Shown piece after piece: positions 1-42,910 of a DNA stretch of 42,910 nucleotides. The DNA is from Solidesulfovibrio sp. (GTDB lineage Bacteria > Desulfobacterota > Desulfovibrionia > Desulfovibrionales > Desulfovibrionaceae), in the NCBI RefSeq assembly GCF_029978005.1, contig NZ_JARKOZ010000036.1:1-42910 (forward strand). Direction: 5' to 3'. Each line of letters starts with the position of its first letter. The first letter of the stretch is position 1. Below the pieces are notes generated by a model that made no database searches, was not told the DNA's origin, and was given only the letters and a program-made list of their open reading frames with translations. A program made the translations under genes and the position numbers.

Positions 1-116
1 CGGGCGGTGCTGGCCGGCTTTGCGGCCTGCGTCGCCCGGCCCATTTCCGCGACCACCACTGCCGACGCCCCGCCACCCACCATTCCGACCGCCTTCCCAC
101 CCCCACCCATCGGGGA

Positions 117-158
117 GGCCAAGGTGGGGGTCACCCCCTCCTTGCCGCCGGAGGCATC
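117..158 (-). repeat. Downstream hairpin element, copy A
   Basis: Read on the minus strand, the sequence after the Sel1 gene carries the core CCTCCGGCGG (145-154) followed by a hairpin at 121-143 whose arms pair except for one T/T mismatch. The same core followed by a hairpin occurs after the ABC-importer ATPase gene (5938) and after ftsY (30559), each time on the transcribed side of a gene end. It probably serves as an RNA 3'-end or terminator element. There is no T tract, so intrinsic termination is not certain. I see no convincing gene in bases 1-186. Confidence 0.5.
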
Positions 159-186
159 TTCCCTCTTTGCAACGCTTCTCTCCCCC

Positions 187-807
187 TCATCCCACCTTCT
201 TCTTGCGCGGCGACCAGTTGCGGGCCATGGTCTGGATGGATTCTACTTGTCGCGGGGTGAGCATGGCTTCGATCTGGTCGCGCAGGGAAGTCGCGCCGGA
301 TTTGTCTTCGGCCGGCAAGTCCGGCGCGGCCACGGCGAGGACGGACCAAAAGTAGGCCTTGACGGTGTTTTTGGAGACGCCCTTGCCGTAGAGGTAAAGG
401 GTGGCCAGGAGGTATTGCGCGCCGCCCTTGCCGGCCAGTCCCGCTTCGGTGAGCAGTTTGGCGGCGTCGACGAAGTTCTGGGGTACGCCCTGGCCGTAGT
501 AGAAGAGCTTGCCCAGGCAGTACTGGCCGTCGGGGTTGCCGGCGGCAGCCGACCGTTTGAACCATTCCGCCGCCTTGGCGAAGTCCTGGGGCGCGCCTTG
601 GCCGGTGTAGTACATGGCCGCCACCTGGTTTTGCACGGTGGCGTCGCCGCCGGCGGCCAGGGGCAGGAATTCTTCCAGGGCCTTGGCGTAGTCGCCTTCG
701 CGGTAGGCCTTGACGCCTTCTTCCATGCCTGCGTGCGCCGTGGGAACCACGGCCAGAAGACACGTGACCGCCAGCGCGGCCGCGACGATATGCACTGCGC
801 GTCCCAA
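187..807 (-). CDS. Secreted Sel1-repeat (TPR-like) protein
   Basis: A 206-residue protein with an N-terminal hydrophobic signal peptide (about residues 5-26, ending at an AHA-like site). Sel1-type helical repeats follow from about residue 30 to 170, with the typical pattern AAxWFxxAAxxGxxxxQxxLGxxYxxG. Sel1 repeats are protein-protein interaction scaffolds, so a periplasmic adaptor role is inferred and the partner is unknown. The start used here is TTG at 807, preceded by AAGGA seven bases upstream. A GTG at 795 with a weaker GGGA is an alternative that keeps the signal peptide. The upstream AI-2E-type permease gene ends only three bases before this start, so the two are very likely co-transcribed. 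The C terminus is basic (RKKK). Confidence 0.85.
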   Translation of the reverse strand: MGRAVHIVAAALAVTCLLAVVPTAHAGMEEGVKAYREGDYAKALEEFLPLAAGGDATVQNQVAAMYYTGQGAPQDFAKAAEWFKRSAAAGNPDGQYCLGKLFYYGQGVPQNFVDAAKLLTEAGLAGKGGAQYLLATLYLYGKGVSKNTVKAYFWSVLAVAAPDLPAEDKSGATSLRDQIEAMLTPRQVESIQTMARNWSPRKKKVG

Positions 808-810
808 ACC

Positions 811-1926
811 TCAATCCTTTGTTGCGTCAGGGGTTGCCGGCGGCGGCGTGTCGTCCGTTTTCCGGATGCCGAGCGAGGGCAGTTGGAAGTCCGTGCCCAT
901 GATGACGTGGCGGTAGAGGAACACCGAAATCGGCACCCCGAGCACCATGCCCCACAGACCGAACAGCTTGTGTCCGACGTAGAGGATCATGAGCGTGATC
1001 AGGGGGCTGATCTTGAACATGGCGGCCACGATGCGGGGGTTGAGCACGTAGGTTTCGATGGTGTGCACGATGATGATCATGACGATGGCCCACAGGGCGT
1101 GGCTGGGACCGACGGTGTTGACCGCCACCAGCACGATGGGGGCCGAGGAGATGAAGGTGCCGAGCACCGGGATGAGCCCGCAGAAGAAGACTACCGTGGA
1201 CAGCAGCATGACCGGCTCGATGCCGAGGATGTACATGCCTATGGCGGTGAACACGGTGTTGACCCCGGCGATCATCATCTGGGCCCGGAAGCCCATGCCC
1301 ACGACGATGGCGAAGCGCACCACGCTGCGGGCGGTGACGTCGTAGATGTCGCGCAGCCGGGACTCGCGCAGGGCGATGGTCTTGGCCCGCAGCTTGGGGA
1401 AGTCGAGCATGATGAGGAAGCTGAAGAGCGTGCCCAGGAGGAAGGTGGAGACGTAGGTGGAGATCTGGTTGAAGGAATTGACGGCCAGGCTGAACAGCGT
1501 CTCGGTCTTGACTCCGACCAGGGCTTCCAGGGTGAGGTAGTCCTTGACCTTGGAGATGGGCGCGGCCATGTCCGGGGCCAGCCAGGCCCACTGGTCGAGG
1601 TGCCGGCGCAGGGTTTCCAGGGTGTCGGGCAATTTCTTGAGGAAGGACGTGGATTCGGACCCGAGCTTGGGCAGCACCGAGGAGAGCAGCGAGAGCACGA
1701 CGGCCATGAAAACGATGTAGACCACGGCGGCCCACAGGGTTCGCGGCAGCCGGGTCCTGGCGGCCAGGGCCTCGATGGGGCCGTTGAAGAGGAAGCACAG
1801 GATGTAGGTGATGAAAACCAGTCCGAACAAGCCGTAATAATTGATCAGCCAGACCAGCCCGAAAAAGGCGGCCCAGATGGCCAACGTCTTGTTGGTGCGG
1901 AAAACCTGGGTGATGTCGCATGCCAT
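811..1926 (-). CDS. AI-2E family (PerM-type) transporter
   Basis: A 371-residue integral membrane protein, the usual length for the AI-2E exporter/PerM family. It has two to three N-terminal membrane segments, a soluble stretch at about residues 85-150, and a C-terminal block of hydrophobic helices holding the conserved motifs around FFCGLIPVLGTF and VGHKLFGLWGMVLGVP. Family members are credited with autoinducer-2 export or with sodium/proton antiport. The sequence does not say which, so no substrate is assigned. The start at 1926 lacks a recognisable Shine-Dalgarno sequence. The gene is followed after three bases by the Sel1 protein gene and is preceded on the same strand by a DUF2905-like gene. 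Confidence 0.85.
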   Translation of the reverse strand: MACDITQVFRTNKTLAIWAAFFGLVWLINYYGLFGLVFITYILCFLFNGPIEALAARTRLPRTLWAAVVYIVFMAVVLSLLSSVLPKLGSESTSFLKKLPDTLETLRRHLDQWAWLAPDMAAPISKVKDYLTLEALVGVKTETLFSLAVNSFNQISTYVSTFLLGTLFSFLIMLDFPKLRAKTIALRESRLRDIYDVTARSVVRFAIVVGMGFRAQMMIAGVNTVFTAIGMYILGIEPVMLLSTVVFFCGLIPVLGTFISSAPIVLVAVNTVGPSHALWAIVMIIIVHTIETYVLNPRIVAAMFKISPLITLMILYVGHKLFGLWGMVLGVPISVFLYRHVIMGTDFQLPSLGIRKTDDTPPPATPDATKD

Positions 1927-1991
1927 AGGGAGGCAGGGCTAGCACAAATCGCCCGGGGCGACAATGTCGGTACGGTGACGGATGCGCGCGC

Positions 1992-2234
1992 TCACTTGCG
2001 AAAAAGGGAAACCAGCAACGACAGGATGATGCTGATCACGAGGCACGTGACCCAGGGGAAATAGACCGAGAATCCTTCGCGTTCGAGGTGCAGGTCGCCG
2101 GGCAGGCGACCCAAAGGCAGGCGCTGCCACAGGTCGCGCAAAAATCCCGGCCGGTCCGCCAGGAGCATGAGCGCGCCGATGCAGGCCAGTGCGAGTCCAA
2201 GGAGCAAAAGCAGCTTGCCGGGAGAAGGATTCAT
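1992..2234 (-). CDS. Small membrane protein, DUF2905-like
   Basis: An 80-residue protein with two predicted membrane helices (about residues 8-26 and 56-76). They flank the stretch GRLPGDLHLEREGFSVYFP, which is the hallmark of the DUF2905 family of small bacterial inner-membrane proteins. The function of the family is unknown. It lies 65 bp upstream of the AI-2E-type permease gene on the same strand, so co-transcription is plausible. It diverges from the aminotransferase gene with only about 60 bp between start codons, so any promoters for both genes must lie close to 2235-2290. Confidence 0.75.
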   Translation of the reverse strand: MNPSPGKLLLLLGLALACIGALMLLADRPGFLRDLWQRLPLGRLPGDLHLEREGFSVYFPWVTCLVISIILSLLVSLFRK

Positions 2235-2294
2235 CGGTATGTCCGCTTGTTTTCGTCGGCATTGGTATCCGCATCGTCAAAGGAAGGCAACGTC

Positions 2295-3422
2295 GTGCAT
2301 CTGCCCCCTTTCCGCCTGGAACGGTTCTTCGCCCGGCACGAGTTCACCGCGCCGCGGCTCTTGTGCGCCTCGGACGGGGAGACCTTGTCCGTGGCCGAAC
2401 TTTTCGATCTCGTGCCCGGGGCCGAGGCCGGGCTCGCCCGGCTGCGGCTGGGCTACACCGACTCCCGGGGCGCGCCGGAGCTGCGCCAGGCCATCGCCGG
2501 CCTCTACGACACCATCGGCCCGGACGATGTGCTCGTCCATGTCGGGGCCGAGGAGGCCATCTACACTTTCATGGCGGCCACGCTCGCGTCAGGCGACGAG
2601 ATCGTCGCGCCCACGCCCTGCTACCAGTCCCTGTCGGACGCGGCCACGGGCTTCGGGGCACGCGTGTCCGCCTGGCGGTGCGATCCGGCCTGGGGCTTCG
2701 CCCCGGACATGGGCGAGCTCGGGGCCCTGCTCGGCGCCCGGGCCAAGGCGCTGGTCCTCAACTATCCCCACAACCCCACCGGCTGGATGCCTTCGCCCGA
2801 GGCTTTCGCGGCCATGATCGGGATGGCCCGGGAGCGAGGGGCCAGGGTCTTTTCCGACGAGGTCTACCGGTTTTCCGAGGCCGAGGGCGTGCCCAGGCTG
2901 CCGGCGGCCTGCGACCTCGACGAGCGGGCGGTGTCGCTTGGCGTCATGTCCAAGTCCTTCGGCCTGGCCGGGCTGCGCGTGGGCTGGGTGGCCTGCCGCG
3001 ACCGGGAGCAGCTGGCCCGCATGGCCCAGGTGAAGGATTACCTGTCCATCTGCGGCTCGGCCGTTTCCGAATATCTGGCCGTGTGCGCCCTGGCCGCCCG
3101 CGAGGCCATCCTCGGCCGGATGCGGGACCTTTTGGCCAAAAACCACGCGCTGCTCAGGGAATTTTTCCTGGCCCGGTCGGACCTGTTCCATTTCGTGCCG
3201 CCGCGCGGCGGGCTGACCACCTTTCCGGGGCTGCTCTCCGGCGACGCGGACGACTTCTGCCAAGCCGCCCTCGACAGGGCCGGGCTCTTGCTTTTGCCCG
3301 GACGGCTCTACGGCAAGGAGTGGCCGGACCGGTTCCGCATCGGTTTCGGGCGGGCGGATTTCGCGGAGAACCTGGAAGCGCTGGCCGCGTTTTGCCAAAA
3401 CTGGCATTGCGGCAAAGCCTAG
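2295..3422 (+). CDS. PLP-dependent aminotransferase (class I/II)
   Basis: A 375-residue fold-type I aminotransferase. The PLP-binding lysine is K220 in the motif GVMSKSFGLAGLRVGW, and the substrate/cofactor motif NYPHNPTGW and the SDEVYR aspartate motif precede it. The start is assigned to GTG at 2295 because AGGAAGG (2281-2287) lies seven bases upstream and homology begins directly after it. The open frame extends further upstream without a better start. The amino-acid substrate cannot be read from the sequence. The gene sits immediately before an amino acid ABC importer, which suggests use of imported amino acids, but the 140-bp gap leaves operon membership open. Confidence 0.85.
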   Translation: MHLPPFRLERFFARHEFTAPRLLCASDGETLSVAELFDLVPGAEAGLARLRLGYTDSRGAPELRQAIAGLYDTIGPDDVLVHVGAEEAIYTFMAATLASGDEIVAPTPCYQSLSDAATGFGARVSAWRCDPAWGFAPDMGELGALLGARAKALVLNYPHNPTGWMPSPEAFAAMIGMARERGARVFSDEVYRFSEAEGVPRLPAACDLDERAVSLGVMSKSFGLAGLRVGWVACRDREQLARMAQVKDYLSICGSAVSEYLAVCALAAREAILGRMRDLLAKNHALLREFFLARSDLFHFVPPRGGLTTFPGLLSGDADDFCQAALDRAGLLLLPGRLYGKEWPDRFRIGFGRADFAENLEALAAFCQNWHCGKA

Positions 3423-3562
3423 GGAAATCGTCGCGATTGCGGGTTTTGCCGGTCGGCGATCTTGAATTTTGGTGACGTTTCGGCCACAAGTGCAAGGAAA
3501 GCTCACGGGCGCGCAAGGGGATGTCCCCAGCAGTATCCGGCACACCCACAAAGGAGTCCTCC

Positions 3563-4303
3563 ATGGTCAAAAAACTCGTCCTGTCCCTGGCCCTCGTCGC
3601 CATGACGGCGTCCCCCACCCTGGCCAAGACCATCGTCTTCGCCACGGACGCCACCTGGCCGCCGATGGAATTCGTCAACGCCGACAAGCAGATCACCGGC
3701 TACGCCATCGACTACATGAAGGCCGCCGGCAAGGAGGCGGGCTTCACCCCCGAATTCAAGGCCGTGGCCTGGGACGGCATCTTCGCGGGCCTGGCCGCCG
3801 GCAAGTACAACGCCATCTGCTCCTCGGTGTCCATCACGGACGAACGCAAGAACACCATGGATTTCTCCACTCCTTATTTCAAGGTGCGCCAGGCCCTGGT
3901 CGTGCCGGTCAAGTCCGAGGCCAAGTGCATCGAGGACATGAAGGGCAAGACGCTCGGCGCGCAGATCAGCACCACCGGCCACTTCGCCGTCAAGAAGGCC
4001 GAAGGCGTCAAGGACAAGTCCTACGACGAAGTCGGCCTGGCCTTCGAGGATCTGTACAACGGCCGCATCGACGGCGTGGTCTGCGACGACCCGGTCGCCG
4101 CCCAGTACGCCCTGCAAAACGACAAGTACAAGGGCGCGCTCAAGATCGCCTGCATCATCGAGGCCGGCGACGAGTACTACGGCATCGCCCTGCAGAAGGG
4201 AAACAAGGAAGACCTGGAGCTCATCGACAAGGGCATCAAGGCCGTCCAGGAAAAGGGCATCGACAAGCAGCTGCTGGCCAAGTGGATCGGCGGCGGCAAG
4301 TAA
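3563..4303 (+). CDS. Amino acid ABC transporter, periplasmic binding protein
   Basis: A 246-residue precursor with a signal peptide (residues 1-21, cleavage after TLA) followed by a family 3 solute-binding domain. The order of motifs is typical: FATDATWPPMEF, the AGxYNAICSSVSITDERK segment and the DGVVCDDPVAAQYAL segment. It captures a polar amino acid in the periplasm for the permease and ATPase encoded downstream. The start ATG follows AAAGGAGT at a good distance. A strong intercistronic stem-loop (4329-4354) separates it from the permease gene, a common arrangement for making more binding protein than membrane components. Confidence 0.9.
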   Translation: MVKKLVLSLALVAMTASPTLAKTIVFATDATWPPMEFVNADKQITGYAIDYMKAAGKEAGFTPEFKAVAWDGIFAGLAAGKYNAICSSVSITDERKNTMDFSTPYFKVRQALVVPVKSEAKCIEDMKGKTLGAQISTTGHFAVKKAEGVKDKSYDEVGLAFEDLYNGRIDGVVCDDPVAAQYALQNDKYKGALKIACIIEAGDEYYGIALQKGNKEDLELIDKGIKAVQEKGIDKQLLAKWIGGGK

Positions 4304-4328
4304 CCCCGCGTCATTTCGACATCGCACC

Positions 4329-4354
4329 GTCCGCCGGCTCCGCAGCCGGCGGAC
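4329..4354 (+). promoter_or_regulatory. Intercistronic stem-loop after the binding-protein gene
   Basis: An 11-bp perfect stem (GTCCGCCGGCT / AGCCGGCGGAC) with a 4-base loop lies 26 bp after the binding-protein stop codon and 22 bp before the permease start. It lacks a T tract, so it is more likely an RNA-stabilising or attenuating hairpin than a full terminator. Confidence 0.6.
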
Positions 4355-4375
4355 GTCGTTTGGTGGAACCGCCTC

Positions 4376-5171
4376 ATGACCAAGCAATGCAAGACTTCCG
4401 TTGATCCCGGCCACGTCGTCATCGACGTCGGCGACGGTGCGGCCATACCCAAGCCGTCCGACAAGGGGCTCGTCTCGGCCTGGCGTCTGTCCTTCGCCGG
4501 AGCGCTGATCGTCCTGGCCTGCCTGCTCTATTTCAAGCCGGACCCCTACCTGCGCATCTTCAAGTTCGTGCCCGACGGCATCCTGGTCACCTTCCAGGTC
4601 ACGGTCTACTCCATCGCCCTGGCCCTGGTGTTCGGCCTCATCACCGGGCTCGGCCGCATTTCCCGCAACAAGTACGTCAACCTCGTCGCCTCCACCTATG
4701 TGGAGATCGTGCGCGGCGTGCCCCTGCTCGTGCAGCTCTTCTACATCTACTACGCCCTGGGCCGGCTCGTGCACGTGCCGGACCTGCTGGCGGCCGTCCT
4801 GTCCATGAGCGTGTGCTACGGGGCCTACATGGGCGAGGTGTTCCGGGCCGGCATCACCGCCGTTCCGGTGGGCCAGACCGAGGCGGCCAGATCCCTCGGG
4901 TTCAACCGGACCCAGACCATGTACCACGTCATCCTGCCCCAGGCCTGGCGCACCATCCTGCCGCCGGTCGGCAACGAGTTCATCGCGCTTTTGAAGGACA
5001 CCTCCCTGGTGTCCATCCTGGGCGTGGCCGACCTGCTGCGCCGGGGCCGGGAGTACGCCTCGGAGTCGTTCCAGTACTTCGAGACGTTCACCATGGTCGC
5101 CGTGATCTACCTGATCATCACCCTGATCCTGTCCAAGCTGGTCAGCATCATGGAGGAGCGGTTGTCCCACC

Positions 5172-5185
<14 letters not shown>
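4376..5185 (+). CDS. Amino acid ABC transporter permease (HisM/GlnP type)
   Basis: A 269-residue inner-membrane protein. A hydrophilic N-terminal tail of about 35 residues precedes a first helix (about 38-55), and the amino-acid permease domain runs from about residue 65 to the end. The EAA motif that docks the ATPase is visible as [22 protein letters not shown], and the [15 protein letters not shown] motif is typical of the HisM/GlnP family. It forms the membrane channel for the binding protein encoded upstream. Its 3' end overlaps the ATPase gene by 14 bp, which indicates translational coupling. Confidence 0.9.
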
Positions 5186-5912
<727 letters not shown>

Positions 5913-5936
5913 CGGGAGCTGGAGGAAATGGGAGAA

Positions 5937-5966
5937 GCCTCCGGCGGTCAAAGGGCTTTCGCCCTC
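5937..5966 (+). repeat. Downstream hairpin element, copy B
   Basis: The core CCTCCGGCGG (5938-5947) is followed by a small hairpin, AGGGC-TTTC-GCCCT (5952-5965), 25 bp after the ATPase stop codon. It matches copies A and C in core and in position after a gene end. A conventional terminator follows at 6056. Confidence 0.5.
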
Positions 5967-6055
5967 TGGACTCCCTTGCCGGGGTGGCGTGCGAGTGTGA
6001 TTTCGCGACCCGCCGGCAGCCGGGGTTCCGGTGCGGGGACGGCGGGGCGGCACGA

Positions 6056-6087
6056 AACGGGCAGGTTCTCCCTGCCCGTTCTATTTT
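6056..6087. terminator. Bidirectional terminator between the importer operon and trmL
   Basis: A 9-bp stem, AACGGGCAG / CTGCCCGTT (6056-6064 and 6072-6080), is followed on the plus strand by TCTATTTT. It directly abuts the trmL stop codon on the minus strand, where it is followed by TTTCGT. It probably ends both converging transcripts. Confidence 0.7.
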
Positions 6088-6551
6088 CTGTCCAGTTCGC
6101 CCACGTGGCGCAGGGCCTCGTAGAGCACGATCGAGGCGGCGTTGGCCAGGTTGAGGCTGCGCACCTGGCCCCATATGGGGATGCGCACGCGGGCGTCGGC
6201 CGCCTCAAGCAGGGCTTCGGGCAGGCCCCGGCTCTCCGTGCCGAAGACCAGGGCATCGTCCGGGCCGTAGTCGAGCAGGTGGTAGGGAGCGCTGTCGTGG
6301 CCCCGATTGCCGGCGGTGGCGGCCACCAGGCGCGCCCCCGGCCGGGCCGCCCGGAAGGCCGCGAAGTCCTCCCAGACCGTCAGGTTCACGTGGGGCCAGT
6401 AGTCCAGGCCCGCGCGCTTGAGGTAGCGGTCCTCCAGGGAGAACCCCAGGGGCTTGATGAGATGCAGCGGGGTCTTGGTCGCGGCGCAGAGCCGGGCGAC
6501 GCTGCCCGTATTTTGCGGAATCTCGGGCTCGTAGAGCACGACTTCGATCAC
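6081..6551 (-). CDS. trmL: tRNA (cytidine/uridine(34)-2'-O)-methyltransferase
   Basis: A 156-residue SPOUT-fold methyltransferase, the standard TrmL length. The three motifs of the family are visible: YEPEIPQNTGSVARLCAAT at the N terminus, VFGTESRGLP in the middle, and IPIWGQVRSLNLANAASIVLYEA at the C-terminal knot. It methylates the ribose of nucleotide 34 in leucine tRNAs. The start is GTG at 6551, overlapping the TGA of the upstream thioesterase gene as GTGA with GGGAGA just before it, so the two genes are translationally coupled. The longer open frame continuing upstream is only a shadow of the thioesterase gene. Confidence 0.9.
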   Translation of the reverse strand: MIEVVLYEPEIPQNTGSVARLCAATKTPLHLIKPLGFSLEDRYLKRAGLDYWPHVNLTVWEDFAAFRAARPGARLVAATAGNRGHDSAPYHLLDYGPDDALVFGTESRGLPEALLEAADARVRIPIWGQVRSLNLANAASIVLYEALRHVGELDRK

Positions 6552-6952
6552 GCCGTCTCCCGGGTGTAGGGCGTGTCCTTGCGGTAGACCGTGCCCTGGA
6601 AGGCGGCCACGGCCTCGCCGGCGTCGTTGGTGATGGCGATGGCGTAGGTGCCCATGCGCGCGCCCAGGGAGACCTCCTTGGCCTCGGCGTAGAGCGTCCC
6701 GCCCGTGCCGGCCTTGACGTAGGAGATGGCGGCGGCCACGGCCAGGCTCAGCTTGCCGTGGCTGTTGGAGGCGACGGCGAAGGCCAGGTCGGCCAGGGTG
6801 AACACGGCCCCGCCATGGGCGATGCCGGCCCCGTTTTTCAGATTGTCCGCGATGTCCATGGCCGTCTTGGCGTAGCCCGGCCCGGCCTCGATCAGGCGGA
6901 TGCCCAGCATCCTGGCGAAGGGGTCGCGATCGAGAAACCACTGCATGTCCAT
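6548..6952 (-). CDS. PaaI-like hotdog-fold thioesterase
   Basis: A 134-residue single hotdog domain of the PaaI/4HBT type, with the typical GIAHGGAVFTLADLAFAVASN active-site helix region (HGG followed by an acidic residue) and the TLYAEAKEVSLGARMGTY strand. Such enzymes hydrolyse acyl-CoA thioesters in the cytosol; the acyl group is unknown. The start at 6952 is preferred over the more distant ATG at 7018 because AAAGGA lies six bases upstream and homology begins there. It is coupled to trmL by a 4-bp overlap. Confidence 0.85.
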   Translation of the reverse strand: MDMQWFLDRDPFARMLGIRLIEAGPGYAKTAMDIADNLKNGAGIAHGGAVFTLADLAFAVASNSHGKLSLAVAAAISYVKAGTGGTLYAEAKEVSLGARMGTYAIAITNDAGEAVAAFQGTVYRKDTPYTRETA

Positions 6953-7072
6953 GGCGAGTCCTTTGGGCGAGAGGTTGCGAAACGGGGGATGGAAACGCCC
7001 GGGGAGCGGATTTGTCAAGCGGTGGGATTGTCGGTATGGGGGGGAACCGCCATCGGCCCCCGGGGGAACGCC

Positions 7073-7399
7073 ATGCTCGAACGTCCCTGCCTCGCCCTGC
7101 TCGTCTGGGCCTTCCTGGCCCTCGCGGCCGCGCCCGGTCTGGCCCTGCCGCCCGGCCCGGGCGACCTCACCCGCTCCATCGAGACGTCACGCAAGACCAT
7201 CGCGGACGACGAGCGCATCCTCGGGGCCTATGACAACGAGATGCGGGCCACCGTGGCCAACGACCCGGCCTCGGCCCGCCGGCGGGAGGAGATCCGCATC
7301 CTCAAGCAGCACTATGTGCGGGAGATCGAGAACCTCAAGGCCAGGATCGCGGACGACTACCGGCAGATCCAGGAGATGCGCGCCCGCGGCGTCCAATGA
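7073..7399 (+). CDS. Small secreted coiled-coil protein, function unknown
   Basis: A 108-residue protein that I do not recognise. The N terminus is a clear signal peptide (hydrophobic residues 6-22, cleavage near GLALP). The mature part is short, charged and predicted to be one long helix or coiled coil with many Arg, Glu and Lys (for example RREEIRILKQHYVREIENLKARI). The start ATG is preceded by GGGGGAAC. It stands alone, divergent from the thioesterase/trmL pair and followed by a strong terminator shared with the converging tRNA gene. It is probably periplasmic. Confidence 0.65.
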   Translation: MLERPCLALLVWAFLALAAAPGLALPPGPGDLTRSIETSRKTIADDERILGAYDNEMRATVANDPASARRREEIRILKQHYVREIENLKARIADDYRQIQEMRARGVQ

Positions 7400-7419
7400 G
7401 CCCCGGGCGGCCCAAAATG

Positions 7420-7448
7420 AAAACGCCCCGCCAAGCGGAGCGTTTTTT
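7420..7448. terminator. Bidirectional terminator (coiled-coil gene / tRNA-Val)
   Basis: A 12-bp stem with one mismatch pairs AAAACGCCCCGC with GCGGAGCGTTTT around a CAA loop, followed by a run of eight T on the plus strand. The run of A on the other side makes it also usable by the tRNA transcript on the minus strand. Confidence 0.8.
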
Positions 7449-7458
7449 TTGGGTTCGG

Positions 7459-7534
<76 letters not shown>

Positions 7535-7541
7535 GTCGAAG

Positions 7542-7570
7542 AATGTATGTGGGTCGCCTTGATTTGGCAA
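7542..7570 (-). promoter_or_regulatory. Sigma-70 promoter of tRNA-Val
   Basis: On the minus strand, TTGCCA (7565-7570) and TACATT (7542-7547) are separated by exactly 17 bases. The mature tRNA begins eight bases after the -10 box. Confidence 0.6.
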
Positions 7571-7656
7571 GACTTTTTTGAGGCAAACGGGTAAAAAGAT
7601 GCCCGTCGGCACCAACGACAAAATGCAACTAACAAGAATAAAAGGATAAACCACTG

Positions 7657-8676
7657 ATGCGACTGCTCGTGACCGGCGGATGCGGCTTCATCGGCTCCAA
7701 CTTCATCCGCGACATGCTGGCCCGCCACGACGACTTGGCCATCGTCAACCTCGACGCCCTCACCTACGCCGGCAACCGCCAGAGTCTGGCCGACGTCGAG
7801 GCCGACTACGCCGGCCGCTACGTCTTCGTGCGGGGCGACATCGGCAACGCCGAGCTCGCCTGCCACCTGTTCGCGGCCCACGACATCGAGGCCGTGGTCA
7901 ACTTCGCGGCCGAGACCCACGTGGACCGCTCCATCAGCGACGCCTCGCCGTTTATTCACACCAACGTGGTCGGCACCCAGGTGCTGCTCGACGCGGCCCG
8001 GGCCTGCCGCGTGCGCCGCTTCGTCCACGTGTCCACCGACGAGGTCTACGGCACCCTGGGACCCGACGGGAAATTCAGCGAGGACACGCCCCTGGCCCCC
8101 AACAGCCCCTATTCCGCCAGCAAGGCCGGGGCGGACATGCTCGTGCGCGCCGCCCACGAGACCTACGGCTACGACACGGTCGTCACCCGCTGCTCCAACA
8201 ACTACGGCCCCTGCCAGTTCCCGGAGAAGCTCATCCCGCTCATGTTCTCCCGGGCCATGGCCGACGAGCCCCTGCCCGTCTACGGCGACGGCCAGAACGT
8301 GCGCGACTGGATCTACGTCACGGACCACTGCCGGGGCGTGGAGCTGGCGCTGCGCAAAGGGCGCGCCGGCGAGGTCTACAATTTCGGCGGCGACGCGGAA
8401 AAGCCCAACATCGAGGTGGTGCGCACGATCCTGGCCGCCCTGGGCAAGCCCGAAAGCCTCGTCCGCTTCGTGACCGACCGGCCCGGCCACGACCGCCGCT
8501 ACGCCATGGACTTCACCAAGGCCGCCCGGGAGCTCGGCTTCGCGCCCGAGTACGACTTCGCCCGCGGCATCGCCGAAACCATGCAGTGGTACCGCGACAA
8601 CGGGGAGTGGCTGGAAAGCGTCAAGTCCGGGGCCTACCGCCAGTTCATGGACAACTGGTATGGAGCCCGGGCATGA
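7657..8676 (+). CDS. rmlB: dTDP-glucose 4,6-dehydratase
   Basis: A 339-residue extended SDR enzyme that converts dTDP-glucose to dTDP-4-keto-6-deoxyglucose, the second step of dTDP-L-rhamnose synthesis for surface polysaccharides. It has the NAD-binding GGCGFIGSNFIRD motif at the N terminus, the dehydratase STDEVYG motif, the catalytic YSASK tyrosine/lysine, and the NNYGPCQFPEKLIP sugar-binding stretch. Length and motifs match RmlB/RfbB. The gene overlaps rmlD by four bases (ATGA). rmlA and rmlC are not in the window, so the pathway is split or continues elsewhere. Confidence 0.95.
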   Translation: MRLLVTGGCGFIGSNFIRDMLARHDDLAIVNLDALTYAGNRQSLADVEADYAGRYVFVRGDIGNAELACHLFAAHDIEAVVNFAAETHVDRSISDASPFIHTNVVGTQVLLDAARACRVRRFVHVSTDEVYGTLGPDGKFSEDTPLAPNSPYSASKAGADMLVRAAHETYGYDTVVTRCSNNYGPCQFPEKLIPLMFSRAMADEPLPVYGDGQNVRDWIYVTDHCRGVELALRKGRAGEVYNFGGDAEKPNIEVVRTILAALGKPESLVRFVTDRPGHDRRYAMDFTKAARELGFAPEYDFARGIAETMQWYRDNGEWLESVKSGAYRQFMDNWYGARA

Positions 8677-9557
8677 GTGCGCCCGCGGCGGCCAAAGGCC
8701 GCGCCATCGTGCTCGGCGGCAGGACGGGGCTGCTGGGCCGGCCCCTGACCGCCGCCCTGGAGGCGGCCGGGTTCGCGGTCTCGCCCACCACCCGCACCGA
8801 ACTCGACCCCTTCGACGCCGCAGCCGTGGCCCGGGCCATCGAGACCTTCGAGGCCACGCACCTCTTCAACACCGTGGCCTACACCGCCGTGGACACGGCC
8901 GAGGACGACGCGGACGCGGCCTATCGGCTCAACCGCGACCTGCCGGCCCTGCTGGCCCGGGCCTGCGACGCGGCCGGGGCGACGTTCGTGCACTACAGCA
9001 CGGACTTCGTCTTCGGCGGCGACGCGGACAGGCCCTACACGGAAGAGGACCCGACCGATCCGCGCTCGGTCTACGGGGCGAGCAAGCTGGCCGGGGAGAC
9101 GGCCATCCTGGAGACCGGGATCCTGCGCTGCCAGATCCTGCGCACGGCCTGGCTCTTCGGGCCGGGAAAGAAGAATTTCGTGGACACGATCCTGAACCTG
9201 GCCAGGACCCGCGAGGAACTCAAGGTGGTGGCCGACCAGGTGGGCTCCCCCACCTCCACCCTGGACCTGGCCGGCTGGTCGGCCGACCTGGCCGCCGTGG
9301 GCCGCCCCGGCATCTACCATGCCGTGGGCTCGGGCCAGGCCAGCTGGTGCGAGCTGGCCGCCGAGGCCGTGATGGCGGCCGGGCTGCCCTGTCGCGTGCT
9401 GCCCATCCCCTCGTCGGACTACCCGCAAAAGGCCTGGCGGCCGCGCTACTCGGTGCTGTCCAACGCCAAGCTGGCCGAGGCCATCGGCCGGATTCCCCGG
9501 CCCTGGATCCAGAGCGTTCGGGAATACGCCTATTCGCAGGTGCAAAGCAGCGACTGA
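8673..9557 (+). CDS. rmlD: dTDP-4-dehydrorhamnose reductase
   Basis: A 294-residue SDR-family reductase for the last step of dTDP-L-rhamnose synthesis. Motifs include the N-terminal GGRTGLLG nucleotide-binding turn, NTVAYTAVDTAEDD, the HYSTDFVFGG motif and the catalytic YGASKLAGE. The ATG overlaps the rmlB stop as ATGA, so the pair is translationally coupled. Its 3' end overlaps the converging histidine-kinase gene by 28 bp, leaving no room for a terminator between them. Confidence 0.93.
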   Translation: MSAPAAAKGRAIVLGGRTGLLGRPLTAALEAAGFAVSPTTRTELDPFDAAAVARAIETFEATHLFNTVAYTAVDTAEDDADAAYRLNRDLPALLARACDAAGATFVHYSTDFVFGGDADRPYTEEDPTDPRSVYGASKLAGETAILETGILRCQILRTAWLFGPGKKNFVDTILNLARTREELKVVADQVGSPTSTLDLAGWSADLAAVGRPGIYHAVGSGQASWCELAAEAVMAAGLPCRVLPIPSSDYPQKAWRPRYSVLSNAKLAEAIGRIPRPWIQSVREYAYSQVQSSD

Positions 9558-11023
9558 TCGGGCTGCATGGGCAGGGCGAAGCAGAAGGCGGCGCCCTGCC
9601 CGGGCTCGCTTTCCACCCAGATGCGCCCGCCGTGGGCCAGGGCGATGCCCTCGGCGATGGCCAGGCCCAGTCCCAGGCTCTTCTCCCCGGCCGTGGGCCG
9701 GGCCGACAGGCGCTCGAAGGGCTTGAAAAGCCGCATGCGCTCTTCCGGCAGGATGCCCGGCCCCTGATCGCGCACCCGAACCACGGTCTCCGCGCCCATA
9801 AGACGCAGCTCCACCTTGACCAGGGACCGGGGCGGCGAGAACTTGACCGCGTTGGAGAGCAGATTGTCGAGCAGCCGGGCCAGAAGGTCGGGGTCGAAGG
9901 ACATGGGCGGCGTCTGCTCCACTTCGGCCTCGATGCGGATACCCTTGCCCGAGGCCGTGGCCTCGGCCAGCCGCACCCGCTCCATCACCAGCCCGTCCAG
10001 GCGGGAAATGGCCAGCACCGGCTCCAGCCGGCCGGTCTCCAGGCGGGTGAGGTCCTGCATGTTGGAAGCCAGGGAACACAGCCGCCGGCCGGCCTGGCTG
10101 ATGACGGCCGCCATTTCCCGCACCTCGCCGCCCACGTGGCCGCAGATGCCGTCGAGGATGAGGTTGGCCGCGCCCACGATGCCGCCGGCCGGGCTTTTGA
10201 GGTCATGGGCCAGCATGGACAGGAACATGCGGCGCAGCCGCTCCAGGCGTTTGATCTCGAGCATGCGTTCCACGGCTTCCACGCCGTGCAGCACCCGGCA
10301 GTAAAGCTCCTCGCGCTCGAAGGGCTTGTGGAGGTAGTCGTCGCCGCCGTTTTTGAGAAATTCCGCCGAGATGGATCTCGGGGCCTTGCCCGAGATGCCG
10401 ATGAGGCAGACCTCGCGGCTGCGAAAGCACCGCCGTATGGCCCGGGTCAGCTCCACGCCGTTTTGGCCCGGCATGTCGTAGTCCACGATGACGGCGGCGA
10501 TGTCCGGACGCTGCTCGAGAATGCGCAGGGCCATTTCCGCGCCGGCGGCGGTGTGCACCCGGAACTGGTAGCGCCGCAGCAGCACGCGCAGGTGCATCCG
10601 CATGAAGGCGGAATCCTCCACGACCAGGATGCGGCTGTGGCGGTTTTTCAGCAGCCGACAGGCATACTCGGCCACGCGCTCGGGCTCCTGGGCGTCGGCC
10701 ACCACGAAGTCGATGGCGTCCAGGGCCTCGGCCCGTTCGCGAAGGGCGGACGTGTACACGCTGCCGGCCGCCAGCCAGGGAACCCTGGCGGCAGCGGCCG
10801 CCTCAGCCAGCCGCGTCACCGTGGCCTGGGGCAGGTCCATGTCCACCACGCACAGCGCCCCGCCGGGCCTCGCGGTCCGGGAAAGCAGCTCGATCACGGC
10901 GTCGGGATCTCCGGAACGGACGGCCCCGGGCACGGGCGGTCCGCCGCAGTGGCGGACCAGCGCGGCGGCGAGGGCGGCGCTGTCCGAGGCGAGAATGATG
11001 CGCGGGTCAGACATGGGCGGCAC
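9530..11023 (-). CDS. Receiver-domain sensor histidine kinase
   Basis: A cytosolic protein of 497 residues. Domains in order are: an N-terminal segment (about 1-125) that looks like a divergent receiver domain, a complete receiver domain (about 130-250, phospho-acceptor D181 in VDYDMPG, lysine in HKPF), a HisKA domain (H273 in MLAHDLKSP) and a HATPase domain with DNLLSNAVKF, RDQGPGI and SLGLGLAIAEG motifs. There is no membrane segment, so it must take its input through the receiver domains from another kinase. GTG at 11023 is chosen because GGGGAG lies five bases upstream; ATG at 11014 is the alternative. The output is unknown. Confidence 0.85.
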   Translation of the reverse strand: MPPMSDPRIILASDSAALAAALVRHCGGPPVPGAVRSGDPDAVIELLSRTARPGGALCVVDMDLPQATVTRLAEAAAAARVPWLAAGSVYTSALRERAEALDAIDFVVADAQEPERVAEYACRLLKNRHSRILVVEDSAFMRMHLRVLLRRYQFRVHTAAGAEMALRILEQRPDIAAVIVDYDMPGQNGVELTRAIRRCFRSREVCLIGISGKAPRSISAEFLKNGGDDYLHKPFEREELYCRVLHGVEAVERMLEIKRLERLRRMFLSMLAHDLKSPAGGIVGAANLILDGICGHVGGEVREMAAVISQAGRRLCSLASNMQDLTRLETGRLEPVLAISRLDGLVMERVRLAEATASGKGIRIEAEVEQTPPMSFDPDLLARLLDNLLSNAVKFSPPRSLVKVELRLMGAETVVRVRDQGPGILPEERMRLFKPFERLSARPTAGEKSLGLGLAIAEGIALAHGGRIWVESEPGQGAAFCFALPMQPDQSLLCTCE

Positions 11024-11152
11024 GGCGTCTCCCCGTTGGAATTCCGGGAAGCTACCAGAGCCGCACCCCCAAGGCAATGCTCATCCGCCGCGCAGCGGGG
11101 CCCTGCGGCCGCAGTCCTTGCCGCAGGGCCTTTCCGGCTGTAGAATGGGCGC

Positions 11153-12166
11153 ATGATTTCCGTGGTCATGCCGGCCAGGAACGCCTCCGTCACGCTCCCC
11201 GCCGCCCTTGAGAGCCTTCTTGCCCAGACCGGAGCCGACTTCGAGGTCGTGGCCGTGGACGACGGCTCCGACGACGACGGCGCGACATGGGGCGTGCTCG
11301 CCGCCTTCGCCGCCCGGGACGCCCGGCTGCGCCCGCTTCGCCTCGCCCACGGCGGCGTCGCCGCCGCCCTTTGCGCCGGCCTGGCCGCCGCCCGGGGGCG
11401 CTACATCGCCCGCATGGATGCCGACGACCTCTGCCGCCCCGGCCGCCTGGCCCGGCAGGCCGCCTATCTCGACGCCCACCCCGAAATCGGCCTGGTCTCC
11501 TGCCTGGCTGTCTTCGGCGGCGATCCCGACCGGGCCCGGGGCTACCTCGCCCATATCGAATGGGCCAACGGGCTGCGCGACCCCGAGTCCATCCGGCTGG
11601 GGGCGTTTCGGGAATCGCCCCTGCCGCATCCCACGGTGATGTTTCGGGCCGAGCTCGTCGCGCGCCACGGCGGCTACCGCCAGGGCCCCTTCCCGGAAGA
11701 CTACGAACTGTGGCTGCGCTGGCTCGACGCCGGCGTGGCCATGGCCAAGCTGCCCGAGGAACTGGTGGTGTGGAACGACCCGCCGGGCCGGCTTTCCCGC
11801 ACCGACCCCCGCTACGCCCCGGAGGCGTTCTTCCGCGTCAAGGCCGGCTACCTGGCCCGGGCCCTGGCCCGGCTCAATCCCCACCATCCCCGTGTCCTCG
11901 TGGCCGGGGCCGGCCGGATCACCAGACGACGAGCCGAACACCTCCTGGCCCACGGCATCGCCATCGCCGCCTGGCTGGACATCGACCCCCGCAAGGTGGG
12001 CGCCGTCCTCGACGGGCGTCCGGTGCTGGCCCCGGAGGCGGTCCCCGATCCCGGGGACTGCTTCGTGCTGCCCTACGTGGCCAGCCGGGGAGCGGCCGAC
12101 TCTTGGTCCGCCTTTCTGGAAAGCCGGGGTTTCCTCCTCGGACGCTCCTATCTGCCGGCGGCCTGA
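11153..12166 (+). CDS. Family 2 glycosyltransferase with a Rossmann-like tail
   Basis: A 337-residue protein. Residues 1-250 form a GT-A family 2 glycosyltransferase, with VVMPARNAS, VAVDDGSDD and the metal-binding DADD motif (RMDADDLCRPGRL), followed by the PEDYELWLRWLDAG acceptor motif. Residues about 255-337 form a separate small domain that opens with RVLVAGAGRITRRRAEHLL and contains LDIDP, resembling the nucleotide-binding half of a Rossmann or PglD-N-like fold. The protein probably transfers a sugar in surface glycan synthesis, consistent with rmlBD nearby. The role of the tail is not known. No strong ribosome-binding site is visible. Confidence 0.8.
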   Translation: MISVVMPARNASVTLPAALESLLAQTGADFEVVAVDDGSDDDGATWGVLAAFAARDARLRPLRLAHGGVAAALCAGLAAARGRYIARMDADDLCRPGRLARQAAYLDAHPEIGLVSCLAVFGGDPDRARGYLAHIEWANGLRDPESIRLGAFRESPLPHPTVMFRAELVARHGGYRQGPFPEDYELWLRWLDAGVAMAKLPEELVVWNDPPGRLSRTDPRYAPEAFFRVKAGYLARALARLNPHHPRVLVAGAGRITRRRAEHLLAHGIAIAAWLDIDPRKVGAVLDGRPVLAPEAVPDPGDCFVLPYVASRGAADSWSAFLESRGFLLGRSYLPAA

Positions 12167-12194
12167 CGTTGCTCCGAACCACCATGCATGCCGC

Positions 12195-12224
12195 TTGCCA
12201 TCATCTGCACAACAATGTTATTGT
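12195..12224 (+). promoter_or_regulatory. Candidate sigma-70 promoter of the hybrid kinase gene
   Basis: TTGCCA (12195-12200) and TATTGT (12219-12224) are 18 bases apart in a locally AT-rich stretch. A small palindrome, ACAAT-N3-ATTGT (12212-12224), overlaps the -10 box and could be an operator. The start codon is at 12274. Confidence 0.4.
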
Positions 12225-12273
12225 ACAAAAAATCCCTTCTCAATGAGTGCTGTCGGGACACGCGGAGACGATC

Positions 12274-15660
<3,387 letters not shown>

Positions 15661-15715
15661 CGCTCCGGGGCCGCGCCACGCGCCGCCGCCGGCCCTTGGC
15701 CGGAACGGACCGCCC

Positions 15716-17164
15716 TCAGGCCAGGAGCGCGAAGAGGAAAAAGAGCCCCGCCCCCAGGAACATGGCCACCGGCAGGGTGAACGCCCAGGCCATGGCGATG
15801 GAGCGCAGGGTGCTCGCCTGGAGCCCGCTTTTGCCCGCGGCCATGGCGCCGGCCACGCCCGAGGACAGCACGTGGGTGGTGGACACGGGCAGGCCCAGCC
15901 CGTCGGCCAGGCCGATGGTGGCCATGGCCACCACCTGCGCCGCCGCGCCCTGGGAATAGGACAGCCTGGACTTGCCGATCTTTTCGCCGATGGTCACCAC
16001 GATGCGCTTCCAGCCGACCATGGTGCCGACGCCAAGGGCCAGGGACACGGCCAGGAGCACCCAGTCCGGGGCGTACTCCGTGGGCCGGCGCAGCGCCTCC
16101 CGCCAGCCCTCGATCATCTCCCGCTCCCCGGCGGAGGCGGCCATGCCTTCCATAAGACGCGAGGCGTCGTCCAGGCACAGGATGTCCGTGCGCACGTCCC
16201 AGCGGTCCTTTTCCGGCAGAGCGGCGATGGTGTCGGCCTGGGCCAGGCGCACCTGGATGGCCTCGGCCGCGGCCACCGCCCCGCGCACGTCGCAGCGCGG
16301 GGCCAGGCCGTCGGCCGGCCGCTCGGCCAATGCGCCGGCGGCGTAGGCCTTCTCGATCTCGAGCCGGTGCGCGTCGAAATAGTCCGTGAACCGGGCCGCC
16401 GCCTCCCGCACGGCCAGCACGTCCCGGCTGGGCGTGTCCACGTCCAGGGCGTAGGCCCCGGGCAGGATGCCTATGAGGATGAGCATGATCAGCCCCACGC
16501 CCTTCTGGCCGTCGTTGGAGCCATGCGCCAGGCTCACGCCGAGCCCGGAGACGATGAGCGCCAGGCGCATGCTGGCCGGCGGCGGCGCGTCGCCCACCGG
16601 CGGGGAATGCAGGGCGGCGTTTTTCAGGTAGCGGCGCAGCAGCAGGAGCAGGCCTCCGGCCAGGACGAAGCCCATGACCGGGGAGATCAAAAGCGACAAC
16701 CCCACTTCCATGGCCTTGTGCCAGTTGACGCCCGACCCGGCCGGCAGGCCCTCGCGCACGGCGTTGGCCAGCCCGACTCCCAGGATGGCCCCGATGAGGG
16801 TGTGGGAGCTCGAGGCCGGCAGCCCCAGGTACCAGGTGCCGAAATTCCACAGGATGGCCGAGACCAAAAGCGAAAAGACCATGGCCAGGCCCAGGTTGGT
16901 GTTGACCGATACCAGCAGATCCACGGGCAGCAGGTGCACGATGGAGTAGGCCACGGCGATGCCGCCCAGGTGCACGCCGAGGAAGTTGCACACGCCCGAC
17001 AGCACCACGGCCGTCCGCGCCCGCAGAGACTTGGTGTAGATGACTGTGGCCACGGCATTGGCCGTGTCGTGAAAGCCGTTGACGAATTCGAAGGAGAGGG
17101 CGATTCCGAGGGAAGCCAACAGGAGAAGGAGGGTATGGCCGTCCAGGCCCCAAAGGAAGTCCAT
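15716..17164 (-). CDS. PiT-family inorganic phosphate transporter
   Basis: A 482-residue membrane protein of the PiT (PF01384) family. The two inverted family signatures are present: FVNGFHDTANAVATVIYTKSL near the N terminus and LAHGSNDGQKGVGLI in the second half. A long soluble insert (about residues 250-360) separates the two membrane halves. It imports phosphate (as metal phosphate) using an ion gradient. The start has GGAG six bases upstream. The preceding gene on this strand encodes a Nif11-like small protein, and the divergent operon begins with an amphi-Trp protein and a PhoU-fusion protein, which ties the region to phosphate. Confidence 0.92.
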   Translation of the reverse strand: MDFLWGLDGHTLLLLLASLGIALSFEFVNGFHDTANAVATVIYTKSLRARTAVVLSGVCNFLGVHLGGIAVAYSIVHLLPVDLLVSVNTNLGLAMVFSLLVSAILWNFGTWYLGLPASSSHTLIGAILGVGLANAVREGLPAGSGVNWHKAMEVGLSLLISPVMGFVLAGGLLLLLRRYLKNAALHSPPVGDAPPPASMRLALIVSGLGVSLAHGSNDGQKGVGLIMLILIGILPGAYALDVDTPSRDVLAVREAAARFTDYFDAHRLEIEKAYAAGALAERPADGLAPRCDVRGAVAAAEAIQVRLAQADTIAALPEKDRWDVRTDILCLDDASRLMEGMAASAGEREMIEGWREALRRPTEYAPDWVLLAVSLALGVGTMVGWKRIVVTIGEKIGKSRLSYSQGAAAQVVAMATIGLADGLGLPVSTTHVLSSGVAGAMAAGKSGLQASTLRSIAMAWAFTLPVAMFLGAGLFFLFALLA

Positions 17165-17193
17165 GCCGTGCTCCGTGGGGAAGGTCTTGGGAT

Positions 17194-17217
17194 GTCGGCC
17201 GGGCAGGTCCGGCCGAC
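17194..17217 (-). promoter_or_regulatory. Hairpin in the leader of the PiT gene
   Basis: An 8-bp perfect stem, GTCGGCCG / CGGCCGAC, with an 8-base loop lies about 30 bp before the PiT start, between the Nif11-like gene and PiT. It could act as an attenuating or processing hairpin. There is no T tract. Confidence 0.35.
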
Positions 17218-17306
17218 GGGTCGTTCGGTTCGCATCGTCTCGCCGGGCGGCGGGAAGCCGCGGCCCGGCCTGGGCGCTTCGGGCCGCGACAGGGCCCGGG
17301 CGGGCC

Positions 17307-17489
17307 TCAGGTCCCTTCCATGAGGTGCACCAGGGCTTGGCGGGCCTTGAGTTCCTCGGCCGTGAAATGGAAGCCCAGGCTCCCGGCGTATTCGATGAGT
17401 TCGGACAGGGGCATGCCGCCGACCAGGAGCAGCCTGTCCTTGTTTTCGCGCAGATAGTCGAGGAAACGGTCGATTTCTTCCTGGCCCAT
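17307..17489 (-). CDS. Nif11-like small protein
   Basis: A 60-residue protein with the layout of a Nif11 domain: an N-terminal helix (EEIDRFLDYLRENKDRL), a middle helix (LSELIEYAGSLGF) and the characteristic ending FTAEELKARQAL. Nif11-like domains are best known as leader regions of peptide natural-product precursors, but many stand-alone short versions exist with unknown roles. Here only about ten residues follow the domain, without a Gly-Gly site or Cys/Ser/Thr-rich core, so a precursor role is unlikely. An excellent ribosome-binding site (AGGAGG) precedes the ATG. It is probably co-transcribed with the PiT transporter gene 142 bp downstream. Confidence 0.65.
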   Translation of the reverse strand: MGQEEIDRFLDYLRENKDRLLLVGGMPLSELIEYAGSLGFHFTAEELKARQALVHLMEGT

Positions 17490-17628
17490 GGACGCCTCCT
17501 GGCGATGCGGCTTGCCTGCGGATGCAGTGGTACTCCCGCGGGCGTTGTGAAACCGTCAACAAACAGTGGCGATTCGGTGTAGACCCGGGTGAGGCGAAAA
17601 ATGCGCCGCGCTCAATTTGCGGCCCGGT

Positions 17629-17657
17629 TTTCATCTTATCTTCATAATTCGGTGCTA
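17629..17657 (+). promoter_or_regulatory. Candidate Pho box upstream of the GAK-type cassette
   Basis: TTTTCAT-CTTA-TCTTCAT-AATT (17629-17650) repeats a TTCAT-ending heptamer with an 11-base period, and TCAT recurs at 17632 and 17643. This matches the layout of PhoB boxes (7-bp units every 11 bp with AT-rich spacers). It lies 63 bp upstream of the amphi-Trp start and faces the PiT operon on the other side. The match is to layout and partial sequence only. Confidence 0.4.
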
Positions 17658-17712
17658 GTCACCCACGGCGTGGCCGGAAGCGTTTCCCCGCGACCGGGCA
17701 TAAGGAGGCAAT

Positions 17713-17994
17713 GTGACGAACAAGCTGTTCAAATATGACGGCCAGCAGGACCGCGCCGCCGTCGCCGAATATCTGGAGGCCGTGCGCGACGGTTTCGCCC
17801 GGGGGACGCTGACCCTGCGCCAGGGCGAGCAGACCCTGGAGCTTTCGCCCAAGGGGCTGGTATCCGTGACCATCGAGGGGAAGCAGAAAAGCGAGGACCG
17901 CAAGCTCAAGCTGACCTTTCGCTGGAAGGAGCGGGACTGCGCCCTGCCCGACGCCCCCCTGCTCATCGCGCCAGGGGATGCGGACGATGCATGA
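17713..17994 (+). CDS. Amphi-Trp domain protein
   Basis: A 93-residue protein with a helix (about residues 8-30) followed by beta strands (LTLRQGEQTLELSPKGLVSVTIEGKQKS) and the closing strand KLKLTFRWKERD that carries the tryptophan (W71) typical of the amphi-Trp domain. This domain is found next to ATP-grasp and HprK-related kinase genes in the cassette I recall as the GAK system; its job is unknown, and it may be the substrate or scaffold. The start is GTG at 17713 behind TAAGGAGG; an ATG two bases earlier reads straight into a stop. Its end overlaps the next gene by eight bases, indicating coupled translation. Confidence 0.82.
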   Translation: MTNKLFKYDGQQDRAAVAEYLEAVRDGFARGTLTLRQGEQTLELSPKGLVSVTIEGKQKSEDRKLKLTFRWKERDCALPDAPLLIAPGDADDA

Positions 17995-19618
17995 GATCGT
18001 AACGAACTTCCAATTCCTGCTCGTGGAGATCGAGCGCCAGCTCGAAGCGACCATGGCCGTAGTGGAGAAGCGCGACGAACGGGCCATCGCCAAGATCGAG
18101 GCCCGAGACGACTACATCGACAATCTCAAAAGCGTCATCGAGAACGCCTGCTTCGCCACCCTGCACGGCGACGAGAAGCTCAGCGCGCCCGAGATGGCCC
18201 GGGTGCGGGCGCTCAACATCATCGGCAACAACCTCGAGCGCGTGGGCGACCACCTCGTCAACGTGGTGCGCCAGACCAGGCACTACGACGAGCCGGAGTG
18301 CATCAAGCGCTACGATTACAAGCCCTTTTTCGCCGAGGTCAAAAAGGCCCTGGACTGGACGCCCAAGGCCGTGCTCGAGCGCGACATGGCGGCGGCGCTC
18401 AAGATCTGCCGCTGCGAGCTGCACCTCGACCGGCTCTACAAGGAGCAGTTCGACCGCATCCGCGACGAGCTGCGCTCGGGCTTCCAGACCGGCGACCTGC
18501 TGACCACGCTGTTCATCTTCCGCTACCTGGAGCGCATGGGCGACGCCCTGCTCAACGTGGGCGAGGCGGCCATCTTCGCCATCACCGGCGACAAGTTCAA
18601 GATCCACCAGTTCACGGCCCTGAAGGACATCCTGGCCGAAGGCGGCCACGAGCTGCCCCTGACCGAGATCGACTTCGAATCCATCTGGGGCACGCGCTCG
18701 GGCTGCCGCATCGGCCGGGTGGCCGACCGCGACGAGAACGGCCAGGCCGGACGCGAAGTCATCTTCAAGGACGGCGACACGGACAAGCTGCGCAAGGAAG
18801 CGGCCAACATCGACCGATGGGAGCGGCTCATGCCCGGGCTCGCCCCCAAGGTGCAGGCCTTCCGGGAAGGCAGGAAGTCGAGCTCCATGCTCGTCGAACT
18901 GCTGCCCGGCCAGACCATCCAGGACATCGCCGTGGGCGGCGACCTGCCGCTTCTGCGCCGGGCCCTGGCCGCCCAGTGCCGGGTGGCCGGCGAGATCTGG
19001 TCCAGGACCCGGTCGGACGGAACGATCCCGGCCGGGGCCTTGCGCCAGCTGCGCTCCCGGCTCGGCGAGGTGCTGACGGTCCACCCGGAATTCAGGAGCG
19101 TCAAACGGGCCATCGGCGGCTGCGCCCTGCCCGACCTCGACGGAGCCCTGGCCGAGGCCGAGGCCGTGGAGGCGACGCTGGCCGCGCCGTTTGGCGTGCT
19201 GCTCCACGGCGACTACAACAGCAACAACATCCTCTACGACCCGGCCGCGGACCGGCTACACTACATCGACCTGCACCGCTCCGGCGAAGGCGACCTGGCC
19301 CAGGACACCTCGGTGTTCATGGTGTCCAACTTCCGCCTGCCGGTCTTCGACGCGGCCAGACGCAGAGTGCTCAACGCCATCATCACCGAGTTCTTCGGCT
19401 TCGCCCGGGGCTTCGCCGCCCGAAACGGCGACGCGACCTTCGAGCTGCGTGTGGCTCTGGGCCTGGCCCGCTCGTTTATCACCTCGACGCGCTTCGAACT
19501 GTCCGAGCGCTTTTCCCGGCTGATGTTTTCCCGGGGCATGTTCCTGCTCGGCCGCGCGGCCGGGCACAAGGGCGAGGCGGCCGCCTTCCGGCTGCCCCTG
19601 GCCAGCGTGTGCTACTAG
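17987..19618 (+). CDS. PhoU domain fused to an APH-type kinase
   Basis: A 543-residue two-part protein. Residues 1-210 form a PhoU domain with both of its three-helix repeats, each bearing the metal-binding motif (ERVGD at 84-88, ERMGD at 182-186). Residues about 235-530 form an aminoglycoside/choline phosphotransferase-like kinase: a possible ATP lysine (K261 in VIFKDG), E271, the catalytic loop HGDYNSNN (H407, D409, N414) and the metal-binding aspartate D428 in YIDLH. The kinase therefore looks active. PhoU proteins link phosphate transport to PhoR/PhoB signalling. ATG at 17987 is preferred because AGGGG sits upstream; ATG at 17978 is possible. The substrate is unknown, and drug resistance is not suggested. 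Confidence 0.85.
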   Translation: MHEIVTNFQFLLVEIERQLEATMAVVEKRDERAIAKIEARDDYIDNLKSVIENACFATLHGDEKLSAPEMARVRALNIIGNNLERVGDHLVNVVRQTRHYDEPECIKRYDYKPFFAEVKKALDWTPKAVLERDMAAALKICRCELHLDRLYKEQFDRIRDELRSGFQTGDLLTTLFIFRYLERMGDALLNVGEAAIFAITGDKFKIHQFTALKDILAEGGHELPLTEIDFESIWGTRSGCRIGRVADRDENGQAGREVIFKDGDTDKLRKEAANIDRWERLMPGLAPKVQAFREGRKSSSMLVELLPGQTIQDIAVGGDLPLLRRALAAQCRVAGEIWSRTRSDGTIPAGALRQLRSRLGEVLTVHPEFRSVKRAIGGCALPDLDGALAEAEAVEATLAAPFGVLLHGDYNSNNILYDPAADRLHYIDLHRSGEGDLAQDTSVFMVSNFRLPVFDAARRRVLNAIITEFFGFARGFAARNGDATFELRVALGLARSFITSTRFELSERFSRLMFSRGMFLLGRAAGHKGEAAAFRLPLASVCY

Positions 19619-19718
19619 CTGCACGCCCGCGAAACACGATAAGCGGCAACGGCCGGCGGGGCGAGGCCACCGGGCCTTGGACGACCGGCGCGACGTCATC
19701 AAGACCATGGGAGGAATC

Positions 19719-20600
19719 ATGAAGAAGATCGGCGTGGTGGGCATCCCCAAGGGATGGTCCACCCTGCGGCTCCTGGACGCCCTGGAAGCACGGACGGGCT
19801 TTCGCCTGTGCATCGACATGGCCGAAGTCCGGCTCGACCTGGACACGGGCAAGCTCTTCTGCCAGGGGACCGACCTCACCGGCCTCGACGCCGTCATCGT
19901 CAAGAAGATCGCCCCGTCCTACACGCCCGACGCCCTGGACCGCATGGAGATGCTGCGCTTTCTCCAGGCCAAGGGCGTGCCGGTTTTCTCCAATCCGGAC
20001 AGCATGCTGCGCCTGATCGACAGACTCAGCGGCACCACCGTGCTGCGCCTGGGCGGCATCCCCATGCCGCCGACCGTGGTCACCGAGGACATCGAGGAGG
20101 CGGCGGCCACGGTGGCCGCATACGGCAAGGCCGTGTTCAAGCCCCTTTTTTCCTCCAAGGCCCGGGGCATGACCGTCATCGAGGACACGCCCGATTCCCG
20201 CGAGGAGATCGCCGACTACAAGGCGGCCGGCAACCAGGTCATGTACATCCAGAAGATGGTCTCCCACGCCGGGGGACACCTGGACCTCGGCGTGTCGTTT
20301 CTGGGCGGCAAGTACCTGGCCACCTACGCTCGCCAGGGCAGCGGCGCATCCTGGGACACCACCACCCGCACCGGCGGCCGCTACGTGCCCCACGAACCGT
20401 CAGAGGAGATCATCGCCCTGGCCCACAAGGCTCAGGCCCTGTTCCCGGACATGGCCTTCACCTGCGTCGACGTGGTGGAAACCCCCGAAGGCGCGGCCAT
20501 CTACGAAGTCTCGGCCTTCGGCGGGTTCCGGGGGCTCCTCGACGCCTGCGGCATCGACGCCGCGGCCGCCTACGCCGACCACGTGCTGGAGAACATCTGA
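19719..20600 (+). CDS. GAK-system ATP-grasp enzyme (RimK-like)
   Basis: A 293-residue ATP-grasp ligase related to the RimK/glutathione-synthetase group. Visible landmarks are the N-terminal Rossmann-like strand KKIGVVGIPKGWST, the ATP lysine (K141 in AVFKPLFSSKARG), the hinge stretch YIQKMV and the metal-binding strand IYEVSAFGGFRG. In most ATP-grasp ligases this last motif reads EVN; here serine 265 replaces the asparagine. Such enzymes join a carboxylate to an amine or thiol using ATP. The start follows GGGAGGAATC. Its stop overlaps the start of the HprK-related kinase gene (TGATG), so the pair is coupled. Confidence 0.85.
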   Translation: MKKIGVVGIPKGWSTLRLLDALEARTGFRLCIDMAEVRLDLDTGKLFCQGTDLTGLDAVIVKKIAPSYTPDALDRMEMLRFLQAKGVPVFSNPDSMLRLIDRLSGTTVLRLGGIPMPPTVVTEDIEEAAATVAAYGKAVFKPLFSSKARGMTVIEDTPDSREEIADYKAAGNQVMYIQKMVSHAGGHLDLGVSFLGGKYLATYARQGSGASWDTTTRTGGRYVPHEPSEEIIALAHKAQALFPDMAFTCVDVVETPEGAAIYEVSAFGGFRGLLDACGIDAAAAYADHVLENI

Positions 20601-21685
20601 TGCCGCATGCTCCCACCATCGCCGGGCTCATGGCCCCTATCCTCGAAACGTCGCCCATCACCCACCGCCTCGACGTCACCTTCGGCGACGTGACGGTGGT
20701 AGTCTCCTCCAACTCGAAAGGCCTCATCGAGAAGCTCGCTAATTATTACCGCGACTTCGTCGGCGGCGGCGGGGCGACCGTGGTCCCGGTCACGGCCATC
20801 GAGGCCGGGCCGCCGGACTTCGACCTGCCGTTCGCCGTCAAGGAGCGCGAGCCCGGCAAGACCAAGCTCAAGGAGGCCTACCACGACCTGCCCGACGGCC
20901 GCGTGGTCAAAAAACTCCTCACGGGCCTGGTCTTTCTCTTCGGCCACGGCGACAACTACGCCGTAGGGCCCTGCATCGACAACGACAACCAGGTCGTCAA
21001 CTTCATCAACAACCGCTTCATCGAGCTGTGCCTCAAGCGCGGCGCCCTGCTCTTCCACGCCGCCGGCGTGGCCGAAGGGGGCGCGGGCCTGGTCGTCTCC
21101 GGCTTTTCCGGGGCCGGCAAATCCACCCTGGCCCTGGAGATCATGCGCCACGGCACGGATTTCGTCAGCAACGACCGGGTGATGGTCTCCCGGGGCGGCG
21201 ACGGGCTCGTCATGACCGGCGTGGCCAAGATGCCGCGGGTCAACCCCGGCACGGTGCTCCACAACCCGAGCCTGGCCCCGGTCATGAGCGAGGAGGACCG
21301 CCGCAGGTTCTCCGCCCTGCCCGCCGCCGAGCTGTGGGACCTGGAGCACAAGTACGACGCCTTCATCGACGAGTGCTTCGGCAAGGGCCGCTTCAAGCTG
21401 TCCTGCCCCATGGCCGGGCTCGTGGTGCTGCGCTGGAAGCGCGACGCCTCGCCCATGACGGCCAGCCGCGTGGATCTGCGCCAGCGGCGCGACCTCATGG
21501 CCGCCTTCATGAAGGACGTGGGCCTTTTCTACGAATTCGAGGACCCGTCCGAGCCCTCCACGGCCAGCCAGAACGCCTACCTCGACCTGCTCGGCGACCT
21601 GCCGGTCCTGGAGATCGACGGCGGCGTGGACTTCCACAAGGCGGCCGAGGCCTGCCTGGACTTCCTGCGCCAAGTCCGGCGCTAG
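20600..21685 (+). CDS. HprK-related kinase B
   Basis: A 361-residue protein whose second half resembles the catalytic domain of HPr kinase/phosphorylase. It has LFHAAGVAEGGAGLVVSG, the Walker A loop GFSGAGKST (residues 168-176) and the SNDRVMVSR strand with a catalytic-type aspartate (D192). The first 150 residues are unlike HprK and specific to this family. There is no PTS gene in the window, so HPr is an unlikely substrate. A natural candidate target is the amphi-Trp protein or the product of the ATP-grasp enzyme. It ends the four-gene cassette and overlaps the preceding stop codon by one base. Confidence 0.85.
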   Translation: MPHAPTIAGLMAPILETSPITHRLDVTFGDVTVVVSSNSKGLIEKLANYYRDFVGGGGATVVPVTAIEAGPPDFDLPFAVKEREPGKTKLKEAYHDLPDGRVVKKLLTGLVFLFGHGDNYAVGPCIDNDNQVVNFINNRFIELCLKRGALLFHAAGVAEGGAGLVVSGFSGAGKSTLALEIMRHGTDFVSNDRVMVSRGGDGLVMTGVAKMPRVNPGTVLHNPSLAPVMSEEDRRRFSALPAAELWDLEHKYDAFIDECFGKGRFKLSCPMAGLVVLRWKRDASPMTASRVDLRQRRDLMAAFMKDVGLFYEFEDPSEPSTASQNAYLDLLGDLPVLEIDGGVDFHKAAEACLDFLRQVRR

Positions 21686-21853
21686 GCTTGGCGCGAGGCG
21701 ACCTGAAAAAAACGCAATGCTGCGAATCGTAACCGGATCTACGAGCACATGCGCGCGGAAATGACGTAATCGGGACATGGGCGGCGGTCGTCGCGGCGCG
21801 GCGGCCGCCGCCGGCTCGCGCCTGCGAAATCCCATCCCCGACCGGAGTCCCCC

Positions 21854-24631
21854 ATGACCGATCCCAAGTCCCCGGCCGCGACCAAGCCGGAAAACGCCCC
21901 GGGCGATGCCGGACAGGATGCCCTGCGCCTGGCCCCGGAGGAAGAATTCCTCAAGAACCTCGAACATTTCGTCCAGAAGGCCAACGCTTTCGACGCCCTG
22001 GCCCACCAGCGCAAGATCCCGGCCTACGACGTCTACAAGCACCTGGCCGGCCTGTGGGAGCAGGTGGCCGTTTCCGGGCAGTGGCTGAGTGAACCCCAGC
22101 CCGAAGTCAAGCCGGCCATGGCCGGCCTGACCTCCCAGGAGGCCAAGGAACGCCTCAGGCAGTACGGCCCCAACCAGGCCACCACGGCCAAGGCCGTGAC
22201 CCTCCTGGACCGGCTGTGGGATTCGGTGAAAAACCCCCTGGTGCTGCTGCTCTTCGTGCTCGGCGGCATCTCCTACGCCACGGACGACATCCGCTCGGCC
22301 GTGGTCATCATCGGCATGGCCGTCATGGGCGTGGTGCTCAAGGTCATCCAGGAGGCCAAGGCCGACACCGCTGCGGCGGAACTCAAAAAGATGGTCCACA
22401 CCACGGCCACGGTGCTGCGCGACGGCAGCCAGCGCGAGATTCCCCTGGCCCGGGTGGTGCCGGGCGACATCGTGCTGCTGGCCGCCGGCGACATGGTGCC
22501 GGCCGACGTGCAGCTCGTGCGGGCCAAGGACCTGCACATCAACCAGGCCATGCTCACGGGCGAAGCCCTGCCCGTGGAAAAGACGACCCGGCCGGCCGGC
22601 GAGGCCCCGCGCGAGGGCGAGACTGGCCTTGGCGACCCGGCCATGTGCTTCATGGGCACCAACGTGGTGTCCGGCTCCGCCGCCGCCGTGGTCACGGCCA
22701 CCGGGGCCAGGACCTATTTCGGCGGCATCGCGGCCAAGCTGTCGGAAAAGCGCGTCGAGACCGACTTCGACAAGGGCATCAAGAGCTTCACCGGGCTCAT
22801 GCTGCGCTTCATGCTGGTCATGGTGCCCTTCGTTTTCATCGTCAACGGCGCGACCAGTCACGACTGGATGGGCGCGTTCATGTTCGCCCTGGCCGTGGCC
22901 GTGGGGCTCACCCCGGAAATGCTGCCCATGGTGGTCACGGTCTGCCTGTCCAAGGGCGCGCTGGCCATGTCCAAGCACAAGGTCATCGTCAAGCGCCTGG
23001 ACGCCATCCAGAACTTCGGGGCCATCGACGTCCTGTGCACGGACAAGACCGGCACGCTGACCCAGGACAAGATCATCCTGGAGAAATACCTCGACGTCAC
23101 GGGCGAGGAGGACTGCTCGGTCCTGGAATACGCCTACGTCAACAGCAAGCTCCAGACGGGCCTTCGCAACGCCCTGGACGTGGCCGTCATCACCTCCGGC
23201 GACGGGGCCGGCTCGTCCATCGACCCGGACCGCTACGAACTCCTCGACGAGATCCCCTTCGACTTCATGCGCCGGCGTCTGAGCGTCATCGTGCGCGACA
23301 AAAAGACGGACAAGGCCATCCTCATCTGCAAGGGCGCGGCCGAGGAAGTCTTCTCCCAAAGCCGCGACTGCCTCCACGACGGCGTAATCTCCCCCCTGGA
23401 CGAGATCCACCGCGAGACCATGCAGGAGGTGGTGCACGACCTCAACGACGACGGCTTCCGCGTGGTGGCCCTGGCCTTCAAGGAAGTGGACGGGGCGCGC
23501 CACGACTTCGCCGTGGCCGACGAGCGCGACCTGACGCTGATGGGCTACCTGGCCTTCCTCGACCCGCCCAAGGACACCGCCGCCGACGCCCTGGCCACCA
23601 TGATCGCCCACGGCATCCAGCCCAAGATCGTCACCGGCGACAACGCCGTCATCACGGCGAAAATCTGCCGCGAGGTCCGCTTCGACGCCGGCGACCACAT
23701 CATCACCGGCGACCAGGTGGCGGCCATGTCCGAGGCGGAGCTCGGCGAGGCCGTGGGCGTGTGCCATGTCTTCGCCAAGCTCGACCCCATGCAGAAGGAG
23801 CAGATCGTCGCGGCCCTGCGCCGCAAGGGCCACGTGGTCGGCTTCATGGGCGACGGCATCAACGACGCGCCGGCCCTTCGCGCCGCCGACGTCGGCATCT
23901 CCGTGGACTCGGCCGTGGACGTGGCCAAGGAATCGGCGGACATCATCCTGCTCGAAAAGAGCCTGCACGTGCTGGAACACGGCGTGCTGGAAGGCCGCAA
24001 GATCTTCTTCAACATCACCAAGTACATCCGCATGGGGGCCAGCTCCAACTTCGGCAACATGTTCAGCGTGCTCGGGGCCAGCGCCTTCCTGCCCTTCCTG
24101 CCCATGCTGCCCATCCAGATCCTGGTCAACAACCTCATGTACGACTTCTCCCAGACGGCCATCCCCACGGACAATGTGGACGCCGACATCCTGAGCAAGC
24201 CGCGGCGCTGGCGCATCGACGACATCCGCCGCTACATCCTCTACCTCGGCCCGGTGAGCTCCATCTTCGACTACGTGACCTTCTTCATCATGATCCACTT
24301 CTTCGGGGCCTGGAACAACGCCGCCCTGTTCCAGACCGGCTGGTTCATCGAGTCGCTGCTGTCCCAGACCATCATCGTGCACGTCATCCGCACGGACAAC
24401 ATCCCCTTCCTGCAGAGCTGGTCCAGCCTGCCGCTCGGCATGACGACCATCCTCATCTGCATCTTCGGCGTCTGGTTGCCGTTTTCGCCCCTGGCCGGAA
24501 CCTTCGGACTGGTCGTGCCGCCGGCCGGCTACTGGGGCCTCATGGCGCTGGTGATCTTCTGCTACATGTGCCTGGCCCAGGTGGTGAAGTCCTGGGTGGT
24601 GCGCCGCATCCAGGCGACCACCCCTGCCTAG
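21854..24631 (+). CDS. mgtA: Magnesium-translocating P-type ATPase (MgtA type)
   Basis: A 925-residue P-type ATPase. The phosphorylated aspartate is D397 in DVLCTDKTGTLTQDK. The actuator motif is TGEALPVEK, and GDGINDAPALRAADVGISVD marks the hinge. The membrane motif VGLTPEMLPMVV and the stretch KVIVKRLDAIQNFGAIDVLCTDKTGTLTQDK are the hallmark of MgtA/MgtB magnesium importers rather than calcium pumps. The N terminus carries an extra hydrophilic stretch of about 75 residues. The start is preceded by GGAG. The 168-bp leader shows no Mg2+-sensing structure that I can recognise. It is on the same strand as the GAK-type cassette but separated by 168 bp. Confidence 0.88.
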   Translation: MTDPKSPAATKPENAPGDAGQDALRLAPEEEFLKNLEHFVQKANAFDALAHQRKIPAYDVYKHLAGLWEQVAVSGQWLSEPQPEVKPAMAGLTSQEAKERLRQYGPNQATTAKAVTLLDRLWDSVKNPLVLLLFVLGGISYATDDIRSAVVIIGMAVMGVVLKVIQEAKADTAAAELKKMVHTTATVLRDGSQREIPLARVVPGDIVLLAAGDMVPADVQLVRAKDLHINQAMLTGEALPVEKTTRPAGEAPREGETGLGDPAMCFMGTNVVSGSAAAVVTATGARTYFGGIAAKLSEKRVETDFDKGIKSFTGLMLRFMLVMVPFVFIVNGATSHDWMGAFMFALAVAVGLTPEMLPMVVTVCLSKGALAMSKHKVIVKRLDAIQNFGAIDVLCTDKTGTLTQDKIILEKYLDVTGEEDCSVLEYAYVNSKLQTGLRNALDVAVITSGDGAGSSIDPDRYELLDEIPFDFMRRRLSVIVRDKKTDKAILICKGAAEEVFSQSRDCLHDGVISPLDEIHRETMQEVVHDLNDDGFRVVALAFKEVDGARHDFAVADERDLTLMGYLAFLDPPKDTAADALATMIAHGIQPKIVTGDNAVITAKICREVRFDAGDHIITGDQVAAMSEAELGEAVGVCHVFAKLDPMQKEQIVAALRRKGHVVGFMGDGINDAPALRAADVGISVDSAVDVAKESADIILLEKSLHVLEHGVLEGRKIFFNITKYIRMGASSNFGNMFSVLGASAFLPFLPMLPIQILVNNLMYDFSQTAIPTDNVDADILSKPRRWRIDDIRRYILYLGPVSSIFDYVTFFIMIHFFGAWNNAALFQTGWFIESLLSQTIIVHVIRTDNIPFLQSWSSLPLGMTTILICIFGVWLPFSPLAGTFGLVVPPAGYWGLMALVIFCYMCLAQVVKSWVVRRIQATTPA

Positions 24632-24665
24632 TCGCCGATCCTTCCGCGGCCTCCTTCGACGACGC

Positions 24666-24704
24666 ACGGCCGGCTTCTTCCTCCGGGAAGAGCCGGCCGT
24701 TTCC
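24666..24704 (+). terminator. Likely terminator after mgtA
   Basis: An inverted repeat pairs ACGGCCGGCT with AGCCGGCCGT (24666-24675 and 24691-24700), extended inward by TTC/GAA, and is followed by TTTCC. The T tract is short, so termination may be partial. Confidence 0.5.
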
Positions 24705-24822
24705 ATTCGGTCGGGCGATCCGTCCTGCCGGAAGCTCCACTACGGAAATAGTTCTTGGAAATGAAGCCGTTTTGGGAGTAGAGAGCTGGAAAGGCAGGCG
24801 GACATCCAGGCGAGGGGGGGAC

Positions 24823-26760
24823 ATGAGCAGCCGCAAGGAGAAGGGACCCAAACCCCGGTCCAGCCCCGAAACGGAAGGCGGACCTCCAGCCGCGGATGCC
24901 CCTGTCTCCTCCGCGGGTACGCCCAGGTTCGAGGACATCTTTTCCCTGGAAGACCTCCAGGGCATCCAGGACGCCTTCGCCGAGGCGGCGAACGTGGCCT
25001 CCCTCATCACCGACCCATCGGGTCGGCCGGTCACGCGCCCGAGCAACTTCACCGCGTTTTGCCGCGACATCGTCAGGGGCACGGAAAAAGGCCGCGCCGC
25101 CTGCCGCCGTTCCGACGCCGTGCTGGGACGGACCACGGACCAGGGACCGACCATCGCCACGTGCCTGAGCGCCGGACTCCTCGACGGCGCGACCTGCATC
25201 TTCTTCGACGGACGCCACATCGCCACCTGGCTCGTCGGTCAGGTGATCGACGAATCCGTGGACATGGAGCGCGTCCTGGCCTTTTGCCGCGACATCGGAG
25301 CCGACGAGGCGATCTGCCTTGAGGCGATCTCCCGTGTGCCGCGCATGTCCCGGGAGCGCTTCGGCAAGATCTGCCAGGCCCTGGACCGGTTCGCCAAATT
25401 GCTGTCCTCCATGGCCCTGACCAACCATCGCCAGTCCGGACTCATCGGGGAGTTGCGCCGGGTCCAGGACCGGGTCAAGGCCAGGGATCGCAGGCTGGCC
25501 GACATGATCGACTTCCTGCCCGATCCCACCATGGTGGTGGACGCCAACGGCGCGGTGATCTTCTGGAACCGGGCCATGGAGAAGCTCACGGGCGTGGGGG
25601 CCGAGGACATGCTCGGCAAGGGGGACTTCGCCTACGCCGTGCCCTTTTACGGCTTCGCCACGCCGCTGCTGGTGGATTACGCCCGGGGAGCCGTGGACGC
25701 CCCCGACCCTCGCTATACCGTGGCCGAGCGCAACGGGGACGCGGTCATCGCCGAGGTCACGGTGGCCGCCCTGCCCGGGGGGCCCCGCCATGTCTGGGCC
25801 AAGGCCGTGGCCCTGCGGGACGTGGCCGGCCGCGTCGTGGGCGGCATCGAGGCCATCCGCGACATCACGGACCGCCGCCGGGCCGAGGAGGCCCTGGCCG
25901 ACCACCGGCAGCGCCTGGAGGCCGAGGTGGAGGAACGCACCCGCGACCTGCGCCTGCAGGCCATGGAGCTGGCCGAGGCCAACATACGCCTGAGCGAACT
26001 GGACCGGATGAAATCCGTGTTCCTGTCCACGGTGTCCCACGAGCTGCGCACCCCCCTGACCTCGATCCTGGGATTCGCCAAGCTTATCGGCCGGGACTTT
26101 TCCGAGCAGTTCCTGCCCCTTGCCGGAAGCGACCCGGCTCTGGCCGCCAAGGGACGCCGTATCGCCGACAACCTGGCCGTGGTCTTCGGCGAGGCCGAGC
26201 GCCTGACGCGGCTCATCAACGACGTGCTGGACTTAAGCCGCATCGAGTCGGGCAACATGGTCTGGCGCGACGTGCGCTTTTCTCCGGGGGCCATGGCGGC
26301 CAAGGCGGCCAAGAGCATCGAGGGGCTGCTCACCCAGCGGCCGGAGATCGCCTTCCGCGCGCGCATCGACGACGATGTGCCGGACGTGGTCATGGACCCG
26401 GACCAGTTCATGCAGGTCGTCTCCAACCTGCTGCAAAACGCCGTGAAATTCACCCAGGCCGGATCGGTGCGCCTGGAGGTCTGCCGCGACGGCGAAGCGG
26501 TGCGCGTCGCCGTGGCCGACACCGGCGTCGGCATCCCCATGGACGAGTTGGAATCGATCTTCGACAAATTCCACCAGGTGGGGCGCGGCGACACCATCCA
26601 GGGCGCGGCCAAGGGCACGGGCCTGGGACTGGCCATCTGCCGCCAGATCGTGCGCCGCTACGGCGGGCGCATCTGGGCCGAATCGTCGCTCGGGGGCGGC
26701 AGCGTCTTCACGGTGCGCCTGCCGGCGGCGGGTGAACGCGACGTGACCGCGCCGGACTAA
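24823..26760 (+). CDS. PocR-PAS sensor histidine kinase
   Basis: A 645-residue cytosolic kinase. After a polar N-terminal tail comes a PocR domain (about 35-200), with CRRSDAVLGR and ATCLSAGLLDGATCIFFDGRHIATWLVGQV typical of this ligand-binding fold. A PAS domain (about 225-350), a coiled coil, HisKA (H406 in VSHELRTPLTS) and HATPase (NLLQNAVKFT, VADTGVGIP, GTGLGLAICRQIV) follow. PocR domains are thought to bind small hydrocarbon-like molecules. There is no receiver domain and no adjacent response regulator. The start follows a G-rich ribosome-binding site. A hairpin shared with asnS follows the stop. Confidence 0.87.
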   Translation: MSSRKEKGPKPRSSPETEGGPPAADAPVSSAGTPRFEDIFSLEDLQGIQDAFAEAANVASLITDPSGRPVTRPSNFTAFCRDIVRGTEKGRAACRRSDAVLGRTTDQGPTIATCLSAGLLDGATCIFFDGRHIATWLVGQVIDESVDMERVLAFCRDIGADEAICLEAISRVPRMSRERFGKICQALDRFAKLLSSMALTNHRQSGLIGELRRVQDRVKARDRRLADMIDFLPDPTMVVDANGAVIFWNRAMEKLTGVGAEDMLGKGDFAYAVPFYGFATPLLVDYARGAVDAPDPRYTVAERNGDAVIAEVTVAALPGGPRHVWAKAVALRDVAGRVVGGIEAIRDITDRRRAEEALADHRQRLEAEVEERTRDLRLQAMELAEANIRLSELDRMKSVFLSTVSHELRTPLTSILGFAKLIGRDFSEQFLPLAGSDPALAAKGRRIADNLAVVFGEAERLTRLINDVLDLSRIESGNMVWRDVRFSPGAMAAKAAKSIEGLLTQRPEIAFRARIDDDVPDVVMDPDQFMQVVSNLLQNAVKFTQAGSVRLEVCRDGEAVRVAVADTGVGIPMDELESIFDKFHQVGRGDTIQGAAKGTGLGLAICRQIVRRYGGRIWAESSLGGGSVFTVRLPAAGERDVTAPD

Positions 26761-26802
26761 AAAACGCGTCCCCGGAACCCGCTGCCGCGGACCCCGGGGA
26801 CG
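26760..26802. terminator. Bidirectional terminator between the PocR kinase and asnS
   Basis: The arms CGTCCCCGG (26767-26775) and CCGGGGACG (26794-26802) form a strong stem enclosing a smaller GC-rich hairpin. Toward asnS on the minus strand it is followed by CGTTTTT, giving a good intrinsic terminator for the asnS transcript. Confidence 0.65.
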
Positions 26803-26833
26803 AACGCCCGCGGAATCGTTCTCTCATATCCGT

Positions 26834-28219
26834 CTAGAACTCCAGATGACGCCAGGTGCGGGCAAAGGGCATGACGTCGCGGATGTTGCCGATGCCCGTG
26901 ACGAGCATGAGCAGCCGCTCGAAGCCGAGGCCGAAGCCGGCATGGGGCACGGTGCCGAAACGGCGCGTCTCCAGGTACCACCAGTAGGCCTCGAGCGGCA
27001 GGCGCAGTTCGCGGATGCGCGCCTCGAGCACGTCCAGGCGTTCCTCGCGGGCGCTCCCTCCCACCACCTCGCCGATGCCCGGCACCAGCACGTCCATGGC
27101 CCCCACCGTCTCGCCGTCGTCGTTTTGGCGCATGTAGAAGGCCTTGATGGCGCGCGGGTAGTCGTAGACGATGACCGGGCGGCGGAAGTGCTCCTCGGCG
27201 AGGTAGCGTTCGTGCTCGCTTTGCAGGTCGAGCCCCGGGCCCACCGGATAGGCGAAGTCCTTTTTCGCGGCGGCCAGGATGGACACGGCCTCCCGGTAAG
27301 GCAGGCGCACGAAGGGCTCGGCCAGAAACGTGGACAAGGTCTCGGTCAGGGTCGGGTCCACGTATTTGGCGAAAAGCCCGAAATCCTCGGCGCAGTCCAC
27401 CATGGCCGTGCGCACGAGGGACTTGAGCAGGTCCTCGGCCAGGTCCATGTTGTCCTCGAGGTCGGCGAAGGCCATCTCGGGCTCCACCATCCAGAATTCG
27501 GCGGCGTGGCGCGAGGTGTCGGAATGTTCGGCCCGGAAGGTGGGGCCGAAGGTGTAGACCTTGCCGAGCGCCAGGGCCAGCGGCTCGGCCGTCAGCTGGC
27601 CGGAGACGGTCAGGAAGGCGTCCTTGCCGAAGAAGTCCTTCTCGGCCCGGGCGGCCGCCGGCAGCGCCGCCTCGGCGTCGGTCAGGGCCGTGACCCGGAA
27701 CATCTCGCCCGCGCCCTCGCAGTCCGAGCCCGTGATGATGGGCGTGTGCACCCAGGCGAAGCCGTTCGCGGCGAAATAGGCGTGGATGGCCTGGGACAGG
27801 GCCGAGCGCAGGCGCAGCATGGCCCCGTACTTGTTGGTGCGCGGCCGCAGGTGGGCGATGGTGCGCAAGAACTCGTCGGAATGCCGCTTTTTTTGCAGCG
27901 GGTAGGTCTCGGGGTCGGCCTGACCGAGGAGCGCGAGTTCCTTGGCCCGGACCTCGAAGCGCTGGCCCTTGCCCGGCGAGGCCACGAGTTCGCCGGCCAC
28001 GGCCACGGACGCGCCCGTGCCGAGTTCCTTCAGCAGCTCGCCGCCAGGCGTGCCTTCCTCCACGATGACCTGCAGGTTGGTCAGGCAGGAGCCGTCGTTT
28101 ATTTCCAGGAAAGAAAAACCCTTGGCGTCGCGGCGGGTGCGGACCCAGCCCATGACGCGGATGTCCCCCGCGCCCTCGCCCGCCAGGGCCGCCTTGACGG
28201 TGGTTCGCCGTATGCTCAT
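26834..28219 (-). CDS. asnS: Asparaginyl-tRNA synthetase
   Basis: A 461-residue class IIb synthetase that attaches asparagine to tRNA-Asn. An N-terminal OB-fold anticodon-binding domain (about 15-105, starting IRVMGWVRTRRDAKGFSFLEINDGS) is followed by the catalytic domain. Motif 2 is seen as TFGPTFRAEHSDTSRHAAEFWMVEPE and motif 3 as GFGLGFERLLMLVTG. The length is normal. Its start codon overlaps the stop of the ATC-hydrolase-like gene as ATGA, so expression of the two is coupled. Confidence 0.95.
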   Translation of the reverse strand: MSIRRTTVKAALAGEGAGDIRVMGWVRTRRDAKGFSFLEINDGSCLTNLQVIVEEGTPGGELLKELGTGASVAVAGELVASPGKGQRFEVRAKELALLGQADPETYPLQKKRHSDEFLRTIAHLRPRTNKYGAMLRLRSALSQAIHAYFAANGFAWVHTPIITGSDCEGAGEMFRVTALTDAEAALPAAARAEKDFFGKDAFLTVSGQLTAEPLALALGKVYTFGPTFRAEHSDTSRHAAEFWMVEPEMAFADLEDNMDLAEDLLKSLVRTAMVDCAEDFGLFAKYVDPTLTETLSTFLAEPFVRLPYREAVSILAAAKKDFAYPVGPGLDLQSEHERYLAEEHFRRPVIVYDYPRAIKAFYMRQNDDGETVGAMDVLVPGIGEVVGGSAREERLDVLEARIRELRLPLEAYWWYLETRRFGTVPHAGFGLGFERLLMLVTGIGNIRDVMPFARTWRHLEF

Positions 28220-28677
28220 GCTTCGTTCCAGGTAAAGGTGAAGGGGCAGCAACTGGCCCCGGAAGCGATGGTCTCGGGACGGGATAACTTCAATTTTTCG
28301 CTGTAGCCGGCCACGAACGCGCCGTCGCGCAGGCAGGAAATCCGTGTGGCCAGCTCCTCGGGCAGGCCCATCTCGCGGTAGGCCTCGGCGTAACGGCAGC
28401 GGGTCACGTCGAAGGAAAACGTATTGCCGTCGCGGCGCACGTTTTCGATGACGAGCGCCCCGCCGGCCTGCCAGGTCCCGGCCACGGCGGCGAAATGCTC
28501 GAGCCCAGGCCCGTGGGGCGCGCTGGCGGCGAAGGCCTTGCCGGCCGCGAGGGCCGCGCCGCGCACCACATCCTCGATGACGGCCAGGGCGTCCTCGCGG
28601 CCCAGGCGCGCCGCGAGGACGGCGTAGGTCTGGGCCAGCACGGCCGCTTCGATGCGGCGTTGTTCCAGAAGCGTCAC
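28216..28677 (-). CDS. L-2-amino-thiazoline-4-carboxylate hydrolase-like protein
   Basis: A 153-residue protein resembling the ATC hydrolase family (PF14196) in its C-terminal half: the TRCRYAEAYREMGLPEE motif, the SCLRDGAFVAGY stretch and the closing SRPETIASGASCCPFTF with paired cysteines. In pseudomonads this activity opens a thiazoline ring on the way to cysteine; most family members are uncharacterised. GTG at 28677 is used because GGAGGA lies six bases upstream. It overlaps asnS by four bases, an unexpected partner. A GC-rich hairpin (28704-28722) lies in its leader. Confidence 0.7.
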   Translation of the reverse strand: MTLLEQRRIEAAVLAQTYAVLAARLGREDALAVIEDVVRGAALAAGKAFAASAPHGPGLEHFAAVAGTWQAGGALVIENVRRDGNTFSFDVTRCRYAEAYREMGLPEELATRISCLRDGAFVAGYSEKLKLSRPETIASGASCCPFTFTWNEA

Positions 28678-28703
28678 GTTTGTCCTCCAAGGCTTTGCAA
28701 AAC

Positions 28704-28722
28704 GGCCGCGCCCGGCGCGGCC
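28704..28722 (-). promoter_or_regulatory. Leader hairpin upstream of the ATC-hydrolase/asnS pair
   Basis: GGCCGCGC / GCGCGGCC forms a perfect 8-bp stem with a three-base loop 27 bp upstream of the GTG start. A small palindrome, TTGTGCCACAA (28729-28739), lies just beyond it and might be an operator. Function is unproven for both. Confidence 0.3.
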
Positions 28723-28792
28723 CCCTCCTTGTGCCACAACAAACCCGGCGACCACAACACGGGAACGGCCCCGGGCACGACCGGCTTGGCGG

Positions 28793-28821
28793 TTGCGCCG
28801 CGAGGCCGGGCCGGCTATGGT
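28793..28821 (+). promoter_or_regulatory. Candidate sigma-70 promoter of ftsY
   Basis: TTGCGC (28793-28798) and TATGGT (28816-28821) are separated by 17 bases, 64 bp upstream of the ftsY start codon. Confidence 0.45.
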
Positions 28822-28885
28822 GTTTCGCCGCGCCGCTCGGCGCGCCGTACCCGAAATCCCCTGCCGCAGACGAGGTCACGCCCCC

Positions 28886-30547
28886 ATGGGTTTTTTTTCC
28901 AAGCTGAAGAAATTCTGGAAAGCCGAAGACGCCCCTTCCGAAACTGCCGCCGCGCCTGAACGGGAAGACGAAGCCCCGGAGCAAGGGGTCGAGGCCGCTC
29001 CCGTCCCGGCGGACGAGGCGACGCCGGCCGCTTCTTCCCCCGAGATTCCGGCCGCCACTCCCGCGCCGGAGCAACCGGGCCAGGAGCAGCCCTCCCCGAC
29101 GGCCATGGCCGAGGTGGCCGCGCCCCATCCCACGCCCGCCGCGGCGCCCGCTCCGGAAGACCAGACTGAACCGCCCGTCGCAACAGCTCCGAAAACGGCC
29201 GCCGCGCCCGAACCCGTTCACCAGGCCGTCGCCGCGCCCGTCGCCAGGGAACCCGAACCCGCCCCCGTGGCGACGCCCGAACCCGAGGTCGCCGCCTCCC
29301 CCTCCCCTGCCGTCGCGCCGGCCCCCGCTCCCGAGGCCGGGCAGGCCCCCTGGCGCAACGCGCTCATTCTGGAGCTGCGTCAGGCCGAACCCAAACTTTC
29401 GGTCTGGCTCGACATCCTGCTCGCGGACGTGACCACCGCCGGGCCGGACCTGTGGGACCGGCTGCGCTTCCTGTTCGCCAGCCTGGAGGCCCCGGCCGGC
29501 GAGGCCGACGCCTTCGTGGCGAAGTTCGCGGACTGGATCGCGGTCATGGAATACGACGAGGTGGAGCTGTTCCGCTCGGAACTGCAATACCGCCTGGCCC
29601 TGGCGCTGGACCTGGAGGACGAGGAGGACGAGCGCAACCGGCTTTTCCTCAAGCTCTCCGAGGGCCTGGCCAAGACCAAGGAACAGATCGTCAAGCGCAT
29701 CGACGGGCTGCTCGGCAGCCACAAGGTCATCGACGAGGCCTTCTGGGAGGAGCTGGAGGAAATCCTGCTCATGGCCGACGTGGGCTTCGAGCCGGCGGCC
29801 AAGCTCATGGAGGGCCTGCGCGAGCGGGTGCGCAAGGGCGGCGTCACCGACCCGGCGGCCTTCAAGGACATCCTGCGCGAGGAGCTGGCCGAAATCTTCC
29901 GGACCGGCAAGACCATCAAGGCCATCAATCCGCCGGAAGTGGTCATGATGATCGGCGTCAACGGCGTGGGCAAGACCACCACCATCGCCAAGCTGGCCTA
30001 CCGCGACATCATGCGCGGCAAAAAGGTGCTCATCGCCGCCGGCGACACCTTCCGGGCGGCGGCCATCGAACAGCTGCAGATCTGGGCCAGGCGCGTGGGC
30101 GCGGATTTCTACAGCAAGGGCGAGGGGGCGGACCCGGCGGCCGTGGCCTTCGAGGCCATGGACAAGGTGCTGGCCGGCGGCTACGACGTGCTCTACCTGG
30201 ACACCGCCGGGCGGCTGCACACCAAGGCCAACCTCATGGAAGAGCTGAAAAAAATTCGCCGGGTCGTGAGCAAGAAGCACCCCGGCGCGCCGCACCGCTC
30301 GGTGCTCGTCCTCGACGCCACCACCGGCCAGAATGCCCTGTCCCAGACCAAGCTTTTCAACGAAGCGGCGGGCGTGGACGAGATCATCCTGACCAAGCTC
30401 GACGGCACGGCCAAGGGCGGCGTGGTGGTCGGGATCGCGCTGTCGTTCGGCGTGCCCATCACCTACGTGGGACTGGGTGAGAAGATGGAAGATTTGCGGC
30501 CCTTCGTGGGCCAGGATTTCGCCCAGGCGCTGCTGGGCGTCGGATAA
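28886..30547 (+). CDS. ftsY: Signal recognition particle receptor FtsY
   Basis: A 553-residue SRP receptor GTPase. The first residues (MGFFSKLKKFWK) form a basic amphipathic membrane-targeting helix, followed by an Ala/Pro/Glu-rich, low-complexity acidic stretch to about residue 155. An alpha-helical region runs to about 260, then the NG domain: the N helices, G1 GVNGVGKTTT (about residue 356), the AGDTFRAAAIEQL insertion box, DTAGR and TKLDGTAKGG. It docks ribosome-SRP complexes at the membrane. The linker between targeting helix and NG domain is long for the family. ATG at 28886 is the natural start. Confidence 0.95.
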   Translation: MGFFSKLKKFWKAEDAPSETAAAPEREDEAPEQGVEAAPVPADEATPAASSPEIPAATPAPEQPGQEQPSPTAMAEVAAPHPTPAAAPAPEDQTEPPVATAPKTAAAPEPVHQAVAAPVAREPEPAPVATPEPEVAASPSPAVAPAPAPEAGQAPWRNALILELRQAEPKLSVWLDILLADVTTAGPDLWDRLRFLFASLEAPAGEADAFVAKFADWIAVMEYDEVELFRSELQYRLALALDLEDEEDERNRLFLKLSEGLAKTKEQIVKRIDGLLGSHKVIDEAFWEELEEILLMADVGFEPAAKLMEGLRERVRKGGVTDPAAFKDILREELAEIFRTGKTIKAINPPEVVMMIGVNGVGKTTTIAKLAYRDIMRGKKVLIAAGDTFRAAAIEQLQIWARRVGADFYSKGEGADPAAVAFEAMDKVLAGGYDVLYLDTAGRLHTKANLMEELKKIRRVVSKKHPGAPHRSVLVLDATTGQNALSQTKLFNEAAGVDEIILTKLDGTAKGGVVVGIALSFGVPITYVGLGEKMEDLRPFVGQDFAQALLGVG

Positions 30548-30555
30548 GAATAAAG

Positions 30556-30611
30556 ATGCCTCCGGCGGCCAGGGCTCTGCCCTGGACCCGCCGGGGGGCA
30601 TGATGCCCCCC
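30556..30611. repeat. Downstream hairpin element, copy C
   Basis: The core CCTCCGGCGG (30559-30568) is followed by two hairpins, CCAGGGC-TCT-GCCCTGG (30569-30585) and GGGGGGCA-TGA-TGCCCCCC (30593-30611). It starts eight bases after the ftsY stop and lies between ftsY and the converging thioredoxin-like gene, so it probably ends both transcripts. It is the most complete of the three copies in this window. Confidence 0.6.
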
Positions 30612-30635
30612 GGTCCCCCTCGATGGGTGGAGATA

Positions 30636-30866
30636 TCAGGCGATCCAGGCGGCGAGGTCTTTTTTTGACGGCACGCTGCCGGCGGACTTGATCACACCGT
30701 CCACCAGCAGGGCCGGCGTGGTGAACACTCCCAGCTTCACGATGGCTTGCAGGTCCGAAACCTTTTCCACCTCGGCCGCCAGGCCCTTCTCGGCCACCAC
30801 TTCCTTCACCAGTTTTTCCAGTTCGTTGCACTTGGCGCAGCCCGTGCCGCAGACCTGAATCAGCAT
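30636..30866 (-). CDS. Small thioredoxin-fold protein
   Basis: A 76-residue minimal thioredoxin-like domain with a redox-active CxxC (C10 and C13 in GTGCAKC), an extra cysteine at position 6 and the cis-proline loop TTPALLVDG (P51). It matches the group of small redox-active disulfide proteins often encoded with ArsP/DUF318 permeases. It is probably cytosolic and may handle thiol chemistry for the metalloid or metal moved by the permease. It is the last gene of the three-gene minus-strand operon, 12 bp after the CMD-like gene. Confidence 0.85.
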   Translation of the reverse strand: MLIQVCGTGCAKCNELEKLVKEVVAEKGLAAEVEKVSDLQAIVKLGVFTTPALLVDGVIKSAGSVPSKKDLAAWIA

Positions 30867-30878
30867 GTCGGCCTCCCG

Positions 30879-31202
30879 TTATTTCTTGCAGCCGCAATCG
30901 ACCTTGCCGGCGATGATGTCGCCGACGTCGCCGAGGACGTCGTGGGTCCAGCAGTCGTCCGCCCCGGCCGCCTCGCGCATGACCAGGGCCAGGATGTAGG
31001 CCAGCTCCTGCAGGCTCGCCCCGGCGTCGAGCGCCCCCTTGAAATGCTTGAGCACGCAGGGTTTCGACCGCGCCTTGATGGACACGGCGAAGCAGATGAA
31101 CTGGTAGGTCTTCTCGTCGATGAGCCGTTTCTCGGCGTACAGCGCGTCCATGGCGTCGAGCTGGGACGCGAACTCGGGAAAAAGCTGGGCAAGAAAGCGC
31201 AT
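30879..31202 (-). CDS. Carboxymuconolactone decarboxylase-like (AhpD-fold) protein
   Basis: A 107-residue all-helical AhpD-like domain, seen as FICFAVSIKARSKPCVLKHFKGALDAGASLQEL. Active AhpD-type proteins carry CxxC followed by histidine. Here the first cysteine is serine (SKPCVLKH), so only one catalytic cysteine remains. The C terminus ends in CGCKK. A redox or peroxide-related role is inferred. ATG at 31202 is chosen because GGAGG lies five bases upstream; ATG at 31214 overlaps the permease stop. The gene sits between the permease and the small thioredoxin-like gene. Confidence 0.78.
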   Translation of the reverse strand: MRFLAQLFPEFASQLDAMDALYAEKRLIDEKTYQFICFAVSIKARSKPCVLKHFKGALDAGASLQELAYILALVMREAAGADDCWTHDVLGDVGDIIAGKVDCGCKK

Positions 31203-31213
31203 GCGAGCCTCCA

Positions 31214-32299
31214 TTACAAGAGAAGGTTGAACACGTACCCCACAAGCAGGATGCCGCAACCGACGATGCCGGCAAAAGCCAGCAACAAAGGCACCTTGAG
31301 CACTTTGCGCAAAATCACCATCTCGGGCAACGACAGGGCGATGACCGCCATCATGAAGGCCAGCACGGTGCCAAGCGCCGCGCCCTTGGCCAGAAGCGCC
31401 TCGACCACGGGCACGATGCCGGCGGCGTTGGAATACATGGGTATGCCGATGGCCACGGCCAGGGGCACGGACCACCAGCTCCCCGAGCCCATGACCTGGG
31501 CCATGAAGCCCTGGGGCACGTAGCCGTGGATGCCCGCGCCCACGGCGATGCCGAGCAGCACCCACTTCCAGGTGCGCCCGAGGATCTCCCGCACGGCGGC
31601 CAGGCCGTAGTCGACGCGGTCCCGCGCCGTCATGGGGGCGTCCGCCTCCCCGCCCTGGGCGTCGCGCACGGCCAGCACCCAGTCCTCGACCCAGCGCTCC
31701 AGACGCAGCCGCCCAAGCACCCAGCCGGAAACCACGGCGACGGCGAGGCCCATGACCATGTACAGCGCCGCCACCTTCCAGCCGAGCAGCCCGTAGAGCA
31801 ACACCACGGCGATCTCGTTGACCATGGGCGCGGAAACGAGAAACGAGAAGGTGACGCCAAGGGGCACGCCGGCCGCCACGAAGCCGATGAAAAGCGGCAC
31901 GGCCGAGCACGAGCAAAAGGGCGTGACGATGCCGAGCAGCGCGGCCAGAACGTTGCCGGCGCTCTCCCGCCGCCCGGCCAGCAGGCGGCGGGTGCGCTCG
32001 GGCGTGAAGAACGAACGGACGATGCCCACGCCGAAGACGACGAGCGTCAACAACATGAGCACCTTGGGCGCGTCGTAGAGGAAGAACTCCACGGCGTCGG
32101 CCAGGCGTGACCCGGCCGCCAGGCCGAAAAGGTCGTAGGTCAGGAATTTCGAGAACGGCAACAGCCGGCCGTACACCACGAACCAGGCGACAAGCCCCGC
32201 CAGCAACAGACCGATGCGGCCCGGCCCGAGCCCCTTGCCCGCGATGGCTACCCGGCCGCAGGCGCAACCTTCTCCCTTGACGTCGGAAATGTTTTCCAT
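31214..32299 (-). CDS. ArsP/DUF318-type permease
   Basis: A 361-residue membrane protein of the PF03773 permease family with about eight to ten membrane helices. The diagnostic motif TPFCSCSAVPLFIGF and the paired PMVNEIAVVLL and IPMYSNAAGIVPVV repeats are clear. A short N-terminal cytosolic tail contains CACG. Family members export trivalent organoarsenicals, and others have been linked to copper or zinc, so the substrate is left open. The gene leads an operon with a CMD-like and a thioredoxin-like protein. A promoter overlapped by an inverted repeat lies upstream (32312-32379). Confidence 0.85.
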   Translation of the reverse strand: MENISDVKGEGCACGRVAIAGKGLGPGRIGLLLAGLVAWFVVYGRLLPFSKFLTYDLFGLAAGSRLADAVEFFLYDAPKVLMLLTLVVFGVGIVRSFFTPERTRRLLAGRRESAGNVLAALLGIVTPFCSCSAVPLFIGFVAAGVPLGVTFSFLVSAPMVNEIAVVLLYGLLGWKVAALYMVMGLAVAVVSGWVLGRLRLERWVEDWVLAVRDAQGGEADAPMTARDRVDYGLAAVREILGRTWKWVLLGIAVGAGIHGYVPQGFMAQVMGSGSWWSVPLAVAIGIPMYSNAAGIVPVVEALLAKGAALGTVLAFMMAVIALSLPEMVILRKVLKVPLLLAFAGIVGCGILLVGYVFNLLL

Positions 32300-32311
32300 C
32301 GTTTCCCCTCG

Positions 32312-32379
32312 ATTCCGGCACGCTCGGAATTTCTTGTTTGGTCAAAAAGCCAAATATGCTTTTTCCCGATGCCTGGCAA
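32312..32379 (-). promoter_or_regulatory. Promoter and operator candidates of the ArsP-type operon
   Basis: On the minus strand, TTGCCA (32374-32379) and TATTTG (32351-32356) are exactly 17 bases apart. An inverted repeat, TTTGG-N8-CCAAA (32337-32354), overlaps the -10 box. A second one, ATTCCG-N7-CGGAAT (32312-32330), lies between it and the start codon. Repression by the nearby ArsR-family protein is possible but not shown. Confidence 0.45.
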
Positions 32380-32419
32380 GGCATTCCAAAGCTCCACCGG
32401 CGCGGAATGTGAACGCCAT

Positions 32420-32454
32420 AAAAAACCGGGAGACGGCTTTCGCGCGTCTCCCGG
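32420..32454 (-). terminator. Terminator of the MOT1-type transporter gene
   Basis: A 10-bp stem, CCGGGAGACG / CGTCTCCCGG, with a 9-base loop is followed on the minus strand by TTTTTT, 30 bp after the transporter stop codon. Confidence 0.85.
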
Positions 32455-32483
32455 CAAGGGGAATCGGGAAGGTTCGGGCGGCG

Positions 32484-33665
32484 CTAGATCTTGATCCAGC
32501 CCCGGCGCAGGGCGTTGTCCAGGATGACGCCGACCAGGAAGGCCACGCCCATGTGCCACATGGCGAAGCCGGCCACCACCACCATGACGTAGAACTCGGA
32601 CTTCTTGGTGCCGATGTCGCGCACGGTCACGGCGAGTTCGGCCCCGGCCAGGAAGAGGATGACGCCGAGCACCGCCGGCGGAAACATCTTGAAGATCACG
32701 GCCACGGACTGGCTGAAGAAAAGCGCGATGACGATGACGATGCTGCCGAGGATGACCAGCGAACCGCCGGTGCGCGCCCCGAAGCGCACGTGGCCGGCCA
32801 TGCCGCCCGCGCCGTGGCACATGGGCACGCCGCCGAACATCGGGGCAACGAGGTTCATGATGCCCTGGCTTATGCACATGGTCTTTTCCGTCACGGGCCG
32901 GTCCGGGAAAAGATCGTTGTTCTCGGCGGCGATGGCCACCACGGCGTTGCCAAGTGTCAGCGGTATCTGCGGCAGGGTGAAAAGAAGCGTGCCGGTGACG
33001 ATGTCGTCCCACTTGATCTGGTGCAGCCCGAACTCCGGCAGCCGGAAGCCGACGCTGACCTGGGCCAGTTCGCCGAGCAATTCCGGGTTGCCGATCAGCG
33101 CCGCCACGACGCCGATGAGCAGCAGCACGAACATGGCGGGAATTTTCGGGTTGGACAGCAGCAGGAAGGTGGTGGTCAGGCAGATGGCGGCCAGGGTCGG
33201 CGAGGCCACCATGCGGTGGATGCCTTCCACCACGAAGGACATGCCCAGGCCGAGCATGATGCCGCGCACCACCGGCTTGGTGGCCAGGGCGGCCACGTAC
33301 TTGATGGTGCCGGTCAGCCCGATGAGGAGCCAGAACAGGCCGGTGGTCAGGCCCGAGGCGAAAAGCGCGGCGGGCGTTATGCCGCCGGCCACGGCCGCCG
33401 CGCCGATGGCCTTCATGGGCTGTATGGGGATGGGCGTCTTGTAGTAGAGCCCGGCGGCGATCTTGGAGATGCCGAACATGAAGAGCAGCCCCAGGGGATC
33501 GACGCCCAGAATGGTGATGTAGGCCACGACGAAGGGGATGAGCGTGCCGATGTCGCCGAACGCGCCGGCCCACTCCATGGCGTCGTAGCGGTTCTTCGTC
33601 TTCACGGACGTCTCCGGCCTCGCCTCGGAAGCCGGGGCTGTTGCCCCTTGCGTCGCGTCTTGCAT
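32484..33665 (-). CDS. MOT1-type molybdate/sulfate transporter
   Basis: A 393-residue membrane protein with about ten helices. It has the motifs of the MFS_MOT1 family: EWAGAFGDIGTLIPFVVAY near the N terminus, YYKTPIPIQPMKAIGAAAVA, and TLPQIPLTLGNAVVA with AENNDLFP in the middle. These proteins, related to SulP carriers but lacking a STAS domain, import molybdate or sulfate; either would suit a sulfate reducer. The gene lies 132 bp downstream of the ArsR-family regulator on the same strand, and a 28-bp palindrome overlaps its likely promoter. A strong terminator follows. Confidence 0.85.
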   Translation of the reverse strand: MQDATQGATAPASEARPETSVKTKNRYDAMEWAGAFGDIGTLIPFVVAYITILGVDPLGLLFMFGISKIAAGLYYKTPIPIQPMKAIGAAAVAGGITPAALFASGLTTGLFWLLIGLTGTIKYVAALATKPVVRGIMLGLGMSFVVEGIHRMVASPTLAAICLTTTFLLLSNPKIPAMFVLLLIGVVAALIGNPELLGELAQVSVGFRLPEFGLHQIKWDDIVTGTLLFTLPQIPLTLGNAVVAIAAENNDLFPDRPVTEKTMCISQGIMNLVAPMFGGVPMCHGAGGMAGHVRFGARTGGSLVILGSIVIVIALFFSQSVAVIFKMFPPAVLGVILFLAGAELAVTVRDIGTKKSEFYVMVVVAGFAMWHMGVAFLVGVILDNALRRGWIKI

Positions 33666-33746
33666 GGGTCGCCTGCCTTGTTGTCCGGTTTCCCCCGCCG
33701 CCGGGGCGGAGGTATGCCGCCGCGGCCGGTTCCTGGGGCCATTCGT

Positions 33747-33774
33747 TCACACGGAATTTATAAAATCCGTGTGA
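33747..33774 (-). promoter_or_regulatory. 28-bp palindromic operator at the MOT1-type transporter promoter
   Basis: TCACACGGA (33747-33755) and TCCGTGTGA (33766-33774) form perfect 9-bp arms around ATTTATAAAA, whose eight central bases are also self-complementary. Only one base pair breaks the symmetry. The TATAAA/TAAATT centre can serve as the -10 box of a minus-strand promoter with TTGCCT upstream. It lies 82 bp before the transporter start codon. Confidence 0.7.
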
Positions 33775-33797
33775 GCAAGGCAAGCGGAAAAATCCGC

Positions 33798-34139
33798 CTA
33801 GGACTTGACGCTTTTTCGCAAGTCTTCGAGATACATGAATTGTTCCTCAAGTTGCTGGTCGAAGAACCGTCGCACGCAGGACAAAAAACCCGTGACGCAC
33901 TGCATGCGCAGGGAATAGTAGATGTTCGTGCCGCGCCGGTCGTCCTGGACGATGCCGGCTTCCTTGAGGACGCTCAGGTGCTTGGAGATCGTGGAGATGT
34001 CCGAGCCGACCAGCTCGCGCAGCTCGCACACGCATTTCTCGCCGGCCCCCAGGGCCTCGACCATGAGCAGCCGGCTGGGGTGGCCCAGGGCCTTGAACAC
34101 CTTGGCCCGCCGGGCAAGGTCCATGGGATGGGGTTGCAT
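33798..34139 (-). CDS. ArsR-family transcriptional regulator
   Basis: A 113-residue winged-helix repressor of the ArsR/SmtB type. The order is a dimerisation helix (LARRAKVFKALGHPSRLLMVEAL), the metal-binding-type motif EKCVCEL, the recognition helix region SDISTISKHLSVLKEAGIVQDDRRGTNIYYSL, and a C-terminal helix with two further cysteines (QCVTGFLSCVRRFF). Loss of DNA binding on metal or metalloid contact is typical. ATG at 34139 is chosen because AAGGAGT lies directly upstream. A perfect inverted repeat (34159-34177) lies immediately before it and probably is its own operator. It is flanked by transporter genes it may control. Confidence 0.88.
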   Translation of the reverse strand: MQPHPMDLARRAKVFKALGHPSRLLMVEALGAGEKCVCELRELVGSDISTISKHLSVLKEAGIVQDDRRGTNIYYSLRMQCVTGFLSCVRRFFDQQLEEQFMYLEDLRKSVKS

Positions 34140-34158
34140 GGGACTCCTTGTGGCCCTT

Positions 34159-34177
34159 TGCGCATTGACCATGCGCA
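34159..34177. promoter_or_regulatory. Operator candidate between the ArsR-family and antitoxin genes
   Basis: The perfect inverted repeat TGCGCAT-TGACC-ATGCGCA lies 20 bp upstream of the regulator start and 38 bp upstream of the divergent antitoxin start. The position suits autoregulation by the ArsR-family protein. Confidence 0.5.
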
Positions 34178-34215
34178 TGAGAGGCCTTGTGCCGATCAAT
34201 CAGAGAGGATTCACC

Positions 34216-34476
34216 ATGCCATCACAAGTGGCACGTGTAAACGTCGCCCTGCCCGCCGGCTTGGTGGCCGAGCTGGCCGACGCCGTCGGCCCGCGCGGCA
34301 AAAGCGTTTTCATCGCCGAAGCCGTACGCGATTGTCTGGAACGACGTGAAAAGCGCTCTTTGAATGCGGAATTGCAAGGGGGATATGCCGCACGCCGAGA
34401 TGAGGGCGCTCAACTTACGCAGGTGTTCGAAGCCGTCGACCTGAAAGGATGGGGAGACCACAATGCGCCGTGGTGA
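34216..34476 (+). CDS. Ribbon-helix-helix antitoxin (MazE-like)
   Basis: An 86-residue protein with a short N-terminal strand (ARVNVALPAGLVAELADAVGPRGKSVFIAEAVRDCLERRE) typical of ribbon-helix-helix DNA-binding antitoxins. The C-terminal tail (YAARRDEGAQLTQVFEAVDLKGWGDHNAPW) is of the kind that wraps around MazF/PemK toxins. The next reading frame begins inside its last codons, as in mazEF operons, but is broken (see the following pseudogene). The antitoxin may survive as a free DNA-binding protein. The start follows GAGAGGATT. Confidence 0.75.
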   Translation: MPSQVARVNVALPAGLVAELADAVGPRGKSVFIAEAVRDCLERREKRSLNAELQGGYAARRDEGAQLTQVFEAVDLKGWGDHNAPW

Positions 34477-34513
34477 AATTGGGGTCGCCTGCCTCGATCT
34501 CAAGCTCGTGTAG
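34463..34513 (+). pseudogene. MazF-like toxin remnant (16 codons)
   Basis: A reading frame starting at ATG 34463 overlaps the antitoxin stop by 14 bp, with GGGGAGACC upstream. It reads MRRGEIGVACLDLKLV and then stops at TAG. MRRGEI is the usual first strand of MazF/PemK toxins, which normally run to about 110 residues. After the stop only 22 bp remain before the converging next gene ends, so the rest of the toxin is deleted rather than merely frameshifted. Confidence 0.6.
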
Positions 34514-34535
34514 CGACGCAGATTCGCGGGAGAGG

Positions 34536-34895
34536 CTAAAGCAGCGTCTGCAACAGCCCCATGGGCGTGCCGGACGGCAGGGGCAGGCGCTTGTCGGAGA
34601 GGATGCGCTGGGCCAGCAGGGTCAGCCACTGGCGCGAGAAGGTCATCTTCTCGAAGGTCAGGTAGCCCCGGCCGGAGCCGTCCGTGGACAGGCCGTAGCC
34701 GGTCACCGTGACCCGGATGGGGTCGTCCTCGCCCACGGGCAGCACCTCGACGCTGAGGCTGCGGGCCGAGGAATCGAGCACGAGGTCGAGCACCTCGCCG
34801 TATTCGCGCAGGAACTGCCGGGCCGAGGACAGCAGCAGCTTGGACAGCGACTTGTCCTTGGCCCCGGTCACGTCGATGTTGAAATTCAAGCCCAT
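34536..34895 (-). CDS. Small uncharacterised protein downstream of purF
   Basis: A 119-residue soluble protein that I do not recognise. It begins MGLNFNIDVTGAKDKSLSKLLLSSARQFLREYGEV, alternates predicted strands and helices, and contains the strand-rich stretch LSVEVLPVGEDDPIRVTVTGYGLS. There is no signal peptide or membrane segment. Its ribosome-binding site (AGGAGG) overlaps the purF stop codon (TAGGAGG), so it is translationally linked to purF. The context suggests a role related to nucleotide synthesis or simply a shared operon; no function is assigned. Confidence 0.7.
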   Translation of the reverse strand: MGLNFNIDVTGAKDKSLSKLLLSSARQFLREYGEVLDLVLDSSARSLSVEVLPVGEDDPIRVTVTGYGLSTDGSGRGYLTFEKMTFSRQWLTLLAQRILSDKRLPLPSGTPMGLLQTLL

Positions 34896-34904
34896 GGCGG
34901 CCTC

Positions 34905-36320
34905 CTACCAGGAAAGGGCCAGCGTGACGTCGTCCAGGCAGTTCTTGAGCCCCTCGCCGCAGGGCTGGATGACATACTCGCCGTCGAAGCAGGCCAGACA
35001 GTACGGCGGGGCCTCGCCCGCGCCGCGCACGGATTCGAGCAGCCCCTCGACGGACAGGTAGTGCAGGCTGTCCAGGCCGATGAACTTGGCGATCTCGTCC
35101 ACGCTCTGGTGGGCGGCGATGAGCTCGCCCTTGGACGAGAAGTCGATGCCGTAGAAGCAAGGATAACGGATGGGCGGACAGGACACCCGCATGTGGATCT
35201 CCCGCGCGCCGAGCTCCCGCAGCCGTTTGACCCGGGTGCGGATGGTGGTGCCGCGCACGATGGAGTCCTCCACGATGAGGATGCGCTTGCCCTTGATCAT
35301 GCTCTTGACCGGGTTGAGCTTCACCCGGACGCTGAAGTCGCGCATGTCCTGGGAGGGCTGGATGAAGGTGCGGCCCACGTAGTGGTTGCGCACCATGCTC
35401 ATCTCGAAGGGCAGGCCCGAGGCCTGGGAATAGCCGATGGCGGCGTAGAAGCCGGAATCGGGGAAAGGCATGACGTAGTCCGCGTCCACCGGGGCTTCGG
35501 CGGCCAGCGTCGCGCCCATCTGCTTGCGCCGTTCGTAGACCACCTCGCCGAAGACTTCGGAATCGGGCCGGGCGAAATAGATGAGCTCGAAGATGCACTG
35601 GCGCACGGGCTGAGGGTCGCAGATGCGGTAGGACTGGAGCCGGCGGTCCTGGATGACCAGCATCTCGCCCGGGGCCACGGAGCGGATGGCCTCGGCCTCC
35701 ATGAGGTCGAAGGCGCAGGTCTCGGAAGCCAGCACGTAGGCGTCGCCCATGCGGCCGAGCATGAGCGGCCGGATGCCGTGGGGGTCGCGCACGGCGATGA
35801 TCTTGTCGTTGGCCAGAAGCAGGATGGAATAGGCGCCCTTGACCTTGTTGCAGGCCTTGATGACGGCTTCTTCCAGGGAATTGCCGTTCAGGAACTTGGC
35901 GATGAGGTGGACGAACACCTCGGAGTCGATGGTGGTCTGGAAGATGGAGCCCGTGGCCTCCAGTTCCGCCCGCAACTCCATGGTGTTGACCAGGTTGCCA
36001 TTGTGGGCAATGGCCAGATGGTAGTCGCCGAAGCGCACCAGGAAGGGCTGGCAGTTGCGCAGAAGCGATGCCCCGGTGGTGGAATAGCGGATGTGCCCCA
36101 CAGCCACCGAGCCCTTGAGCTCCTTGCCCAGGTGGCGTTCGGAGAAAACGTCGGCCACCAAGCCCATGCCGCGCTGCTCGCGGATGCGCCCGCCGTCCCA
36201 GGTGACGATGCCGGCCGATTCCTGGCCCCGGTGCTGCAGGGCGTAGAGGCCGAAATAGGCCATCCTCGCCGCCTCGGGGTGGCCGTAGATGCCGAACAGA
36301 CCGCAATATTCCTTTTTCAT
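34905..36320 (-). CDS. purF: Amidophosphoribosyltransferase
   Basis: A 471-residue enzyme for the first committed step of purine synthesis, transferring the glutamine amide to PRPP. A five-residue propeptide (MKKEY) precedes the catalytic cysteine C6 in CGLFGIYGH. The glutaminase domain runs to about 235, and the PRTase domain carries the PRPP loop LIVEDSIVRGTT. Cysteines in SCPPIRYPCFYG and YCLACFDGEY fit the iron-sulfur cluster ligands of the Bacillus-type enzyme, an oxygen-sensitive form suited to an anaerobe. The gene lies 116 bp after carB on the same strand, separated by a hairpin. Confidence 0.95.
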   Translation of the reverse strand: MKKEYCGLFGIYGHPEAARMAYFGLYALQHRGQESAGIVTWDGGRIREQRGMGLVADVFSERHLGKELKGSVAVGHIRYSTTGASLLRNCQPFLVRFGDYHLAIAHNGNLVNTMELRAELEATGSIFQTTIDSEVFVHLIAKFLNGNSLEEAVIKACNKVKGAYSILLLANDKIIAVRDPHGIRPLMLGRMGDAYVLASETCAFDLMEAEAIRSVAPGEMLVIQDRRLQSYRICDPQPVRQCIFELIYFARPDSEVFGEVVYERRKQMGATLAAEAPVDADYVMPFPDSGFYAAIGYSQASGLPFEMSMVRNHYVGRTFIQPSQDMRDFSVRVKLNPVKSMIKGKRILIVEDSIVRGTTIRTRVKRLRELGAREIHMRVSCPPIRYPCFYGIDFSSKGELIAAHQSVDEIAKFIGLDSLHYLSVEGLLESVRGAGEAPPYCLACFDGEYVIQPCGEGLKNCLDDVTLALSW

Positions 36321-36399
36321 GACGCGCCGCCCGAACTCGTGTCGCGGCCCGGCGCTCCGTCCAGACGAACGCGCGGGGCCGCCATTGCTGAAACCTTTT

Positions 36400-36429
36400 C
36401 CCTCGACGATACTTGCGTATTTTCGAGGG
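36400..36429 (-). promoter_or_regulatory. Hairpin between carB and purF
   Basis: On the minus strand, CCCTCGA and TCGAGGG (outer 7 bp) enclose further pairing around GCAA (ATAC/GTAT). It sits eight bases after the carB stop codon and is followed by AAAAGG rather than T residues, so it is more likely an intercistronic stability element or weak terminator. Confidence 0.45.
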
Positions 36430-36436
36430 AGGCGAA

Positions 36437-39673
<3,237 letters not shown>

Positions 39674-39724
39674 GGCGTGCGTCTGGTGGTAAAAGGTGGC
39701 GTGGAAAGGTCTCGAACCCGGAAG

Positions 39725-39752
39725 GAATAAGCCGTTTCGCCCCTGATCGCAA
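39725..39752 (-). promoter_or_regulatory. Candidate sigma-70 promoter of carB
   Basis: On the minus strand, TTGCGA (39747-39752) and TTATTC (39725-39730) are separated by 16 bases, about 50 bp upstream of the carB start. The rest of the 190-bp gap back to the regulator gene is GC-rich and shows no gene. Confidence 0.35.
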
Positions 39753-39863
39753 GGGCTTTGGCCGGGGCCGGCCAGGACGCGCCGCACGGCCCCCCGGGCC
39801 GGGCCCGGGACGCGCAGGCCCTGGCGGATTTCCTTAAAGGATCGAAAGCAACGCGTCGGCCGG

Positions 39864-41420
39864 TCAGCGGTTTTTCACCCGCTGCACCGCGACCAGGGAT
39901 TCGAGATTGAACTTCTTGACCCGGTAGCCCATCTGGCGGGGGGTGATGCCCAGTTCCTTGGCCGCCCGGTGCTGGATGCCGCCGCTGCGGCGCAGGGCGT
40001 CCATGATGACGGATTTTTCCAGGCTCTTGAGCGACGGCGCGCCCTCCCCTTCCCCGCCTTCGCCGGACAGGGCGTCCTCCCGGGAGGGGATGGTCAGGTA
40101 GGGCCGGATGAGGTCGGCGTCGATGCGCTCGTTTTCGGCCAGGATGACCAGGCGCTCGACCAGGTTTTCCATCTCACGCACGTTGCCCGGCCAGTCGTAC
40201 TCCTTGAGCACGGCCAGGGCCTCGGTGGAAAAGGTGAGCTTGCGCGCGTATTCCTTGGAAACCTTGTTGAGAAAATGGATGATGAGGGAGGGAATGTCTT
40301 CCTTGCGTTCGCGAAGGGGCGGCGCGTTGAGCGGAAAGACGTTGAGCCGGTAGTAGAGGTCGGGCCGAAACGCCCCCTCCTCGGCCAGGGTGGCCAGATC
40401 CTTGTTGGTGGCGGCGATGATGCGCACGTCGGCCTGACGGGTCTTGTTGCTGCCCAGCCGCTCGAATTCCTTGTCCTGAAGCACGCGCAGGAGCTTGGCT
40501 TGCAGGCCCAGCGGCAGCTCGCCGATCTCGTCGAGGAACAAGGTGCCCTTGTTGGCCTCCTCGAACCGGCCGGGCTTGGTCTGGTCCGCGCCGGTGAAGG
40601 CCCCCTTCTCGTAGCCGAAAAGCTCCGATTCCAGCAGGTTTTCCGGAATCGAGGCGCAGTTGACCTTGATGAAGGGAAAATCCTTGCGCTCGGACAGGTC
40701 GTGGATGATGCGGCCGATGAGCGTCTTGCCGGTGCCGGATTCGCCAAGGAGCAGCACCGTGGCCCTTGTCGGGGCGACCTTCTCGATCTGCCGCTGGACC
40801 TCGGCCATGGCCAGGCTCTTGCCGACGATGTAAAGCCCCTGGGTCTCCTGGGAGAGCTTGTACTTGAGGGAGACGTTCTCTCGGCGCAGGTTCTCGACCT
40901 TGGCCTCGAACTTCTGGTTGAGGCTCATGAACTGGGCGATCAGCGTGGCCACGACGGTGAGAAAGGCCACATCCTCCTCGTAGTCCACCTCGTCGCCGAA
41001 AAGCCGGTCCACGTTGAGCACGCCGATGGCCTGGCCGTGGAGCAGGATGGGCACGCCGACGAAGGAGATGCGGTCGCGCTCGATCTTGCGCGACTGGGTC
41101 TTGTCGAGGAAAAGCGGCTCCTTGCGGATGTCCGGCACGACGTAGGGCTGGGCGGTCTGGAAGATGAGCCCGGTGACGCCTTCGTCCAGGCCGTAGACGC
41201 CCCGGCTTTTTTCCTCGGCGGACAGGCCCTGGGACACGCTGATCACGAGCTTGCCCGTGGAGCGGTCCACCAGGGTGATGGTGGCCCGCTTCATGGAGAG
41301 CTTTTCGGCCAGGATGCGCAGGATATCCTGGAGCGACTGCTCAAGGTCCAGGGCCTTGTCGATGACGCCGCTGATGGCCGACAGGCAGGCGAGCTGGAGA
41401 TTTACCGTTTTTGAAGCCAT
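39864..41420 (-). CDS. RpoN-dependent activator with a GAF domain (NifA-like)
   Basis: A 518-residue enhancer-binding protein. A GAF sensory domain (about 20-170) is followed by the AAA+ domain: Walker A GESGTGKT (226-233) and the sigma-54 contact loop GAFTGA (273-278). A C-terminal Fis-type helix-turn-helix ([21 protein letters not shown]) ends the protein. It activates transcription with RNA polymerase holding RpoN. The domain order and the TPRQMGY helix resemble NifA, but no nitrogen-fixation gene is in the window, so the regulon is open. Its start lies 19 bp inside the 3' end of argH, so it is translationally coupled to an arginine biosynthesis gene. Confidence 0.88.
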
Positions 41421-42784
41421 CGGGAGAGTTCCGCCATCTGGGAAGTCACGGATTCCGGACCCGTGCCGCCGGGTCCGCTGCGCCGGGCCACCGCGGTTTC
41501 ATACCGCAGGGCCTCGAAAACATCTTGCTCCATCGCCGGGGAAAATACACGCAATTCCTCCAGCGTCAATTGCTCGAGGGCCTTGCCCGCCGATTCGGCG
41601 TAGGCCACCGCCCGGCCGGTGATGTGGTGCGCCTCGCGGAAGGGCACGCCCTTGGCCGCCAGGTAATCGGCCAGCTCCGTGGCGTTGAGAAACCCCTGGC
41701 CCAGGGCCTCGCGCATGCGCTCGGTCCGAAAGCCCAGCCCGCCGAGCATGCCGGCCATGACCCGTAGGCTGGCCCGCACCGTGTCGTCGGCGTCGAAGAA
41801 GGGCTCCTTGTCTTCCTGCAAGTCGCGGTTGTAGGTCAGCGGCAGGCCCTTGATCACCGTGAGCAGGCTCACGAGGTCGCCGTAGACCCGCCCCACCCGG
41901 CCGCGCATGAGCTCGGCCGCGTCGGGGTTCTTCTTTTGCGGCATGATGCTCGACCCGGTGGCGTAGGCGTCCGGCAGGGCCACGAAGCCGAAGCGCGGGT
42001 TGGCCCAGAGGATGATCTCCTCGCAAAAGCGGCTCAGGTGGGCCATGACCAGGGACGCGACGAAAAGCGATTCCAGCACGAAGTCCCGGTCGGACACGGC
42101 GTCCATGCTGTTGGCGAAGGCGTGGGAAAAACCCACGGAGCGCGCCACCATGCCCGGATCGAGCGGATAGGTGGTGCCGGCCAGGGCCGCCGCGCCAAGG
42201 GGCGAGACGCGCACGCGCCGCAGCGCGTCGTCCATGCGCTCGCAGTCGCGCTTGAGCATCCAGGCGTAGGCGAGCAGATGCTGGGCCAGGCTCACCGGCT
42301 GGGCCGGCTGGAGATGCGTGCAGCCGGGCAAAAGCGTCGCCTTGTGCTCGTCGGCCCGTTTGACGAAGACCTCGATGAGCTCGCGGGCCAGCTTCCCCCA
42401 GGTCTCCAGGCTCTCGGCCACGTAGAGGCGGAAATCGAGCGCCACCTGGTCATTGCGGCTGCGGCCAGTGTGGAGCTTGCCGCCCAGGGGGCCGATGAGT
42501 TCGGTCAGGCGCTGCTCCACGTTCATGTGGACGTCTTCGTATTCCGCACGCCAGGGGAACGCGCCGGATTCGATCTCGTCGAGCACCTGGTCAAGCCCGG
42601 CCACGATGCGATCGGCCTCGTCGCCGGCCAACACGCCGCGCTTGGCCAGCATCCGGGCGTGGGCCTTGGAGCCGGCGATATCCTGGCGGTACATGCGGCG
42701 GTCGTAGGACACGGACTCGCTGTAGGCCTCCATCAAGGCCCCGGTCCCCTCGCCAAACCGCCCGCCCCACATTTTACTGGACAT
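41402..42784 (-). CDS. argH: Argininosuccinate lyase
   Basis: A 460-residue fumarase-superfamily enzyme that splits argininosuccinate into arginine and fumarate, the last step of arginine synthesis. The signature [12 protein letters not shown] is present, as are the [16 protein letters not shown] and [20 protein letters not shown] motifs. The length is normal and the start ATG is preceded by GGAGGG. The gene overlaps the RpoN activator gene by 19 bp. Its first five codons and its upstream leader form one arm of the perfect palindrome that ends the window, so the true upstream sequence (where argG would be expected) is unknown. Confidence 0.95.
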
Positions 42785-42910
42785 GTCTGTTCCCTCCGGG
42801 AAGGCAGGAGGAAGACCGGGGGAGGGAACCCCTTTTTTGCAAAAAAGGGGTTCCCTCCCCCGGTCTTCCTCCTGCCTTCCCGGAGGGAACAGACATGTCC
42901 AGTAAAATGT
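42769..42910. repeat. Perfect 142-bp palindrome at the window edge
   Basis: Bases 42769-42839 and 42840-42910 are exact reverse complements with no loop, centred on TTTTTTGCAAAAAA. The inner part (about 42817-42862), a GGGGGAGGG/CCCTCCCCC stem around the A/T centre, looks like a natural terminator-type hairpin. The outer part duplicates the argH leader and first codons in opposite orientation, so ATGTCCAGTAAAATG occurs again on the plus strand at 42895. The repeat may extend beyond the window. Confidence 0.95.

Follow-up and report, generated by a model that had tools for sequence, protein, structure and literature searches.

The closest described relative of the locus analysed here is the GAK system, a grouping that the NCBIfam descriptions of its ATP-grasp, CofD-like and XXXCH-domain models name as such and that a preliminary description of this DNA, made from the letters and their open reading frames, had also named. 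GAK is widespread and apparently unstudied: our literature search returned no paper for amphi-Trp, the GAK system or the models TIGR04354-TIGR04358, and none that joins three of the PhoU, CofD, HPr kinase, ATP-grasp and amphi-Trp domains.

In eukaryotes, the enzymes of inositol pyrophosphates are IP6K, PPIP5K and DIPP. Hensgens and others reportedly described granules of alpha-glucose pentakis(diphosphate) in Desulfovibrio gigas in 1996; the term 'glucose pentakis' occurs in no paper among the matches listed by our search. PMC5134017 presents D. gigas as known for large phosphate granules.

Organization of the cassette

The window, by which we mean the whole 42,910-nt stretch that was analysed (contig NZ_JARKOZ010000036.1 of assembly GCF_029978005.1, Solidesulfovibrio sp.), carries a four-gene cassette at positions 17713-21685 (Table 1). 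All four families score above their NCBIfam or Pfam cut-offs, and the profile searches that the preliminary description had proposed for the amphi-Trp, GAK ATP-grasp and HprK-related kinase B models each returned a match, confirming the cassette as observed. Overlaps at two of the three junctions, also reported earlier, are borne out by the sequence: phoU-aph, whose ATG is at 17978 or 17987, begins before the amphi-Trp stop (17994) is reached, and the TGA of the ATP-grasp gene has one base, at 20600, in common with the ATG of hprK. The remaining junction, between the stop of phoU-aph (19618) and the ATG of the ATP-grasp gene (19719), is a gap of 100 nt.

Table 1. Features of the GAK cassette and its flanks in the window
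Feature	Position	Strand	Remarks
PitA-like inorganic phosphate transporter	15716..17164	-	divergent from cassette; PF01384 293.9 bits (cut-off 33.7)
Nif11-like protein, 60 aa	17307..17489	-	between pitA and cassette
Candidate PhoB-box-like direct repeat, TTTCAT-N5-CTTCAT, 11-bp period	17629..17645	+	67 bp ahead of amphi-Trp start; putative, from sequence
Amphi-Trp protein, 93 aa, GTG start	17713..17994	+	TIGR04354 72.8 bits (cut-off 31)
PhoU-APH fusion: PhoU domain and APH-type small-molecule kinase	17978..19618	+	start 17978 or 17987; PF01895, PF01636
GAK-system ATP-grasp enzyme	19719..20600	+	TIGR04356 427.8 bits (cut-off 300)
HprK-related kinase B, Walker A intact	20600..21685	+	TIGR04355 566.4 bits (cut-off 200)
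MgtA-type Mg2+ P-type ATPase	21854..24631	+	directly downstream of cassette; TIGR01524 1102.5 bits (cut-off 610.75)

The Nif11-like protein scores below the cut-offs of both PF07862 (21.5 bits against 23.8) and TIGR03798 (18.1 against 32.3), and its homologue cluster, with 11 loci including the window, is restricted to the genus of the window; on these grounds we set aside a RiPP reading of this neighbour.

GAK members within the genome and across genomes

The cassette holds three GAK members by curated NCBIfam cut-offs, namely the amphi-Trp protein, the ATP-grasp enzyme and HprK-related kinase B (HprK-B). The CofD-like and XXXCH proteins had been described as absent, which holds for the window contig and fails for the genome: the former is encoded on contig C193 (548.2 bits, cut-off 340) and the latter on C202 and C39 (111.1 and 92.9 bits, cut-off 40). 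Other contigs also carry a second PhoU-APH gene and a second HprK-B gene. The GAK system of this genome is thus divided among several loci, its members being spread in the draft assembly across C98, C193, C202 and C39. Many other genomes have one operon, an arrangement that is common across genomes and not known as a curated GAK criterion; it was not found in the genome of the window.

Among a species-level genome collection, 496 stretches encode a relative of the GAK ATP-grasp enzyme, part of them checked against the cut-off, and such relatives occur in distant phyla. We surveyed gene neighbourhoods, as had been suggested, in a related set of 37 loci and in a wider set formed by the best 80 of the 496 stretches, the genomes of the two sets overlapping. 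With loci of less than 2.2 kb upstream omitted (1 of 37 and 8 of 80), PhoU-APH lies directly upstream of the ATP-grasp gene at 35 of 36 related and 68 of 72 wider loci; the exceptions in the wider set are L080, L081, L138 and L149, the last of which has the gene downstream. Because the pair recurs so often, its association in the cassette is not chance. Amphi-Trp genes are present at 35/37 related and 72/80 wider loci, and HprK-B genes at 31/37 and 67/80, being missing from six of the related loci.

Presence across genomes gives the same picture. PhoU-APH was found in all 36 relatives positive for the GAK ATP-grasp enzyme versus none of 23 negative ones, so that the presence sets are identical. 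In a draw from the phylum it was found in 20/20 positive versus 2/277 negative genomes, partial or sub-cut-off ATP-grasp matches being scored as negative (G136 with 256 bits, G310 with 153 and G266 with 144). None of 14 control genomes has an ATP-grasp protein above the TIGR04356 cut-off. PhoU-APH is therefore a near-constant GAK member, rather than a replacement for the CofD-like and XXXCH proteins, whose absence the preliminary description had set beside its presence in the cassette.

These data also bear on the idea that the enzymes have unrelated tasks and are merely co-located, in an operon that is selfish or has moved horizontally. Occurrence in distant phyla would suit horizontal spread, but the genome of the window retains the members though they lie on four draft contigs, the presence sets of PhoU-APH and the ATP-grasp enzyme coincide, and catalytic residues are conserved (see below), making this explanation very improbable.

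Domains and conserved residues of the cassette proteins

PhoU-APH matches PF01895 in two stretches (72.2 bits, cut-off 23.5; best at residues 18-99) and PF01636 at residues 260-467 (32.3 bits, cut-off 23.2); as both domains lie within one 546-aa frame, the protein is a true fusion. Its PhoU part exceeds the Pfam cut-off for the domain, whereas the protein is not a full-length PhoU equivalog (TIGR02135, phoU_full, 77.4 bits against 130.25). Like APH small-molecule kinases, the fusion retains intact kinase residues: K264, E274, H410-G-D-x-N-x-x-N417 and D431 are invariant in 26 relatives (alignment A4, with L105 left out). An antibiotic-resistance role for the APH half is rejected on its score against the aminoglycoside 3'-phosphotransferase model (NF033068, 24.1 bits against a cut-off of 205).

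The ATP-grasp enzyme shares the fold family and ATP site of the RimK/LysX/MptN ligases (MptN model 129 bits, RimK family 92.9 bits) but falls under their curated cut-offs (TIGR00768, 92.9 against 143.4). The Asn of the ATP-grasp EVN motif binds Mg2+; here EVN is replaced by EVS, and the R/I-x-N motif by N-x-T. HprK-B has the P-loop kinase core of HprK and HprK-related kinase A (27.6 and 31.5 bits), far under the cut-offs (TIGR00679, 27.6 against 240). Its P-loop, H153 and N191-D192-R193 are conserved in at least 98% of 67 sequences, the NDR standing where HprK has its DDR motif.

The amphi-Trp protein is predicted to consist of one helix and four strands (AlphaFold2, pLDDT 85.7). Foldseek found no structure matching this model at E 0.001 and the best VIA-align hit had Z 3.0, which is not evidence of a new fold; a profile search of PDB sequences returned a designed protein of Ig-like type (E 6e-4) along with weaker matches that we take as chance. 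Among 68 aligned proteins W71 is the sole invariant residue, and no Ser, Thr, His or Tyr is common to all. The commonest Ser occurs in 48 of the 68, and the window copy has Gly there. The most conserved charged residues are basic, with K59 in 59/68 and K/R64 in 61/68.

The preliminary description had suggested modification of the amphi-Trp protein, which gains no support from an alignment in which only a Trp is invariant and the commonest Ser is Gly in the window. In a broader version, the amphi-Trp or XXXCH protein would be phosphorylated by HprK-B and PhoU-APH, as HPr is by HprK, and would receive an amino acid from the ATP-grasp enzyme, as LysW does from LysX. The ATP-grasp enzyme is closest to RimK, LysX and MptN, ligases that attach amino acids to a protein or a cofactor, HprK-B is related to HPr kinase, and the small amphi-Trp proteins are near-constant neighbours. 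Against this stand the lack of a universal hydroxyl or His residue and family f87, in which amphi-Trp stays beside PhoU-APH while ATP-grasp, HprK-B and CofD genes were not found adjacent. The Nudix partners described below would also better suit small phosphoanhydrides. Overall, we regard protein modification as rather unlikely.

Phosphoesterases associated with GAK

A previously unnamed gene that accompanies GAK elsewhere and is absent from the window locus encodes a protein with a predicted PHP-like fold (AlphaFold2, pLDDT 91). Foldseek matched the model to 9etk (E 2.9e-5) and also to 3e0f/3o0f, and VIA aligned it to 3o0f (Z 15.2, rmsd 3.7 across 243 residues) and 2yb1 (Z 13.9); the one member tested had no Pfam or NCBIfam match, and the PHP-like profile matched no PDB sequence at E 1. 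The metal motifs of PHP enzymes are HxH and DxH, and H69, H71, H279, D335 and H337 are invariant in 49 sequences. By its modelled fold and these motifs, the protein is a PHP-fold metallophosphoesterase.

Ten wider loci, mostly gamma- and alphaproteobacterial, have His_Phos_1 and calcineurin-like genes in place of the PHP gene, families that were set by BLAST clustering and Pfam-checked on 5 of 10 members each. SixA-Nudix or Nudix genes are additionally present at some of these loci, and one SixA-Nudix protein matches Ap4A hydrolases in its Nudix half, which also has a weak match to diphosphoinositol polyphosphate hydrolases (E 9e-4). The calcineurin-like partner matched no PDB sequence at E 0.01.

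Phosphate genes and PhoB-box repeats

A tie to phosphate supply, proposed at the outset, is supported at part of the loci by neighbouring genes and PhoB-box repeats. The second cassette of the genome adjoins pstS, pstC, pstA and phoH, and a PhoU equivalog (153.6 bits, cut-off 130.25) precedes its HprK-B/CofD pair. PstB-PhoU lies upstream of GAK in L044, L051, L054 and L069, and the two genes adjoin GAK in a minority (4/37) of the related loci. The PitA-like gene, which is under the cut-off of NF033774 (504 bits against 800), recurs, with query cover set at 60%, at 12 of the 37 loci, all of them from the window's genus; MgtA adjoins GAK in 14, of which 12 belong to that genus.

The block containing the window repeat is conserved in an alignment of upstream regions from the genus, and YTTCAY-N5-YTTCAY occurs in 11 of 13 of these, the window included (0 of 300 shuffles). 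This motif was designed after the block had been seen, and therefore only a version built on the published D. vulgaris consensus counts as a test. In that version, YGTNAY-N5-YGTNAY, the spacer of 5 follows E. coli-type boxes with their 11-bp period, and the last consensus position is relaxed from C to Y. Of 23 upstream regions (22 from other genera and that of the second cassette), 7 have this repeat, against 0.06 expected (0 of 300 shuffles), and it was not found in the other 16; with the final C kept, 3 of 23 remain (0.02 expected). The count leaves out L004, L006, L058, L060 and L073, and the regions follow our own gene calls, the first called gene lying inside the operon in L040 and L051. 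None of the 13 genus regions contains the D. vulgaris consensus, to which the window's own repeat does not conform, and a 10-bp (N4) repeat, the literal sense of the published '4-bp spacer', is in no region examined.

An alternative reading is signalling, with GAK making a low-abundance, F420-like or inositol-pyrophosphate-like metabolite or cofactor that reports phosphate to PhoU/PhoR instead of a bulk store. A CofD-like protein beside a RimK/MptN-like enzyme recalls F420 or methanopterin chemistry, a kinase is fused to PhoU, PhoB-box repeats are present, and the enzyme mix resembles that of eukaryotic inositol-pyrophosphate turnover (ATP-grasp kinase, His-phosphatase and Nudix enzymes). However, the sole other NCBIfam match of the CofD-like protein is YvcK, below the cut-off (110.7 bits against 196), and PitA and MgtA flanking the cassette suggest bulk flow of Pi and Mg2+. 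We consider signalling unlikely.

Polyphosphate kinases and D. gigas

None of the 55 GAK-positive genomes sampled in the phylum has PPK1, which was found in 34 of 300 GAK-negative ones and in 4 of 28 wider GAK genomes (24 without it). PPK2 is in none of 36 GAK-positive relatives, and the genome of the window (G000) matched neither kinase. Since lack of PPK1 is widespread in the phylum (266/297), the non-overlap is weak within the phylum alone (P 0.24, Fisher values here ignoring shared ancestry).

Locus L051, attributed to D. gigas, carries a full GAK operon. GAK might be the pathway behind the glucose pentakis(diphosphate) granules of that species, a sugar-pyrophosphate store assembled by the APH kinase together with HprK-B and an ATP-grasp kinase, degraded by PHP or His-phosphatase/Nudix enzymes, and replacing PPK1 in several phyla; this specific identification is distinctly doubtful.

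A proposed role for GAK

With the substrate and reactions inferred, we tentatively propose, at a little less than even confidence, that GAK is a phosphate-responsive cycle that phosphorylates and dephosphorylates a small molecule, heavily (pyro)phosphorylated and most likely an intracellular store of phosphorus and Mg2+ in bacteria largely devoid of PPK1. In this scheme the PhoU domain would sense the phosphate state and thereby set the APH-type kinase to which it is fused. Further phosphorylation would be the task of the ATP-grasp enzyme and HprK-B, and the CofD-like protein may handle a nucleotide-linked precursor or donor. Phosphate would be removed again by the PHP enzyme, or elsewhere by the His-phosphatase, calcineurin-like and Nudix enzymes, and the amphi-Trp protein could bind the polyanion. 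Several observations speak against the proposal: few loci adjoin pst genes, 16 of the 23 upstream regions have no PhoB repeat, the window's repeat fits the published consensus poorly, and HprK-B or the PHP gene is missing at some loci, the latter at that of the window. Moreover, RimK and LysX, the closest relatives of the ATP-grasp enzyme with solved structures, are amino-acid ligases, so that its reaction may be amide formation instead of phosphorylation. Under PhoB control, the genes would be induced at low phosphate; ppk of E. coli is likewise Pho-controlled. Such induction would contrast with D. alaskensis, whose phosphate granules vanish in phosphate limitation according to PMC5193443, and this counts against a store.

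The earlier interpretation is thus partly supported. PhoU-APH and the phosphoesterase members, the Pst, PhoU and PitA neighbours, the PhoB-box repeats and the rarity of PPK1 together yield a concrete phosphate-metabolism hypothesis for GAK; if true, its store would be a second bacterial route of phosphorus storage besides polyphosphate.

Comparison with known systems

Measured against the GAK system as curated (TIGR04354-TIGR04358), the window shares the amphi-Trp, ATP-grasp and HprK-B members in the cassette and the CofD-like and XXXCH members in the same genome; it differs in being split between loci and flanked by PitA and MgtA, and PhoU-APH and the PHP-fold phosphoesterase are frequent members that matched no GAK-named model in our profile searches. 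The proposed role, a phosphorus store under Pho control, resembles storage by PPK1 and PPK2, yet PPK1 is not in the 55 GAK genomes of the phylum, nor PPK2 in the 36 relatives. GAK resembles the eukaryotic inositol-pyrophosphate pathway in bringing together an ATP-grasp kinase, a protein-kinase-like kinase, a histidine phosphatase and a Nudix hydrolase, a likeness by enzyme mix, in which only the Nudix half of the one SixA-Nudix protein matches DIPP, and weakly so.

Organization of the GAK cassette

Curated profile searches identified the four genes of the cassette as those of an amphi-Trp protein, a PhoU-APH fusion (PhoU joined to an APH-type kinase), a GAK ATP-grasp enzyme and an HprK-related kinase B (HprK-B), as the preliminary description had assigned them; the overlaps it reported at two of the three junctions are seen, and the phoU-aph and ATP-grasp genes are spaced by 100 nt. 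The window corresponds to contig C98 in a draft genome of 4.8 Mb and 224 contigs; Solidesulfovibrio alcoholivorans is among the nearest named loci (ATP-grasp 96% identical). In the window's genus, PitA adjoins the cassette at most loci. The neighboring Nif11-like protein, called in 11 loci including the window, scores below both cut-offs, and no core peptide was seen for it. Genome G003 carries two inverted cassette copies of equal score (L059, L060), with pitA and mgtA, about 46 kb apart on the same contig; G018, which has a full GAK operon (L049), also has a second ATP-grasp/HprK-B pair 3′ of mgtA, without PhoU-APH in that stretch (L073).

Positions of features in the window and in individual loci (L numbers)
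Feature	Locus	Position	Strand	Context
GAK cassette	window	17713-21685		
PitA-type phosphate transporter	window			upstream of cassette, divergent
Nif11-like 60-aa protein gene	window	17307-17489	-	between pitA and cassette, divergent
MgtA-type Mg2+ ATPase	window			downstream of cassette
Stand-alone XXXCH protein	L006	53-340		immediately 5′ of parA; parB and mla genes downstream
PHP/amphi-Trp/PhoU-APH without GAK ATP-grasp gene	L154 (family f87)	6789-11276		adjoins acetate kinase gene (TIGR00016, 485 bits; cut-off 293)
SixA-Nudix fusion, Nudix, His_Phos_1, calcineurin-like phosphoesterase	L127	7860-15606		gammaproteobacterial; same set in L134, L149
amphi-Trp to PhoU-APH gap, about 1 kb	L051	10827-11876	-	holds an ORF
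Second amphi-Trp protein	L124	13247-13690		Lys/Ala/Pro-rich tail
Second amphi-Trp protein	L137	13168-13605		Lys/Ala/Pro-rich tail

The CofD-like and XXXCH proteins, described as absent, are indeed missing from the window but are encoded on other contigs of the genome. On C193, a PhoU equivalog (153.6 bits; cut-off 130.25) and another HprK-B adjoin the CofD-like GAK protein. C202 carries pstS, pstC and pstA (each exceeding its NCBIfam cut-off) and phoH, followed by XXXCH, a PHP-like gene, amphi-Trp (70.1 bits; cut-off 31) and a second PhoU-APH, while a second XXXCH protein lies next to parA/parB and mla genes on C39. In this genome GAK is split between loci, with the window cassette as one part. 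In the XXXCH protein of C202, NCBIfam matched the XXXCH part only, so an amphi-Trp assignment for its N-terminal region was dropped.

PhoU-APH is a near-constant member of GAK

The gene-neighborhood survey proposed for PhoU-APH covered 37 related loci from 35 genomes other than the window's own, and 80 wider loci (the best 80 of 496 stretches that a species-level genome collection yielded). PhoU-APH lies directly 5′ of the ATP-grasp gene at 35 of the 36 related loci and 68 of the 72 wider loci (best 80 of 496) with enough flank. Rather than standing in for CofD and XXXCH, it is a near-constant GAK member, and confidence in the linkage of the cassette genes is very high. PhoU-APH occurs in 36/36 ATP-grasp-positive relatives (own genome counted) versus 0/23 negatives, and in 20/20 positive versus 2/277 negative genomes of a phylum draw (n = 297). 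In the two exceptions, G277 and G299, both of family f87, amphi-Trp and PhoU-APH stay side by side; the PHP gene is next to them in G277 and on a separate contig in G299. No ATP-grasp appears among the matches listed for either, and the pattern suggests two modules, PHP/amphi-Trp/PhoU-APH and ATP-grasp/HprK-B/CofD. The PhoU-APH kinase residues are invariant in an alignment of 26 sequences, labelled as from sulfate reducers, gamma- and alphaproteobacteria, one Polyangia and one Phycisphaerae genome.

Links to phosphate

PstB and PhoU lie directly 5′ of the GAK operon at 4/37 related loci, and pst/phoU genes are within reach at six of the wider loci (best 80 of 496): L084, L085 (one locus with L044), L092, L093, L095 and L141. 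A search with the D. vulgaris PhoB consensus (PMC3333781; 11-bp period, final base relaxed to Y) covered 23 upstream regions, 22 from other genera and that of the own genome's second cassette; it found repeats in 7 of them, from about four lineages, against 0.06 expected. The window repeat, TTTCAT-N5-CTTCAT, is kept across the genus but differs in flavor from this consensus, so PhoB control of the window cassette itself is unproven.

The PHP gene is present at 52/80 wider (best 80 of 496) and 22/37 related loci, and in 17/20 GAK-positive versus 4/277 other genomes of the phylum draw. One member tested matched no NCBIfam or Pfam family. AlphaFold2 modelling of a single member (pLDDT 91) gave a structure that matches 3o0f (Z 15.2, rmsd 3.7, 243 residues), RNase AM and 2yb1; as modelled, this extra GAK member is a PHP-fold phosphoesterase. 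Ten wider loci (L110, L122, L127, L128, L132, L133, L134, L138, L141, L149; seven labelled gamma- or alphaproteobacterial), in which no PHP gene was seen, carry a His-phosphatase and a calcineurin-like phosphoesterase (5/10 of each confirmed by Pfam), several with an additional SixA-Nudix fusion or Nudix gene. In one of the fusions, the Nudix portion shows matches to Ap4A hydrolases, and weak ones to diphosphoinositol polyphosphate hydrolases. An exchange of one phosphatase for others near two kinases and an ATP-grasp enzyme would fit a make-and-break phosphate cycle.

Among 59 relatives, PPK1 (polyphosphate kinase) occurs in three and PPK2 in two, every carrier being GAK-negative; none of the 31/297 PPK1 carriers of the phylum draw is GAK-positive. 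By tests that ignore shared ancestry, the difference is significant when pooled (0/55 GAK-positive versus 34/300 negative, P 0.005) and in the window's family (0/26 versus 9/19, P 0.0001), and non-significant singly in the draw (P 0.24) and the relatives (P 0.054). PPK1 is absent from 24/28 genomes of wider loci picked for breadth from the 80; the four carriers (two Onishia, Methylophaga, Roseibium) all have the His-phosphatase variant. Both G277 and G299 have PPK1.

Locus L051, in a genome taken as Desulfovibrio gigas (G028), encodes PstB, PhoU, XXXCH, PHP, amphi-Trp, PhoU-APH, ATP-grasp, HprK-B and CofD; a Pfam search of its gap ORF gave no match at E 1e-4, and neither PPK1 nor PPK2 was matched in this genome. 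The granules of D. gigas are said, after Hensgens and others in 1996, to be glucose pentakis(diphosphate). PMC5134017 describes large phosphate granules in D. gigas, and PMC5193443 phosphorus-rich granules in D. alaskensis that are lost in low phosphate.

Possible chemistry

The best reading of GAK, tentative and at somewhat less than even confidence, is a phosphate-controlled system whose kinases and phosphatases would add phosphate to, and remove it from, a polyphosphorylated small molecule that probably serves as a phosphorus store. W71 is the sole invariant amphi-Trp residue, and positions 57, 59 and 64, close to a hairpin, are mostly basic, a pattern that would fit polyanion binding better than a role as modified substrate. 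By eye, the tails of the L124 and L137 proteins resemble AlgP, a histone H1-like protein acting on the polyphosphate granules of Pseudomonas (PMC9239181); tails elsewhere are acidic (for example, L120). HprK-B has an intact Walker A motif, and the CofD-like protein gives a sub-cut-off match to the YvcK model and also matches solved UPF0052 proteins. The GAK ATP-grasp enzyme keeps the core shared with RimK/LysX but departs from them at the EVN Asn (EVS) and in the R/I-x-N motif, and amide-ligase chemistry like theirs should therefore not be assumed.
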